DNA from: an uncultured Woeseiaceae bacterium | Lineage (GTDB): Bacteria > Pseudomonadota > Gammaproteobacteria > Steroidobacterales > Woeseiaceae | Assembly: GCA_947259985.1 (NCBI GenBank) | Contig: CAMYOJ010000020.1 | Span: forward strand, 6,413 to 64,081 | Length of the DNA stretch: 57,669 nucleotides | Reading direction: 5' to 3' | Shown: piece after piece, positions 1 to 57,669 of the stretch | Numbering within the stretch: the first letter of the stretch is position 1 | Layout of the letters: each line of letters begins with the position of its first letter | The notes under the pieces: model-generated | Told to the model about the DNA's origin: nothing | Databases searched by the model: none | Seen by the model: the letters and a program-made list of their open reading frames with translations, nothing else | Translations under genes and position numbers: made by a program

Positions 1-243
1 GGCGACATCACGCTGCGCGCGAAGATTACAACGAGGGTAAAACCGGGCGTCGTCTACACGACGTTCCACAACCCCGAGACGGGCGCCAATGTCGTGACCA
101 CCGAATACGGCGACTGGGCGACCGATTGCCCCGAGTACAAGGTGACCGCCGTGCAGATTGCGCCGGCATCGCATCGCTCGCAATGGCAGCAGGAATTTGC
201 GGCCCGCGCCGAGCAACAAGGCAAGATCGCCGAAACAAACTGA
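1..243 (+). CDS. Formate dehydrogenase large (alpha) subunit, C-terminal end only
   Basis: Partial gene cut by the left edge; 80 residues and a TGA stop are visible. The segment VKPGVVYTTFHNPETGANVV followed by WATDCPEYKVTAVQI is the typical C-terminal molybdopterin-dinucleotide-binding end of the cytoplasmic FdhF/FdsA-type formate dehydrogenase alpha subunit, which oxidises formate to CO2. The Mo and Fe-S ligands lie outside the window, so NAD-dependence and active-site type (Cys or Sec) cannot be judged. The nearby hut operon (HutF plus HutG) releases formate from histidine, so this enzyme could consume it; that link is inference. Accessory subunits would be upstream or elsewhere. Confidence 0.85.
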   Translation, partial: GDITLRAKITTRVKPGVVYTTFHNPETGANVVTTEYGDWATDCPEYKVTAVQIAPASHRSQWQQEFAARAEQQGKIAETN

Positions 244-283
244 TATGATAAGCGGCGAGCCTCACCGGCTCCCGACAATAAGC

Positions 284-289
284 AGGGGA
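284..289 (+). promoter_or_regulatory. Shine-Dalgarno AGGGGA implying a CTG start at 295
   Basis: AGGGGA lies five bases before an in-frame CTG at 295. No ATG, GTG or TTG occurs in this frame between the previous stop and the ATG at 433, yet the intervening codons encode a convincing signal peptide, so this site probably decides the true start of the antiporter gene. Confidence 0.55.
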
Positions 290-294
290 AATTT

Positions 295-2166
295 CTGAGT
301 CGTCAAAACGCAGTAACGATTGCGGGCGCAATTGCGTGCCTTGCCCTCCTGGCTTTCGCGCCTCCCGTATCGGCAGACGATATCTCCGTCGAAGCACCGA
401 AAGTTTTCCTGACCAACGTCGGATTCGACGTCATGGTCGACGGGCTCGAGCCGGGCCCGCGAACACAGCTGATCCTCAACGGCGACGAAGTCGCTGCGGG
501 CGTTGGAGAGCGCCTGACCGCAGCGGATCTCAATATTGCCGTGGAAGGCACGGCGAGCCTCGAGGTCGTCCAGAACGGCGAGATCCTGTGGCAGAAGGAC
601 GTGCCGACGATTCCGGGCTGGGTATCCATTTTGCCGCCGCTGATTGCGATCATGCTGGCGTTCCTGTTGCGCTCGGTCATCCCGGCTTTGTTCGTGGGCC
701 TCGTCGTCGGCGCCTGGGCGGTAAACGGCATGACGATGCCCGGCGCGTTCAAGGGTTTCTTTGAAGCCATCACGATCTACGTCGTCAATACGGCCATCGA
801 TCCCGATCACATGGCGATCATGGTCTTTACCTTCCTGATTGGCGGTATGGTCGGCGTCATCTCGCGCAACGGCGGCATGGTCGGCATCGTCGAACGCATC
901 ATGCCGTTTGCAAGCAGCACGCGTCGCGGGCAGGGCGTCGTAGCGACACTGGGCCTCGCAATCTTCTTCGACGACTACGCCAACACGATGATCGTCGGCA
1001 ACGCCACTCGCCCGATGAGCGACAAGCTGCACATCTCGCGCGAGAAACTCGCTTACCTCGTCGACTCCACGGCCGCTCCCGTGTCAACGATTGCCGTGAT
1101 TACAACGTGGATTGGTTTCCAGGTTGGCCTCATCGACTCTGCCATCAAGGGTCTCGACGGCATCGACATGACACCGTACATGCTGTTTCTGAGTTCTATC
1201 CCCTACAGCTTCTACCCGTTCCTCGCGATCTTCTTCGTCTTTCTCGTCGTCTATACGGGCAAGGACTTCGGCCCCATGTACAAAGCCGAAAAACGCGCGA
1301 GGCATAGCGGCGAAGTCGTTTGCCCGTCGGCAACAGTGTCCACGGACAAGTCGGGCGAAGATTTCTATCACAAGGGTGACATCCCGTGCCGCGCCATTAA
1401 TGCCGTTCTGCCTATCGTTACAATGATAACGACCGTAATCGTCGGACTCTTTATCAGCGGCGAAGGCGAGACCATTACCGACATCATCGGCAGCGCGGAC
1501 GCCTATGGCGTACTGATCTGGGCATCGCTGCTCGGCTGCGCAATGGCCGTCGCGCTGTCGCTCGGACAGGGCATCCTGACGCTGAACGAAACCGTCGAAT
1601 CGTGGCTCGCAGGCGGGCGCTTCATGCTCACGGGCCTCGTGCTGCTGGTGATGGCCTGGGCCGTCGCCGACGTGGCCGGCGTGCTGCAGACGGCGCCCTA
1701 CCTGATTACGGTGCTCGGCGAGTCGCTGTCGCCGTATACGCTGCCGACCATCGTATTCCTGCTAGCGGGCGCCACGGCGTTTGCCTCGGGGTCGAGCTGG
1801 GGCGTCATGGCGATCCTGATGCCGCTCGTCATCCCGCTTTGCTGGGCGGTCCTGCAGAGCCATGGCATCGCCGACGCCGAGCACATGCACATCCTTTACT
1901 CGTGCATCGCCTGCGTACTGACCGGCGCCGTCTGGGCCGATCACTGCTCGCCGATTTCGGACACGACGGTATTGTCTTCGCTCGCGACCGGTTGCGATCA
2001 CATGGACCATGTACGTACGCAGATTCCATACGCCCTGGTCGGCGGCGGCGCCGCTGTCCTGCTCGGCGTTCTGCCAGCCGGCTTCGGCCTGCCCTGGTTC
2101 CTGTTGCTGCCCTGCGGCGCCATCGCCATCGTGGTCGTGCACCGCTTCCTCGGCAAGCCCGTCTGA
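295..2166 (+). CDS. NhaC-family Na+/H+ antiporter with periplasmic N-terminal domain
   Basis: Polytopic inner-membrane antiporter of the NhaC/COG1757 family, which exchanges Na+ (or organic anions) for protons. Starting at CTG 295, the protein opens with a hydrophobic signal segment (AIACLALLAFAPPVSA), then about 75 residues resembling a small beta-rich periplasmic domain (to LWQKDVPTIPGW), then around a dozen membrane segments. Family hallmarks are FFDDYANTMIVG, ASGSSWGVMAILMP and WADHCSPISDTTVLSS. An ATG at 433 gives a 577-residue protein but would cut away the signal segment and half the extracytoplasmic domain, so I prefer 295. It follows the formate dehydrogenase gene by 51 bases and may be cotranscribed; the transported substrate cannot be told from sequence. 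Confidence 0.85.
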   Translation: MSRQNAVTIAGAIACLALLAFAPPVSADDISVEAPKVFLTNVGFDVMVDGLEPGPRTQLILNGDEVAAGVGERLTAADLNIAVEGTASLEVVQNGEILWQKDVPTIPGWVSILPPLIAIMLAFLLRSVIPALFVGLVVGAWAVNGMTMPGAFKGFFEAITIYVVNTAIDPDHMAIMVFTFLIGGMVGVISRNGGMVGIVERIMPFASSTRRGQGVVATLGLAIFFDDYANTMIVGNATRPMSDKLHISREKLAYLVDSTAAPVSTIAVITTWIGFQVGLIDSAIKGLDGIDMTPYMLFLSSIPYSFYPFLAIFFVFLVVYTGKDFGPMYKAEKRARHSGEVVCPSATVSTDKSGEDFYHKGDIPCRAINAVLPIVTMITTVIVGLFISGEGETITDIIGSADAYGVLIWASLLGCAMAVALSLGQGILTLNETVESWLAGGRFMLTGLVLLVMAWAVADVAGVLQTAPYLITVLGESLSPYTLPTIVFLLAGATAFASGSSWGVMAILMPLVIPLCWAVLQSHGIADAEHMHILYSCIACVLTGAVWADHCSPISDTTVLSSLATGCDHMDHVRTQIPYALVGGGAAVLLGVLPAGFGLPWFLLLPCGAIAIVVVHRFLGKPV

Positions 2167-2178
2167 AATGGATAATGA

Positions 2179-2619
2179 ATGAAGGCAATTCTCGGAATCG
2201 CGTTGCTGATCCTGACCGTCGCTGGAATTGTGTTCTTCGCGATGCCGGCCCGGCAGGGATTGAAGGCGGGCGGCGGTGCTCAGCTAACGGGCGTCCACTG
2301 GCGAGCCGTCAGCGTTGATGATGAGGCTGTCCCCGAAGACGTCGACCTGCAGATTCAGTTTGATGTTGACGGCAGCATCAAGGGCCACGGTGGCTGCAAC
2401 CGCTTCTTCGGCTCGCTGCAGAAATCCGAATCAGGCATCGAGGTGAGTCCGCTCGGCTCGACTCGCATGTCTTGTCCGGAACCCGTCATGAAGCGCGAGA
2501 CAGCTTTCCTGGACGCCGTCCAGAAAATGAAGGATTTTCGTATCGGCGACAGCGAAATGAGCCTGCTGGATGAAGATGGCAAGGTCCTTGCCTCGTTCGC
2601 TGCGGACCCCGGTCGATAG
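2179..2619 (+). CDS. META-domain protein (HslJ-like), membrane-anchored
   Basis: 146 residues: an N-terminal hydrophobic anchor (about residues 3-22) followed by one META domain. The recognisable core is GHGGCNRFFGSL, then GSTRMSCPEPVMKRETAFLDA, typical of pfam03724/HslJ. Members of this family in enteric bacteria are heat-inducible outer-membrane or periplasmic proteins linked to novobiocin tolerance, but their biochemical role is not settled. No lipobox cysteine is present, so it is more likely a membrane-tethered periplasmic protein than a lipoprotein. The gene starts 12 bases after the antiporter stop and may be read through from it. Confidence 0.8.
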   Translation: MKAILGIALLILTVAGIVFFAMPARQGLKAGGGAQLTGVHWRAVSVDDEAVPEDVDLQIQFDVDGSIKGHGGCNRFFGSLQKSESGIEVSPLGSTRMSCPEPVMKRETAFLDAVQKMKDFRIGDSEMSLLDEDGKVLASFAADPGR

Positions 2620-2621
2620 GC

Positions 2622-3008
2622 CTACAGTTCGTTCGCAACTTCCTTTTCCTGGCCATCCGGGAACAACCAGCGCGTCAGCAGCGGCTTGATGTACTTCGGG
2701 AATAATGCGAAAGCAAAGCCGAGCGCGATCGCACCAAACGGCGGCGCAGTCTGCACGGCATATACAGGCCAGCCGAAAGCCTTGATCGTGTTCATGAACG
2801 AGTCGATTATGAAGTCGATCAGGAAACTGATCAGCTCACCGTTAAATACACTGCCAATCTGGGCAACGTCCTCGCGCAGTGAACCAATTTCGAAGTACAG
2901 GAACGTCAGCGCGAAGCCGCATGCGTACAAGCCACCGCCTCTTACTTCCCAGACCTTTCTGAACCAGTCCCGGAACCAGCCGTGTGATTTGCCGATGAGC
3001 TCCTGCAA
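2622..3008 (-). CDS. Small hypothetical membrane protein
   Basis: 128-residue protein of unknown function. Visible features are two or three hydrophobic stretches (around residues 27-41, 58-75 and 88-107) and a charged C-terminal tail (FPDGQEKEVANEL). The start used is a TTG at 3008; no better start codon occurs before the first hydrophobic stretch, so the N-terminus is uncertain. It lies 15 bases downstream of the SYLF-domain gene on the same strand and is probably cotranscribed with it; its 3' end nearly meets the convergent META-domain gene. I recognise no family. Confidence 0.55.
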   Translation of the reverse strand: MQELIGKSHGWFRDWFRKVWEVRGGGLYACGFALTFLYFEIGSLREDVAQIGSVFNGELISFLIDFIIDSFMNTIKAFGWPVYAVQTAPPFGAIALGFAFALFPKYIKPLLTRWLFPDGQEKEVANEL

Positions 3009-3023
3009 GGCCGGATGCCCGGA

Positions 3024-3575
3024 TCAGGACTTATCGAGCTTCGAGAACTTCGTGCCTTCGAGCGTCAGGTTGTACATCAGGCCTTTCGAGCCGAAGATGA
3101 AGCCGACGACCGGGTCCTTGATGTTGTTGGTATCGATAGTCTTGCCGGCTCCGAGGTCAATCAGGGCGACCGAGCCGTCGACGCCGACTTTCCAGCCGCT
3201 CGCGTTGCGAAACTTGTCGAGCGCCTCACGCGTCATGAACGCGATGACGATGGACTTCGCCTGGGCGCCGAGTTGAAAGCCGAATGAGCCGGCCGTGGTC
3301 CTGTAGTACGCGGTCGTCTGGCCACCCACGCGCAGTACACCTTCGCCGGTTTCGCCGCCTATGCCGATCCCGACCTTTATGACGCGTGGGAACACGAGAT
3401 AGCCGGCGGCCTGGCTCAGGAACACTTCGGCACCGTCGACGTCCTGCTTGAACACCTGCAGGGCCTTGTTCGATTCGCGATTGAGCTTGTCGGCAGACGC
3501 GGCCAGGACCGACGTCGCGCAAAACATCGCGACAAGTAACATGAAAGGGTGCAATTTCTTGCTGACATTCATCAT
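3024..3575 (-). CDS. SYLF-domain (YSC84-like) exported lipid-binding protein
   Basis: Small secreted protein with a signal peptide (MMNVSKKLHPFMLLVAMFCA, cleavage near SVLAAS) followed by a SYLF/YSC84 domain. Diagnostic elements are AAGYLVFPRVIKVGIGIGGE, GEGVLRVGG, YYRTTAGSFGFQLGAQAKS and the later GVDGSVALIDLGAGK. SYLF domains bind phosphoinositides and actin in eukaryotes; bacterial exported versions are poorly characterised. A longer frame reaches 3629, but the ATG pair at 3575/3572, preceded by AAAAGGTC on the minus strand, puts the signal peptide at the N-terminus, so I chose 3575. Confidence 0.8.
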   Translation of the reverse strand: MMNVSKKLHPFMLLVAMFCATSVLAASADKLNRESNKALQVFKQDVDGAEVFLSQAAGYLVFPRVIKVGIGIGGETGEGVLRVGGQTTAYYRTTAGSFGFQLGAQAKSIVIAFMTREALDKFRNASGWKVGVDGSVALIDLGAGKTIDTNNIKDPVVGFIFGSKGLMYNLTLEGTKFSKLDKS

Positions 3576-3662
3576 GACTGAAGACCTTTTGCTTCGCGCA
3601 GCCCAATCGGCGCGCCGGAATGACGGCAATAATAGCCTACCCGCACGGTAAGGTGCGACGCC

Positions 3663-4439
3663 TTAACGGTCGCTGAACGCAGACAGCATGAGCCGCAGGG
3701 TTTCCCTGAGTCGCGCCGCCTTACCGGCATCGAATACAGTGCTGGCCTCGTCCATGTAGGCGCGTTGTGCGATCTCGAGCTGTATGGCGTGAATTTCCGA
3801 ATCGGGGTCGCCGTAGTGCCGCGTGATGTAACCGCCTTTGAAGCGGCCATTGACGGCGACCGAAAACGGGCCCGCCTCGGCCGCCGCGATCACTTTCGAC
3901 TGCCGTGCCGCGTCGCAGCTGCTGCCATTGTTGGTGCCGATATTGAGTTCGGGCAATTCGCCATCAAACAGGCGCGGCACGACGCTCGGGATAGAGTGTG
4001 CATCCCACAACAACGCGTAACCGTGCTTCTCGCGCTTGGCCTGTAGCATCGCGGCGAGTTGCTCGTGGTACGGCCGCCAGTACTGCTCTACGCGCTCGGA
4101 GCGCTCTTCGTCGCTCACGCCGCCCTCCACGTAAATACCGTCTCCAGCGAAAGTCTGTTCCGGGCAGAGGCCTGTCGCGACCTGCCCCGGGTAGAGAACA
4201 TCGTCGCTTGCCGACCGATTCAGGTCGACGACATAGCGTGAATAATTTGCGATCAATAGCGATGCGCCGAGGTCGCGGGCGAAATCGTAGAGCTCGGCGA
4301 CATGCCAGTCCGTATCCGGCACCGCGAGTCCGGCCTGCGTCATGCGGGCGCTGATGTCGACGGGAATGTGTACGCCGTCGTGCGGCACGCTGATCAGGAG
4401 CGGCAGTTCGCCGTCGTAGTGATTGCAGACACCAATCAT
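3663..4439 (-). CDS. hutG: N-formylglutamate deformylase (HutG)
   Basis: 258-residue FGase-family amidohydrolase that hydrolyses N-formyl-L-glutamate to formate and glutamate, the last step of the five-step histidine route. Family motifs are LLISVPHDGVHIP near the start, YVVDLNRSASD, LLWDAHSIPS and the C-terminal EIAQRAYMDE. It is the last gene of hutF-C-U-H-G; its ATG overlaps the hutH stop by four bases (ATGA). With hutF present, the formimidoyl group is first deiminated and formate is released here, rather than formamide being made by a formiminoglutamase. Confidence 0.92.
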   Translation of the reverse strand: MIGVCNHYDGELPLLISVPHDGVHIPVDISARMTQAGLAVPDTDWHVAELYDFARDLGASLLIANYSRYVVDLNRSASDDVLYPGQVATGLCPEQTFAGDGIYVEGGVSDEERSERVEQYWRPYHEQLAAMLQAKREKHGYALLWDAHSIPSVVPRLFDGELPELNIGTNNGSSCDAARQSKVIAAAEAGPFSVAVNGRFKGGYITRHYGDPDSEIHAIQLEIAQRAYMDEASTVFDAGKAARLRETLRLMLSAFSDR

Positions 4440-5965
4440 TTGCCGAGGCTCGGTAGCACCGACGCCGCGTAGCCGCAGTAATCTCCGTCATCGATGGTAG
4501 CTGCGACACGACGGATATCCGATGACAGGGAGCGGTCTTCGTCGTACGACGGCGAAATCTCACGCAGAGCGCTAATGACTTCCTCTATCGCGGGTGAACT
4601 CTTCTGCGGGTGATGAAACTCGATCCCCTGCGCCGCGGCAAGCAATTCGATGGCGACAATGTCCGCAACATTATCGAGCATCGTGTGCAGGCGCCTTGCT
4701 GCATAGGTCGCCATGCTCACGTGGTCTTCCTGATTGGCCGATGTCGGCAGGCTGTCGACGCTTGCGGGGTGCGCATGCGACTTGTTTTCGGAGGCCAGCG
4801 CCGCGGCCGTGACCTGCGCCATCATGAAACCGCTGTTGAGCCCTTCATGTTTGACGAGGAATGGCGGCAGGCCACTCAGGTGAGAGTCGATCAACAAGGC
4901 AATGCGACGCTCGGACAGCGCCCCGATCTCGGCGATCGCCAGCGCGAGATAGTCAGCCGCGAGAGCCACGGGCTCTGCGTGAAAATTGCCGCCCGACAGT
5001 ACGGACTTCGAGTCGGCAAAGACGAGCGGGTTGTCGGTGACCGCGTTCGCTTCAGTCTCGAGGACCGAGCAGACATGGCGCAACACATCGAGACAGGCGC
5101 CCATTACCTGCGGCTGGCAGCGTACCGAGTAGGGATCCTGAACGCGGTTACATTCGGCGTGCGAGGCGCGAATATCACTGTCGCCCATGAGATCACGCAG
5201 CACGCCGGCGACGGCGATTTGCCCACCGTGACCGCGCACGGACTGGATGCGCCGGTCGAATGGCGTGTCGCTGCCCTTGACCGCGTCGGACGACATTGCG
5301 CCCGCCATCAGCGCCGCCGCCAGCAGGTTCTCGGTACGGAACGCGGCAGCCAGGGCAAGCGCGGTCGAGACCTGGGTGCCGTTCAGTAGCGCCAGCCCTT
5401 CCTTGGGCGCGAGTCTCACTGGTTCGATGCCGGCCATCTTGAGGGCCGCCGTCGCGGGCACGAGGTTGCCATTGACGCGCACTTCGCCGATACCGATCAG
5501 TGCGCCCGCCATGTGCGCGAGCGGCGCGAGATCGCCTGACGCACCCACGGAGCCGCGCGCCGGAATGCGCGGGTAGATGTTGTTGTTGATCAAGGCGCAC
5601 AGCGCGTCGACGAGTTCGAGCCTTACGCCCGAAAACCCCTCGGCAAGCGCCACGACTTTCATGAGCATGATGAGCCGCACGACGTCGTCGTCGAGATCTT
5701 CGCCAACGCCCACGGCGTGCGAGCGCACGAGATTGTCCTGCAGGTGCGCCAGCTCGTCGTCGCTGATGCTCACCTGTGCAAGTTGACCGAACCCGGTGTT
5801 GACGCCGTACACCTGGTCGCCATGTGCAAGCACCTCATTGATGAACTCCCGGGACTCGGCGATGCGACGCCGCGCATCGTCATCCAGCACCACCGTCGTG
5901 TCCTCGCGCCAGGCGGCCCGGAGGTCGGACAGCGTGACCAGTTGGTTCGCTATCGACAGTTTCAT
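4436..5965 (-). CDS. hutH: Histidine ammonia-lyase
   Basis: 509 residues, the usual family length. Deaminates L-histidine to trans-urocanate in the cytoplasm. The MIO prosthetic group forms from Ala-Ser-Gly at residues 142-144 within [15 protein letters not shown], and the conserved [12 protein letters not shown] is at about 51-63. Other family landmarks are [27 protein letters not shown] and [14 protein letters not shown]. All catalytic regions look intact. It sits between hutU and hutG with four-base ATGA overlaps on both sides, so translation of the whole operon is probably coupled. Confidence 0.96.
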
Positions 5966-7626
5966 CGAGCGCTCCCGGTATCGACCATCGGCAGGTTCAG
6001 GTTGTTTTCACGGGCGCACTCGATCGCTATTTCATAGCCCGCGTCGGCATGGCGCATGACGCCGGTCGCGGGGTCGTTCCAGAGCACGCGTCCGATACGC
6101 TTGTCGGCCGCCTCGCTGCCGTCGCAGACAATCACGAGCCCGGCGTGCTGCGAATAGCCCATGCCCACGCCGCCGCCGTGGTGCAGCGACACCCAGGTCG
6201 CGCCGCTGGCCGTATTCAGCAGCGCGTTGAGCAGCGCCCAGTCGGATACCGCGTCGCTGCCATCCCGCATCGCCTCGGTCTCGCGATTCGGACTTGCGAC
6301 CGAGCCGCTGTCGAGATGATCGCGCCCGATCACGACGGGCGCCTTGAGTTCGCCATTGCGCACCATCTCGTTGAAAGCGAGGCCAAGCTTGTGGCGCTGC
6401 CCGAGCCCTACCCAGCAGATACGCGCCGGCAGTCCCTGGAAGTGAATACGTTCGCGCGCCGCGTCGAGCCAGTTGTGCAGGTGCGGGTCGTCGGGTATGA
6501 GTTCCTTCACCCTGGCGTCGGTCTTGTATATATCCTCGGGGTCACCCGACAGTGCGGCCCAGCGGAACGGTCCAACGCCGCGGCAGAACAACGGCCGCAC
6601 ATAAGCCGGCACGAAGCCCGGAAAATCGAACGCGTTTTCGACGCCTTCGTCGAAGGCCACCTGGCGGATGTTGTTGCCATAGTCGAAGGTCGGGATACCC
6701 TGCTGCTGGAATTCGAGCATCGCCCGAACGTGGACGGCCATCGACTTGACGGCCGCCGCGACGACTGCATCGGGATCCTTTTCGCGCTGCTCGAACCACT
6801 GTTCGACGGTCCAGCCTATCGGCAGGTAACCGTTGGCGGGATCGTGCGCCGACGTCTGGTCGGTGACGGCGTCGGGACGGATGCCGCGCTCGATCATCTC
6901 GGGCAGTATCTCTGCCGCATTGCCGAGCAGGCCGACCGAAACAGCTGTCTTGTCACGCACCGACTGCTCGATGATCGTCATCGCTTCATCGAGTGTGTCC
7001 GCGCGCGTGTCGAGGTACCCCGTGTCGAGGCGCATCTGGATGCGATCTTCCTGGCATTCGATCGCGAGCATCGACGCTCCCGCCATCGTCGCGGCCAGCG
7101 GCTGCGCGCCGCCCATGCCGCCGAGGCCCGCGGTCAGGATCCAGCGCCCGGCGAGGTCGCCGTCATAGTGCTGGCGACCCATCTCGGCAAAGGTCTCGTG
7201 CGTACCCTGCACGATGCCCTGGCTGCCTATGTAAATCCACGAGCCGGCCGTCATCTGCCCGAACATCATGAGGCCTTTCTTGTCGAGCTCGCGGAAGTGT
7301 TCCCAGTTGGCCCAGGCCGGTACGAGATTCGAGTTTGCGATCAGCACACGTGGCGCATCGGCGTGTGTCTGAAACACGCCTACAGGCTTGCCCGACTGCA
7401 CGAGCAAGGTCTCCTCATCGCCGAGTTCCTTGAGCGCCGCCACGATTGCGTCGAAGCACTCCCAGTTGCGCGCGGCCTTGCCGATGCCGCCATACACAAC
7501 GAGGTCGTCTGGCCGCTCGGCGACTTCCGCGTCAAGATTATTCATGAGCATCCGCAGCGGCGCTTCCGTGAGCCAGCTTTTGGCATTGAGACGAGTGCCC
7601 GTCGGTGCCTTGATGGTCCTGGTCAT
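5962..7626 (-). CDS. hutU: Urocanate hydratase (urocanase)
   Basis: 554 residues, full length. Uses NAD+ as an electrophilic cofactor to hydrate urocanate to imidazolone propionate. Recognised from [60 protein letters not shown] and the C-terminal [15 protein letters not shown] that carries the conserved cysteine. It overlaps hutC upstream and hutH downstream by ATGA. No truncation or unusual residue was seen. Confidence 0.96.
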
Positions 7627-8387
7627 TGTCGTAGTTTCTCCAGCTGCACAACATCGGCCGATGTCGATCGCGGTGTTCCGGGTGGGGTGTAGTGTCCGGT
7701 CAGTTCGTAACGACTGCCCGGGTGATGCAGGCGCGCAAAGGTCACGGGACGTCCCGCCGACCAGGTGCGCCGGATGACGACGAGGCTGGCCTCGCCCTCT
7801 TCGAAATTCAGGTGCTTTCTAACGGCCGCATTCGGCAGGGTTGCTCGCACGACCTGCTCGGCTTCCTGCAGCGGTGCTACCGACGTCAGGTAGGCGCTCG
7901 GCGTGACCGACTCGAAGTCCTGCTCGAGACACTCTGGTGCGAAACCCGCAACTACGTGACGATCCTCGAGCTGAATCGGCGCGCCGTTCTCGAAATGCAC
8001 GAGCAGGAGGTGAAATACCTCGGTGCCCTGCTCGACGTGCAGCGCCCTCGCAACCTCGCCTCGCGCATGCTGCAGGGACTGTCGCAACACCTTGCTCGCG
8101 TGGCTGTGTCCTCGTTGCGCGATTTCGTCAGCGATGTTGTGAACCTCGAGCAAATGCGATTGCGAGCGAAAATCGGACACGAAGGTGCCGCGCCCGGCGA
8201 TTCGCTCAACGTAGCCTTCGTCGTTGAGTTCGCGCAGCGCGCGATTCGCCGTCATTCGCGACACGCTCATGAGCTCCACGAGTTCGTTCTCGGACGGCAC
8301 ACGATCGTTGGGACTCAACTCGCCCGACGAGATGCGCCCGATGATCAGGTCCTTTAGTTGCTGGTAGCGCGGCTTGGCGGTGTTCAT
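7623..8387 (-). CDS. hutC: HutC, GntR-family repressor of histidine utilisation
   Basis: 254 residues: an N-terminal GntR winged helix ([20 protein letters not shown], then [20 protein letters not shown]) and a C-terminal UTRA effector domain (from about residue 90, with [15 protein letters not shown] and [18 protein letters not shown]). HutC proteins repress hut genes and release DNA when urocanate binds. It is encoded inside the operon it should control, between hutF and hutU, with ATGA overlaps both sides, which predicts autoregulation. The likely target is the TGTATATACA palindrome at 9759-9768 between hutF and hutI. Confidence 0.92.
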
Positions 8388-9742
8388 CGCGCGGCCCTGA
8401 AAGCATTGAGCTTGGCGGCATAATCCCAGCGCGCCCGGTCGCGCTCGACGTGCATGGCGTCGAGTACCTGCCAGTCACCGTTTACCATGACGCGTTCGAC
8501 AGGTAGCGGGTAGCCGGAAAATACCAGCGCATCAAGGCGCGAATCATCACCGTGCCCGGCAAGCATCGGATCGTCGTCGCCGAGCACGACGAGATCGGCG
8601 TGTGCGCCTTTCTGCAGCCCGACGATGGACTGTCCGCTCGCCAATGCACCGCCTTCGAGCGAACGCGAAAACAACTCGCGGCCGACGTGGCTGTCTCGCA
8701 GCGACGTGATGTTACGCGAGCGCGTTGCGAGTCGCTGCCCGTACTCGAGCCAGCGCAGCTCTTCAAAGGGATTGATCGATACATGGCTGTCGGAGCCAAT
8801 CGCGATTTGCCCGCCGTGCCTGAGGAAATCGTGCAGCGGAAACAGGCCATCACCGAGATTGGCCTCGGTGCTCGGACACAGCGCGACAACAGCCCCCGAT
8901 TCGGCCAGCGCCTGCGTTTCGTCCTCGTCCATGTGAGTCGCATGCACGAGGCACCATTGCCCGTCCACATCGAAGTTGTCCATGAGCCAGCGCACGGGCC
9001 GCGCGCCGTAGGCCTCAAGGCACTGTTCGACTTCAAGCTGTTGTTCGGCGATATGCAGGTGCATGGGGATGTTCCGATCAGCCGCCACGCCTGCAATTTC
9101 AGTAAGAGAATCACGGCTAACGGCGCGCAGGCTGTGCACGCCGATACCCACGCTTATCGCCTCACCGGCCCGGGCGCTTGCCCGTTCATGGTGAGCGAGG
9201 AACTTATCGACGCGCATCGCGAAATTGCCTTGCGCGGATGTGGGCGCGGCATCGTCAAAGCCGGCACGCTCGTACAACACGGGTACGTAGGTCAGGCGAA
9301 TACCGCTTTCCCGAGCCGCTGTCACGATCGCCTCGAGCATGGCGTCCTGCCGGTCCGGATCCTTCGGGTCACGGTGCAGGTAGTGAAACTCGGCGACGGC
9401 CGTGTAGCCGCTGGTCAGCATCTCGCAATAAGCCTGGCGCGCGATTGCCGTGAGCGTCGCGGCATCGATGCCGCGCGCGAGTTCGTACATGCGCTCCCGC
9501 CATGTCCAGAAGTTGTCGCGGCCCGCTGGCGAGCGCTGTTCAGTATGCCCCGCCAACGCACGCTGGAATGCGTGGCTGTGCGCATTGCACAGCCCAGGAA
9601 TCACACAGCCGACCGCCCGGTCCTCGGCCGTTGCGGTAGCACCGACTTCGACGTCCTCGATCAGTCCGCCCGCAATGCTAAAGCGGACCTTGTCATGCCA
9701 GCCGTCCGGCAGCAGGGCCTTGTTCGCAAATATCGCCGTCAT
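8384..9742 (-). CDS. hutF: Formimidoylglutamate deiminase (HutF)
   Basis: 452 residues from the ATG at 9742 (MTAIFANKALLPDGW); an open frame extends much further upstream but runs through hutI and the shared promoter region. Amidohydrolase-superfamily enzyme that converts N-formimidoyl-glutamate to N-formylglutamate plus ammonia. Metal-site and family motifs are GLCNAHSHAFQRALAGHTE, GIGVHSLRAVS, MHLHIAEQQ, CLVHATHMDEDE and AIGSDSHVSINPFEELR. First gene of the minus-strand hut operon; its stop overlaps the hutC start (ATGA). It defines the formate-releasing histidine route together with hutG. Confidence 0.93.
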   Translation of the reverse strand: MTAIFANKALLPDGWHDKVRFSIAGGLIEDVEVGATATAEDRAVGCVIPGLCNAHSHAFQRALAGHTEQRSPAGRDNFWTWRERMYELARGIDAATLTAIARQAYCEMLTSGYTAVAEFHYLHRDPKDPDRQDAMLEAIVTAARESGIRLTYVPVLYERAGFDDAAPTSAQGNFAMRVDKFLAHHERASARAGEAISVGIGVHSLRAVSRDSLTEIAGVAADRNIPMHLHIAEQQLEVEQCLEAYGARPVRWLMDNFDVDGQWCLVHATHMDEDETQALAESGAVVALCPSTEANLGDGLFPLHDFLRHGGQIAIGSDSHVSINPFEELRWLEYGQRLATRSRNITSLRDSHVGRELFSRSLEGGALASGQSIVGLQKGAHADLVVLGDDDPMLAGHGDDSRLDALVFSGYPLPVERVMVNGDWQVLDAMHVERDRARWDYAAKLNAFRAAR

Positions 9743-9758
9743 ACGCTCGTCCCAAAGT

Positions 9759-9768
9759 TGTATATACA
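9759..9768. promoter_or_regulatory. Predicted HutC operator, TGTATATACA
   Basis: A perfect 10-bp palindrome of the form TGTA-N2-TACA, within GTTGTATATACAGG, in the 70-bp gap between the divergent hutF and hutI starts. HutC-type GntR repressors are known to bind this kind of palindrome. Its position would let one HutC dimer control both transcripts. I saw no second intact copy at the other hut junctions. Confidence 0.7.
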
Positions 9769-9812
9769 GGCTAGTACATGGTAATTTCGAATGCAATTTC
9801 CGGAGACGATTG

Positions 9813-11018
9813 ATGGCCGACTGGGACCTGCTGCTAAGCGATGCGAACATCGCCACGATGGCCGCGAATGCGCCTGGATACGGCGAAATCAGCGATGCCG
9901 CGCTCGCTGTAAGGGACGGCAGGATCGCCTGGGTCGGCAACCGGGAAGAGCTGCCCGACGGCGATGCGACCAGGACGCTCTCGCTCGAAGGACGCTGGCT
10001 GACGCCGGCGCTGATCGACTGCCACACGCACCTGGTATTCGGCGGCGACCGCTCGGCGGAATTCGAGCAGCGACTGGAAGGCGCCAGCTACGAGGACATC
10101 GCGAAAGCCGGCGGAGGCATCATGTCGACCGTGCGGGCAACGCGCACGATGTCGGCCGATGAGCTGTTTGCAACTGCCCTGCCCCGCGTCCAGGCCCTGG
10201 CCGCCGAAGGCGTCGCCACGATTGAAATCAAGTCCGGCTATGGCCTCGATGTCGACAACGAGATCAAGATGCTTGAAGTCGCGAGACGCCTGGGCGATGC
10301 ATCAGCAATCGATATCCGAGCCACGCTGCTCGCCGCACACACGGTACCGGCGGAGTACAAGGGCAAGGCCGACGACTACGTCGACCTGGTTTGCGAGGAA
10401 TTGCTGCCCGCAGTCGCCGCGCGCGAACTGGCCGATGCCGTCGACGCCTACTGCGAATCGATCGCTTTCACAGCACCGCAAATCGCAAGGGTCTTTCGCA
10501 AGGCGGCTGAACTCGGGCTGCCCGTCAAGCTGCACGCCGACCAGCTCAGTGACGGCGGCGGCGCGGAACTGGCCGCAAGTTTCGATGCCTTGTCGGCCGA
10601 TCATCTCGAGTACACGAGCGCGGCGGGCGTAATGGCGATGGCCCAATCAGGCGCCGTTGCTGTGTTGTTGCCCGGCGCGTTCCTGACGCTTGGTGAAACG
10701 CAGAGGCCGCCCATCGACGAACTGCGAGGGCAGGGCGTGCCGCTGGCCGTCGCGAGCGACTGCAACCCGGGTACTTCACCCATGTGTTCATTGCGTAATG
10801 CGATGATGCTCGCCAGCCGACTGTTCCGCCTCACGCCACTCGAATGCCTCGCAGGCACGACACGGGAAGCCGCTCGTGCGCTGGGACTCGCTGACGATCG
10901 CGGCACGCTGGAGATCGGCAAACGCGCCGACATTGCGGCCTGGGACGTCGATCATCCGCGGGAGCTGGCTTACTGGATCGGCACGCCACAGCTCGCGGAA
11001 CTGCTGCTGGCGGATTAA
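9813..11018 (+). CDS. hutI: Imidazolonepropionase
   Basis: 401 residues from the ATG at 9813, preceded by GGAG at 9802-9805. Metal-dependent amidohydrolase that opens imidazolone propionate to N-formimidoyl-glutamate. Motifs: DCHTHLVFGGDRSAEFEQRL, KAGGGIMSTVRATR, TIEIKSGYGLD, VKLHADQLSDGGGAELA, SADHLEYTS and VASDCNPGTSPM. Unlike the other hut genes it is on the plus strand, divergent from hutF, so hut enzymes are made from two promoters around a shared operator. It completes the pathway histidine to glutamate plus formate. Confidence 0.95.
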   Translation: MADWDLLLSDANIATMAANAPGYGEISDAALAVRDGRIAWVGNREELPDGDATRTLSLEGRWLTPALIDCHTHLVFGGDRSAEFEQRLEGASYEDIAKAGGGIMSTVRATRTMSADELFATALPRVQALAAEGVATIEIKSGYGLDVDNEIKMLEVARRLGDASAIDIRATLLAAHTVPAEYKGKADDYVDLVCEELLPAVAARELADAVDAYCESIAFTAPQIARVFRKAAELGLPVKLHADQLSDGGGAELAASFDALSADHLEYTSAAGVMAMAQSGAVAVLLPGAFLTLGETQRPPIDELRGQGVPLAVASDCNPGTSPMCSLRNAMMLASRLFRLTPLECLAGTTREAARALGLADDRGTLEIGKRADIAAWDVDHPRELAYWIGTPQLAELLLAD

Positions 11019-11044
11019 ACCCTGCACCGGCACACTACACGCCC

Positions 11045-12271
11045 TTGAACGCCCACCTCCTCCAGTCCCGCAGTTTCATATTGACCCTTGGCCTTCTGAC
11101 GGCCACGGCAGCCGTGACCGTAGACCTGAGCCTGCCCGCGATACCTGCAATGGTCGAGGCGTTGGGCACTGATCTCACGCGCGGGCAACAGATCGTGGGT
11201 ATTTTCATGATCGGCATGGCCGTTGGGCAGATTCCCGCGGGCCTTTTCAGCGACCGGCTCGGGCGCCTGCCGACGCTGTACGCCGGCATGACCCTGTTTG
11301 TGATTGCGGCAACGGCGACCACGGTCGTCAACGACATCGAGATGCTGCTCGCGGCCCGCTTCGTGCAAGGTATCGGCGCAGCATCGGCCGTCGTCCTCTC
11401 GCGAGCCATTGTTCGCGACGTGGCATCAGGCAAGGATGCCGCTCGCCTGATGTCGTTGATGACGATGATCTTCACGGCCGCCCCCGTAATTGCGCCGACC
11501 TTCGGCGCCTTGCTGGTTGCACAATGGGGCTGGCGCGCGCCGTTCATCGCGATCGCCGCATGCGGCTACCTGATGTTTATCGGCATCCGCAGGAACCTCG
11601 TTGAAACGCACAAGCCGGACGTGAACGAGCATCCGGTGCGGCAACTCGTCTCGAGTTTTCGCGAATTCTTCTCGCACCGGCAGAGCGTGTTCGGTTTGTT
11701 GCTGATGATTCTGCCGCCGGCCGGATTCATGTCGGTGATAGCGACGTCCGCAGCGCTTGCGGTCGAGATCTACGGCTATTCGGTGGAAGCCTATGGCCTG
11801 ATCTTCGCCTGCGCAGGTATCTCGATTCTTGTGGGTTCCGCGGTCAATCGGGTGCTCGTATTGCACTTCGACCAACTGCAATTGATCGGCCTGGGCGTTG
11901 CACTGATCTTCGCGGCAAGCGCTCAACTCGCATTCATCGCCTGGCTCGGACACGCGCCGTTCTGGTGGATCTGGACCTGCGTGTGCCTGTTCATGTTCAC
12001 GATCGCGATCCTCATGTCGAACACGATGGTGGTGGCCCTGGATCCGCTGCCCAGGATCGCCGGCGTCGCGTCGTCGATCATCGGCACGCTGCAGAATCTG
12101 TCCGCCGCAGGTGGCGCGCTGCTGGCAGCCTTGATTTATGACGGCTCGGTGCGAAACACGGTCATCATCATGGCCACGATGGGCATCGCGGTAACGGTCG
12201 TCTTCCTGCTCAGGCCGCTGATAGCGCCGGGAGACCTCGTGCATCACCCGGAAGAACTTGCGCGGGACTGA
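11045..12271 (+). CDS. Bcr/CflA-family MFS drug exporter
   Basis: 408 residues with about 12 predicted membrane segments. The N-terminal pattern TVDLSLPAIPAM followed by GMAVGQIPAGLFSDRLGRLP (motif A of major facilitators) and LAARFVQGIGAASAVVLSRAIVRD is characteristic of the Bcr/CflA drug:H+ antiporter group. The start is a TTG at 11045 without a clear Shine-Dalgarno. It begins 26 bases after hutI on the same strand and may be cotranscribed; a role in exporting a hut intermediate is possible but unsupported by sequence. Confidence 0.82.
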   Translation: MNAHLLQSRSFILTLGLLTATAAVTVDLSLPAIPAMVEALGTDLTRGQQIVGIFMIGMAVGQIPAGLFSDRLGRLPTLYAGMTLFVIAATATTVVNDIEMLLAARFVQGIGAASAVVLSRAIVRDVASGKDAARLMSLMTMIFTAAPVIAPTFGALLVAQWGWRAPFIAIAACGYLMFIGIRRNLVETHKPDVNEHPVRQLVSSFREFFSHRQSVFGLLLMILPPAGFMSVIATSAALAVEIYGYSVEAYGLIFACAGISILVGSAVNRVLVLHFDQLQLIGLGVALIFAASAQLAFIAWLGHAPFWWIWTCVCLFMFTIAILMSNTMVVALDPLPRIAGVASSIIGTLQNLSAAGGALLAALIYDGSVRNTVIIMATMGIAVTVVFLLRPLIAPGDLVHHPEELARD

Positions 12272-12292
12272 AGCGAACGTATCGCAATCGCC

Positions 12293-12877
12293 TCAGGGCA
12301 ATCGGGTCAGCGCCGCCGACAGTTCCTTCCGCGACTGCGAGGGCGTAACTTTCGGATAGCCGAACCAGATCATGCCTACGACGAACTCCGTGCCAAGGTC
12401 GATGCCGAGGATCTCGGCAAATCGACGGTCCCGCGTGATAGCACCCGTCGTCCACTTCGAGCCGACGCCCGCTTTCCACAGGTACAGCATGAAATTCTGC
12501 ACGGCGGCGCTGCACGCCGCGTAGTCTTCGCGCTGGCGCAGCTCGTCTTCACTGCGCTTGCAGGTGACGATGAGCCATCCCGGTTTCTCCGACCAGGACT
12601 GGCGCTTGTGCTCGCTAAGCTCCGCGCTTTTCGCGGCCGCGACCATTTTCTTGCACAGATCGAGAATCCGACCGACGGTTTGCGGCCCGGGCAGGATGAA
12701 GCGCCACGGCTCCGTGACATGATGGTTCGGCGCCCACGTAGCCGCTTCGAGGGCTTCCTCGACCAGCTTTTCAGGCACGAGTGTCTGCAGAAAGAGATTG
12801 ATCGTGCGCCGGCCACGCAGCACCTCGGCGAACTCCCTGAGTTCCTGCGTTTCGTAGCTCGGCGCCGGCTTCTTCAT
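12293..12877 (-). CDS. Nitroreductase-family flavoprotein
   Basis: 194 residues of the nitroreductase fold (FMN-dependent NAD(P)H oxidoreductases). Visible features: RGRRTINLFL near the N-terminus, EALEAATWAPNHHVTEPWRF (flavin-contact segment), and the C-terminal GIDLGTEFVVGMIWFGYP. The physiological substrate cannot be inferred. Its ATG overlaps the stop of the upstream ATP/ADP-translocase-like gene by four bases, so the two form an operon. Confidence 0.8.
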   Translation of the reverse strand: MKKPAPSYETQELREFAEVLRGRRTINLFLQTLVPEKLVEEALEAATWAPNHHVTEPWRFILPGPQTVGRILDLCKKMVAAAKSAELSEHKRQSWSEKPGWLIVTCKRSEDELRQREDYAACSAAVQNFMLYLWKAGVGSKWTTGAITRDRRFAEILGIDLGTEFVVGMIWFGYPKVTPSQSRKELSAALTRLP

Positions 12878-14193
12878 TCTGTCCGCCCGTCACCGGGAGT
12901 TACGTCTCCGCCACGATCGTACGCGCGGCCGAGGAATATTCCGGCCGCGGCCCAGACAGCGGCAATGCCGGCGGAGACCGCCGCAACACCTGCCAGGCCG
13001 AGGCCGAGCGTGGCCGTCAAAGCCGTATAGGTCCAGGCCGTCAACACGTCACCGCCTCGGTAGACTACGATATCGATGACGGGTTTTGCCTTGAAGCGTG
13101 TATCGGCATCAACGGCTGTGTACAACATCTCGCGGCCCGGGCGTGTAATCGCGTAATTGCCGGCACGTCGCGTTACCTGCAATCCGATGAGTACCGCAAG
13201 CACGGGGCTCAAGGCAACAACGACCCAGCCTCCAACCATGAGCGCGGGTATCAGGGCGAGCGTCGCCGGCATGCCAACGCGTGTCGCAAGCCGTCCTGTC
13301 GCAAACAACGCCGTCACGAGCGCCAGCGAATTAACGGCGAGGTCGATGCCGCCCCAGATCTGGGCTCGCACTTCGCGGTCGAAATCGCCCAGCATCTTGC
13401 GCAGCTCGAAGTAGATGAACGTGTTCATGACGACGTACAGCAGGATGAACAGGCCGATCGCGAGCAGGTAAGGGTTGCTGACGAAGTTGGTGAACCCCGA
13501 GAACGGATTGCCTGCAAGCTTTTGCTCGCCCGAAAGATCCGCCTGCAGATCGGCATTCCCAAGTTGCTCGCCACGCAGCTGATCGAGTTTCCAGATGATC
13601 GGGATCGGCAGCAACAGCAGGACTGCGGCGATCAGCAACAGGTTGAGCGTACCGATGTCATCGGCGAAAAACGTGGGAATCGACGGACCGACGATTGCGC
13701 CGGCACTCGCCCCCATCGCGATGATGCTGAACAGCCGTTTCGCCTGGTCCTTGTTGTACAGGCCCGACATGAAAGTCCAGAACACGGACAGGTGGTAAAG
13801 GCTGAATACGCTCAGCCAGACATAGTAAGCACGATTGACGTAATCATTGTCGCCGAGCGTGGAACCGATCACGTAAAAGCCGATGAACGTGGCCGCGAAA
13901 AACGTGTAAACACTCGGGACGATTATCCGGAAACGCACTCGTGAGATGATGGCGCCGTAAAGGCTGACGGCGACCAGGCTGAAGAAGAATGTCGAGGTCC
14001 AGAGCCAGCTCAGCTGCTCGTCGGTCCAGTCGGACGACAGCGCGTCGCGGACCGGTCGCAGGATGAAGTACGCCGTCATCAGGATGAACACGAAAGCAAA
14101 CGACAGCAGCGTCGCCGTGAGTTCGTTCGGCTCTATCTTGGTGGCGGCCCTGACTGCGCGCGCGAGCGGGCCGCCGTTACGAGCGTCGCTCAT
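12874..14193 (-). CDS. ATP/ADP-translocase-like (NTP/NDP exchanger family) MFS membrane protein
   Basis: 439 residues with about 12 membrane segments. It opens with EPNELTATLLSFAFVFILMTAYFILRPVRDAL (quoted in two parts: EPNELTATLLSFAFV and ILMTAYFILRPVRDAL), the signature of the MFS group related to plastid and rickettsial ATP/ADP translocases; further family stretches are GASAGAIVGPSIP and GREMLYTAVDADTRFKAKPV. The founding members exchange nucleotides across membranes, but homologues in free-living bacteria have no proven substrate. Four-base overlap with the downstream nitroreductase gene. Confidence 0.75.
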   Translation of the reverse strand: MSDARNGGPLARAVRAATKIEPNELTATLLSFAFVFILMTAYFILRPVRDALSSDWTDEQLSWLWTSTFFFSLVAVSLYGAIISRVRFRIIVPSVYTFFAATFIGFYVIGSTLGDNDYVNRAYYVWLSVFSLYHLSVFWTFMSGLYNKDQAKRLFSIIAMGASAGAIVGPSIPTFFADDIGTLNLLLIAAVLLLLPIPIIWKLDQLRGEQLGNADLQADLSGEQKLAGNPFSGFTNFVSNPYLLAIGLFILLYVVMNTFIYFELRKMLGDFDREVRAQIWGGIDLAVNSLALVTALFATGRLATRVGMPATLALIPALMVGGWVVVALSPVLAVLIGLQVTRRAGNYAITRPGREMLYTAVDADTRFKAKPVIDIVVYRGGDVLTAWTYTALTATLGLGLAGVAAVSAGIAAVWAAAGIFLGRAYDRGGDVTPGDGRTE

Positions 14194-14306
14194 GAGTCCG
14201 GGCCGGGTTCGAAGCCGGCTTCGGGTTCAAAAACGATCGCTGTAAGCATGAGGGTCTCCGTGCCCTTGTTCAAGCACGAAGACTACCATTAGCCAGTAGA
14301 GTTCTG

Positions 14307-14993
14307 CTATTGAGCGACCAGCTCGGCGGCGGCGGTCAGCAGCTCGTCATTTGGCAGGCGGACCTTGTAATCGGCATTCGCGTAGGCAAAGGTGATCTCG
14401 CCTTCCCGACTTATCGCGAACACGGCCGGCACGGGCAGCACGCCGTGGCGCTGCATCGACGACCGCTCGATGTCCTGCCCCTTGTCCAGACGGCGCTGGA
14501 TCGTCTTGTCGGAAGCTTTGAATGCAATTCCCAGGGCGATAGCGGCCTGCGCATTCGCATCCGACAGGATCGTGTAGCCCAAGCCGACGAAATGGCCCTG
14601 AGTTTCGCGACTCAGGCTGCTGTAAAGCAACTCGGGACGGTCCCCGCTCAGGAACAACACATCGATGCCCATTCCGCTGAGCTCAGGCAACACATCCTTA
14701 AGCTCCGAGAGATGTATGTTGCAGAACGGACACCAGCCGCCGCGAAACGAGATCAATACGACAGGACGCTCGAGCCTGCGCGGGTCGAAATCGAAGGACT
14801 CATTATCGACGGTCTCCACCGTGAAGTAAGGCGCCGGATCGCCCGCGACGAGCGGCTTGATTTCGGCTGCGGTGGACGCGACGGGCACGTCGGCATGACC
14901 GTAATGAGTAGACGTGCTGTAAACGAGACTCAGCACCATCGCGATGGCGAGCGAGCCGAGGATAAGAGCGCGGAGGCGAGTGCCGGCGGTCAT
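14307..14993 (-). CDS. Exported peroxiredoxin/redoxin-like protein (AhpC/TSA fold)
   Basis: 228 residues with an N-terminal membrane anchor or signal segment (ALILGSLAIAMVLSLVYS) followed by a thioredoxin-fold AhpC/TSA domain. The redox centre is GGWCPFCNIHLSEL, giving a WCPFC motif rather than the single peroxidatic cysteine context of classical peroxiredoxins; FLSGDRPELL and GVLPVPAVFAISREGEI are typical of the redoxin group. It should act in the periplasm as a thiol peroxidase or disulfide reductase. It stands alone, with gaps of over 110 bases on both sides. Confidence 0.8.
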   Translation of the reverse strand: MTAGTRLRALILGSLAIAMVLSLVYSTSTHYGHADVPVASTAAEIKPLVAGDPAPYFTVETVDNESFDFDPRRLERPVVLISFRGGWCPFCNIHLSELKDVLPELSGMGIDVLFLSGDRPELLYSSLSRETQGHFVGLGYTILSDANAQAAIALGIAFKASDKTIQRRLDKGQDIERSSMQRHGVLPVPAVFAISREGEITFAYANADYKVRLPNDELLTAAAELVAQ

Positions 14994-15118
14994 TAGTGAG
15001 ACTCCATTCGGTTTTAGTAACAGACCGCAGCGTTCGGGGTTTTATTTCAGCTGGTCACGAGAAAGCGGGCCCCGTTGCGCCGAATATCAACGCGGGCAGC
15101 TGCGCGTAGCGACCCATA

Positions 15119-17071
15119 CTACATCGCCTTTTCGAGCAGGTCTTTGCCGCTGATTTCGGTTACGCCGCGAGTGCGGGCCTTGGCCCGGTACATCGCCTGG
15201 TCGGCTTCCCGCAGCAGGCCCGTCAGCGTATTGGCGTTCTCGGGATACAGCGCCAACCCGATGCTGGCAGCACAGCGCAGTGTCTTGTCACCGATAACGT
15301 ACGGCTCTTCGAGACCGTTGGTCAGGCGCTTGGCCAACTTGTCCGCGATCCTGGCGTCGACATCGGGAACCAGGGCAACGAATTCATCACCACCCGGACG
15401 TCCGATAATGTCGCAGGACCGCAGGTTCTTCTTCAGGCGCTCGGCCGCGATACGCAAGAGCTGGTCGCCGATCTCGTGACCGCAGCGGTCGTTTATCTGC
15501 TTGAATTCATTGAGGTCGATGAACAACAGCGCGCCCGTCGCATCGTCTTCGCTATCACGCAGTCTCTGTGCAGCATCACGCTCGAAGCCGCGCCGATTCA
15601 GGATTCCCGTCAATGGATCCGACGTGGCGATCGATTCCATCTGGCGTTCCTTGGCTTTGCGATCGGTAATATCGACAAAGGTCACGGCAATATCGTCGCC
15701 GACAGGCTCGCAAATCATGTGCAGCCAGAGGTCCGCTCCGAGCTTTTTCTGCCTGACCTCGATGTCGAAATTATTGCTTTCGCTCATCGCGGCATCGAAC
15801 TTCCGCACGATGTCTTCGGCTTTGTCGGCATCCATGCCGCTCGTCGCACGCCGGATGATGTCCTCGGCGGGCAGGTCGGTGAGGTCATCGGTATTGGATT
15901 CCAGGAAGCGTCCGGCAGCGGCGTTGGCGAAACTGCTTCGCAGCGATTTTTCACCGGCGTCGAGGTCCTCCCAGCGGAAGCGTATGACGCCGTTGACCGA
16001 GTGATCGATCAGCGTCCGCAGCAACTTCTCGCTGTTGCGCACCTCGCTCTGCGCCTTCTCAACGTCGCTGACGTCACGGAACATGAGCACCTGGCCGCCG
16101 CGCGCCGAGGATCGATGCGTATTGATCGCAGACACCTGCACGTGCAGGAAACGCCCGGTTGCGGTCATCATCTTCTGCGGCTCGCCTGACTCGAGCACGT
16201 CGAATACTTCGGGCGTGTCCTCACTGAACAGTTTCTGCAGCGGTTCGCGCAGCGCGTCCGACTCGGCGACCGAAAGCATCGTCTGCGCGCCGTTATTGAG
16301 CCCGATAACCCGCTGCTGGTCGTCAATCACAACGACCGGGTCCTGCATGTTCTGATAGACAGTCTCGTAAGCCAGTGGTGTGAACTCGATAACTTTCTCG
16401 CCCAGGATCAACCATGCGTAGACGGGCAGCATCGCCGCAAACACGAACGGCACGTAGGAAACGGTGTCCGGACCGAAACCAATGTCGTAAGCAAGCGTGG
16501 CGCTCAATGGCGCGATACAGGCACCGATCATGAGGTAGAGACCTCGGCGGTGCGCGGGAGCTACAGCCGCGCTATGGGTCACGAGCGTAATTATTGCCAC
16601 GCCGAAAATGGCGTAGCTGTAGGGCAGGTGTACGAACAGGAACCACGGTCCCCAGCGCACGGGTCGTGTCAGGAACTCGCCGGCTTCGTTAGCGGCCGGC
16701 AGATACCACATGAACTCGTGGTAGGCGTTGGTGGCCGCCAGCGAGACAGAAATAACGGGAATGATGCTCATTATCGCGAGTGTTCGGGCGGGCGTTTCCG
16801 AACCTGTATACTCGCGGAAACAGACATAAGCCACGATCGGCGCCAGTGCCGTGCCGATGAAATGACCGGTCCTCCCGATCGAGAACATGGCGAAACTGCC
16901 AGACAGCATTTCGACGGCGCCGCCCGCGACCCAGATACTGATGACGATAAACAGCACGCCGATCGGCATGCTGCCGACTTCGCGTTTGGAGGCGACGAGG
17001 CGCGATCCGAGCAGCAGGTAGCAGCCCGCACAGAAGATCAGCAAGATCGATAGCGCTGTGTCGAGGTTCAT
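15119..17071 (-). CDS. Membrane diguanylate cyclase: 7TM + PAS + PAS + GGDEF
   Basis: 650 residues from the ATG at 17071 (MNLDTALSILLIFCAGCYLL). Domains in order: about seven membrane segments like the histidine-kinase 7TM sensor (1-225), a PAS domain (about 230-340, PVVVIDDQQRVIGLNNGAQ), a second PAS (about 350-480) and a GGDEF domain. The active site GGDEF is intact in GRPGGDEFVALVPD, and an inhibitory RxxD (RSCD) lies five residues before it, so the protein should make cyclic di-GMP with product feedback. No EAL domain. Signal unknown; isolated gene. Confidence 0.88.
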   Translation of the reverse strand: MNLDTALSILLIFCAGCYLLLGSRLVASKREVGSMPIGVLFIVISIWVAGGAVEMLSGSFAMFSIGRTGHFIGTALAPIVAYVCFREYTGSETPARTLAIMSIIPVISVSLAATNAYHEFMWYLPAANEAGEFLTRPVRWGPWFLFVHLPYSYAIFGVAIITLVTHSAAVAPAHRRGLYLMIGACIAPLSATLAYDIGFGPDTVSYVPFVFAAMLPVYAWLILGEKVIEFTPLAYETVYQNMQDPVVVIDDQQRVIGLNNGAQTMLSVAESDALREPLQKLFSEDTPEVFDVLESGEPQKMMTATGRFLHVQVSAINTHRSSARGGQVLMFRDVSDVEKAQSEVRNSEKLLRTLIDHSVNGVIRFRWEDLDAGEKSLRSSFANAAAGRFLESNTDDLTDLPAEDIIRRATSGMDADKAEDIVRKFDAAMSESNNFDIEVRQKKLGADLWLHMICEPVGDDIAVTFVDITDRKAKERQMESIATSDPLTGILNRRGFERDAAQRLRDSEDDATGALLFIDLNEFKQINDRCGHEIGDQLLRIAAERLKKNLRSCDIIGRPGGDEFVALVPDVDARIADKLAKRLTNGLEEPYVIGDKTLRCAASIGLALYPENANTLTGLLREADQAMYRAKARTRGVTEISGKDLLEKAM

Positions 17072-17262
17072 TGTTTCCTTATACCGTGTAAAGCGGTCAC
17101 CCGATGTTACGGCGGTGTGGGCGGGCAAATAAGGAACTGCCTCTCAGTTGAATCGCGGGGCCCTAAAAACCGGTCTGGAATGTGGTAAATATTCTGCATA
17201 TAGCGGCTCTTCCGCATGTCCGACGATGGCGTGGGGGGCGGCTTCGATCCTCATATCAGTAG

Positions 17263-18306
17263 CTAGCCCGTCCCGATTTTTTTATTAATGCTCGAGACGA
17301 ACTCGTCCCGACCAAGGGCATCAAGTGCTTCGAGAAAGTGTATTGCCGCACCCTCGCTCTGCAGGGATTTTTCGCGGTAGGCATCTTCTGCAGCGCGTTC
17401 GGCAAGCCGCCAGTAGAGAATGCTAACCGTCGTCGCCAGTCGTGCGCGTACGAGGTCAAAAAGAAGCTCGATTTCATCTTTCTGCAAAGGCAGTGCTGCA
17501 TGATAGGCGGCGACGAAGGGGGCTATCAGCGCAAGCGGCTCGACACCGCGCAGGTAGGACGCGGCGATAGCAACATCGAAGACGAGCGGCGCGTTGACGC
17601 TGTCGCTGAAATCGATGAGTCCGCAAACGCGACGCGATTCATCCAACAGTACGTTCTCGGGATTCGCGTCACCGTGAATGACCTGGCGACGCAGAGAACC
17701 GAGCTTTGGTTCGACGTTGCTCTCAAAATCGTCAATGGCCAGTGCGACAGACCGGCCGACTGTCGTGGAATCGATGTGATGCTGCAGTGCGCGTAACTCC
17801 GTAACGCGCTGCAGGTCCCACAATAATTCCGGGCGCTCGCCCGGATGCCGAAATCCCTGCAATGCAGCATCGAGATTGGCGAGTTGCGTACCGAATTCGC
17901 GCGCGGTGCCGGTATCGATGGCCGCAGTCGAAAGCGGCGTGCCTTCCAGGTAGCTCACGACCCGCAATACGTGCGTCTTTCCATCACACTCGATGCGCCC
18001 TGCACTTTCTCCTGCCACGGTACGAATTACGCGTGGCGTAGCTGTGGCGCCGGCCGCTTCCAGGTGCAACAGGCACGCAAGGTGAAAGTCGCTCACGATG
18101 CGTTGCTCGACGGCACTCGTCACTTTGACGACATACTGCTCGCCGGAAGGTGTTCTGAGGTGGAAGTTCTGGTCGCGCTCGCTAACGAGCGGTTTGTATT
18201 CACCGTCGAGGGCAAACTGTTCGCTAACGGCCCGGCGAACAACGCCTGGAGAGATGGCGGGCGGGTCCGCCGCGACGTTCGCGAATGCTGTCGGAGATGT
18301 CATCAT
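17263..18306 (-). CDS. Aminoglycoside-phosphotransferase-fold kinase (hydroxylysine-kinase-like)
   Basis: 347 residues with the APH/choline-kinase fold. The catalytic loop is VIHGDANPENVLLDES and the metal-binding segment is VCGLIDFSDSVNAPLVFDVA. The N-terminal lobe has NFHLRTPSGEQYVVKV. The arrangement resembles kinases of small amino alcohols such as hydroxylysine kinase rather than true antibiotic kinases. Isolated: a 190-base gap to the GGDEF gene downstream in which I see no feature, and the next gene upstream is divergent. Confidence 0.75.
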   Translation of the reverse strand: MMTSPTAFANVAADPPAISPGVVRRAVSEQFALDGEYKPLVSERDQNFHLRTPSGEQYVVKVTSAVEQRIVSDFHLACLLHLEAAGATATPRVIRTVAGESAGRIECDGKTHVLRVVSYLEGTPLSTAAIDTGTAREFGTQLANLDAALQGFRHPGERPELLWDLQRVTELRALQHHIDSTTVGRSVALAIDDFESNVEPKLGSLRRQVIHGDANPENVLLDESRRVCGLIDFSDSVNAPLVFDVAIAASYLRGVEPLALIAPFVAAYHAALPLQKDEIELLFDLVRARLATTVSILYWRLAERAAEDAYREKSLQSEGAAIHFLEALDALGRDEFVSSINKKIGTG

Positions 18307-18425
18307 CGCGATAGTTTGGCCAATACAGGGGTACCTGTAAACGCTGCCAGAATGGCCAGGTTACGCCGGAACTGTCGATTGGTTCCCGATCTGTTCGACA
18401 TAATCAGTCAAAATTGGCGGCTGTT

Positions 18426-19428
18426 ATGGATCATTTGGCGAAACTCATTACGTCGGCGAGTCCCGGTCCCGGAATCCAGTTCCGCAAGCAGCCTTACGGT
18501 GCCGGAAACCTCCGCGACTTTCTGCGCGACGCAATGGCGCTGGCGAACGCGTCCGTGGAAGGGCCACGTTATATCGTGATAGGCATGGATTTCGACGGCC
18601 AGGGTCGCAGGCAAATCCACCCGGTCGGCGACAAGGACTTTTCAGGCAAGCCTGCCTACCGCACGCTGCTGCGCGACCACATTGAGCCGCCACTCAAAGT
18701 CAACCACGAAGCCGTCACGGTCGATGGCAAACAGGTCGGTGTTTTCCGGATCGGCGACTGCCGGGATCGCCCTTACATGATGCGTGTCGACTTCTCCGAG
18801 GAATTAAGGCGTGGCGACGCCTATATGCGTGTCAATGAATCGGCTATCAAGATGGGTCGTCGGCAGCTGCAGGTGCTGTTCGAAAAGAAGTTCCAGGATT
18901 CCGTGTCCGGAAATCACATCGAAGTCGGGTTTCCGGGGGAGATCATTCACAAGCATCTCCTTCTTGGCTGCCAAAGCCTCGATGAACTGCCTTCCGCAGT
19001 TGCCGCGAGTAAGCTCGAGCAACTGATCAAGATCCAGCTGAACTCCAGGAATACGGGATCGACGTCAATCATGGCGCGGCTCGTCCATGCGAGACTTTTC
19101 GGCTCTGATGACCCTTACGTCAGCCGCTCGCCCGATGAACTGATGCAGGAGATGGAACAGATTCGTCACAAGTACGAGACCCAGGACCGAGAGTTCCTGT
19201 TCGAAACCAATGCGCAACGGATTCAGCTGGTCCTCTACAACCAGGGCCACGAACCCGTTGTCGATGCCTCACTCGTACTGGTATTCCCGAACGACCCCGA
19301 TCTCTTCACCGCTGCGTATCTGTCCGGGGCCCGGCCTGCGAGGCCGCAAGTTCGGCATTCGCTATTCCCTGCAGGGCCGCAACCTGCGCACGCCGGCAAA
19401 AGGCCAGCTGCGCCTGCTGTTCAATTAA
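18426..19428 (+). CDS. AlbA_2 (schlafen-type) ATP-binding domain protein, frameshifted near the 3' end
   Basis: From the ATG at 18426 the N-terminal half matches the AlbA_2 putative DNA/ATP-binding domain (GIQFRKQPYGAGNLRDFLRD, then ALANASVEGPRYIVIGMDFD and YMRVNESAIKMGRRQ). In the starting frame, reading after about 19326 becomes low-complexity Arg/Pro/Ala and runs deep into the opposite LOG gene. Skipping one base in the GGGG run at 19326-19329 restores a sensible tail (GLRGRKFGIRYSLQGRNL) ending at 19428, just before the next gene. I therefore annotate the end at 19428 with a one-base insertion: either a real frameshift or a sequencing/assembly error. Function unknown. Confidence 0.6.
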
Positions 19429-19437
19429 CCGGGTCCG

Positions 19438-20007
19438 TCAGCTCGTCCACTTGTCGACGTGTGGCGCCGTATAGCGCTCGAACTGCTGTATCAGGCCAGC
19501 CGCCGTCGAATCTTCAAGCAGCATGCGCCGGTTCTCCGGGCGCAGGAATCCTTCGGCGCTGGCGTGATCGAGGTAGCTCAACAGGTGGTCGAAGAATCCG
19601 CCGATATTGAGCACGCCACACGGTTTGTCATGAAACCGGAGCTGCCCCCATGTGATGATCTCGATAATCTCCTCGAGCGTGCCGAAACCTCCCGGCATCG
19701 CCACAAAACCGTCCGATAGTGCCGCCATCATCGACTTGCGCGCATGCATCGAACCCACGATATGCAGCTCGGTGAGCCGTTCGTGCGCGATCTCTTTTTC
19801 ACAGAGCATTTGCGGAATGACGCCATGCACCTTGCCGCCGCGTTCCAGCACGGCGTCCGCGAGCACGCCCATGATGCCCTTGTCCGCACCGCCGTAGACC
19901 AGTTCGAGTTCATGGTGGACGAGGACCTCGGCCAGCTCCTTCGCCGCGTCTGAATACTCCGGCCGAACGCCCGTGTTCGAACCGCAATAGACGCAGATTC
20001 TCCGCAC
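19438..20007 (-). CDS. LOG-family nucleotide 5'-monophosphate phosphoribohydrolase
   Basis: 189 residues. LOG proteins hydrolyse the N-glycosidic bond of adenosine-type monophosphates (including cytokinin nucleotides) to base plus ribose 5-phosphate. Both family motifs are present: MHARK at 87-91 and PGGFGTLEE at 105-113, with the N-terminal RRICVYCGSNTG and VYGGADKGIMGVLADA. GTG start at 20007. It lies eight bases after a phosphoribosyltransferase gene on the same strand, a sensible pairing for nucleobase/nucleotide turnover. Confidence 0.88.
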   Translation of the reverse strand: MRRICVYCGSNTGVRPEYSDAAKELAEVLVHHELELVYGGADKGIMGVLADAVLERGGKVHGVIPQMLCEKEIAHERLTELHIVGSMHARKSMMAALSDGFVAMPGGFGTLEEIIEIITWGQLRFHDKPCGVLNIGGFFDHLLSYLDHASAEGFLRPENRRMLLEDSTAAGLIQQFERYTAPHVDKWTS

Positions 20008-20015
20008 CAGCGTAT

Positions 20016-20588
20016 TCAGGCTGTCAGAGCCTGTGACTTGACGCTCTGCACGATCTCGGCGATGTCGGGCCTACTCGCCCTGAGTTCCTCGGGCGTCAGC
20101 GCGTCGAGTTCGTGCGGAAAGACCAGCCACTCCGCCGTCTCGCGCAGGAAGTAATCCGGCACGATGCTGGTCTCGTTGCGGCTCGGCTTGAACCAGGGCA
20201 CAGCGACGCGGATATCTTCGGGCGTGTTGCCGCGCGCGCGCCGGGTCAGCTCATCAATGACTGCCACTATCGTATTACCCGTGTCGAAAACGTCGTCGAC
20301 GATCAGCACGCGGTCGTCATGGCAGATCTTCTTGATAATGTAATTCAGACCGTGCACCGCGACAGCGCCGCGCTGATCGACACCGACATAGGAAGACGTG
20401 CGAATCGCGATGTGATCCGAGGCAACGCCGCAATAGGACAATACCTCCTGGAGCGCCATGCCGACGGGCGTGCCACCACGCCAGATCGCGATGATCATCG
20501 TGGGCTCGTAACCGCTCTCGAGAATCCTGATGCCGAGCTCCACGGAATCTTCGAGGAGGTCCTGGGCGGAAAGAACTGTCTTATCCAT
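20016..20588 (-). CDS. Purine-type phosphoribosyltransferase, paralogue 1
   Basis: 190 residues of the type I PRTase fold. The PRPP-binding motif is VLIVDDVFDTGNT at residues 94-106; the PPi loop is in IIAIWRGGTPVG. Closest in style to the hypoxanthine/xanthine PRT-like group that salvages bases with PRPP. It is encoded head-to-head with a paralogue at 20664-21266 and cotranscribed with the LOG gene. The exact base preference cannot be read from the sequence. Confidence 0.82.
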   Translation of the reverse strand: MDKTVLSAQDLLEDSVELGIRILESGYEPTMIIAIWRGGTPVGMALQEVLSYCGVASDHIAIRTSSYVGVDQRGAVAVHGLNYIIKKICHDDRVLIVDDVFDTGNTIVAVIDELTRRARGNTPEDIRVAVPWFKPSRNETSIVPDYFLRETAEWLVFPHELDALTPEELRASRPDIAEIVQSVKSQALTA

Positions 20589-20613
20589 GTGTTCTCGGAC
20601 TCTTGGCTGCCGG

Positions 20614-20619
20614 TATAAT
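20614..20619 (+). promoter_or_regulatory. Predicted -10 box TATAAT between divergent phosphoribosyltransferases
   Basis: An exact TATAAT in the 60-75 bp gap, placed to drive the plus-strand paralogue about 40 bases downstream. The -35 position only shows a weak TTCTCG with 16-bp spacing, so the promoter is tentative. Confidence 0.4.
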
Positions 20620-20663
20620 GCGGGGCCCCAATTCTATCGCAGCACAGCGTGGGTACAACAACA

Positions 20664-21266
20664 ATGAACGAGCGATTCATCGCCGCCGACGATCTCCTGA
20701 GAGATTCTTTCCAACTCGCCGCCGATATATTCGAAGCCGGGTTCGAACCGGACTTCCTGGTCGGGCTGTGGCGCGGCGGCAGCGCCGTCGGCATCGCCGT
20801 ACAGGAAGGGCTCGAGTATTTCGGGGTCAAGACGGACCACATAGCGATTCGCACCTCGTACACGGGTGCGCCGCGTTACACGCAGATGGTCAACACGGCC
20901 GAGTCGATCCGCGTGCACGGGCTGCAGTACCTGCTCGAAAACCTGTGTTCTCACCATTCCATGCTGATCGTCGACGATGTCTACAGCACGGGCTCGAGCG
21001 TCAACGCCGTCATCGACCAGCTGACCAGGAAAACGCGCCGCAATCTCCCGAAGGACATTCGCGTCGCAAGCGTCTGGTATCGCCCGTCCGAAAAAACCTT
21101 GCGCGAACCCGAGTATTTCGTGCACAAGACCAGCGACTGGCTGGTATTGCCTTACGAGATGACGGGTTTTTCGATCGACGAACTGCGCGCGAACCGGCCC
21201 GAGATGTCCGGCCTGCTCGAGCGGCTCGCGCCCCATGTAAAGTCGGACGGCAACCACGGTACCTGA
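20664..21266 (+). CDS. Purine-type phosphoribosyltransferase, paralogue 2
   Basis: About 200 residues; start at ATG 20664 (MNERFIAADDLLRDSFQ), with a GTG alternative at 20649. The PRPP motif is MLIVDDVYSTGSS and the PPi loop region is FLVGLWRGGSAVG. It aligns end-to-end with the divergent neighbour (the neighbour reads IIAIWRGGTPVG and VLIVDDVFDTGNT; both share DHIAIRTS, a WLV(F/L)P segment and an ELRA-RP segment), so the pair arose by duplication and inversion. Sequence differences in the hood region (SYTGAPRYTQMVNTA versus SSYVGVDQRGAVAVHG) suggest different base preference. Confidence 0.82.
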   Translation: MNERFIAADDLLRDSFQLAADIFEAGFEPDFLVGLWRGGSAVGIAVQEGLEYFGVKTDHIAIRTSYTGAPRYTQMVNTAESIRVHGLQYLLENLCSHHSMLIVDDVYSTGSSVNAVIDQLTRKTRRNLPKDIRVASVWYRPSEKTLREPEYFVHKTSDWLVLPYEMTGFSIDELRANRPEMSGLLERLAPHVKSDGNHGT

Positions 21267-21355
21267 CGTGGCTCCTATAGCGGAAATCCGATAGTTGAAT
21301 TTTCCGCAGCTGCGCTAATCTAGTCGGCACCCGGTTCCCGTCGACAGGCAAGACT

Positions 21356-21793
21356 ATGCAGGACCTTCCCCACCATTACGTAGTATCGGCATCAACGGCG
21401 ACAGATAAGAACGTCAAACTCGCAAGCCAGGGGCTCGAAGATCTGAGCACGGCCGGTCCGGCCGAATTCGGTGGCCCCGGAGATCTCTGGTCACCCGAAA
21501 CACTACTCGTAGGCTCCGTCGCCGACTGCTTCATCCTGTCGTTCCGGGCCATTGCGCGCGCGGCCCGGCTCGACTGGAACTCGCTGGATTGCGAGGCCGT
21601 CGGCACACTCGACAAGGTCGAGCGCGTAACGCAGTTCACACATTTCGACGTCAAGGCCGAGCTGACCGTTCCAGCCGGGACGGACGAAGAAAAAGCACAT
21701 CGGCTGCTCGAAAAAGCCGAGAAACACTGCCTGATTACGAATTCGATGAAGGCGCCTTCCACACTCGATGCCACGGTGCGGGTCGCCGACTGA
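21356..21793 (+). CDS. OsmC-family protein
   Basis: 145 residues. OsmC/Ohr proteins are thiol-dependent hydroperoxide reductases or related peroxide-response proteins. Family pattern: FGGPGDLWSPETLLVGSVADCFILSFR with the first conserved cysteine in SVADCF and the second in EKAEKHCLITNSM, followed by LDATV. Both cysteines are present, so it is probably active. It ends immediately before the convergent DUF6502 gene. Confidence 0.85.
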   Translation: MQDLPHHYVVSASTATDKNVKLASQGLEDLSTAGPAEFGGPGDLWSPETLLVGSVADCFILSFRAIARAARLDWNSLDCEAVGTLDKVERVTQFTHFDVKAELTVPAGTDEEKAHRLLEKAEKHCLITNSMKAPSTLDATVRVAD

Positions 21794-22618
21794 TCAACAG
21801 TCCTTGGTATCCAGGCCTTCGGCGTAGAATACGCCGGCGGAGACGGGTACCAGCTTTTCGTCGGCTTCATCACCGTTGTTCAGGGTCGCGTACGCGTCCA
21901 GCAAGTCGGCGATATTCGTCGTTGCGGCTCGCAGGCGCACCGACACGAGCTTGCGCACGCGGCGCACGTCCGACTTCCTGATGGTTGTGCGACTGACGGT
22001 TTCCTGAGGCCAGATGTCGCCCTCGCGAACAACTGTCTTGTTCTTCGCCATGGCTGACAACAGCGGGTAGGGCCCGGCTCGAAGCTCGGCCGCCAATTCC
22101 TCCTCTGGCACGAGCCTGTCGGAGTCTTCGGGCAGCAGTTTGTAGCGGCCATTTTCGCACTGGACCGCGCCGATGCGCTGCAATTCGGTCTTCATCGCGC
22201 CTTCCGGAATGTCGCCCGCGTACTGCTTGATCAGGGACCGGAATGAGCCGTTCTCCCCATCAAGAGGCAGTACGGCAGGTTCGCCATCTGCGTCCAGGAA
22301 TTCGTCTTTGGAACGCCACGCATCAATGACTTCCCTGACCGGCGTATGGCGATCAATGAGGGCGCCCTCGCCGCGCTCGAGACGGCCGCGAATACGACTG
22401 ATCTCCTTGCGCGTCAGACCCGTCATCGCGGCGATTCGCGACACGTTGGTTGGCCGGCCATGCACGCCATAGTCCTCCGAGGCTACGGAGACGAACGCCG
22501 TCTTGGACAACTCCGAGTACTCGCGGTAACCGCGACCGAAGCGCAGAAACAGTCGCGCCAGGGGCCGCAGTAGAAGGAGGAATGTGGAGTTGAGCTTGTT
22601 ATTGTTGTTGTCTTGCAT
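21794..22618 (-). CDS. DUF6502 family protein
   Basis: 274-residue protein with the DUF6502 layout: an N-terminal stretch LRPLARLFLRFGRGYREYSELSKTAFV (quoted here as LRPLARLFLRFGRGY and YSELSKTAFV), then a helix-turn-helix-like segment GRPTNVSRIAAMTGLTRKEI, a variable middle and a C-terminal part ending in a short charged tail. The HTH region suggests DNA binding or regulation, but the family has no established function. Monocistronic by context. Confidence 0.65.
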   Translation of the reverse strand: MQDNNNNKLNSTFLLLLRPLARLFLRFGRGYREYSELSKTAFVSVASEDYGVHGRPTNVSRIAAMTGLTRKEISRIRGRLERGEGALIDRHTPVREVIDAWRSKDEFLDADGEPAVLPLDGENGSFRSLIKQYAGDIPEGAMKTELQRIGAVQCENGRYKLLPEDSDRLVPEEELAAELRAGPYPLLSAMAKNKTVVREGDIWPQETVSRTTIRKSDVRRVRKLVSVRLRAATTNIADLLDAYATLNNGDEADEKLVPVSAGVFYAEGLDTKDC

Positions 22619-22673
22619 CGAGCCGAAAATATATTTTGTCCCAGGGACTTACGCCATCAAAATGTGCCGATTG

Positions 22674-22703
22674 GGAAAAATCGACCGTTTCAGGGGAAAC
22701 GGT
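22674..22703 (-). terminator. Rho-independent terminator after the purine operon
   Basis: An 8-bp perfect stem, ACCGTTTC (22684-22691) with GAAACGGT (22696-22703), around a four-base loop, followed on the minus strand by CGATTTTT. It lies 28 bases beyond the guaD stop and in the 113-bp gap before the DUF6502 gene. Confidence 0.6.
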
Positions 22704-22731
22704 TTTCCTGTCCGACATTTTGTTTGGCGCG

Positions 22732-24042
22732 CTATAGTCCGCTTTTTTCGCCGCAAAGCTGCCGCTTGCCACGAACATAGGTGGCCGCGATGTTCCTGTC
22801 GTCAGCCAGCGTAATCAACGCAAACAGCTTTTCGTCCATGGTCTCGGCGGCAGCCACGCGGCGCGCCGTGAGGCTCGAGCCAGCGGCGTCCAGCACGACG
22901 AAGTCCGCTTCTTTGCCCGGCAGGAAATTCCCGATGCAATCGTCAAGATACAGCGCTTCGGCGGCGCCCAGCGTAGCCAGGTACAGGGCACGGGTAGCGG
23001 GAAGCGCGTGCTCCTGCAGATGCAGGACCTTGTACGCCTCACTGGCCGTTCGCAACATCGACAGGCTCGTGCCGCCGCCGACGTCGGTGCCGAGGCCGCA
23101 ACGTATGTTCGCCGCACGCATGGCCGGCAGGTCGAAGAGCCCGCTGCCCAGGAACAGGTTCGACGTAGGGCAAAAAGCGGCGGCGCCGCCCTTGCTGGCC
23201 ATCGAGGAACGATCAGCCTCACTCATGTGCAGGCAATGCGCGAACACGGCGCGCTCGCGCAGCAAGCCGAAATGATCGTAAACATCGAGATAGCTGCTGT
23301 GCTCGGGATACAGCCGCGCAATCTCGTCAACTTCTTCCGTATTTTCGGCAAGGTGCGTGTGGATCCAGACATCGGGATACTCCGCCGCGAGTTGTCCTGC
23401 CGCCGTGAGCTGTTCGGATGTCGAGGTCAGCGCGAAACGCGGCGTGATCGCGTAACCGAGACGCCCCTTGCCATGCCATTTTTCGATCAGCGCCCTGCTG
23501 TCCGCAATGCCTCCCGCGGCATCGTCCCGGAGTTCTTCAGGGCAGTTGCAGTCCATCAACACTTTGCCCGCGATCAGCCGCAGGTCTCGCGCAGATGCGG
23601 CTTCGAAGATCGCGTCGGCAGAATGCGGATGCACTGTGCCGAATACGAGCGCTGTCGTCGTTCCGTTGGCCAGCATTTCATCGACGAACGCGGTCGCCAC
23701 TTCGCGTGCGTAGTCGGGATCTGCGAAACGTGCCTCAGCCGGGTAAGCGTAACGATTGAGCCAGTCGAGCAGCTGTTCGCCGTAGGAAGCGATGATATCG
23801 AGCTGCGGAAAATGCACGTGACAGTCAATGAATCCGGGCACGATGAGCCGGCCCGGGTACTCGATGATCCGCACATCTTCGGGGAGTTCGGGCAACAGGG
23901 CGTCGGCGTGCCCGGCTTTTAGCACGTCACCGTCCTCGACAATCAGGAGGCCGTCTTCGAAGTACTCGACCGCCGACGAACGCGCCTCCTCTCCCGGGTC
24001 GGAGAGACAGTGCAATATCGAAGAGCGGAAGGCTTGACGCAT
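22732..24042 (-). CDS. guaD: Guanine deaminase
   Basis: 436 residues from ATG 24042, preceded by TGAGGG; the frame extends further upstream but that part overlaps allA. Zinc amidohydrolase converting guanine to xanthine plus ammonia. Motifs: PGFIDCHVHFPQLD (HxH ligands and the PQ typical of guanine deaminases), VLMDCNCPEELRD (the C-P-E context seen in GuaD), AITPRFALTSTSEQL, WIHTHLAENTEEV, FAHCLHMSE and GLGTDVGGGTSLSML. Last gene of the ten-gene purine operon; it feeds xanthine into XdhAB. Confidence 0.93.
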   Translation of the reverse strand: MRQAFRSSILHCLSDPGEEARSSAVEYFEDGLLIVEDGDVLKAGHADALLPELPEDVRIIEYPGRLIVPGFIDCHVHFPQLDIIASYGEQLLDWLNRYAYPAEARFADPDYAREVATAFVDEMLANGTTTALVFGTVHPHSADAIFEAASARDLRLIAGKVLMDCNCPEELRDDAAGGIADSRALIEKWHGKGRLGYAITPRFALTSTSEQLTAAGQLAAEYPDVWIHTHLAENTEEVDEIARLYPEHSSYLDVYDHFGLLRERAVFAHCLHMSEADRSSMASKGGAAAFCPTSNLFLGSGLFDLPAMRAANIRCGLGTDVGGGTSLSMLRTASEAYKVLHLQEHALPATRALYLATLGAAEALYLDDCIGNFLPGKEADFVVLDAAGSSLTARRVAAAETMDEKLFALITLADDRNIAATYVRGKRQLCGEKSGL

Positions 24043-24047
24043 GGCCC

Positions 24048-24554
24048 TCAGACAGCCTCGAGCATGACAGCGTCGTCGAGGATGAATTCTTCGCAATTGA
24101 TCGCCGCACCGCCGCGGTCCACAACGAGGAATTCGTGGCCAGCCGAGAACGCGATCAGCGGCATGTGCCAGGTACCGCGGTGATAGTTGAATCCCTGGCG
24201 TGGCTGCGTGATGAATGCACGCAAAGCGGACACGTCGACGGACTCCCCGGGCGGCGCGACGACGATAACCGTCTCACAGGGCTGCAGCGGCATGAACGCC
24301 TGGCTGCCAAGCGGGTGTCGCTCGAGCTTGTCGATGCGAAGCGGCAGCGACGTCGCGACGCGGCAGCGCGCGACGCTGACCGAAACCTGGCCGTCGCTAC
24401 CGACATCGATGTCGCACAGGTCGTCGAAACGCTCGAAACGCGCCTCGTTCATGGCGGCTGACCGGTCGCGCGACGCCTCGATGACGTCGCCGAAAGGCGC
24501 GAAGCGCTCGCGCGTCAGCGGCAATGGCGCCAGGGAAATTGCGGGCTCAGCCAT
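24048..24554 (-). CDS. allA: Ureidoglycolate lyase
   Basis: 168 residues. Splits ureidoglycolate to glyoxylate and urea, the final ureide step. AllA motifs: PLTRERFAPFGDVIE near the start, LERHPLGSQAFMPL, IVVAPPGE and NYHRGTWHMPLIAF near the C-terminus. Its start overlaps the end of alc by eight bases and its stop is five bases before guaD. No urease is in the window, so the urea is either exported or handled elsewhere. Confidence 0.92.
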   Translation of the reverse strand: MAEPAISLAPLPLTRERFAPFGDVIEASRDRSAAMNEARFERFDDLCDIDVGSDGQVSVSVARCRVATSLPLRIDKLERHPLGSQAFMPLQPCETVIVVAPPGESVDVSALRAFITQPRQGFNYHRGTWHMPLIAFSAGHEFLVVDRGGAAINCEEFILDDAVMLEAV

Positions 24555-25518
24555 GCACCTGGCCGAATAAGCGTACGCGACTGATGCCGCCGTCCGGGTA
24601 AATTGAGACTCGCACGTGACTGACCTCGCCGATACTCAGCAGCGCGTCGTCGAAATAGTGTTGCTGGTCCATCTTGAGCTTTGCCTCGGGCAGCAGGGCC
24701 TGCCACTGATCGTGATCGGCGACAGCCGTCTCGTCACTATCGAACATACCCGCCTCCAGCGAGACGCGGTCCGGGTAATTGCCCTTGAAATGCGCCGTAT
24801 CGATCTCGGCACGCTCGATGATGGCAGGCCGGCCGAGCGCGATGATGACCCAGTCGTTGCCCGGCCCGCGACGCCGTGCCGTCTCCCAGCCGTCGCCCAT
24901 GTTGAATCCGCGCCCCGGCGCCGTCAGGTTGTGGATACTGCCGTAGTGCTCATCGCTTGCCGCGAGCGCACGACCGCCGTGCTCGACTGCCGCGAGATCG
25001 ACGTAACCGTCAATGTCCGTGAAATCGGCACGAATCTCTCCGAAGATCCTGAGCCTTGCGACGCCGCCGTCGGGGTAAATGTGCAGGCGCACGTGCGTCC
25101 AGATCCCGTCATCGCGCGCGTCGAGGTAGTGATGCGAATCACCGCCGAGTTCAGTCTCAGGAATGATTTCGACCCAGCCCTCCTCGGGCACCTCCTCCGT
25201 GGGGTTGGCGCAGACCTCGATCGACGCGCGCGGCGGAAAATTGCCCGTGAAGTGGCTCGTGTCGATGTCGAAACCGTGTATTACGCCCGGCACTCCGAGA
25301 CGAATGACGCAGTAGTCGTGCCCGGGTCCGCGGCGGCGGCGGCTCTCCCAACCGTCCATCCATTTGCCGTGCTCATCGTACCTGTCCGCAACGAAAACCG
25401 GATCGGCCGCATCGATCAACCGCTCCTTGGCACCGAAAAACTCGTCGGTCGCATAGGTCACGCGCGTACCGAGACGCGGCTGCTCGAGTTGTACCCACTT
25501 GCTGATCGAACGATTCAT
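24547..25518 (-). CDS. alc: Allantoicase
   Basis: 323 residues made of two repeated jelly-roll halves, as in known allantoicases. Hydrolyses allantoate to ureidoglycolate and urea. The repeats are visible as GWESRRRRGPGHDYCVIRLG / GWETARRRGPGNDWVIIALG and DTSHFTGNFPPRASIEVCA / DTAHFKGNYPDRVSLEAGM, each with a later VR(L/V)xIYPDGGV/I. Its ATG overlaps the uraD stop (ATGA). Confidence 0.94.
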   Translation of the reverse strand: MNRSISKWVQLEQPRLGTRVTYATDEFFGAKERLIDAADPVFVADRYDEHGKWMDGWESRRRRGPGHDYCVIRLGVPGVIHGFDIDTSHFTGNFPPRASIEVCANPTEEVPEEGWVEIIPETELGGDSHHYLDARDDGIWTHVRLHIYPDGGVARLRIFGEIRADFTDIDGYVDLAAVEHGGRALAASDEHYGSIHNLTAPGRGFNMGDGWETARRRGPGNDWVIIALGRPAIIERAEIDTAHFKGNYPDRVSLEAGMFDSDETAVADHDQWQALLPEAKLKMDQQHYFDDALLSIGEVSHVRVSIYPDGGISRVRLFGQVHG

Positions 25519-26003
25519 GCTTCTTGCTCCATGGCCTCGAGACGCAAGCGCGCAATCTTGTGAATCTCGACCAAAGCCGTTTCGAATTCGAGTTCGTAGT
25601 CGTTCTCGAGCCGTTGGGTGAAAGCCTCGAGAATCTCGTCACGACTACTGTCGCGTACAGCCATGACGAACGGAAAACCGAACTTGTCGTGATAGGCCGT
25701 ATTGAGGGCCTGGAAGCGCTCGAACTCCTCTTGCGAGCACTGGTCGAGGCCCGCGCTGGCCTGCTCCGCCGTCGAGTCCGCGGTCAGTTCGCCCGCCACC
25801 TGGGCCTTGCCCGCGAGATCCGGATGCGCGCGAATCAGTTCGAGCTGCTGTTCGCTTGCCGCGTTGTCCACGATGTCTGCCATGACGTCGGCGAGAAGCG
25901 CAACGTCCGAGGTATCGACGCCCAGCGCGGACACGCGTTCGGCCACCCAGGGCGAATGTTCGTACACGCCGCCATAGCGCGCGATGAAATCGTGAGTATC
26001 CAC
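25515..26003 (-). CDS. uraD: OHCU decarboxylase
   Basis: 162 residues from a GTG at 26003 that overlaps the puuE stop by one base (TAGTG) and is preceded by GGAG; an ATG further upstream lies within puuE. Decarboxylates 2-oxo-4-hydroxy-4-carboxy-5-ureidoimidazoline to S-(+)-allantoin. Motifs: FIARYGGVYEHSPWVAE, LIRAHPDLAGKA (catalytic His), LNTAYHDKFGFPFVMAV and the C-terminal EIHKIARLRL. Confidence 0.93.
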   Translation of the reverse strand: MDTHDFIARYGGVYEHSPWVAERVSALGVDTSDVALLADVMADIVDNAASEQQLELIRAHPDLAGKAQVAGELTADSTAEQASAGLDQCSQEEFERFQALNTAYHDKFGFPFVMAVRDSSRDEILEAFTQRLENDYELEFETALVEIHKIARLRLEAMEQEA

Positions 26004-26902
26004 TACAGCTCCTTCGCCGGGTGGCGTTCGCGCCAATGCCTGGCGATCGCAACGCGGGTCGCTATCCAGGCGTCGCCGCGGGCCGCAACATAGTCTAGGA
26101 ACCTCGCGAGCGCGGCAGCCCTGCCCGGCCGACCGGCCAGGCGGCAGTGCAGGCCGACCGACATCATGCGACCGCCTTCGTCATGCAGTGTATCGAAGCT
26201 GTCCTTGAGGTAGTCGAAGAACTGCTGCCCCGAGTTGAAGCCTTGCGGCGTCGCGAACCGCATGTCGTTGGCGTCGAGCGTGTACGGCACCATGAGCTGC
26301 GGCGTGTCGAACGAATGGTCCCAGTACGGCAGGTCATCGGCATAGCTGTCGGCGTTGTATTCGAAGCGACCTTCTTCAGCCGCAATACGATGACTGTTCG
26401 GGCTGCAGCGCCCAAGGTACCAACCCGTCGGACGTGCGCCCGTAATCTTCTCGTGTATTGCCAGCGCCTGCCGAAAGTGATCCCGCTCGGTGGCCTCGTC
26501 GACAAACTGGTAGTCCACCCAGCGGTAGCCGTGGCTCGCGATCTCCCAGTTCGCGTCCTGCATCGCCTGCACGACTTCGGGATTGCGCCCGAGCGCCATG
26601 GCAACCGCGAACACCGTAACCGGTAGCCCGCGTTCCGCGAACAGGCGATGCAGTCGCCAGAATCCGGCGCGCGACCCGTACTCGTACAGTGATTCCATGT
26701 TCATGTGGCGCTGACCATCGATGGGCTGCGCGCCCACGATCTCGGACAGGAAAGCCTCGGAAGCCGCGTCGCCGTGCAATACACAGTTCTCGCCGCCCTC
26801 TTCATAGTTGATAACGAACTGCACGGCTGTACGCGCGCCGCCGGGCCAGTCCGCGGCAGGCGGCTGCTGTCCGTATCCGCGCATATCTCTCGGGTAGGTC
26901 AT
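26003..26902 (-). CDS. puuE: Allantoinase, polysaccharide-deacetylase family (PuuE)
   Basis: 299 residues from ATG 26902, which overlaps the puuD stop (ATGA). Metal-independent PuuE-type allantoinase hydrolysing allantoin to allantoate; unrelated to the amidohydrolase AllB. Motifs: PRDMRGYGQQPP near the start, FVINYEEGGENCVLHGD, NWEIASHGYRWVDYQ, GWYLGRCSPNSHRI, YNADSYADDLPYWD and MMSVGLHCRLAGRPGRA. Confidence 0.94.
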   Translation of the reverse strand: MTYPRDMRGYGQQPPAADWPGGARTAVQFVINYEEGGENCVLHGDAASEAFLSEIVGAQPIDGQRHMNMESLYEYGSRAGFWRLHRLFAERGLPVTVFAVAMALGRNPEVVQAMQDANWEIASHGYRWVDYQFVDEATERDHFRQALAIHEKITGARPTGWYLGRCSPNSHRIAAEEGRFEYNADSYADDLPYWDHSFDTPQLMVPYTLDANDMRFATPQGFNSGQQFFDYLKDSFDTLHDEGGRMMSVGLHCRLAGRPGRAAALARFLDYVAARGDAWIATRVAIARHWRERHPAKEL

Positions 26903-28089
26903 GGCTGATCCTGCAGCGACAGGTACCATTGTTCGACGACGCCTCGTTCCGCGTCCGTCATCGCCGTCAGGTTGCCGATCGGCATGACGCGCGTCACCAC
27001 GGTCTGCTGGTAGATGCGTGCCGCATCGCCGAGAATCTGTTCGTCGCTGTCGAACATCACGCCGAGCGGCGCAGCTGGAAAAGCCGGATGCACGGGCGCC
27101 GCAGAATGGCAGCTCGTACAGCGCGCCTGGACAACGTTTCTCACCTGGTCGAAAGACACTGCAGCAGAATCGTCAGTCGGGGATCGCGGCGCGATCGCGG
27201 CCGCGATGCCCGCCAGCAGCAATACGGCTAGCACGGCCGGCAGCAACGATGCCTTGCCGCTGTGACGAGCCACGAAGTAAATGCGAATCAATGCGCCGGC
27301 CAGCGCTACGCCGACGAGGATCGCCCAGTTGTATTCGTGACTGTAGGTCATCGCGTAGTGATTGCTCGTCATGACGAACAGCACGGGCAGCGTGAAGTAG
27401 GTGTTGTGCACAGAGCGCTGCTTGGCCTTTATCCCGAGCGCCGGGTCAGGAGCCTCGCCGCGTCCCGCCGCGTCCACCATCTTGCGCTGACCCGGGATGA
27501 TGACCATTGCTACGTTGGCAACCATGATCGTGCCGAGCACGGCGCCGAAATGTATGTACGCGCCGCGACCGCCAAAAAGCTGGCACAAACCCCAGGCCAG
27601 TAACGCAACGAGCAGCAACAGCACGACGGCGAAGACCCGATCGTCGCGCGCGAGCGGCGACTTGCACAACAAGTCGTACACCACCCAACCGCCGACGATG
27701 AACGCGACCGCGATGCCTACGGCGGACGCCGCCGACAACTCGGCTACCGAGCGATCGATCAGGTAGACCTCCGCGCCGTACCAGTAGACGAGGCCCAACA
27801 GGAACATGCCCGACATCCAGGTCCAGTAAGCCTCCCACTTGAACCAGTGCAGGCGTTCAGGCAGCTGCCCCGGTGCAACGCGATACTTCTGGGCGTGGTA
27901 AAAGCCGCCGCCGTGCACCGACCAGGCTTCGCCACCAACGCCTTTTGCATCGTCGTCGGGATCAGCCGGTGGCCGCAGGTGGTTATCGAGCCAGATGAAA
28001 TACAGCGACGAGCCGATCCACGCGATGCCCACAACAAAATGCAGCCAGCGCACGAGCAGGTTGAGCCAGTCGACGAGATAGGCTGCCAT
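26899..28089 (-). CDS. puuD: Membrane urate oxidase PuuD with cytochrome c domain
   Basis: 396 residues: about eight membrane segments of the urate-hydroxylase/DUF989 type (LVRWLHFVVGIAWIGSSLYF at the start; KQRSVHNTYFTLPVLFVMTS in the middle), then a C-terminal mono-haem cytochrome c domain with CTSCH at 324-328 and probable axial Met369 in TRVMPIGN. It oxidises urate to 5-hydroxyisourate and passes electrons to the respiratory chain, so no H2O2 is formed. One base separates it from the xdhC stop. Replaces soluble uricase or HpxO, neither of which is in the window. Confidence 0.93.
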   Translation of the reverse strand: MAAYLVDWLNLLVRWLHFVVGIAWIGSSLYFIWLDNHLRPPADPDDDAKGVGGEAWSVHGGGFYHAQKYRVAPGQLPERLHWFKWEAYWTWMSGMFLLGLVYWYGAEVYLIDRSVAELSAASAVGIAVAFIVGGWVVYDLLCKSPLARDDRVFAVVLLLLVALLAWGLCQLFGGRGAYIHFGAVLGTIMVANVAMVIIPGQRKMVDAAGRGEAPDPALGIKAKQRSVHNTYFTLPVLFVMTSNHYAMTYSHEYNWAILVGVALAGALIRIYFVARHSGKASLLPAVLAVLLLAGIAAAIAPRSPTDDSAAVSFDQVRNVVQARCTSCHSAAPVHPAFPAAPLGVMFDSDEQILGDAARIYQQTVVTRVMPIGNLTAMTDAERGVVEQWYLSLQDQP

Positions 28090-28090
28090 G

Positions 28091-29137
28091 TCAGCGCTGC
28101 TCCCTGTTCAGGGGGTGGACGTTCTCGGGATAGGCCGCCACCGCCGCTTGTTCGTAAAGCCTGAGCACTTCGGCCGCCGCAGCCACGGCGATCTCGGCCG
28201 GTTTCTTGCCGCTGATACCGTCGACACCGATCGGACATGTGAGCGTGTGGAGCAGGTCCGCGGGCATGCCTTGTTGCCGGTAGCGCTTCTCGAATCGTCG
28301 ACGCTTGGATCGAGAACCGATCAGGCCGCAGTAGCGCGCATCGCGCCGCCGCAGAATGCGGTCGCAGATCTCGAAGTCGAGCGCGTGACTGTGGGTCATG
28401 ACGAGATAGAAGGCGCCTTCGGGCATGGCGGCGACCTCGAGCGCCGGATCGGCTGTCTCGATGGCCCTGGCGTTGGCCGGTACGCCGCGGAAAATGTTAC
28501 GCCGGCTGTCGACCCAGCGGATGTTGCAGTCGAGGCTCGAGAGGGTTGCGACGACGGCCGTGCCAACGTGCCCGGCACCGAACACGGCAATATTCAGATC
28601 CGGGACGACTACAGGCTCGAAGAACAGCTGGACGTTTCTAGCCGCCTTGCGGTCGCCAGCGAGAATCGCGCGGGCCTCTGCGACCATGCGTTCGTCGACC
28701 TCGTCCGGCGCGGCACCAAACACCTGTTCCGCCGTGACGACGAACTTCTCGGGACCCGAACGCGAGATGCGGGTTGCGACAACGGCGGGCTCGCGTTGCC
28801 CGAAGAGCGCACGGAGATCGCGAAGCCACGCCGGAATGCCGCCGCTGAGCGGCTCGAACAGGATTTCCACGACGCCGCCACAACATTGTCCCATCGACGA
28901 TCCCAGCGGGAAGCTCCTCAGGGACATCTGCTCGTCGTCGAACAGCCCCACGGCGACGCGCGTGCACTGGTACTCGAGTTGCCCACCACCGATGGTGCCG
29001 ATGGTCTCGGATTCGGTGACAATCATCTTCGCGCCGATCTCGCGCGGCGCCGAGCCCCGAATGCCGGCGACGGTTACGAGCACCGCGGGCTCGTCCGCCG
29101 CGCAAATGTCGCTGAGTTCGTCGATCCATTCATTCAT
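28091..29137 (-). CDS. xdhC: XdhC, xanthine dehydrogenase maturation factor
   Basis: 348 residues: N-terminal XdhC/CoxI domain (VTVAGIRGSAPREIGAKMIV, IGTIGGGQLEYQC, FPLGSSMGQCCGG) and C-terminal Rossmann domain (NIAVFGAGHVGTAVVATL, YCGLIGSRSKRRRFE, CPIGVDGISGKKPAEIA). It binds the molybdenum cofactor and inserts the sulfurated form into XdhB. Overlaps the xdhB stop by eight bases; its own stop is one base from puuD. Confidence 0.93.
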   Translation of the reverse strand: MNEWIDELSDICAADEPAVLVTVAGIRGSAPREIGAKMIVTESETIGTIGGGQLEYQCTRVAVGLFDDEQMSLRSFPLGSSMGQCCGGVVEILFEPLSGGIPAWLRDLRALFGQREPAVVATRISRSGPEKFVVTAEQVFGAAPDEVDERMVAEARAILAGDRKAARNVQLFFEPVVVPDLNIAVFGAGHVGTAVVATLSSLDCNIRWVDSRRNIFRGVPANARAIETADPALEVAAMPEGAFYLVMTHSHALDFEICDRILRRRDARYCGLIGSRSKRRRFEKRYRQQGMPADLLHTLTCPIGVDGISGKKPAEIAVAAAAEVLRLYEQAAVAAYPENVHPLNREQR

Positions 29138-31445
29138 CGCTGCTGTCCTCGAGCACCCGCAGAATCGTCTCGGGGGTCGCCGGAGAGTTCAGCGCGGGTG
29201 CGGCGCAGGCATCGTCGGCGAGCGCATCGCGTATCGCATGGAACGCCGATAGTGCGAGCATGAACGGCGGTTCTCCCACGGCTTTGGAACGATAGATCGT
29301 GTCTTCGCGATTGGCCGAGCTTTGCATGAGCGCGACGCGAAAATCCGGTGCGAGATCGGAACAGGTCGGGATCTTGTACGTCGATGGCGCATGCGTGCCA
29401 AGTTCGCCGGCCTGGTTCCACCACAATTCTTCAGTGGTGAGCCAGCCGACGCCCTGAACGTACCCGCCCTCGACCTGGCCGAGGTCGATCGCGGGGTTCA
29501 GCGAGTCGCCGCAGTCGTGCAGGATATCGGTACGCAACACGCGAGTTTCGCCCGTCAGCGTATCCACCACGACTTCGGTTACAGCGGCACCGTAAGCGTA
29601 GTAGAAGAAAGGCCTGCCGGAGAATGAGTCGCGGTCGTAGTTGATCTTCGGGGTCCTGTAATATCCCGTCGCCGATAAGGACACGCGGCTGGCCCATGCA
29701 AGCTGCACGAGCTCGGCGAATTCCATCTCCCGATCGCGGGCGTACACCCTGTTGTCGCGAAACTCGATATCCGCCTCGGTCACCGAGTAGTGCCGTGCCG
29801 CGACTTCAATCAGTCTGCCCTTGATCCTGGCAGCCGCTTTTTGCGCGGCTTTGCCGTTCATGTCGGAGCCGCTGGAGGCGGCAGTCGCCGAGGCGTTGGG
29901 CACCTTGCTCGTATCGGCCGCCGTAATGGCAATGCGATCGACGCCGATCCCGAACTCGTCGGCAACGACCTGCGCCACCTTGATATAGAGCCCCTGTCCC
30001 ATCTCGGTGCCACCATGATTGAGATGCACGGTGCCGTCTTTGTAGACGTGCACGAGCGCGCCGGCCTGGTTCAGCAGCGTCGACGTAAAGGAGATGCCGA
30101 ACTTGACCGGCGTTATCGCGATGCCGCGGCGCAGGACCGGGTTCGCTTTATTGAAACTGCGAATTTCCGCGCGACGATTCTCATACTCGCTGGAGGCAAC
30201 CAGCTTGTCGAAGATGTCATCGAGGATATTGTCATCGACGGTCTGCTCGTAATGAGTGACATTGCGTTCATTGCTGCCGTAGAAGTTGCGGCGGCGGATC
30301 TCGAGCGGGTCCTTGCCAAGTTCCCGCGCAATGTCGTCGATGACATACTCGATCGCAAACATACCCTGTGGGCCGCCAAATCCGCGGAATGCCGTATTCG
30401 AAACCGTGTTGGTCTTGCAGCGGTGCGAGACGATGCGCACGTTCTCGAGAAAATAGGCGTTGTCGCAATGAAACATCGCGCGGTCGTTGACGGGACCTGA
30501 CAGGTCGGCCGACATGCCGCAACGTGCGGCGAATTCGAAATCGATGCCGAGTATCCGGCCCGACTCGTTAAAGCCGACATCGTAATCGATGACGAAGTCG
30601 TGGCGTTTGCCCGTCATGATCATGTCGTCATCGCGGTCCAGTCTGAACTTGCACGGCCGCCCCGTCTTGTCGGATGCGATCGCAGCTATACACGCGATCA
30701 GCGCAGCCTGGCTTTCCTTGCCACCGAAGGCGCCACCCATACGCCGGCAAATCACGACGATGTCCTTGTCATCGCGCTGCGTTGTCTTTGCGACCAGTGT
30801 CTGCACCTCGTCGGGATGCTGCGTCGAGCTGTAAACCACGAGCCTGCCGTCCTCCTCGGGGATCGCCATCGCGATCTGGCCCTCGAGATAGAACTGGTCC
30901 TGGCCACCGAGCCATACGCGTCGCTGTAGACGATGTGGCGCCGTGTCGAGCGCCGTGTCGGGATCGCCGCGCGTCAGGGTTTCGCTTGGCAAGACGAACG
31001 ACTGCTTCCCGACAGCCGCGAGCGGATCGAGAATTGCCTCGAGCTCTTCGTAGTGGATGCGCCCGTTGCATGCCGCCTTGCGTGCCTGCTCGACAGTCTC
31101 CGCCACCACGGCAAACACGGGCTGGCCGACGAACTGCACGAGGCCGTCGGCCAGAATCGGATCGTCATGCATCATGGGCCCGAAGTTGTTTTCGCCCACG
31201 ATATCGGCGGCAACGCAGACATCCACGACGCCCGGCGACGCCAGTACCGTATCGAGTTCGACCCCGGTAAGCTTGCCATGCGGCACAGGGCTTTTGCCGA
31301 CCGCAACGTGCAGGAGGTCGCGCGGTTCGGGCAGGTCATCAGTGTACGCAGCCATACCCGTAACGTGCAGGTGCGCGCTGTCGTGCGGCAAGGGCTGGCC
31401 GACCGCAGACTTTTGGCGTTTGCCCGACTTAACGCTGGCGTCCAT
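29130..31445 (-). CDS. xdhB: Xanthine dehydrogenase molybdopterin-binding subunit
   Basis: 771 residues, full length. Catalytic subunit that hydroxylates hypoxanthine to xanthine and xanthine to urate. Motifs: N-terminal HLHVTGMAAYTDDLPEP, QDQFYLEGQIAMAIPEEDG, GGAFGGKESQ (Moco binding), FRGFGGPQGMFAIE, GTEMGQGLYIKVAQVVADEF and the catalytic Glu725 in SKAVGEPPFML. It begins 17 bases inside the end of xdhA, indicating tight translational coupling. Confidence 0.95.
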   Translation of the reverse strand: MDASVKSGKRQKSAVGQPLPHDSAHLHVTGMAAYTDDLPEPRDLLHVAVGKSPVPHGKLTGVELDTVLASPGVVDVCVAADIVGENNFGPMMHDDPILADGLVQFVGQPVFAVVAETVEQARKAACNGRIHYEELEAILDPLAAVGKQSFVLPSETLTRGDPDTALDTAPHRLQRRVWLGGQDQFYLEGQIAMAIPEEDGRLVVYSSTQHPDEVQTLVAKTTQRDDKDIVVICRRMGGAFGGKESQAALIACIAAIASDKTGRPCKFRLDRDDDMIMTGKRHDFVIDYDVGFNESGRILGIDFEFAARCGMSADLSGPVNDRAMFHCDNAYFLENVRIVSHRCKTNTVSNTAFRGFGGPQGMFAIEYVIDDIARELGKDPLEIRRRNFYGSNERNVTHYEQTVDDNILDDIFDKLVASSEYENRRAEIRSFNKANPVLRRGIAITPVKFGISFTSTLLNQAGALVHVYKDGTVHLNHGGTEMGQGLYIKVAQVVADEFGIGVDRIAITAADTSKVPNASATAASSGSDMNGKAAQKAAARIKGRLIEVAARHYSVTEADIEFRDNRVYARDREMEFAELVQLAWASRVSLSATGYYRTPKINYDRDSFSGRPFFYYAYGAAVTEVVVDTLTGETRVLRTDILHDCGDSLNPAIDLGQVEGGYVQGVGWLTTEELWWNQAGELGTHAPSTYKIPTCSDLAPDFRVALMQSSANREDTIYRSKAVGEPPFMLALSAFHAIRDALADDACAAPALNSPATPETILRVLEDSSDE

Positions 31446-32913
31446 AGGTGTACACCGTCTCGTCGAGGCTGCCCTGCGTCTCGTGGAAGAAGCGTCGCAG
31501 CAGGTTCTGGGTTGCGCGCATCCTGATGTCGGCCGACGCGCGCATATCGCTGATCGGAATGAAATCCTGCGCCAGTGCCGCGGCTGCCCGCTCCACGGTT
31601 TCCCGGCTCCATGCCTGGCCGTTGATGGCCTGCTCGCAATTCGTCGCCCGCTTCACGACAGGCGCAAGTCCGCCGCAAGCCATCTGGAAATCGGCGACTT
31701 TGTCGCCGTCGAGTTGCAAACGGTAGGCCGTGCAAACGGCCGATATGTCCTGGTCGAAGCGCTTCGACCATTTCTGGCTGCGAACGATCGCGCCGGGATC
31801 AGGCATCGGTATGCGAATGCGCTCGAGAAACTCGCCAGGCGCCATGTCGTTGACCTGGTAGTCGTGGTAGAACGCGTCGAGCGGCAACTCACGCTGCTTG
31901 CCGCCTCGCCGCAGCACGAGCGAAGCGCCGACGACCATCAACGCAGCCATCGAGTCGCCAATCGGGGAGCCGTTCGCGATGTTGCCACCGAGCGTTCCGG
32001 CGTTGCGAATCGGTGGAGACGCGAAACGACGGAAAAGCTCGTCGAGCCCCGGATACTGCTTTACGAGAACCGGAACGACGTCCGTCAGCGTGACGGCGCT
32101 GCCCACCTCGATGTGCGACGACGTAAGTTCGAGGGCTTTGAGTTCACTGACACGCCCGGTGTAGATGAGCGTCTCCAGTTCGCGGTGCTGCTTGGTCACC
32201 CACAGGCCGATATCGGTGCCGCCCGCGAGTATCGTTGCATCGGGATGCTGCTTGTACAGTTCAGCGAACGCTGCGATGTCGAGCGGCGCGAAAAAGTGAT
32301 GTCCATCGTGTTCGAGGGCCAGACCGTCTTTTCTGACCAGGCGGTCGAGCCGTTCAACACGTTCCTTCGGGTCTTGTGCTGTGCCGAAGGCTTGTCGCAA
32401 CCAGTCGGACTGCGGGTCTGCCTCTTCGTACATGGATTGCGCGGCTGCAATGATGGGTCGATAGCCCGTGCAGCGGCAGAGGTTGCCGGCCAGCGCGTCG
32501 TCGATCTCCTGCCTCGACGGGTTGGCATTCGACTTGTAGAGCGCAAACAGTGACATGACGAAACCGGGCGTGCAAAAACCGCATTGCGAGCCGTGATGCT
32601 CCACGAGCGCGCGTTGCACCGGGTGCAGGTCATTCGCGTCGGGCGCAAGACTCTCGACTGTGATCAGTTCCTTGCCGTCGATGGTAGGCAGGAACTGGAT
32701 GCAGGAGTTAATGGCCCTGAGCGACAGATCATCGCCGTTCGCTTCAGCGACGACGACAGTACAGGCGCCGCAGTCGCCTTCGGCGCAGCCCTCTTTCGTT
32801 CCCTTGCGACCGAGGTCTTCGCGCAGGAATTGCAGGACCGTTCGGGTCGGGTCTATGTCGTCAATCTCAATGACTTCGCCGTCGAGCACAAACCTGATGG
32901 AGGAATCAGACAT
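31429..32913 (-). CDS. xdhA: Xanthine dehydrogenase FAD and [2Fe-2S] subunit
   Basis: 494 residues. N-terminal plant-type ferredoxin domain (C43, C48, C51 and C71), second [2Fe-2S] domain (C111, C114, C146, C148 in CGFCTPGFVMSLFAL and CRCTGYRPI), then the FAD domain (ATILAGGTDIGLWVTK, RNAGTLGGNIANGSPIGDS) and CO-dehydrogenase flavoprotein C-terminal domain. It carries electrons from XdhB to NAD+. Gene order uraH-xdhA-xdhB-xdhC; it starts five bases after uraH. Confidence 0.95.
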   Translation of the reverse strand: MSDSSIRFVLDGEVIEIDDIDPTRTVLQFLREDLGRKGTKEGCAEGDCGACTVVVAEANGDDLSLRAINSCIQFLPTIDGKELITVESLAPDANDLHPVQRALVEHHGSQCGFCTPGFVMSLFALYKSNANPSRQEIDDALAGNLCRCTGYRPIIAAAQSMYEEADPQSDWLRQAFGTAQDPKERVERLDRLVRKDGLALEHDGHHFFAPLDIAAFAELYKQHPDATILAGGTDIGLWVTKQHRELETLIYTGRVSELKALELTSSHIEVGSAVTLTDVVPVLVKQYPGLDELFRRFASPPIRNAGTLGGNIANGSPIGDSMAALMVVGASLVLRRGGKQRELPLDAFYHDYQVNDMAPGEFLERIRIPMPDPGAIVRSQKWSKRFDQDISAVCTAYRLQLDGDKVADFQMACGGLAPVVKRATNCEQAINGQAWSRETVERAAAALAQDFIPISDMRASADIRMRATQNLLRRFFHETQGSLDETVYTYGRQR

Positions 32914-32918
32914 TGGCC

Positions 32919-33266
32919 CTAGCTTCCCCTGTACGTCGAATACGACCAGGGCGACACGAGCAGCGGTACGTGGTAGTTCTCATCGGCTTTGATCGAGAAC
33001 CGAATGACGACGGTGTCGAGAAAAGCGGGATCGTCAACGCTGGCATCGAGGCGCGAAAAGTAGTCGCCCACGTCGAACTCGAGTTCGTAGCTCCCCGTGC
33101 GCATGGCCTCGTCGGCAATCAACGGCTTCTCAGAGCGGCCGTCAGCGTTTGAGGTTGCGCTCGCAAGCAGCTCACGGTCATCGCCGATACGGAACAGGCG
33201 TATCGCCACGCCGGCCGCCGGCCCGCCGTGAGTGGTGTCCAGTATATGCGTGGTCAGTCGTCCCAT
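32919..33266 (-). CDS. uraH: 5-hydroxyisourate hydrolase (transthyretin-like)
   Basis: 115 residues from ATG 33266 (MGRLTTHILDTTHGGPAAGV), preceded by AGGTGA; the frame continues upstream into the neighbouring gene. Catalyses 5-hydroxyisourate to OHCU. Contains the three family signatures: THILDTTHG near the N-terminus, the central R of IRLFRIGDD, and the diagnostic C-terminal YRGS tetrapeptide. First gene of the purine operon. Confidence 0.94.
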   Translation of the reverse strand: MGRLTTHILDTTHGGPAAGVAIRLFRIGDDRELLASATSNADGRSEKPLIADEAMRTGSYELEFDVGDYFSRLDASVDDPAFLDTVVIRFSIKADENYHVPLLVSPWSYSTYRGS

Positions 33267-33294
33267 CTCGTCACCTGTTAGCAGCGGCCTGGCA

Positions 33295-33300
33295 ATTATA
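33295..33300 (-). promoter_or_regulatory. Predicted -10 box (TATAAT) for the purine degradation operon
   Basis: An exact TATAAT on the minus strand, 29 bases before the uraH start, in the only gap upstream of the ten-gene operon. I see no good -35 hexamer at 16-18 bp, which would fit an activator-dependent promoter. Confidence 0.45.
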
Positions 33301-33313
33301 CGCCGCCCGGCGA

Positions 33314-35128
33314 CTAAGGAGTGCCAGCCTCCGCCAGCAGTTCGTCGCGCCGCGCCGCGAGGGCCTTGAGGCGACGCTTGTCGAGCACGTCGCCCAATTT
33401 CTCCGCGAGCGCCTCGTCGGTCAGCGCCGAAAGCGCCTCTCTCCACCCGGCCGTTACCTCGAGTGGAATCGTTTTGAGATGCTTCGGCCGCCCCTTCCTG
33501 CTGGCGAAGGCGCGATCATGCTCGCTCAGCATGAGCCCCCAGTCCGAGAGGTCGTACAGCATGCGCTGCATGCTGCGTCCTTCGTTGTATATCAACACAT
33601 CGAAGACGTACATGGCCTCCCACTGGTCCTTTAATGGGCAGTTTGCACTGCCGCCGCGCCCGGAAGCGCTGCGCCTCGCTTCGTCAGAATACCTTTCGGT
33701 CAGGAATTGCAGCGAGCCTTCGGTGTTGCCGACCCTGCGGGGAGCCGTCACGGGGACCATGTCTAGCTCCAGCATGCGATCGAGCCTGTAGGCGGCAACA
33801 CCCGGGTAGAAGCCGCGCCCTTTGCGCTTCATGAATATCGCGCCGACCGTTCTCTTGCCGTCACTGACCCTGACGATGGTCCTGCCCGTCGGGTCCTCTT
33901 CGCGCGAGATGATTTCGCCGTTCTCGAGCAAGACCTGCAAATCTTCCGGCAATACGGGTCCGGGCCGGATGCCAACCATTCGCGGGTGCTCGAGAGGCGA
34001 CGTCGGGCTGTCGCTGTCCTGGTTCAGGACCGTAATCGAGTCATCCTCGATAACCAGGGCATTTCCGCTGCCCTTGTAGTAGAAGTTCAGCATGCCCGTA
34101 TCGATTTCGATGAGGCGGCCATCGAAGCGCTGCAGCACCTTGCGATTCGGTGTCGGCGTGTGTCCGACAACGACGCGCGTGGCGCCGATCGCCTCCAGGG
34201 CAGCCTCGAGTTTGTGCTCCTCGATCAGTTCGCCACAACCGACATTGCCACGGTACCAGAGCGGACCATCGCCGCGAAACAGATCCGAATCCGCCAGCCG
34301 TTTCGCCGTGTCGATCGCCTCGAGTACCTCGGCCGATTCGTCGAACGCCGGCATATAACTGTTCAACAGGGGCAGCGTGTCATAGTGGCTGTCGGTCGGC
34401 AGCAGTACCTCTTTTTCCGTGAGAACCGCGATCGCTTTGACGTACTCGACCAGCCCTGCCTTGAGGTCCACGTTGACGCCGTCGAGGCCCAGTTCAGCAA
34501 CCAGCGGGGACAAGCCACCGTGTACGAACGCTGTGCCGTTGACAACGCCAATGACGGACTTCTCTAGCAGCCACTTGCCGTACTTGCCGTCAGGGCCGAG
34601 TGCCCGCCGCAGTGCGAAAAAGCCGGCGGGAAATCGCTGCTCGAATTTCTCGCGCAGCTCCTCGGGAGTTCCTGTGCCATCGTTGCGGCGCGTGTAGGCC
34701 GCAAACCAGCGATCGCGTTCTTCCCGGGTCTCATCAGCGGCAAAAGCAGCGTATTCGGATTTCGACACGTAGCGCAGGTCGCCAATCAGGTTCATCGATT
34801 CGTGGTTACCTATGAGCACCAGCACCTTACCGCCTGCCTGGGGCGCTTCCGACTCGAGCTGCATCAACAGGTCCATCGCGTCGCGCGAACGCGGCCCTCG
34901 ATCGAGCAGGTCCCCGACGACGACGAGGTTGGTGGCGCCGCCCGACCAGGCAAGCTCCGCATCGATGACATTGGCCTTCTGTAATGTCTCGACCATCGCT
35001 TCGTAGGCCCCATGCACATCGGCAATCGCGACGACACGCTCGGCATCTTCGACAAACCAGTCATTGGCGTGGGTTGCCGGCATGCCCAGAAAAACAACAG
35101 ACAACAGTATGCTCAGATCGCGTAACAA
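33314..35128 (-). CDS. Exported calcineurin-like metallophosphoesterase with C-terminal extension
   Basis: About 604 residues. After a signal peptide (LLRDLSILLSVVFLGMPATHA) comes a metallophosphoesterase domain with all metal motifs: VVAIADVHGAYEAM, VVVGDLLDRGPRS, VLIGNHESMNL, AFVHGGLSPL and VVVGHTPTPN. The last 250 residues are an uncharacterised extension (AAYRLDRMLELDMVPVTAP, QWEAMYVFDVLIYNEGRSM). I chose the TTG at 35128 (GGAG upstream) because it puts the signal peptide at the N-terminus; an ATG at 35197 is the alternative and would overlap the divergent gene's longest frame. A phosphatase or nucleotidase of the periplasm; substrate unknown. Confidence 0.75.
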   Translation of the reverse strand: MLRDLSILLSVVFLGMPATHANDWFVEDAERVVAIADVHGAYEAMVETLQKANVIDAELAWSGGATNLVVVGDLLDRGPRSRDAMDLLMQLESEAPQAGGKVLVLIGNHESMNLIGDLRYVSKSEYAAFAADETREERDRWFAAYTRRNDGTGTPEELREKFEQRFPAGFFALRRALGPDGKYGKWLLEKSVIGVVNGTAFVHGGLSPLVAELGLDGVNVDLKAGLVEYVKAIAVLTEKEVLLPTDSHYDTLPLLNSYMPAFDESAEVLEAIDTAKRLADSDLFRGDGPLWYRGNVGCGELIEEHKLEAALEAIGATRVVVGHTPTPNRKVLQRFDGRLIEIDTGMLNFYYKGSGNALVIEDDSITVLNQDSDSPTSPLEHPRMVGIRPGPVLPEDLQVLLENGEIISREEDPTGRTIVRVSDGKRTVGAIFMKRKGRGFYPGVAAYRLDRMLELDMVPVTAPRRVGNTEGSLQFLTERYSDEARRSASGRGGSANCPLKDQWEAMYVFDVLIYNEGRSMQRMLYDLSDWGLMLSEHDRAFASRKGRPKHLKTIPLEVTAGWREALSALTDEALAEKLGDVLDKRRLKALAARRDELLAEAGTP

Positions 35129-35247
35129 ATCCCGGGGCTCCGTGAAAGGCTGGAATGTTTCAGTGTAGTTAACCCGCCGCCAAGCGGCAATTGGCATCAG
35201 CCCTTATGCTAGACTTTGACAGCTTTCGAGGAAGGCCTATCCATCCA

Positions 35248-36312
35248 ATGTATGCACTGCGTATTGTCTCCTTATGTCTGATCGCGTTACTCGGCGCCCC
35301 CTCGATCGCCGACGAATCCAAACCGCGTAAGCCGAATCCGCTGTTTGCTGACGCAGAGATTCTCGAGGTCAGAATCGCGGCGCCTTTTTCGACGATTATG
35401 CGCGAACGCCCAGTCGACGAGGAAACGCCGGGGCAGTTGTCGTACCAGGACGCAGAGCTGGGCGAGGTCGTTCTCGACGTCGGTATCAGGACAAGAGGAA
35501 AGTACCGGCAACAGGCAGAGATCTGCCCGTTTGCGCCGCTGCGGCTTAATTTCAAGAAAGGACAGACAAAGAAGACGCTGTTCACGCGCACTAACAAAGT
35601 CAAGCTGGTTACGCATTGCCGTGACAAATCGGAGCGGTATTCGCAGGGCGTACTGCGGGAATTTCTCACATACCGGATCCTCAACACGCTGACGGAAAAG
35701 AGCTTTCAGGTGCGCCTGCTGCGGGCGACCTACGTGGACACGTCCGGCAAAGACGCGGACCGGGTCAATTTTGCTTTCATGATCGAACACGACGAGCGAC
35801 TGGCGAAGCGCCTCGACATGAAAGTATCTGATGCGGGGCAGACGACGATCGCAGCACTTGATCGCGCCCATACCAATCTCAGTTCGGTTTTCCAGTACCT
35901 GATCGGTAATACGGATTTTTCGCCAATCCTGGCAGCTCCCGGGGAGGCTTGCTGTCACAACTACGTGCTCCTCAACCCTGACGATGATGACCAGCGACCA
36001 CAGCTGGCTGTGCCCTACGATTTCGATATGTCGGGAATGGTCCATGCAAAACATGCGAAACCGAACCCGCGCTTCAAGCTGCGCGACGTGCGCGAACGTC
36101 TCTACAGGGGACGTTGCGCCAACAATGAGTATCTCGAGAGTTCGCTGCAGACGTTCCGCGACCGACGCGACGCCATCAACCAGCTCGTTGCAGGGTCACC
36201 GCACATGTCAGCGGGAACGAAAAGGGTCGTTCAGAAGTACATCGACAGCTTCTACAAAACGATCAACAAGCCCAGGGCCGTCAATTCCCGCCTGCTCGAG
36301 ATGTGTCTCTAG
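35248..36312 (+). CDS. Conserved secreted protein of unknown function
   Basis: 354 residues from ATG 35248 with a clear signal peptide (MYALRIVSLCLIALLGAPSI, cleavage near ADES). AGGAAGG lies about a dozen bases upstream; earlier starts at 35191 and 35206 would bury the signal peptide. The mature protein has IRTRGKYRQQAEICPFAPLR, then KVKLVTHCRDKSERYSQGVL and PYDFDMSGMVHAKHA, a layout I associate with uncharacterised proteins distantly like CotH-type spore-coat kinases, though I cannot confirm kinase residues. Divergent from the metallophosphoesterase gene, with which it shares a 119-bp control region. Confidence 0.6.
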   Translation: MYALRIVSLCLIALLGAPSIADESKPRKPNPLFADAEILEVRIAAPFSTIMRERPVDEETPGQLSYQDAELGEVVLDVGIRTRGKYRQQAEICPFAPLRLNFKKGQTKKTLFTRTNKVKLVTHCRDKSERYSQGVLREFLTYRILNTLTEKSFQVRLLRATYVDTSGKDADRVNFAFMIEHDERLAKRLDMKVSDAGQTTIAALDRAHTNLSSVFQYLIGNTDFSPILAAPGEACCHNYVLLNPDDDDQRPQLAVPYDFDMSGMVHAKHAKPNPRFKLRDVRERLYRGRCANNEYLESSLQTFRDRRDAINQLVAGSPHMSAGTKRVVQKYIDSFYKTINKPRAVNSRLLEMCL

Positions 36313-36314
36313 GG

Positions 36315-37283
36315 CTAGCCCAGCCAGTCTGCGATGATTTTCGACACGCGTGGGTGAATGTAATAGCCGACCGAACTGTGAGGGTTCGACTTACCGTAAC
36401 GCACAGCCAGGTTGAAGATGCGGTAGTCATGCACAGCACTGACCTGCCGCTGCTTGAGCATCTTCTTGAAATCATCCGCCAGCGTATTGTCGTGACAGGT
36501 GTAATCGTCCTCGGCGGACACGTTATGCCACGAGATCACGTTGGCCGGGAACTTGCTGGTAGCATGTTCCTTCGCGCCTGCCAGGCGTTTCTGGATATTG
36601 CGATCACCGAGTGGCGAACCCAGGGAGAGCCACATCTCGACCTTGCTGTCGCCGTAGCGTTCTTTGAGATCCGCGTCATGCGACATTTCCCACAACACAT
36701 CGTAGGCGATAACGCTGCCCGTCCCATGCGTGATCAGCAGGATGCGGTCACCGCGGTCCATGAGCTCGGCGAGCTCATTGCGTAGCCGAGCCCGCATCTG
36801 CATCCCGTAGTTGAGCTTCTTGTTGAAGTAGGCGGCAAAATCGCGGGCCAGCGTCCGCACTACGGGCATCGCGAGTCCGACGCCGCCAAGTATCGGAGCC
36901 GTTACATCGGCGATGAATTCAGGGATGGCAGATTTGCCGGGCAGCCTGTCGTATTGGCGTATGCCAAAGCGTTTGCGCACCGGGATCTCACGCAGCGCAT
37001 TGAGCGCATTGCGGCGGTCGCCGATATCGAGATCCTGGTCATAAGTCTTGCCGGCTGCTTCGAGAATCTCGGCACTGAGATCGCCGTACCATGCAAAGTG
37101 CTTCTGCAGCACGTCGAAACCGTCGACTTTGTCGGGGTAGTCGCGTTCGACGCCGGCGCGCAACGCCGCCATCGAGATATCGAGGTAAGCTTCGCGGCCG
37201 GGCTTGAAGTCCCTGCCGTGAACCAGCAGCAGGCTGCGATTCGACGGACCGGCGAGTTCCTCCAGTGTCATCAGCTCACTCAT
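36315..37283 (-). CDS. Alpha/beta-hydrolase-like protein lacking the nucleophile serine
   Basis: 322 residues from ATG 37283, which overlaps the preceding stop (TGATG). LLLVHGRDFKPG near residue 20 and ILLITHGTGSVIAYDVLW at 181-198 look like the oxyanion and nucleophile-elbow strands of lipase-type alpha/beta hydrolases. The elbow reads H-G-T-G-S where active enzymes read H-S-x-G, so Gly187 replaces the serine. It may be a non-catalytic relative or use another residue. Third gene of an operon with the ureohydrolase and DUF4956 genes. Confidence 0.6.
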   Translation of the reverse strand: MSELMTLEELAGPSNRSLLLVHGRDFKPGREAYLDISMAALRAGVERDYPDKVDGFDVLQKHFAWYGDLSAEILEAAGKTYDQDLDIGDRRNALNALREIPVRKRFGIRQYDRLPGKSAIPEFIADVTAPILGGVGLAMPVVRTLARDFAAYFNKKLNYGMQMRARLRNELAELMDRGDRILLITHGTGSVIAYDVLWEMSHDADLKERYGDSKVEMWLSLGSPLGDRNIQKRLAGAKEHATSKFPANVISWHNVSAEDDYTCHDNTLADDFKKMLKQRQVSAVHDYRIFNLAVRYGKSNPHSSVGYYIHPRVSKIIADWLG

Positions 37284-37939
37284 CAATTCTCGTAATCATC
37301 TTCGCCGGCGTCCCGGCGCGTCAACATCGTAAGAAACGGCCCCGCCAGGGTCTTGCCGTACTCGAGCTTCCAGATTATCAGTGTCGCGAGCACGAACATC
37401 ATCGAAATAACACCTGATATTCCAAGCGCCCCGATGCCCGAGCCGAGACCAATGCCGATGGCGACGAATATATACATCGCATCGGACGGCTGACTCAGCG
37501 AAAAGCGGAAGCGAACGGCCGCGACAACGCCGGCAAGGCTGAACGCCAGGGCGAGACTGTTGACCACGATCATCGCGATTCCCGTCACGACCACCGGCAA
37601 GATGATAATGGTCTGCAGGAAAGACTGATCGATTCGGCGCGCCCGGCTCGTAATGAAATACACCCAGGATACGGGCACGGTCAGGATCAGGGAACCGACG
37701 CTGGCCATCGCCAGTCGCACCGGACCTGTCGGCGCAAGAATAGTCCGCTCCACCATCGTGTAGACGGGTTCGAATGACTCTTCGTTGGAGGCGGCGGCAA
37801 GCTCGCCGATGCCGCCCAGTGGCAGGTACTCGGCCAGGGCCGGGTAGCGTGCTACGAGCAGGAAAACGGAACCGAACCAGAAGCCATAGTAGGTCAGGAT
37901 TACCGTGAGCGGTATCAGCAAGTTTGCAGATCGTCTCAT
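37283..37939 (-). CDS. DUF4956 membrane protein
   Basis: 218 residues with four or five membrane segments. The DUF4956 core is the glycine/alanine-rich helix pair TIIILPVVVTGIAMIVVNSL and AFSLAGVVAAVRFRFSLSQP, followed by DAMYIFVAIGIGLGSGIG. Function unknown; related proteins are often found next to polyphosphate-polymerase (VTC-like) or CotH genes. Its ATG overlaps the ureohydrolase stop (ATGA), so it is translated from the same message. Confidence 0.75.
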   Translation of the reverse strand: MRRSANLLIPLTVILTYYGFWFGSVFLLVARYPALAEYLPLGGIGELAAASNEESFEPVYTMVERTILAPTGPVRLAMASVGSLILTVPVSWVYFITSRARRIDQSFLQTIIILPVVVTGIAMIVVNSLALAFSLAGVVAAVRFRFSLSQPSDAMYIFVAIGIGLGSGIGALGISGVISMMFVLATLIIWKLEYGKTLAGPFLTMLTRRDAGEDDYEN

Positions 37940-38988
37940 CGCGCTACTCCGTGCCTGGTCCCGCCGTCACCACGAATCGCGAGCGTCATCAGGGATAGAA
38001 TTTCAAACAGCATCTGTGCCCCTACATGCACGGTATTGCTGGTCGCGTCGTATTGTGGCGCGATTTCCACCACGTCGCCACCAATCACATTGATACCCGA
38101 CAGGCCCTGCAGCAGCTGCATGGCCTCGCGCGGCGTCAACCCGCCGATCTCGGGCGTGCCGGTTCCCGGGGCGAACGCCGGGTCGAGGCCGTCAACATCG
38201 AACGTCACGTAGACAGGACCTTCGCCAATAACGTCTCGCGCCTTCCTGACGACCGCATCGACACCCATTCGTTCAAAGTCCTCGATATGAATGACGGTCA
38301 TGCCGGACTCGTAGGAAAATTCCCACAGAAATTCGGAGTTGCCGCGGATGCCGATCTGCACGGTTCTATCCGGGTCCAGAACACCGTCGAGCACGGCGGT
38401 GCGGAACGGGCCGCCATGGTGGAACTTCGAGTGGTCGTACACACCGCCTGTGTCGCAGTGCGCGTCGATATGAACGCAGGCCAGCGGCTCGCCGGCGCCG
38501 AGCGCCTTGAGGATCGGGTAGGTTATCGAGTGATCGCCACCCACGGAGAGCGGCCGAACTCCGGCGTCGCGCAGGCTCACGTAATGCGCCTCGATGTCCT
38601 GCATGCACATTTCGAGATTGAAGCGGCTGCGAAAAGGCACATCGCCAATATCGGCTATGCGGCACTCGGCGCGCGGCACGATCCTGTGCACGTGGTGATA
38701 CGGTCCGACGCGTTCCATCGCCCGCATCGCGCGAGGTCCGAATCTGGCGCCATTGCGATTCGTGACACCCAGGTCCATGGGCACGCCAATCAAGCCAATC
38801 TCGACATCGTCGAAGCGCTCGGCATGCGGCGCGTCGAGCAATGTCGGGATGCCGCCGTAAGGCAAAGCCCTGTTGCCGGAACTCTCGAACAGGAGATCCG
38901 CAACCTTGCGAAATTCGGGGTCGAAGACGTCGTCCCCCATCGCGCCCTGATACTTGTCCCTGAGCCTTTGTAATTTTTCCAGGTCCAT
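37936..38988 (-). CDS. Agmatinase/guanidino-acid ureohydrolase
   Basis: 350 residues of the arginase fold. Binuclear manganese ligands appear in SVGGDHSITYP, CVHIDAHCDTGGVYD and YVTFDVDGLDPAFAPGTGTP; the GLTPREA that follows is typical of agmatinase-type members. Releases urea from agmatine, guanidinobutyrate or a similar guanidino compound; the N-terminal extension of about 40 residues before the catalytic domain is closer to guanidinobutyrase/guanidinopropionase-type enzymes than to E. coli SpeB, so I do not assign speB. First gene of a three-gene operon with unusual partners. Confidence 0.85.
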   Translation of the reverse strand: MDLEKLQRLRDKYQGAMGDDVFDPEFRKVADLLFESSGNRALPYGGIPTLLDAPHAERFDDVEIGLIGVPMDLGVTNRNGARFGPRAMRAMERVGPYHHVHRIVPRAECRIADIGDVPFRSRFNLEMCMQDIEAHYVSLRDAGVRPLSVGGDHSITYPILKALGAGEPLACVHIDAHCDTGGVYDHSKFHHGGPFRTAVLDGVLDPDRTVQIGIRGNSEFLWEFSYESGMTVIHIEDFERMGVDAVVRKARDVIGEGPVYVTFDVDGLDPAFAPGTGTPEIGGLTPREAMQLLQGLSGINVIGGDVVEIAPQYDATSNTVHVGAQMLFEILSLMTLAIRGDGGTRHGVAR

Positions 38989-39116
38989 GACCTGTGTCCT
39001 TTATCGGCCAGACTAGCAAGATACCGACATGGCACAAGATTCGCCAACCCGACAAGCGCGCAAGCGTCGCCACGTGATGGTAGGCTATGCGCCGTTTTGG
39101 GCACATGGATAGAAGA

Positions 39117-40094
39117 ATGACGGTTCAGCTACTCGGTATCAGCAATGCCATTGTCGACGTGCTCGCGCACGTGGACGAAGACTTCCTGAAGACCATTGGC
39201 GCGGCGCCGGGCTCCATGACATTGATCGAAAAGGACCGGGCCCGGGAGATCTACAACCAGATGGGGCCGGCAACTGAGATGTCAGGTGGCTCGGTTGCCA
39301 ACACCGTGGCCGGTTTCGCCAACCTGGGCGGCACGGCCGCCTACATTGGCAAGGTAAAGGCCGACCAGCTGGGTACGATTTTCAACCATGACATGCGCTC
39401 ACTGGGCGTCGACATCCGCCTCAAGGCAGCGCCCGGTGGTGCGCCAACGGCGCGAAGCCATGTGCTGATTACCGAGGATGGTCAGCGCACGATGCAGACC
39501 TACCTGGGCGCCTGCCTCGAACTGGGGCTGGCCGACATCACGCCCGGCACTGTCGGCGCGCCGAAGGCCATTCTTATCGAAGGCTACGTCTTCGACATCG
39601 CCGAGGGCCCGCAGCTCGCGCAGAGAGCTGCCGAGATCGCACGCGGCAACGGCACCGCAGTCGCCTTGTCGCTGTCCGACTCGTTCTGCGTCGAACGTCA
39701 CCGCGAAGTGTTCCTGGAGTTCGTGCGCAATGACGCCAATATCGTCGTCGCCGATGAAGACGAGATCAACGCGCTGGTCGGGGCGGCGGATTTCGACGCA
39801 ACGCTGGAGGCGCTGCAGGACTTCGACCAGCTGTTCGCGATGACGCGGTCGGAGAAAGGCTCGGTCATCCTGCGCGGCGACGAAAAAGTCGAACAGACCG
39901 CGACGCCCGTCGAGACCGTCGTCGATACGACAGGCGCCGGCGATGCTTACTGCGCGGGATTCCTGTACGGCTGGGTCAACGAGAAGCCGCTCCAGAAATG
40001 CGCCGAGTACGGCACGCACTGCGCCACGAAGGTCATTCAGCAGCTGGGCGCCCGTATCGAGCCTGGCTTGCTCGACGACTTTGAATCTCTTTGA
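39117..40094 (+). CDS. PfkB-family kinase, adenosine-kinase-like
   Basis: 325 residues from ATG 39117 (MTVQLLGISNAIVDVLAHVD), the start that best matches relatives; ATGs at 39105 and 39087 are alternatives. PfkB signatures: MSGGSVANTVAGFANLGGTA (sugar site) and VDTTGAGDAYCAGFLYGW (catalytic Asp and anion hole). The ISNAIVDVLA opening is typical of the adenosine kinase/inosine-guanosine kinase branch. It converges on the BMC operon and its last 62 bases overlap the final shell gene. A role in phosphorylating a nucleoside or ribose in the same pathway is likely but inferred. Confidence 0.82.
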   Translation: MTVQLLGISNAIVDVLAHVDEDFLKTIGAAPGSMTLIEKDRAREIYNQMGPATEMSGGSVANTVAGFANLGGTAAYIGKVKADQLGTIFNHDMRSLGVDIRLKAAPGGAPTARSHVLITEDGQRTMQTYLGACLELGLADITPGTVGAPKAILIEGYVFDIAEGPQLAQRAAEIARGNGTAVALSLSDSFCVERHREVFLEFVRNDANIVVADEDEINALVGAADFDATLEALQDFDQLFAMTRSEKGSVILRGDEKVEQTATPVETVVDTTGAGDAYCAGFLYGWVNEKPLQKCAEYGTHCATKVIQQLGARIEPGLLDDFESL

Positions 40095-40365
40095 CCCACG
40101 GTAGTTCAACGTCGTCGACGATGCCGACGATGATCGAACGTACAGGTGCCGCATCGTCGTCGAGTACCTGGCGCGCGCCGTTACCTTCGTCGAGTATCAA
40201 TACGGTCTCGCCTTTGCCGGCGCCGATCGCGTCCATCGCGATGAGGTAGCCACCCGTCGGCTTGCCACTCGCATCGAGCCGCTCGGCGAGCAGCAGCTTG
40301 CGGCCCTCGACAATGGGATGGTGAATCGTCGACACCACGCTACCCGTTACACGTCCAAGTATCAT
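40033..40365 (-). CDS. BMC-P shell vertex protein (EutN/CcmL family), copy 1
   Basis: 110 residues from ATG 40365. Pentameric BMC vertex protein: MILGRVTGSVVSTIHHPIVE, LIAMDAIGAGKGETVLILDE, and IIVGIVDDVEL are the EutN/CcmL landmarks. It has a C-terminal tail of about 20 residues (WVKEIQSRRASQARYGRPAA) beyond the usual end. The start overlaps copy 2 by four bases (ATGA). The tail region overlaps the 3' end of the convergent kinase gene. Confidence 0.9.
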   Translation of the reverse strand: MILGRVTGSVVSTIHHPIVEGRKLLLAERLDASGKPTGGYLIAMDAIGAGKGETVLILDEGNGARQVLDDDAAPVRSIIVGIVDDVELPWVKEIQSRRASQARYGRPAAE

Positions 40366-40652
40366 TCGCCAAGCTCCCCGGGCGGGTAATTCCTGACCTC
40401 GTCGACGAGGCCCACGATAGCGTCGTCGACCGGCACGAACCACGGATCGAGCGTCAGCGCGGCTTCACGGCTCGCGACCCAGTAGATGACTTGCCCGGGT
40501 CCTGCCATGCGCGTGCCATCCGCGCAGACGAACGGCTCGCCGTCGTCCTTGCCCTCGCGATCGAGTGGCTGCACCCAAAGCAACGGCGTTGCCGACAGTT
40601 CGTCAACGAGCACGGCGGGCACTACGGTGCCGATTACACGTCCCAGGAGCAT
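40362..40652 (-). CDS. BMC-P shell vertex protein (EutN/CcmL family), copy 2
   Basis: 96 residues with a strong GGAGGAGG ribosome site. MLLGRVIGTVVPAVLVDEL and FVPVDDAIVGLVDEVRN match the family, but the middle loop is diverged (CADGTRMAGPGQVIYWVASR instead of the usual GAGxGExVL segment). Such variation among three copies suggests distinct vertex or pore roles. It starts 19 bases inside the end of the BMC-T gene. Confidence 0.88.
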   Translation of the reverse strand: MLLGRVIGTVVPAVLVDELSATPLLWVQPLDREGKDDGEPFVCADGTRMAGPGQVIYWVASREAALTLDPWFVPVDDAIVGLVDEVRNYPPGELGE

Positions 40653-41284
40653 GCAACCTCCTCCGGGTATTCGGCGCCGGACGGCTCGAACGCCCCACAG
40701 TCGCCGAAGCGCGTGCCCTTGTCGAGCAATGAACGCAGGTCGGCGTCAATCCTGGGTAACAAGCTGCGCGCGAGTAACTGATCCCCCGCCCGCTCGGCGC
40801 ATATCGCGAGCGCCGTTTCAGTATCCGTCAGATTGCCGCTTACCAACGCCAGCGCGTGGCCGCCCAGGTCATCGCCCAGGCGCACTTCCGAAAGCACGAC
40901 CGGGGTGCTCTTTACGGCCGCATCGATAGCGCCCAGCAGCGCGGGTGAGGAGCGCGTCTCTACGACACCGAGCGCATCGCCGACGAGGCCGCGCCGGACG
41001 CCAAGCACGGCATCATGCAACATGGGATGCACATCGCCGAGGAAGATGCTTCCCGTCAATGCGCGCTTGGACTCACCCGTTTGCGCGCCGACCGCAAATG
41101 CTTCCTCGGTGCTGGCGACACTTCCGCCGACGAGTATCAGGAAGCGACCCGGGTGGATCGTCCCGCAGCGCAGCAAAGCAATCGGGGAACACTTGACCAT
41201 GAGGTCGCCGGCCAGGACGCCGGCCGCGACGGTCTCGAACTCCAGCAATGCGAGGGCTCCGTGTCGCTTCTGGGTTGCCACCAC
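40634..41284 (-). CDS. BMC-T tandem-domain shell protein, copy 1
   Basis: 216 residues containing two BMC domains in tandem, forming a pseudohexameric trimer. First domain: ALALLEFETVAAGVLAGDLM, then GRFLILVGGSVASTEEAF; second domain: AVLGVRRGLVGDALGVVETR, then HALALVSGNLTDTETAL. The C-terminal tail contains cysteines (DCGAFEPSGAEYPEEVACSW). GTG start at 41284, five bases after the aldehyde dehydrogenase stop. Confidence 0.9.
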   Translation of the reverse strand: MVATQKRHGALALLEFETVAAGVLAGDLMVKCSPIALLRCGTIHPGRFLILVGGSVASTEEAFAVGAQTGESKRALTGSIFLGDVHPMLHDAVLGVRRGLVGDALGVVETRSSPALLGAIDAAVKSTPVVLSEVRLGDDLGGHALALVSGNLTDTETALAICAERAGDQLLARSLLPRIDADLRSLLDKGTRFGDCGAFEPSGAEYPEEVACSWDV

Positions 41285-41289
41285 GCGCC

Positions 41290-42759
41290 TTAGACGATGC
41301 GAAAGTGATCGACGAGGACACAGCGTCGCAAACGGCTGAACGAGATGGGGCCCGTGAGTCCCTCGCCCGTCGGGCTCGCGATCGTAAAGCTGCTGTGGCC
41401 TTCGCCTCCTTCACCGAGACCGGCAAAGAATGGCCCGTTCTTGGTGAAGATGCTCGTATTGATGGTTCGCGCCATGCGGCTCAGCGCATCGATGTCACGC
41501 GAGTACATGCCCGCCGAATGGCCATAGCCGTGCTCGGCCTCTTTGGCGAGTTGGATGCCGGTCTCGACGTCAGGTACCGCCGTGACCGGCAGGACGGGCA
41601 TCATCTGCTCGGTCCAGATCAGCGGGTGGTCGTTCGGGACTCTTGCGACCAGCAGCTTCGGGTCGCCATTGCAGGAGATTCCGGCGCGCTCGAGTATCAC
41701 GCTCGCGTTCTTGCCGATCAGGTCTTTTTCCACGACGGCGTGCTTGCGGGGTCCGCGCTGCTCGCTGAAGATCGCCTGCTCGACGCGATGCAGTTCGCCT
41801 TCGCTGAGCACGTAAGCGCCGTTGCGGCCCATCTGCCTGATCAACTCGTCGACAACGGTGTCAACCGCAATGACTTCCTTTTCATCGGTGCACACGATGT
41901 TGTTGTCGAAAGACGCACCGGCCACGATCTGGCGGCCGGCGAGCTCCAGGTCTGCCGTATCGTCCACCACCACGGGCGGATTTCCGGGTCCGGCGCAAAT
42001 GGCACGTTTGCCGCTCGTCATCGCCTGGCGCACGACACCGCTGCCGCCCGTCACGGCCAGCAACCTGACGCCTTTGTGCGTCATTAAGGCCTGCGCCGAT
42101 TCGATCGTCGGCTCGGCCACGGCCGTCACCAGGTTCTCGGGCCCACCGGCGCGCACGATCGCCTTGTGCAGGAGGCGTACATTCGCCATGGAACATTCGC
42201 GGGCATTCGGGTGCACGTTGAAGACAATACTGTTGCCGGCCGAAAGCATGGCGATCGTATTGCATATGATCGTCGAGGTCGGATTCGTTGTCGGCGTGAT
42301 CGCGCCGATCACGCCGTAGGGCGCATACTCGGTGAGAGTCAGGCCATCGTCCCCGGTCACGGCTTGCGGCGTCAGCACCTCGGTGCCCGAGGTCTTGCGC
42401 GTGACGAGCCGGTTCTTGACGATCTTGTTTTCTACGCGACCGAGACCGGTCTCCTCGTGCGCATGGCGCGCCAGGGCTTCGGCATTCTCGAACATGCATT
42501 CGCGAATCGACGCGATGATCTGCTGTCGGGTTTCGAGTGACGCGCCGTCGAATTGTTCGAATGCGATGCGCGCAGCTGCGACGGCGTCGTCCACCGTGGC
42601 AAATATGCCCTCACCGAGCGTCGCGCGAGGAGCAACACTCGGCGCATGACTTACTGCGGCGTTCGTTGTCCTTGCTGCTTGTGGAGTACCGAGGCGTTCG
42701 GCCAGGCGGGTGGCAATCAGGTCCACCTGCTGGTCGCTGAGCATCCCGGCCTGGCTCAT
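41290..42759 (-). CDS. CoA-acylating aldehyde dehydrogenase with N-terminal encapsulation peptide
   Basis: 489 residues, PduP/EutE type. Converts an aldehyde (acetaldehyde predicted here) plus CoA and NAD+ to acyl-CoA and NADH. Catalytic Cys290 lies in GASFDNNIVCTDEKEV; NPTSTIICNTI, VTGGSGVVRQAM and AGPGNPPVVVDD are family landmarks. Residues 7-24 (LSDQQVDLIATRLAERLG) form an amphipathic helix followed by a Thr/Ala/Pro linker, the form of BMC cargo-targeting peptides. The stop is five bases before a BMC-T gene and the start overlaps a BMC-P stop (ATGA). No alcohol dehydrogenase or phosphotransacylase partner is next to it. Confidence 0.93.
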   Translation of the reverse strand: MSQAGMLSDQQVDLIATRLAERLGTPQAARTTNAAVSHAPSVAPRATLGEGIFATVDDAVAAARIAFEQFDGASLETRQQIIASIRECMFENAEALARHAHEETGLGRVENKIVKNRLVTRKTSGTEVLTPQAVTGDDGLTLTEYAPYGVIGAITPTTNPTSTIICNTIAMLSAGNSIVFNVHPNARECSMANVRLLHKAIVRAGGPENLVTAVAEPTIESAQALMTHKGVRLLAVTGGSGVVRQAMTSGKRAICAGPGNPPVVVDDTADLELAGRQIVAGASFDNNIVCTDEKEVIAVDTVVDELIRQMGRNGAYVLSEGELHRVEQAIFSEQRGPRKHAVVEKDLIGKNASVILERAGISCNGDPKLLVARVPNDHPLIWTEQMMPVLPVTAVPDVETGIQLAKEAEHGYGHSAGMYSRDIDALSRMARTINTSIFTKNGPFFAGLGEGGEGHSSFTIASPTGEGLTGPISFSRLRRCVLVDHFRIV

Positions 42760-43055
42760 GCATCATCCCCCTTGCGGTATTTTTCCTTGCCCTCGATTTC
42801 CCAGCTGTCGACGATCGCCATGACCACGGCGTCCACGGGCTTGTTGTCGGTGCGCTCGGTCTGGCGGGCCGAGGAACCGCTCGCGAACAGGACCATCTCG
42901 CCGACGCCGGCGCCGACGGCGTCGACCGCCACCACCGAATCGCCCGTCGCTTTGTTGTCGTGACCCCAGACGCCGAGCATCAGGAATCGCAGTCCTCCTA
43001 GCTTGGCGTCTTTCTCGGTGGCGACGACGGTGCCGAGTACCTTTGCGAGTTTCAC
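42756..43055 (-). CDS. BMC-P shell vertex protein (EutN/CcmL family), copy 3
   Basis: 99 residues, GTG start at 43055. MKLAKVLGTVVATEKDAKLG, VVAVDAVGAGVGEMVLFASG and DAVVMAIVDSWEI are full matches to the EutN/CcmL pattern, making this the most canonical of the three vertex proteins. Placed between BMC-H and the aldehyde dehydrogenase gene, overlapping the latter by four bases. Confidence 0.92.
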   Translation of the reverse strand: MKLAKVLGTVVATEKDAKLGGLRFLMLGVWGHDNKATGDSVVAVDAVGAGVGEMVLFASGSSARQTERTDNKPVDAVVMAIVDSWEIEGKEKYRKGDDA

Positions 43056-43071
43056 GGCTGTACCAGGGACA

Positions 43072-43368
43072 TTACTTCTTGCCGGATTCGGGGGCGCGGC
43101 CCAGCGGAATCGTCATGTCGACACCCGTGTGTGGACGTGCGATCACGTGGACTGCGACTACGTCACCAACACGCGCACCGGCTGTTCGCCCGGCGTCGCA
43201 TGCAGCGCGCACGGCTGCGACATCGCCACGCACGACGGCGGTCGTGTAGCCACCGCCGGTTTTCTCATAACTGACGAGTTCGACCTTGGCCGCTTTGACC
43301 ATCGCGTCGGCCGCCTCCACCATCGCCGGAAAACTCCGGCATTCGATCATTCCCAATGCTTCTGACAT
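43072..43368 (-). CDS. BMC-H hexameric shell protein
   Basis: 98 residues, single BMC domain: [56 protein letters not shown] and [13 protein letters not shown]. This is the only BMC-H gene in the locus and so should form most of the shell facets. The pore loop (around EKTGGGYTT) is glycine-rich. Upstream of copy 3 of BMC-P and 51 bases after the second BMC-T gene. Confidence 0.95.
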
Positions 43369-43419
43369 CGCCTTGCTCCTCGCGAATCGGGCATCGCTGC
43401 CCGCGTTGATCTATGAAAA

Positions 43420-44040
43420 CTATTTCTTCTTCGTACCCGTGACCGCCTCGATCGCCTGCGTCGCCGCCTCGTGCGCGACCACCACGTCTCTTTCCTCGCC
43501 GCCGATATAGACACGCCCGAAGCTGCCCACGGCTCGCACTTCGAGGATATTGATGTCCGCCGCCTTCTCAGCCTCGTTTGCAGCCAGCGCGGCGTAGGCG
43601 GCCGGTTCGACCTCGAGCACGAACAGTGTCTGCCCGGCAAGAATCATGTTGCCGTGGCGGAATCGGTTGATCAGCATCGTTTGGGTGTCCTCGAGATGCC
43701 GCACAACCTCGTTGGCGACGACCCGCGGCTTGTGCCGGTCCTTTTCCTGGAGTCCCAGCGAATCGAGAATCGCCTGCCCGGCCTGGCGCACGTCCGCCTG
43801 GCTCTCGGAATGAAGCTCGAGCATGCCGTAGTGGCGCTCGACGATCTGCATGCCGGCCGTCACGTCCGTTGCCTTCAACGCAACGTCGAGGATGTGGTTG
43901 ATCGCCATGCCGGGGGCGATTTCCACGAACAGGCTCGCCTGCCCGACCTTGGGAAGGTAGCCCTTGGAAATCGTCGCCTGGAAGGACGCGAACTGCGGCT
44001 GCAGCGAGTCGAGAAAAACGTAGGCTCTCAGGTCGACCAT
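43420..44040 (-). CDS. BMC-T tandem-domain shell protein, copy 2
   Basis: 206 residues. Two BMC domains: first with RAYVFLDSLQPQFASFQATI and GQASLFVEIAPGMAINHILD; second with TQTMLINRFRHGNMILAGQT and ILEVRAVGSFGRVYIGGEER. The C-terminus ends in Lys residues. It differs strongly from copy 1 and resembles the double-stacking BMC-T types with gated pores, but stacking cannot be proved from sequence. Twelve bases after the RpiB-DeoC fusion stop. Confidence 0.9.
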   Translation of the reverse strand: MVDLRAYVFLDSLQPQFASFQATISKGYLPKVGQASLFVEIAPGMAINHILDVALKATDVTAGMQIVERHYGMLELHSESQADVRQAGQAILDSLGLQEKDRHKPRVVANEVVRHLEDTQTMLINRFRHGNMILAGQTLFVLEVEPAAYAALAANEAEKAADINILEVRAVGSFGRVYIGGEERDVVVAHEAATQAIEAVTGTKKK

Positions 44041-44052
44041 CTATGATTCTCC

Positions 44053-45378
44053 TCAAGCACTCATGCTTGTCGATTTTGCTTCCCGGACGATGCCGATACT
44101 GGCGCTTGCGCCGAGGCGCGTGGCGCCCGCCTCGATCATCGCCCTGGCGTCGCTGTAGGAACTGATACCGCCGGACGCCTTGACCTCCATACCGGCGCCG
44201 CGCACGACGTCGGCCATGAGTGCGACGTCGCTGACCGTGGCGCCGCCGGTCGAGAATCCCGTTGACGTCTTGACGAAATGGGCACGTGCTTTTCTCGCGA
44301 GCTCCGACGCGCGACGCTTTTCGTCGTCAGTCAACAATGCCGTCTCGAGGATGACCTTGCAGACGGCGTTGCCGTCAACGCAGTCCTCGACAACGGCCTG
44401 GATGTCGCGCAGGACGAGCGCATCGTTGCCGCTCTTGAGCGCGCCGATATTGAGCACCATGTCGATCTCGCGCGCTCCGTTACGAATCGCGCGACGTGCC
44501 TCCATGGCCTTGATCTCCGGCTCGGTGGCGCCAAGCGGAAAACCGACAACGGTGCAGGTGAGCACGTCGCTGCCCCGCAACAGCCCGGCCGCGAGCTTCA
44601 CCCAGGTCGGGTTCACGCAGACCGAACGGAAATTGTATTCGAGAGCCTCGGCGCAGAGCTTGCGTACCTGCTCCTCGGTCGCCTGCGGCTTGAGCAATGT
44701 ATGGTCGATGTATCGCGCCAGGTCGCCCGGGATGCTGCCTGGAACCTCGGCCGGCGACACGCTCGTCAGGCCGGTGGCGCCCAGCTTGACGAATTTGCGC
44801 GCGGCGTCGGGATCGTCACCGACGCAGGGGCCATCGGGTTCCGCATTCGTTATCGGGCCGATGATCTCGTGCAGGCGATTCACAACGCGGTCGATATCCT
44901 GCTCGGACAGGTCCAGGTTGCTGACCCCGTCCGGTGCCTGGTCGGCAAACATCGCGACGCGCTTGCGGTGGCGGGCTTCGGTGCAATCGGTCGCCAGCCA
45001 CGTGTCAACGATCTGCCTGGCAAGCCCCGATCCGATCAGGCCGGCCCCCAGGGTCAGCACATTGGCGTCGTTGTGTTCGCGACTGTTGCGTGCACTCGAT
45101 AGATCGTAGGCCAGCGCCGCGCGCACGCCGGGGACCTTGTTGGCCACCATGCACGAACCGATGCCGGCGCCGTCGATCATGATGCCGACGTCGGCCCTGC
45201 CCTGCGATACAGCGTCCGCGACGGCCCGCGCAAACACCGGGTAGTCAACAGCTTCATGAGATGAAGTACCGACGTCCTCGACCATAAACCCGGCCTTCTT
45301 CAGATGAAGTACGAGGTCGCCCTTGAGCACGAATCCGCCATGGTCCGCGCCGATCGCAATTCTTTTCACCGCTGTCAT
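44053..45378 (-). CDS. RpiB/LacAB-type isomerase fused to deoxyribose-phosphate aldolase (DeoC)
   Basis: 441 residues from ATG 45378, overlapping the regulator stop (ATGA); ATG 45384 is also possible and residue numbers here count from it. Residues 1-150 are an RpiB/LacAB sugar-phosphate isomerase ([35 protein letters not shown]), but the catalytic CGTG is DGAG (Asp71). Residues 159-176 ([18 protein letters not shown]) are a helix resembling a BMC encapsulation peptide. Residues 220-435 are DERA, with Asp308, Schiff-base Lys372 (FVKTSTGF) and Lys402 (VKASGGI) all present, so 2-deoxyribose 5-phosphate should be cleaved to glyceraldehyde 3-phosphate and acetaldehyde. Central enzyme of the BMC locus. 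Confidence 0.93.
45252..45266. promoter_or_regulatory. Palindrome CTTCAT-GAG-ATGAAG (site 5)
   Basis: Perfect 6-3-6 inverted repeat inside the isomerase-coding region. It is the best match to a 15-bp motif repeated five times around the BMC regulator; its centre is 43 bases from site 4, close to four helical turns. Intragenic position allows a downstream-operator role. Confidence 0.5.
45295..45309. promoter_or_regulatory. Palindrome CTTCTT-CAG-ATGAAG (site 4)
   Basis: One mismatch from the CTTYAT-N3-ATRAAG consensus, inside the first codons of the isomerase domain. The right half continues as AGATGAAGTAC, as in site 5. Confidence 0.45.
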
Positions 45379-45722
45379 GCCCATACCGCCGCATCGTCCT
45401 GTTGTCTCGAACCGGCCGCGGGCCTCGAGGTGCCCGTTTCGCGGTCCAGAACCTGTTGTAACTTCATCACATAAAGTCGAAGCCGCTCGAGGCCGAGTTC
45501 CGTGATGCTGAATTCCGTCACCGAGCGCCGCCCGCGCTTGACCTTGTCGATACGGATGTAGCCGACGTCCGCGAGCTTGCGCGTCTGCACGTGCAGGTTG
45601 CCATCGGACAGGCTCGTCGCCTCTTTCATCTCTGTAAACGACACGGGCGTGCCCGGCACGAGCGTGGCCAGGATGCCGAGGCGACAGGGGGCGCTGATCA
45701 TTTCGTCGAAGTGCAGTTTCAC
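45375..45722 (-). CDS. Winged-helix regulator of the BMC locus
   Basis: 115 residues from GTG 45722; the frame extends to TTG 45746 or 45776, but those would lie at or before the predicted transcription start. ArsR/MarR-like single-domain winged helix (HTH_34 style): [40 protein letters not shown] (recognition region), [20 protein letters not shown] (wing). No obvious effector domain, so it may sense a ligand through the dimer interface. Encoded between deoD and rpiB-deoC, in the same direction, and overlapping the fusion gene by four bases. Predicted operator: the repeated CTTYAT-N3-ATRAAG palindrome, including one copy on its own promoter. Confidence 0.8.
45462..45476. promoter_or_regulatory. 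Palindrome CTTCAT-CAC-ATAAAG (site 3)
   Basis: One mismatch to a perfect inverted repeat; lies within the 3' part of the regulator gene, where it encodes L-Y-V-M-K, so a coding coincidence cannot be excluded. Confidence 0.4.
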
Positions 45723-45733
45723 GGTGTGATTAA

Positions 45734-45748
45734 CTTTATTTCGCAAAG
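45734..45748. promoter_or_regulatory. Palindrome CTTTAT-TTC-GCAAAG (site 2) on the promoter
   Basis: A weaker copy of the motif (CTT...AAG ends kept) that overlaps the last two bases of the predicted -10 box and the expected transcription start. A protein bound here would block initiation, the classic place for an autorepressor. Confidence 0.5.
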
Positions 45749-45776
45749 TATCATCCCTGAGGCGATGCCTTGTCAA
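45747..45776 (-). promoter_or_regulatory. Predicted sigma-70 promoter of the regulator and BMC operon
   Basis: On the minus strand, -35 TTGACA (45776-45771, exact consensus), 18-bp spacer, -10 GATACT (45752-45747). Transcription should start near 45740, 18 bases before the GTG at 45722. Confidence 0.55.
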
Positions 45777-45804
45777 GCCTCGATACCACGATTCAGGCAG
45801 TTTT

Positions 45805-45819
45805 CTTTATATTATGAAG
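45805..45819. promoter_or_regulatory. Palindrome CTTTAT-ATT-ATGAAG (site 1)
   Basis: One mismatch from a perfect 6-3-6 inverted repeat, in the non-coding gap between the deoD stop and the promoter, about 71 bases from site 2. An upstream site like this could support looping with site 2. Confidence 0.5.
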
Positions 45820-45857
45820 TTGATGAGGGCCTTATGGCGCCTGCTTTTCACCCGGGG

Positions 45858-46565
45858 CTAGGCTATAGCGGTTTCGAGCGCGACGAGGATCATTTCGTCG
45901 AAGGTCGTCGCGCGCTCGTCCGACGTCAGGTGCTCATCGGTCCTGAGGTCGTCGCTGACCGTGCAGATGGCAAGCGCTTCGGCGTCGTTCTCGGCCGCAA
46001 TCGGGAAGATGCCCGCCGCCTCCATTTCGAGGCCGTAAATATTGAACTTCGCCATGGTCTCGAACATGCCCGGGTCGGGCGTATAGAACAGGTCCGCCGA
46101 GAACAGGTTGCCCACGTGGTAGCGGATTTGTTGGGCCTCGGCCGCGTGGACAGCCTTTCGCACGAGATCGAAGCTGGCGAGCGCCGCGAGGTCATAACCG
46201 CCGAAGCGCATACGATTGCAGTTGGAGTCGGTCGATGCGCCCATGGCGATGATGACATCCCGCAGCTGGACATCGGGATGAGAAGTGCCACAGCTGCCGA
46301 CGCGGATGACGCGCCTGACGCCGTACTCGGTTATGAGTTCGGTGCAGTAAATCGAGACCGACGGGATGCCCATGCCGTGGGACATGACCGATATCGGCTG
46401 GTCTTTGTAGCGGCCCGTAAAGCCCCACATGTTGCGAACGTCGGTGACACGACGTGCGTCGTCGAGGTAGGTGTCGGCGATGTACTGCGCGCGCAGCGGA
46501 TCTCCGGGCATCAGCACCGTTTCGGCGAAATCGCCGGGTGCCGCGTTCATGTGCTTGGTCGCCAT
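45858..46565 (-). CDS. deoD: DeoD-type purine nucleoside phosphorylase
   Basis: 235 residues, the standard hexameric PNP length. Cleaves purine (deoxy)ribonucleosides with phosphate to base plus (deoxy)ribose 1-phosphate. Landmarks: [38 protein letters not shown] (phosphate site), [10 protein letters not shown] (sugar site) and the catalytic Asp in [12 protein letters not shown]. Preceded by AGAGAAG. It links the base-degrading operon with the BMC sugar-phosphate enzymes; phosphopentomutase (DeoB), needed between them, is not in the window. Confidence 0.94.
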
Positions 46566-46598
46566 ATTCTTCTCTTTATGTTGCAGCCGCTTGCCGGG

Positions 46599-47366
46599 TC
46601 ACCATTTGCTTTGCGCCGACATGCCGCCGTCGACGACGAGGTTGGCGCCGCTGATCCAGCGTGCGGCGGGGCTGAGCAGAAACAATACCGCGTCGGCAAC
46701 ATCAATGGGAGAGCCAATGCGCCCGAGCGGCACGCGATCGTGCCAGCGGCCGACGCCATCGGGCCAGTCTCGCGCCAGGCCTTCGCGGTCCACCAGGCCG
46801 GGGGCCACACAGTTGACGCGGATGTTGGACGAGCCGAATTCGAGGGCCGCCGCGCGCGTCAGCATCAGTAATGCGGCTTTGCTGGTCGCATAATGGCCAC
46901 GGCCGGCTGCCGGATCCATGCCTTCGATCGAACCGATATTGACGATGGCGCCCGCCCTGCCCGCCGCGATCCACGCTTTCGCAGCCCGCTGCGTGAGCAG
47001 GAACGCGCTGTCGAGGTTCGCAGCCATCATGTCGCGCCAATCGGCAAGACTCATGTCCCCGAGCGCCGCCGCGGGCTGCACCGCGGCATTGTGCACGAGC
47101 AAGGTCGGCTGATCAGACGAGAACATGGCATCGACAGCGGCTTCGTCGCCCAGATCGGCCTGCACCGTTTCACCCTGCCCGAGACGTTCGATCAGCTCAC
47201 GCGCCGCCCGCTCGTTGCTATTGTAATGCGCAATGATAGAGGCTCCTGCCTCGGCCAGTCGTGTCGCGATCGCGGCACCGATATTGCCGCTCGCTCCGGT
47301 CACGAGCACCGTCTCGCCCGAGAGGTCAAGAAGTTCGCTCGTGGCCCGTGTCATTGTCTGGTTCAT
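46599..47366 (-). CDS. Short-chain dehydrogenase/reductase
   Basis: 255 residues, classical SDR: cofactor motif TVLVTGASGNIGAAIA, LLVHNAAV, catalytic Ser in IVNIGSIEG and YATSK (Tyr/Lys pair), and C-terminal GANLVVDGG. General appearance is of a sugar or 3-oxoacyl dehydrogenase; substrate not assignable. Upstream of deoD on the same strand with a 33-base gap, so probably the first gene of the nucleoside/BMC transcript. It might regenerate NAD+ or act on a pentose, but has no encapsulation peptide. Confidence 0.8.
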   Translation of the reverse strand: MNQTMTRATSELLDLSGETVLVTGASGNIGAAIATRLAEAGASIIAHYNSNERAARELIERLGQGETVQADLGDEAAVDAMFSSDQPTLLVHNAAVQPAAALGDMSLADWRDMMAANLDSAFLLTQRAAKAWIAAGRAGAIVNIGSIEGMDPAAGRGHYATSKAALLMLTRAAALEFGSSNIRVNCVAPGLVDREGLARDWPDGVGRWHDRVPLGRIGSPIDVADAVLFLLSPAARWISGANLVVDGGMSAQSKW

Positions 47367-47404
47367 GGAGTGCTCCCGCCGATCAATCGCGCTATTGTCC
47401 CCCG

Positions 47405-47758
47405 ATGGCTGATAAACCGAAACCGGGCAATGAATTCTGGACCAGCGAGCGATGTTTCATCACCGAACTCCTGAACGACGAGAGCCAGCCCGAGGTCTCG
47501 ATCGCGCATACGCGCGTCGAGCCGGGTGTCACGACCGAACTGCACGCCCTGTCGGTATCCGAGTGGTACATCATCAAGGCGGGACAGGGACTCATGCGCG
47601 TCGGTGACGATGCGCCGTTCGCCGTGGCTCCGGGCGATACCGTCACAATCCCGAAACATGCCGCCCAGCAGATCACGAACACGGGTCGAAGCGATCTTTG
47701 TTTCCTGTGTGTGTGCACGCCGAGATTTTCGCAGGAATGCTACACCTCTCTTGAATAA
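47405..47758 (+). CDS. Cupin-domain protein
   Basis: 117 residues from ATG 47405. Single small cupin barrel: HTRVEPGVTTELHALSVSEW (motif 1 with His/Glu pattern) and VAPGDTVTIPKHAAQQITNT (motif 2). Probable metal- or sugar-binding protein; no specific role can be given. Divergent from the SDR gene across a 38-base gap and 41 bases before a TonB receptor gene on the same strand. Confidence 0.8.
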   Translation: MADKPKPGNEFWTSERCFITELLNDESQPEVSIAHTRVEPGVTTELHALSVSEWYIIKAGQGLMRVGDDAPFAVAPGDTVTIPKHAAQQITNTGRSDLCFLCVCTPRFSQECYTSLE

Positions 47759-47799
47759 CGGCGGTATACTGCGCGCACTAACAAGCAGGAGAACACCCG

Positions 47800-50154
47800 A
47801 TGTGTGGCAATAATCCAACACTCAAGAATGCATCCACCATTCTGGCTGGCCTGGCGGCAGCGAGCCTGCTGGCTGGCCCCGCCAGCGCCCAACAGTCCGA
47901 AGGCATCATCCTCGAGGAAATCGTCGTCACGGCGACCAAGCGCGAGGAATCGCTGCAGGAAGTTCCGATCTCGGTCGCGACCTTGCAGGGCGAGGCGTAC
48001 AACGCCTTGTTCTCGGGCAGCGAGGACATTCTGGCACTGTCCGGCCGCGTGCCGGGCCTTTATGCTGAATCGTCCAATGGTCGTGCCGCGCCGCGTTTCT
48101 ACCTGCGCGGCCTCGGTAACATCGATTTCGACCTGGCGGCTTCGCAGCCCGTGTCGATCGTCATGGACGAGGTCGTCATGGAGAACGTGGTGTTGAAGAG
48201 CTTCCCGCTGTTCGACATGCAGAACGTGGAAGTCATTCGCGGACCGCAGGGCACGCTGTTCGGTCGCAACACGACGGCCGGCATCATCAAGTTCAACACG
48301 CGCCGCCCCAGCGACGAAACTTCCGGTTACGTGAAGGGTTCGTGGGCTGAGAACGACACGGTCAACGTCGAAGGCGCCGTTGGCGGCAGCCTCATCGACG
48401 GTGAACTATCGGCGCGCGTCTCGGGCCTCTATCGTACACGCGACAACTGGATCACGAATGGTGAGACCGGAGAGGAATCGCTCGGCGAATACGACGAGGC
48501 AGCCGGCAGGCTCCAGTTGCTTTGGGAGCCCAACGATCAATTTAGCGCGCTGTTCTCGACCCAGCATCGCAGCCTCGAGGGCACCTCGTCGATCTTCCGT
48601 GCCAACGTGTTTACGAAGGGCAGCGACAGCCTGAACCAGAACTACGATCGTGACACGGTCTACTACGACGGCGGTGACGACAACCCTCAGGAGTACAACT
48701 CGCACGGTTACACGCTGAACCTGACCTGGGATTTCGACAGCTTCAGCCTGAATTCGATCACCTCCTACCAGGAGACCGACGGCTACAGCCGCGGCGACAT
48801 CGATGGCGGTGTCGCGGATTTCTCGGTCTCGAGGACACCGCCGAGTGGCGTTACGTCCGCTGACACCAACGTCCTTTGCCCGTTCCCCTGCCTGCCCGCA
48901 CGTACGTGGCCCGGTGAAATCCTGGTCCCGTCCGTGACCCAGGACGGCGCCGACACGGACCAGTTCACGCAGGAATTCCGCCTTGCGAGCGACACCGACG
49001 GCCGTTTCAGCTGGCAGGTCGGCGGTTTCTACTTCGACTCGGATCTCACGCTCACCACCGAGAACTTTGCGTCGGCCGGCTTCGTGAGCAGCCAGGACAC
49101 GGTCGTCAAGCACGAGAACGAAACCTGGGCGATTTTCGGACAGGGCAATTATGAGCTGACGGACGAACTGACACTGACGGCGGGCATCCGCTACACGGAC
49201 GACCAGAAGGACTTCCAGGTCAACCAGTTCGCACAGCTCTGGATCGATCTCGGGAGCCCGATACTTGATAACGCTCCTCCGATCAGCGTCGACGACGACG
49301 AGATCAGCTGGGAGGTGGCACTGAACTACGCACTCACCGACGAATCCAGCCTGTTCGGCCGTGCTTCGAGGGGCTTCCGTGCGCAGACGATCCAGGGCCG
49401 CGACGTGGCGTTCGAGCAATCGCCGTCGGTCGCCGACTCCGAGACAATCGATTCGATCGAGGCCGGTTACAAAGCAGACCTCCTCGGCGATCGCTTGCGC
49501 GTCAACTTCGCCGTGTTCCACTACGAGGTCGACGACATGCAGCTCTCGATTGTCGGCGGCGCTGGCAACATTAACTCGGTCATAAATGCCGACACGGGCA
49601 AGGCGACGGGCTTCGAGCTCGACGCCGACTGGCTGATCACCGACAACCTGCTGATCAGTTTCGGCGCGAGTTACAACGACACCGAGATCGACGATCCCAA
49701 TCTTTACAGTGCTCCCTGCGGTGCGATCAGCCAGATCGACGGCGAGCGTCTTTGCACGGTACTCGATCCTGAAAACCCGGCTGTCCCCGGTGAAGTGCTC
49801 ATTGACGGCAACCCGTTCCCGCGGGCACCCGAGACGACCTATAACGCGAGCCTGCGTTACGGCATGCCGGTCGGCAACGATGCCGAGCTCTATTTCTTCA
49901 CGGACTGGGCGTGGTACGGCGAGATCAACATGCCGCTCTACGAGTCGATCGAATTCCAGACCGACAGCCAATTTGAAGGCGGCCTGCGCGTCGCTTATCG
50001 CAATAACGCTGCCGGATGGGAGATCGCAGCTTTCGGTCGCAACATCACGGATGAGGACAATGTCCTCGGCTTCATCGACTTCAGTAACAACACGGGCTTC
50101 GTCAACGAGCCGCGTGTCTGGGGCCTCGAAGCCAGCTATGAATTCGGCGATTGA
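47800..50154 (+). CDS. TonB-dependent outer-membrane receptor
   Basis: 784 residues with a signal peptide ending in LLAGPASAQQ, a TonB box-like ILEEIVVTATKREESLQEVP, plug domain (FYLRGLGNIDFDLAASQPVS; VEVIRGPQGTLFGRNTTAGI) and a 22-stranded barrel finishing in an aromatic C-terminal strand (WGLEASYEFGD). AGGAG precedes the ATG. It imports a large or scarce ligand; being beside the nucleoside/BMC locus, a nucleoside, nucleotide or nucleobase is plausible, but this is inference only. A hairpin terminator follows. Confidence 0.93.
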   Translation: MCGNNPTLKNASTILAGLAAASLLAGPASAQQSEGIILEEIVVTATKREESLQEVPISVATLQGEAYNALFSGSEDILALSGRVPGLYAESSNGRAAPRFYLRGLGNIDFDLAASQPVSIVMDEVVMENVVLKSFPLFDMQNVEVIRGPQGTLFGRNTTAGIIKFNTRRPSDETSGYVKGSWAENDTVNVEGAVGGSLIDGELSARVSGLYRTRDNWITNGETGEESLGEYDEAAGRLQLLWEPNDQFSALFSTQHRSLEGTSSIFRANVFTKGSDSLNQNYDRDTVYYDGGDDNPQEYNSHGYTLNLTWDFDSFSLNSITSYQETDGYSRGDIDGGVADFSVSRTPPSGVTSADTNVLCPFPCLPARTWPGEILVPSVTQDGADTDQFTQEFRLASDTDGRFSWQVGGFYFDSDLTLTTENFASAGFVSSQDTVVKHENETWAIFGQGNYELTDELTLTAGIRYTDDQKDFQVNQFAQLWIDLGSPILDNAPPISVDDDEISWEVALNYALTDESSLFGRASRGFRAQTIQGRDVAFEQSPSVADSETIDSIEAGYKADLLGDRLRVNFAVFHYEVDDMQLSIVGGAGNINSVINADTGKATGFELDADWLITDNLLISFGASYNDTEIDDPNLYSAPCGAISQIDGERLCTVLDPENPAVPGEVLIDGNPFPRAPETTYNASLRYGMPVGNDAELYFFTDWAWYGEINMPLYESIEFQTDSQFEGGLRVAYRNNAAGWEIAAFGRNITDEDNVLGFIDFSNNTGFVNEPRVWGLEASYEFGD

Positions 50155-51152
50155 ACTTATTCGCCCATTTGGCGACTGATCGTCTCCATCAAGCAGCAAA
50201 CAAAGCCCGGCTTTTAGCCGGGCTTTTTTGCTTGTCGACTACGCTGCTGTGCGCTTGCTCGGACCCTAACGAGACGCTACCCGCCGAAGTCCGTCTCGTC
50301 CCGGTCGTCATCGGCAAACTCGAGGACCCGAAGATTCGTGAAGCCAGCGGACTCGCGCGATCGCAAAAGACCGAAAACGTGCTCTGGACCATCAACGACA
50401 ACGGCGCCAAGGAATGGGTTCACGCGATTGCTCCGAATGGCCGGCGACTCGGCGAGTTCGATCTCAAGAAATCCGAAAACAAGGACTGGGAGGACCTCGC
50501 CTCGTTCGTGCTTAATGACACGCCCTATCTGCTCGTCGCCGATATCGGCGATAACGACGCCAGGCATAAGAAACGTACGCTCTACGTCGTTGAGGAGCCT
50601 GACGTAGAGAAAAGCGGCAAGGCCCGGGTAGGCTGGCGCATCGACTTCAGGTACCCGGACGGTCCGCGCGACGCGGAATCCGCCGCGGTCGATATCGAAA
50701 ACCAGCGTGCATTGGTTCTTTCCAAACGTGACATTCCGCCCGTACTTTACGAATTACCGCTGGTACCCGAAGACGACAAGACCATCACCGCGACATGGCT
50801 CGGCACGATCACGAGCCTGCCGCGGCCCTCCCGCCAGGACGTCCAGTTTGCCCCCAAGACCAAGGACTGGCACTGGCAGCCCGTCGGCATGGACATCTCG
50901 GCCGACAATCTCGCGGCCGTGATACTCACCTACCGGGCCGTCTATTTCTACAGCCGGCAGCCAGGCCAGGATTGGTTTGATGCCTTGAACCAGAAGCCGA
51001 GACGCGTGAGCATCGGCAACTTCAGGAACGCGGAGGCCATCGCGTTCGCGAATGACAAGCGCAGCGTTATCGTGACGGGCGAGAATCGCCATTCGCGATT
51101 GTTGCTGATTAACTTCGACGAGGATGTGGCGAATGCTGAAGAGAACGAATAG
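50151..51152 (+). CDS. Beta-propeller-like lipoprotein
   Basis: Up to 333 residues from TTG 50151, which overlaps the receptor stop (TTGA); TTG 50169 is also possible and no ATG exists before the lipobox. ANKARLLAGLFCLSTTLLCA followed by Cys is a full lipoprotein signal peptide. The mature part, with REASGLARSQKTENVLWTIN, KDWEDLASFVLNDTPYLLVA and IGDNDARHKKRTLYVVEEPD, looks like a six-bladed beta-propeller family of unknown function. The signal-peptide codons are also a terminator hairpin (50202-50229), so expression probably depends on read-through from the receptor gene. Confidence 0.65.
   Translation: MNLFAHLATDRLHQAANKARLLAGLFCLSTTLLCACSDPNETLPAEVRLVPVVIGKLEDPKIREASGLARSQKTENVLWTINDNGAKEWVHAIAPNGRRLGEFDLKKSENKDWEDLASFVLNDTPYLLVADIGDNDARHKKRTLYVVEEPDVEKSGKARVGWRIDFRYPDGPRDAESAAVDIENQRALVLSKRDIPPVLYELPLVPEDDKTITATWLGTITSLPRPSRQDVQFAPKTKDWHWQPVGMDISADNLAAVILTYRAVYFYSRQPGQDWFDALNQKPRRVSIGNFRNAEAIAFANDKRSVIVTGENRHSRLLLINFDEDVANAEENE
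50202..50229 (+). terminator. Rho-independent terminator inside a signal-peptide reading frame
   Basis: Perfect 10-bp stem AAAGCCCGGC (50202-50211) and GCCGGGCTTT (50217-50226) around a TTTTA loop with a T-tract to 50229. It follows the TonB receptor stop by 47 bases but is also read as codons for K-A-R-L-L-A-G-L-F of the next protein. Confidence 0.85.
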
Positions 51153-52218
51153 CGCGCCGCTCATCGCACTGGTCGCTGCATTCCTGCTGGCCGGCTGTGC
51201 CGGTATTACCGAGCCCGAAACGAAATCCGGGCCGCTGTCCGTCACGGTGATGAGCTTCAACGTCGAGAACCTGTTCGATAACGCGGACGACCCGGGAAAA
51301 GACGACAAGGCTTACCTGCCGATCGCGGCGAAGCGCAACGAATCCCATGTCGCCGCCTGCAACGAAATCCAGGTCGACCGGTGGCGCGCCGAATGCCGGT
51401 CGCTCGACTGGAGCGATGCGGCCATCGAGTTCAAGTTACGCGCGCTGGCAACCACGATTCGGCAGGTCAATGATGGACTCGGCCCCGACATTATTGCGCT
51501 GCAGGAAGTCGAGAACCTGGGCGTACTCGAGCGCCTGCGAACAGAGCATCTCGCGACGTCCGCTTACCTGCCTGCAATCCTCATAGAGGGCAACGATGCC
51601 CGCGGCATCGATGTCGCGTTTCTCTCGCGCCTGCCGCTGCTGCGCCCCGCCGTCCTGCATCCGCTGACGCTGGACGATTACACGGACCGGGCAGCCGACA
51701 CGCGCGGCATATTGCAGGCCGATTTCGAGCTACCCGATGGCTCCGTACTGACGGGCTTCAGCGTGCACTTCCCTGCGCCGTTCCACCCGACGGAGATGCG
51801 CGTCGCGGCCTACGATCACCTGACCCACCTGCTGCAGGCGTTGCCCGAAGACCACCACGCGTTCGCCGCCGGCGATTTCAATACGACGAGCCGTGAGGAC
51901 CAGGAAATGCATATGCTCGACACCTGGGCACGGCCGTACTGGACAGTTGCCCACGACATCGGCTGCAAGGCCTGCAAAGGCACCCAGTATTACGCGCGCG
52001 ACGACAGCTGGTCGTTTCTCGACACGATCCTGTTCCGCGAGGCGCGTGGCGGAAATACAACAGCGCGAATCCGCGCTGATTCGGTACGAATCGCAAACGG
52101 CAACCCGGCCCAGGTCGCGCCGAACCGGACGCCCGAACGCTTCAGCTGGGCCGGGAGAAAAGGCGTTTCGGACCACTGGCCCATCGTCGCCACAATCGAA
52201 TTCGCACAAAAACAATAG
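51133..52218 (+). CDS. Exported endonuclease/exonuclease/phosphatase-family lipoprotein
   Basis: 361 residues from ATG 51133 (AGG nine bases upstream); ATG 51124 is the alternative. Lipobox LLAGC in APLIALVAAFLLAGCAG. EEP-fold motifs: VMSFNVENLFDNADDPGKDD, DIIALQEVEN (metal-binding Glu), AFAAGDFNTTS and GVSDHWPIVATIEF (catalytic Asp-His). The fold includes DNase I-like nucleases and phosphatases, and this one has the layout of extracellular nuclease-type members. It overlaps the end of the preceding lipoprotein gene by 20 bases, so the two are coexpressed. Action on DNA is possible, not shown. Confidence 0.82.
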   Translation: MLKRTNSAPLIALVAAFLLAGCAGITEPETKSGPLSVTVMSFNVENLFDNADDPGKDDKAYLPIAAKRNESHVAACNEIQVDRWRAECRSLDWSDAAIEFKLRALATTIRQVNDGLGPDIIALQEVENLGVLERLRTEHLATSAYLPAILIEGNDARGIDVAFLSRLPLLRPAVLHPLTLDDYTDRAADTRGILQADFELPDGSVLTGFSVHFPAPFHPTEMRVAAYDHLTHLLQALPEDHHAFAAGDFNTTSREDQEMHMLDTWARPYWTVAHDIGCKACKGTQYYARDDSWSFLDTILFREARGGNTTARIRADSVRIANGNPAQVAPNRTPERFSWAGRKGVSDHWPIVATIEFAQKQ

Positions 52219-52311
52219 CTTGTAACCCAATCGTAACTCTCTTTCTTGGGCGATTGCGCGACATGAGTTTCGTTCCTCAATTTTTCGACCAATAGTACGC
52301 CCAAACCCTTA

Positions 52312-52340
52312 TTGCACAAGCATTTTCCCTGCGCTAGATT
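52312..52340 (+). promoter_or_regulatory. Predicted sigma-70 promoter of the Oar-like receptor
   Basis: -35 TTGCAC (52312-52317), 17-bp spacer, -10 TAGATT (52335-52340), in the 257-base non-coding region before the receptor. A leader of about 130 bases follows. I see no riboswitch or other structure in the rest of this gap. Confidence 0.55.
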
Positions 52341-52475
52341 AGCATCAGCAATGCGAGAATATTGCCCGGCATGCGCTGCACGATGAAGCCTTGCCGGACA
52401 AATAACAGTCGAGCGAAATCTTTTTGTCATATTCGTGGCTTAGGCTTTCGCACCTTTCCAATGCGGGGATTCAAA

Positions 52476-55400
52476 ATGAACTACAAAACTCGATTTTTCG
52501 GATCGACCCTGTCCACGTTGCGGCAGGCACTCGTCGCGGCCCTGACCGCGACGATGCTGCTCGCGATTCCTGTTGCAGGAAACGCACAGGCGACGAGTGA
52601 GACTATCCGCGGCACCGTGACCGATGAGGCCGGACGTCCTGTGCCCAGTGCGTCGGTTACCGTGCGTAACCAGGCAATCGGCCTGACCCGAAGCACGACG
52701 AGCAACGCGGCCGGCCAGTTTACGGTGCGAAACCTGCCGATCGACGACAATTACACCGTCACGGTGTCGGGCGAAGGCTACAAGACCGGCCGCATTGACG
52801 GCGTCGCCGTCAACCTCGGGCAGACTGCGAGCATCGCTGTGGGACTGCAGGCAGCCGGCGAAATCGAGGAAATCGTCGTCACGGCATCAGCCGAGGTCAC
52901 GACGCAGGTCGCACTAGGCCCGAGCGCATCTTTCGGCCTCGAAGCTCTGCAGGACGCGCCGGCCATTAACCGCAACATTCACGATGTGATCCGCGCCGAT
53001 CCACGTATTTATGTCGACGAGTCGAACGGTAACTTCACCGAAGTGCAATGCGGCGGCAAGAACCCCAGGTTCAATAGCCTGACCGTCGACGGCGTTCGCC
53101 TGAACGACCTTTTCGGCCTGAACCGCAGCGGCTACCCGACCGAGCGCATGCCCTTCTCCTACGACGCGATCAACCAGGTATCCATCGAGCTCGCTCCGTT
53201 CGACGTCGAGTACGGTGGTTTTTCGGCCTGTAACATCAACGCCGTGACGAAGTCCGGCGGCAACAGTTTCTCGGGTTCGGCGTTCTACGACTATACCGAT
53301 AACGACTTCCGTGCAGATAGCCTCGAAGGAGACGACATCAACACGGGTGACTACGACGAGCAGCGCTACGGCTTTACGTTCGGCGGACCGATCATCCAGG
53401 ACAAGCTGTTCTTCTTCCTGGCCTACGAACACCTCGAAGGCGCCAACCTGTTCGACCGCGGCGCGACCGGTTCCGGTGCCGTTAACGAGGTCGACCTTTC
53501 CCAGGCAGATCTGGACAGGATCGTGAATATCGCCCAGACGCTCTATCAGTACGATCCGGGCCCGGTACCGCAGAGCCTCGATCATGAAGACGACAAGCTG
53601 CTGGTCAAGCTCGACTGGAATATCAACGATCAGCAACGCGCGGCTTTCACCTATAACTACAACGATGGGGAGAATTTCTCGGAGTCCGATAGCGATCTGA
53701 ATGAATTCGAGCTGCAGAATCACATCTACGAACGCGGCGCCGAGTTGAACTCCTACGTCGGCACGCTGTTCTCGGACTGGACCGACAACTTCTCGACCGA
53801 AATTCGCGTCGGCTACGTTGAGCTCGACAATCGCCAGATCTCGGTCGGCGGCAATGACTTCGGCGAGATCCGTGTCGAAACACCCGACGTCGACGTCTAC
53901 ATCGGTGGCGACGACAGCCGCCAGTCCAACAAGCTCGACTACGACCTCACCAGCTTCGCCCTCAAGGGTAAGTACTACCTGGATGGCCACAACCTGACCT
54001 TCGGCATCGAGCGCGACGAACTCGATATCTACAACCTGTTCGTTCAGCACACGGAAACCGAAATCCGTTTCGACGGCATCGATAATTTCGAGCAGGGATT
54101 TGCTGATGCCATTTACTACAACAACGCGCCGTCGAACAATCCGGTCGACGCGGCCGCGGACTGGGGGTATGAACTCAATACTGTGTACTTCCAGGACGAG
54201 ATCGACGTCAGCGACCGCCTGACGCTCGTTGCGGGCCTGCGCTACGACTGGTATACGTCTGACGACTACCCTGCAGAAAACACGTCCTTCACCGCAGAAT
54301 ACGGATTCTCTAACGCGCAGAACATCGATGGCGAAGGCCTGCTTCAGCCAAGGTTCGGATTCACGTTCGACTGGACCGATGACACGTCGCTCCGCGGCGG
54401 TGTTGGCCTGTACTCCGGTGGTGACCCGAACGTCTGGTTGTCGAACAACTACTCGGCCAACAACGTGCTGCAGTTCGGTCAGCGCGGTCGCTCCTTCGGT
54501 TACACCGACGGCTCACGCTCACTGTTCGATGCCGACATCGTCTGGGAAGCCTGCGAATCCGGTGTACCGACGGGACCCGGATACTGCATTCCTGGCGAAC
54601 TGTATGATGCCGTAGCGGCAGGCACCGGCGACAACTTCGAGATCAACTACCTCGATCCCGACTTTGATCTGCCGTCGGAATGGAAGTTCGCATTGGGCGC
54701 CACCCACGTGTTCCCGGGTGACTACGTCGTCAACGCCGATTTCCTCTACACGAAAGGCAGGGACTCGGCCATAGTCCTGCACGGCGACGTCGATCAGGTT
54801 GGCACTGTTACCAACGCCTCCGGAACGTATCCCGAATACGACAGCAACCGTGAACCGAGCTTTGTGCTGACGAACAGCGGCGAGGGCAATCGTTCGAAGA
54901 CCTTCTCGATCACCCTCGCGAAGAGCATTGGTGAGAGCTTCGACTACACGGTCGGCTACTCCTGGAACGATGCCGAGGACGTCCAGCCGATGACGAGTTC
55001 GGTCGCATTCTCGAACTACACGAATCGCGCATTCTTCGATCCACAGGAGGACGTGCGTTCGACGTCGAACTACAGCATCGAGGACCGCATTACGGCAACG
55101 GCAAACTGGCGCAAGACCTTTGCCGACAGGATCTTCGCGACCGTGTCACTGTACGGCTCATACAACACAGGCCGTCCGTTCAGCTACGCGTACGACGGGA
55201 CCATCGACCCGTACGGCTTCACACCGTTCCTGGACTTCGAGCCCAGGGTCCTGGCTGCGGGTGACGATCGCAACGGTGAGGAAGGTTCCTCCTGGTCGAA
55301 AATCGATATGCATATCAACGTGGACTTCCCGGGCTTCAGGGATGAGCACCTGGCGTCGGCGTTCCTCGTCATCGACAACCTGACGAACCTGTTGAACGAC

Positions 55401-55520
55401 GACTGGGGAATCCTCGAGGAGCACAATTTCCCGGGCGCGATAGAACGCGGCACCGCGGAACCACGCATCGGTGATGCATCTCGCTACGAGATCCGCTTCG
55501 GCGTCAAGTACGAGTTCTAA
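52476..55520 (+). CDS. Oar-like TonB-dependent receptor with carboxypeptidase-regulatory-like domain
   Basis: 1014 residues from ATG 52476 (GGGGAT upstream). Signal peptide ends near GNAQA; then a carboxypeptidase-D regulatory-like beta-sandwich (IRGTVTDEAGRPVPSASVTV, AGQFTVRNLP), a TonB box region EIEEIVVTA, plug (PRFNSLTVDGVRLNDLFGL; VEYGGFSACNINAVTKSGG) and a large barrel ending in YEIRFGVKYEF. This is the Oar/OmpA-related receptor type used in some bacteria for export or uptake of large molecules. No SusD partner is present. A palindrome cluster follows the stop. Confidence 0.9.
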   Translation: MNYKTRFFGSTLSTLRQALVAALTATMLLAIPVAGNAQATSETIRGTVTDEAGRPVPSASVTVRNQAIGLTRSTTSNAAGQFTVRNLPIDDNYTVTVSGEGYKTGRIDGVAVNLGQTASIAVGLQAAGEIEEIVVTASAEVTTQVALGPSASFGLEALQDAPAINRNIHDVIRADPRIYVDESNGNFTEVQCGGKNPRFNSLTVDGVRLNDLFGLNRSGYPTERMPFSYDAINQVSIELAPFDVEYGGFSACNINAVTKSGGNSFSGSAFYDYTDNDFRADSLEGDDINTGDYDEQRYGFTFGGPIIQDKLFFFLAYEHLEGANLFDRGATGSGAVNEVDLSQADLDRIVNIAQTLYQYDPGPVPQSLDHEDDKLLVKLDWNINDQQRAAFTYNYNDGENFSESDSDLNEFELQNHIYERGAELNSYVGTLFSDWTDNFSTEIRVGYVELDNRQISVGGNDFGEIRVETPDVDVYIGGDDSRQSNKLDYDLTSFALKGKYYLDGHNLTFGIERDELDIYNLFVQHTETEIRFDGIDNFEQGFADAIYYNNAPSNNPVDAAADWGYELNTVYFQDEIDVSDRLTLVAGLRYDWYTSDDYPAENTSFTAEYGFSNAQNIDGEGLLQPRFGFTFDWTDDTSLRGGVGLYSGGDPNVWLSNNYSANNVLQFGQRGRSFGYTDGSRSLFDADIVWEACESGVPTGPGYCIPGELYDAVAAGTGDNFEINYLDPDFDLPSEWKFALGATHVFPGDYVVNADFLYTKGRDSAIVLHGDVDQVGTVTNASGTYPEYDSNREPSFVLTNSGEGNRSKTFSITLAKSIGESFDYTVGYSWNDAEDVQPMTSSVAFSNYTNRAFFDPQEDVRSTSNYSIEDRITATANWRKTFADRIFATVSLYGSYNTGRPFSYAYDGTIDPYGFTPFLDFEPRVLAAGDDRNGEEGSSWSKIDMHINVDFPGFRDEHLASAFLVIDNLTNLLNDDWGILEEHNFPGAIERGTAEPRIGDASRYEIRFGVKYEF

Positions 55521-55527
55521 GAAGAAA

Positions 55528-55572
55528 GGGGACAGTGACCTTAATTCGGGACGATTTAGGGTCACTGTCCCC
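55528..55572. repeat. 13-bp inverted repeat GGGGACAGTGACC / GGTCACTGTCCCC
   Basis: Perfect arms at 55528-55540 and 55560-55572, spaced by 19 bases, starting seven bases after the receptor stop. The GGGGACAGT end is like the conserved end of REP-type elements moved by REP-associated tyrosine transposases (RAYT); no transposase is present. Confidence 0.75.
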
Positions 55573-55580
55573 AAGAATCA

Positions 55581-55609
55581 AAGGGCGGCCGATGGCCGCC
55601 CTTTTTTTT
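55581..55609 (+). terminator. Strong Rho-independent terminator
   Basis: Stem AAGGGCGGCC (55581-55590) and GGCCGCCCTT (55594-55603) with a GAT loop and eight T residues (55602-55609). It terminates the receptor transcript and sits between two palindromic repeats. Confidence 0.9.
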
Positions 55610-55675
55610 GGGGACAATTTAAGGGACAGTTTACTAAATTGGAATTTAGTAAACTGTCCCTTAAATTTTGTCCCC
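55610..55675. repeat. 66-bp near-perfect palindrome with GGGGAC ends
   Basis: Arms of 25 bp, perfect at 55616-55640 and 55643-55667, around a GG loop; outer GGGGAC (55610-55615) and GTCCCC (55670-55675) extend it with a two-base bulge. Contains inner AGGGACAGTTTACT. A further ACTGTCCCTT follows at 55681-55690. Likely a REP/BIME-like element. Confidence 0.85.
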
Positions 55676-55694
55676 TTTTCACTGTCCCTTAATC

Positions 55695-57669
55695 TTACAG
55701 GCGCCGTTCCACCTGCTTGATGGACGTGTCGTCAGGATCGTTGCTGATTGAGAAGTTCAGCGATGTCATGAGATCGAGCATTTTGCTGTTCTTGCTCAGA
55801 ACCTGCCCTTCCATGACCTCGAGGTCACGATCGCGAGCCACGTCCATGAGGTTGCGCATCAGGTGATGCCCGATGCCGCGGCCTTGCCACTTATCCGATA
55901 CGACGAGTGCGAACTCGCAACTCGTCTTGTCGACGTTAGTTGTATAGCGCACGACGCCAATTTGATCTTCTCCGTCCTTGGTCTGTGTGACGGCGATCAG
56001 TGCCATCTCGTCGTGGTAATCGATCTGCGTGAAGCGCACGAGCATTTCCTGGCTTAGCTCCTGGATCGAGTTCATGAAGCGGAAGTACCTGGCCTCGGGT
56101 GAAAGCTCGCGAATAAACCGGTCCTCGATCTCCGCGTCCTCGGGCCGGATCGGCCTGATGACGATGTCGGTACCGTCGTTGAGCTGCACGGTCCTGGCGA
56201 GATGTGCCGGGTACGGGTGTATCGCCAGGTGATTGTACGGATCTGTCGACGGTTTCGGATAGCCGACGACGATGCGAGCGTCTACTGCGACGGCGCCATT
56301 CTCATCGACGATCAGCGGATTGATGTCCATCTCCTTGATCCATGGCAGCTCGCAAGCCATGCTCGACACTGCCAGCAGGACGTCGATGAGCTTGTCCAGG
56401 TCGACCGCCGGCATGTTGCGGAACTGGCCGAGAAGTTTTGACACCTTGGTGCGATTGATGAGATCCCGTGTCAGCCGGTTGTTCAGGGGCGGCAACGATA
56501 TGGCCGAATCTCCCATGACCTCGACGGCCGTGCCGCCGCTGCCAAAACTGATCACGGGACCGAAAACCGGGTCGCGGATGATACCAATCATGAGCTCCCT
56601 GCCGTTGGAGCTGCGATACATCTTCTCGACAGTGACGCCTTCGATCTCGGCATCAGGGACTTTCAGCGCGACCTGGTCGAGGAGCTGCTTGTAGGCGCCC
56701 CGAACTTCCTGGGCCGATGCGATATTGAGCCGTACGCCGCCTGCATCCGACTTGTGCGAAATGTCGGAGGACAGCACTTTCATGGCGATCGGGTAGCCAA
56801 TGGACTCAGCCGCCACCAGCGCTTCGTTGGCCGTACGGACGACGGTATTGCGAACTGTCGGTATGCCGAAAGCCGTGAGCACGGCAAGCGACTCCGGCTC
56901 CGTGAGTATGTTCCGGGATTCGTTGAGCACGGCCTCAATGATCAGTCGCGCGCCGTCGGTATCCGGCGCCTGCTGACCCCGGGTCAGCCTCGCCGGCGTC
57001 TGCAGCAAGAGTCGCTGATTGCGGTTGTAACGCGCCAGGTAGGAGAACGCGTCCACGGCGTTCTCGAGCGTGCCAAAGTTCGGGACGTGAGCTTCCAGGA
57101 ACAGCTGGCGCCCTTTCTGGACCTGCCCGCCTCCCATCCAGCTCGTCATGATCGGTTTCTTGCTCTTTTTCGCCGACTCGATAACAGCCTTCGCCACCTC
57201 GGTCGGTGCCGTCATTGCCTGCGGCGTCAGTATCACGATGACGCCGTCAACGTCCGGATCTTCGAGGCAGATGTCGATCGCCTGCTGATAGCGCTCGGGT
57301 GGCGCGTCACCGATGATGTCGACAGGATTCCCATGCGACCAGACGGATGGCAGCACCTCGTTCAGCTTCGCCATGGTTTCTGCGCTCAGCGCGCTGAGTT
57401 CTATGCCCTGATCCGTTGCCCTGTCAGCCGCGATCGCACCCGGCCCACCACCGTTGGTGACAATGACGAGCCGCTCGGACGCCCCGCGGTAGTGCACCGA
57501 AGACAGCGCCTTGGCGGCGGCGAACAACTGCCCGATCGTCTCGACTCGCAGGACGCCGGATCGCGACAGTGCGGCGGAGAAGGTCTCGTCGCTGCCGACG
57601 AGAGCTCCCGTGTGCGACATCGAGGCCTCGGCACCAGCCGCATGGCGACCTACCTTCAGTGCGATGACC
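55695..57669 (-). CDS. ADP-forming acetyl-CoA synthetase/GNAT acetyltransferase fusion (Pat/PatZ-like), N-terminus cut
   Basis: Partial: the frame is open to the right edge (VIALKVGRHAAGAEA precedes MSHTGALVG), so the N-terminal CoA-binding domain lies outside. Visible order: second ligase domain (SHTGALVGSDETF; VIVTNGGGPGAIAADRATDQ), ATP-grasp domain (GIPTVRNTVVRTANEALVAA; MKVLSSDISHKSDAGGVRLN) and a C-terminal GNAT domain (DGTDIVIRPIRPEDAEIEDR; LVVSDKWQGRGIGHHLMRNL). Homologues acetylate lysines, e.g. of acetyl-CoA synthetase. The ligase His that forms phosphohistidine is outside the view, so synthetase activity cannot be judged. In this window it could tie acetyl-CoA from the BMC to acetate control. 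Confidence 0.9.
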   Translation of the reverse strand, partial: VIALKVGRHAAGAEASMSHTGALVGSDETFSAALSRSGVLRVETIGQLFAAAKALSSVHYRGASERLVIVTNGGGPGAIAADRATDQGIELSALSAETMAKLNEVLPSVWSHGNPVDIIGDAPPERYQQAIDICLEDPDVDGVIVILTPQAMTAPTEVAKAVIESAKKSKKPIMTSWMGGGQVQKGRQLFLEAHVPNFGTLENAVDAFSYLARYNRNQRLLLQTPARLTRGQQAPDTDGARLIIEAVLNESRNILTEPESLAVLTAFGIPTVRNTVVRTANEALVAAESIGYPIAMKVLSSDISHKSDAGGVRLNIASAQEVRGAYKQLLDQVALKVPDAEIEGVTVEKMYRSSNGRELMIGIIRDPVFGPVISFGSGGTAVEVMGDSAISLPPLNNRLTRDLINRTKVSKLLGQFRNMPAVDLDKLIDVLLAVSSMACELPWIKEMDINPLIVDENGAVAVDARIVVGYPKPSTDPYNHLAIHPYPAHLARTVQLNDGTDIVIRPIRPEDAEIEDRFIRELSPEARYFRFMNSIQELSQEMLVRFTQIDYHDEMALIAVTQTKDGEDQIGVVRYTTNVDKTSCEFALVVSDKWQGRGIGHHLMRNLMDVARDRDLEVMEGQVLSKNSKMLDLMTSLNFSISNDPDDTSIKQVERRL

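Follow-up and report, generated by a model that had tools for sequence, protein, structure and literature searches.

The closest described relatives of the locus reported here are bacterial microcompartment (BMC) loci of the sugar-phosphate-utilising (SPU) type (Axen et al. 2014, PMC4207490; Sutter et al. 2021, PMC8217296), for which the passages of these papers on the type give a DeoC-type aldolase (pfam01791), an RpiB-type protein (pfam02502), an aldehyde dehydrogenase (AldDH) and BMC shell genes, together with a CcmP-like BMC-T protein in some subtypes. A role of SPU loci in DNA catabolism has already been published (PMC4207490, PMC8217296, PMC8156839), so that, as far as these sources go, neither the type nor the DNA-sugar hypothesis is new here; the word "nucleoside" does not occur in the main texts of Axen et al. 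(2014) and Sutter et al. (2021). The phosphotransacylase (PTAC) PduL is reported in SPU loci other than those of Marinimicrobia (Axen et al. 2014, PMC4207490) and is not named as defining in the account of the type by Sutter et al. (2021, PMC8217296). The Marinimicrobia loci, likened to the present one by their published description, share with it a fused aldolase and isomerase and the lack of PduL, and differ in host lineage and neighbourhood (Axen et al. 2014). A literature search for Woeseiaceae together with microcompartment found no paper. In the enterobacterial deo operon, DeoD, DeoC, DeoB and DeoA jointly serve deoxynucleoside catabolism; the same functions are met here, with the difference that the DeoC enzyme forms one protein with an RpiB-like domain, carries a targeting-type helix and stands among shell genes with an acylating AldDH.

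The microcompartment locus and its neighbourhood

The window, i.e. the whole stretch of DNA analysed, comprises 57,669 nucleotides from an uncultured Woeseiaceae bacterium, a sediment bacterium with genes for a protein-shelled compartment that would probably degrade the sugar of DNA building blocks. The original prediction, made without database searches, had named six shell genes, and profile scores together with the reading of open reading frames recovered them all on the reverse strand: three BMC-P vertex proteins (40033..40365, within an open reading frame at 40033-40443 and with an ATG at 40365; 40362..40652, PF03319 55.7 bits; 42756..43055, PF03319 98.5 bits), a PduT-like BMC-T protein with two BMC domains (40634..41284), a BMC-H hexamer protein (43072..43368, PF00936 100.7 bits) and a CcmP-like BMC-T protein (43420..44040), which scored below the cut-off of NF053796 (303 bits, cut-off 340) and just below that of PF00936 (24.1 bits, cut-off 24.5). 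In a class-wide search, 55 of 274 genomes gave matches to the CcmP-like protein, the majority at 43-52% identity. The same strand encodes the CoA-acylating AldDH (41290..42759, NF011927 631 bits, cut-off 403), whose N-terminus has an amphipathic stretch that its sequence and hydrophobic moment mark as a putative encapsulation peptide, and the RpiB-DeoC fusion (44053..45384; TIGR00126 276 bits, cut-off 117; TIGR01120 142 bits, cut-off 139), both as foreseen. The dedicated winged-helix regulator of the same prediction corresponds to an HTH_34 gene (45375..45776, reverse strand, PF13601 62 bits) that does move with the cassette, its regulatory role being putative.

With BMC-H, BMC-T and BMC-P shell proteins, a pfam01791 aldolase, a pfam02502 protein and, by family only, a dehydrogenase converting acetaldehyde to acetyl-CoA, the locus is, by its gene content, that of an SPU microcompartment. 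Four points set it apart from the loci described by Axen et al. (2014) and by Sutter et al. (2021): sister species have a soluble counterpart where it has the cassette, nucleoside phosphorylases lie next to it, its RpiB active site contains Asp and Ala, and its genome gives no match to the PTAC family; PF06130 (PduL) matched in none of 31 genomes, the same model giving matches in two control genomes. Because PTAC is missing from these 31 genomes and there is no alcohol dehydrogenase within the BMC core, the genes give no account of how CoA and NAD would be regenerated within a closed shell.

The neighbouring genes of the original prediction are also present. The DeoD purine nucleoside phosphorylase (45858..46565, reverse strand, TIGR00107 333 bits, cut-off 232) passed the DeoD models, and a function as MTA/SAH nucleosidase in the salvage of MTA or 5'-deoxyadenosine was rejected, the nucleosidase models reaching 22-57 bits against cut-offs of 74-768. 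An SDR oxidoreductase for which no single function is indicated (46599..47366, reverse strand) stands beside both types of slot described below, and an adenosine-kinase-like PfkB protein (39087..40094, forward strand; nearest solved chains 3ubo and 4e3a) forms the far flank. The PfkB open reading frame begins 30 bases ahead of the start first assigned to it. The purine-base degradation operon, placed about 7 kb away, lies at 22732..32913 on the reverse strand (guanine deaminase, ureidoglycolate lyase, allantoicase, UraD, PuuE and XdhC/B/A). Rfam and tRNA scans of the window gave no matches, nor did PDB searches with two neighbouring lipoproteins.

Exchange at the site between DeoD and PfkB

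Genomes of the genus to which the window belongs (Woeseiaceae) have, between DeoD and PfkB, a slot for one of two gene sets: a BMC cassette of nine genes or a soluble set of DeoC and ALDHs. Both flanks are present in 44 slots (second stretches of G342 and G012 excluded), of which 29 are soluble, all with the complete three-gene set, 13 are BMC, all with the nine genes in one order (the window's slot included), and two are empty. No mixed slot holding both gene sets occurs among all 66 stretches, and the HTH_34 gene is found in 22 of 23 BMC stretches versus none of 40 soluble ones. Across 73 genus genomes, the fusion was detected in 21 (20 whole or nearly whole, one cut), short DeoC only in 36 and neither in 16 (Fisher p 1.2e-8, relatedness ignored); nearly all genomes are MAGs. 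Three of the 16 with neither do have remnants at contig ends, namely genes of the BMC cassette in G012 and G017 and part of a soluble DeoC in G347. All three outgroup genomes with DeoD have the soluble version. New here is this exchange of a BMC for a soluble DeoC-ALDH set at one site, repeated one-for-one within one genus; new, too, are the nucleoside phosphorylases beside two SPU loci of other phyla, the changed RpiB active site and the helix in the linker of the fusion, all described below. Genome G342 counts against this reading, as it carries the fusion and also a second DeoC-like gene (43%), which stands next to an ALDH (40%) on a different contig. The product of the soluble ALDH is predicted from its family only.

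By parsimony, the slot type changed six times on the rpoB tree (49 of the 66 genomes, the remainder having no or short rpoB hits), four times on the flank tree (44 genomes) and eight times on the DeoD tree (64), and the rpoB data reject a single clade of BMC genomes (p-AU 1e-6). The cassettes themselves, 16 of which were sampled from Woeseiaceae, group in one clade (100/100) with a Thermoanaerobaculia record as sister, in a tree built from those 54 of the 87 fusion or DeoC rows that also have AldDH.

The travelling unit consists only of the HTH_34 gene, the fusion, the AldDH and the shell genes. An older chromosomal neighbourhood, which also flanks the soluble version, includes DeoD, the SDR, PfkB and the purine operon. 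The conserved synteny sought by the original prediction was therefore found for the shell genes and the fusion, which keep their order beside DeoD in the genus slots, but DeoD is part of the older cluster and not of the BMC core. Likewise, its argument that the phosphorylase and the nearby purine operon point to the substrate holds insofar as the linkage of DeoD and DeoC is real, and needs correction in that both also adjoin the soluble version.

The original prediction had itself raised the case that DeoD stands beside the BMC only by chance and that the compartment has to do with some other pathway. Beyond Woeseiaceae, most cores are without nucleoside genes in the stretch fetched, nucleoside phosphorylases, of families other than DeoD, lying beside 2 of 49 loci among the matches listed; these 49 are best matches, not a random sample, and 23 of them have at least 3 kb on both sides. 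The slot data nevertheless largely refute this explanation, which we consider very unlikely: DeoD and DeoC are linked in relatives with and without a BMC, the cassette replaces DeoC and aldehyde dehydrogenases within the genus, the outgroups have a soluble deo set, and nucleoside enzymes accompany two loci of other phyla (L111 and L160, below). Because the slot beside DeoD holds DeoC either as a BMC or as a soluble set, DeoD is no chance neighbour, yet it is part of an older deo cluster outside the travelling core. It is extremely unlikely that acetaldehyde comes from ethanol via a neighbouring PQQ dehydrogenase, the aldolase being secondary; such a gene does lie between PfkB and a reversed cassette in G026, G339 and G350, but it was rejected as a general source, being missing from the window and present also beside the soluble slot of G337.

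The aldolase and RpiB-like halves of the fusion

The fusion is made of an RpiB-like domain (1-147), a linker helix (161-175) resembling an encapsulation peptide and a deoxyribose-phosphate aldolase domain (220-435); an AlphaFold model (mean pLDDT 74.5, pTM 0.51, 18 sequences) was used for the linker helix only. The aldolase half retains its catalytic residues (D308, K372 and K402), this Asp, Lys, Lys set being kept in 87 of 87 rows, and the TIGR00126 score of 276 bits is that of a deoxyribose-phosphate aldolase. The other half belongs to the same family as the RpiBs of E. coli, trypanosomatids and M. tuberculosis and conserves the ring-opening and phosphate-site positions (D14, H15, H104, R138, H139, R142), whereas Asp71 replaces the catalytic Cys (Cys66/69), Ala73 replaces Thr (Thr68/71) and Ser77 stands where M. 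tuberculosis has Glu75, so that neither catalytic base of ribose-5-phosphate isomerase B, Cys66 of E. coli or Glu75 of M. tuberculosis, is found. Every one of the 75 SPU-type RpiBs read has Asp in place of the catalytic Cys, and 74 have Ala in place of the proton-shuttle Thr; of 38 rows taken as separate RpiBs, L160s29 turned out to be DeoC, and one fused row was gapped at the site. Shell genes are missing from the stretch fetched around six of the 37 separate Asp-type RpiB-DeoC pairs, the stretches of L127 and L132 being short or cut; one of the six, L141, has Val in place of Ala. RpiB matches numbered 40, of which 30 were fetched and 28 had a readable motif, and eight other RpiBs of the host genomes have known catalytic motifs.

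DeoD enzymes also accept ribonucleosides, and ribose or another pentose phosphate could be the true substrate, with the RpiB part leading and the aldolase using a product other than deoxyribose-5-phosphate. In the account of Sutter et al. (PMC8217296), all SPU subtypes indeed have RpiB-type and DeoC-type proteins in common, and the fusion still exceeds the cut-offs of two RpiB models, that of TIGR01120 by 3 bits and that of NF004051 by 25; however, the replacement of Cys and Thr in the SPU-type copies read, the intact aldolase residues and a soluble counterpart without RpiB make this explanation improbable. Since the soluble sister species are predicted to carry out the same chemistry with no full-length RpiB, which is absent from their version of the slot, the RpiB-like protein would be tied to encapsulation and not to the pathway. 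Both residues that work at C2, on its proton and on its hydroxyl, are replaced, those for ring opening and phosphate are kept, and deoxyribose-5-phosphate has no C2 hydroxyl; for these reasons we tentatively suggest, as a possible rather than a probable reading, that the SPU RpiB-like protein may be a re-tooled luminal partner of the aldolase and not a ribose-5-phosphate isomerase, opening the ring of deoxyribose-5-phosphate and handing the open chain to DeoC or, as second choice, using Asp as a carboxylate base to convert glyceraldehyde-3-phosphate to dihydroxyacetone phosphate in the shell, and that the cassette may be a plug-in organelle version of the soluble pathway, exchanged at one site within one genus.

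Deoxynucleoside supply and the proposed pathway

The original prediction restricted the substrate to the sugar of purine (deoxy)nucleosides. Catabolism of deoxynucleoside sugar is well supported, but nothing ties it to purines: DeoB is present in 32 of 32 genus genomes searched (35 of 35 with outgroups), 24 of 24 genus genomes have the C-terminal domain of DeoA, DeoA being found in one of three outgroups only, and pyrimidine enzymes adjoin two loci of other phyla. L111 (labelled Acidobacteriota) has two PNP-I genes, thymidine phosphorylase and cytidine deaminase directly after the shell genes, and L160 (labelled Chloroflexota) has a uridine-phosphorylase-like gene (230 bits, cut-off 280), cytidine deaminase, PNP-I and a DeoR-like gene (213 bits, cut-off 420) ahead of them, the first and last below cut-off. 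Among 20 other-phylum hosts, 11 lack a DeoB above the family cut-off. The set of other loci comprises at least 79, the best matches of the search; when the accessory genes around the 49 other-phylum loci among the matches listed were clustered, none recurred beside the core in most, the largest cluster occurring at 11 of 49 in scattered places. The best reading is that the cassette would be fed by deoxynucleosides in general.

Taken together, these data suggest with good confidence that the SPU-type microcompartment stands in for the lower half of the deoxynucleoside pathway, probably converting encapsulated deoxyribose-5-phosphate to acetyl-CoA and glyceraldehyde-3-phosphate. As predicted from protein families, nucleoside phosphorylases, namely the DeoD found here and a DeoA encoded elsewhere in the genome, would yield deoxyribose-1-phosphate in the cytosol and DeoB would convert it to deoxyribose-5-phosphate, which would enter the shell, perhaps via the CcmP-like trimer. 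In the lumen, the fusion, anchored by its linker helix, would produce acetaldehyde and glyceraldehyde-3-phosphate, as its family and intact aldolase residues indicate, and the acylating AldDH would convert acetaldehyde to acetyl-CoA; the RpiB-like domain, with its changed active site, would, less surely, ready the sugar for the aldolase instead of interconverting ribose-5-phosphate and ribulose-5-phosphate. DERA and acylating AldDH are both reversible, and the system could run the other way, the AldDH reducing acetyl-CoA to acetaldehyde and the aldolase joining it to glyceraldehyde-3-phosphate, which would serve to dispose of NADH and to store carbon. Such a role was proposed for Atribacteria by Nobu et al., as relayed in PMC6281690; here it seems distinctly improbable, as the slot of the sister species, clustered with DeoD, holds DeoC and ALDHs of non-acylating type, fit for breakdown only, and DeoA and DeoB are in the genome.

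The predicted breakdown of deoxyribose-5-phosphate by an organelle or by a soluble pathway at one site makes these sister species a natural controlled comparison of what encapsulation adds to a pathway that is otherwise alike, and such same-spot alternatives render the function of the compartment unusually testable. The SPU-specific active site of RpiB predicts an altered enzyme activity. If true, the proposed pathway would bear on the recycling of DNA carbon in marine sediment, the source of many of the related records.

Gene content and states of the DeoD-PfkB slot

All the genes named in the original prediction, which had read the locus as a bacterial microcompartment (BMC) for purine (deoxy)nucleoside sugar catabolism, were confirmed in the window: six shell genes (one BMC-H, two BMC-T and three BMC-P), a CoA-acylating aldehyde dehydrogenase (AldDH), an RpiB-DeoC fusion (44053-45384, minus strand), a winged-helix protein, DeoD and an SDR, together with a PfkB kinase gene on the opposite strand to the rest of the locus and the purine-base operon (22732-32913). 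The rest of the genome to which the window belongs (MAG G000, contig C20, 82% complete) contains no further PF00936 or PF03319 match elsewhere. Named close relatives of the fusion, among the matches listed, are mostly labelled Woeseiaceae or Gammaproteobacteria. Among the neighbouring genes (37283-38988), one for a DUF4956 protein comes after PfkB in many relatives, BMC and soluble alike, and the agmatinase-family gene is seen in few. Two proteins with lipoprotein-like N-termini adjoin TonB receptors; the first (50151-51152) has no family match and the second (51124-52218), of the endonuclease/exonuclease/phosphatase family, weakly matches an extracellular DNase model.

The genus-wide search covered 73 genomes, G000 included. 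The window proteins, together with genes of relatives lacking the BMC, served as queries to annotate stretches covering the DeoD-PfkB interval in 66 genomes, of which 63 belong to the genus and three, each with a strong DeoD match, to other families. Three states were revealed. The BMC state follows the order HTH_34, RpiB-DeoC, CcmP-like BMC-T, BMC-H, BMC-P, AldDH, BMC-T, BMC-P and BMC-P; in the soluble state a short DeoC, scoring 184 bits against TIGR00126, is accompanied by a classical aldehyde dehydrogenase and by a half-length homologue of this enzyme family; in the empty state, DeoD directly abuts PfkB. Among all 66 stretches, some of them truncated by contig ends, 40 are soluble, 17 carry the BMC cassette forward, five reversed and one probably reversed, two are empty and one is unknown. 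The 44 with both flanks comprise 29 soluble, 11 forward BMC, two reversed BMC and two empty slots. None of the 66 combines BMC and soluble genes. Genome-wide (n = 73), the fusion occurs in 21 genomes, the short DeoC alone in 36 and neither in 16; genome G342 has the fusion and, elsewhere, a different second DeoC beside an aldehyde dehydrogenase (locus L188, contig C212). The genomes with empty slots, G353 (L189) and G035 (L190), gave no DeoC match.

Every one of the 29 soluble slots that have both flanks retains the half-length homologue (288 aa, L066:4901-5767). Reversed cassettes lie between the same flanks in L051, L069, L179, L181 and L183 (genomes G027, G012, G339, G350 and G356, respectively), and the reversed genomes sampled for rpoB (G339, G350, G356 and probably G026) cluster together.

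Predicted pathway and sugar-phosphate-utilising (SPU) loci of other phyla

Each of the 35 genomes examined for DeoB, in the genus and the outgroups, has it; the DeoA C-terminal domain was detected in all 24 genomes searched within the genus but in one of three outgroups, sharing a contig with DeoD in several genomes. DeoD, DeoA and DeoB would thus yield deoxyribose-5-phosphate from both purine and pyrimidine deoxynucleosides. The original observation stands and its interpretation as deoxynucleoside-sugar catabolism is right in its main line; the restriction to purines was too narrow, DeoB and DeoA being found in genus genomes. Nor is the idea new, since Axen et al. (2014, PMC4207490), who named SPU loci, tied them to DNA catabolism, and Sutter et al. 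(2021, PMC8217296), who counted more than 280 members, spread over 26 phyla and sorted into seven subtypes, proposed DNA degradation products as the substrate, as repeated in PMC8156839. Marinimicrobia SPU loci have a fused aldolase-isomerase and are without PduL (Axen et al. 2014, PMC4207490), and a reverse use of the compartment as a carbon store is relayed in PMC6281690 from Nobu et al. (2016). The word "nucleoside" is absent from the main texts of PMC4207490 and PMC8217296. Among the papers listed for RpiB and bacterial microcompartments, these two alone concern BMC loci, judged by title, and nothing closer was listed. We found no precedent in main texts for the swap between BMC and soluble sets, for nucleoside enzymes beside SPU loci, for a targeting-type helix inside the fusion or for the RpiB site specific to SPU loci; the supplements may mention nucleoside enzymes or the Asp motif.

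The best 79 loci of the search include 67 that are not of Woeseiaceae type; among the matches listed, 49 of these have shell genes, and none of the accessory genes turns up next to the majority of the 49 cores. Nucleoside phosphorylases adjoin two of the 49 (L111 and L160, both on MAG contigs whose taxon labels may be wrong), as searched with L111 and window proteins only and with at least 3 kb on both sides in 23 loci. L111, sister of the Woeseiaceae cassettes, carries two PNP-I genes, a thymidine phosphorylase and a cytidine deaminase directly after the shell genes on the same strand. L160 (Chloroflexota) has, before its shell genes, a sugar-type ABC transporter, a uridine-phosphorylase-like gene (230 bits, below the cut-off of 280), a cytidine deaminase, a PNP-I and a DeoR-like gene (213 bits, below the cut-off of 420), and a second DeoC after them. 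As the phosphorylases of both loci fall outside the DeoD family, the link between nucleoside enzymes and SPU loci seems, from these sequences, to have arisen more than once. No DeoB exceeded the family cut-off in 11 of 20 hosts from other phyla, suggesting either another route from deoxyribose-1-phosphate to the aldolase or incomplete genomes. These are the genomes of L111, L142, L147, L150, L157, L160, L163 and L130, and those of L123, L134 and L135, which have weak matches only. Within the class, matches to the CcmP-like shell protein occur in 55 of 274 genomes, mostly at 43-52% identity, perhaps reflecting carboxysome or other BMC relatives.

Candidate targeting helices and the RpiB-like domain

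DeoD aligns with the E. coli enzyme from the first residue, so that its N-terminus leaves no space for a targeting peptide. At the start of the AldDH lies an amphipathic stretch, LSDQQVDLIATRLAERLG, and the fusion linker carries a similar one. By eye, a helix of this kind precedes DeoC in most relatives with separate RpiB and DeoC; nine Bacillota DeoC rows have 4-32 residues before DeoC and no such stretch. Hydrophobic moments (Eisenberg, 15 residues) are 0.74 for the fusion linker, 0.48 for AldDH and 0.23 for the soluble ALDH N-terminus. The soluble DeoC N-terminus reaches 0.80, yet is strongly charged and non-hydrophobic, so this measure alone fails to separate putative cargo from soluble proteins. 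The AlphaFold model of the fusion places a helix at 161-175 (pLDDT about 63), flanked by two disordered stretches. Encapsulation peptides are described as amphipathic helices of 15-20 residues tethered by a flexible linker to the ends of cargo proteins (PMC8217296); in contrast, the candidate helix of the fusion lies between two domains. We infer that the enzymes are encapsulated.

In RpiB, Cys69 (Cys66 in E. coli) is the base (PMC4783025; see also PMC3212906), Thr71 shifts the proton from O2 to O1, C69A and C69S are inactive, and Glu75 replaces the Cys in M. tuberculosis (PMC4783025). A gapless alignment to solved RpiBs places Asp71 of the fusion at the Cys position, Ala73 at the Thr position and Ser77 where GGSGNGE-type RpiB has Glu. 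Asp occupies the Cys site in all 38 fused rows with letters there and all 37 separate RpiBs, and Ala the Thr site in 38/38 and 36/37, respectively; for six of the 37 separate Asp-type pairs, the fetched stretch contains no shell gene. Among 28 readable host-genome RpiB motifs, all 20 of Asp type lie on BMC-locus contigs, and the four Cys-type and four GGSGNGE-type ones on other contigs. Within the genus, the fusion is the sole PF02502 match in nine of nine BMC-type genomes, and seven soluble-type genomes gave none in six and a fragment in one. Across 18 fused rows the ring-opening and phosphate positions (D14, H15, H104, R138, H139 and R142) do not vary. This pattern suggests that ring opening and binding are kept and the C2 chemistry changed, and such a site would fit a sugar that lacks the C2 hydroxyl.

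History of the exchange

The soluble set is likely the ancestral content of the slot, as all three outgroup genomes are soluble. Leaving aside empty slots and counting gains and losses alike without direction, changes between BMC and soluble states number, by parsimony, six on the rpoB tree (49 genomes), four on the flank-protein tree (44) and eight on the DeoD tree (64). Forcing the BMC genomes into one group on the rpoB tree lowers the log-likelihood by 765 units (p-AU 1e-6); for the forward BMC genomes alone the loss is 544 (p-AU 3e-43). Next to some reversed cassettes (G026, G027, G339, G350) stands the gene of a PQQ dehydrogenase or of a protein of 236 residues. These proteins are likewise encoded after the soluble set in G337, G025 or G033; the exchange thus seems to have left neighbouring genes in place. 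In the fusion plus AldDH tree, 16 Woeseiaceae cassettes form one clade (100/100), which is sister to a Thermoanaerobaculia record and nested in a group that spans phyla. The simplest reading of this single clade is that the cassette was imported once into the lineage and was later spread and lost within it.
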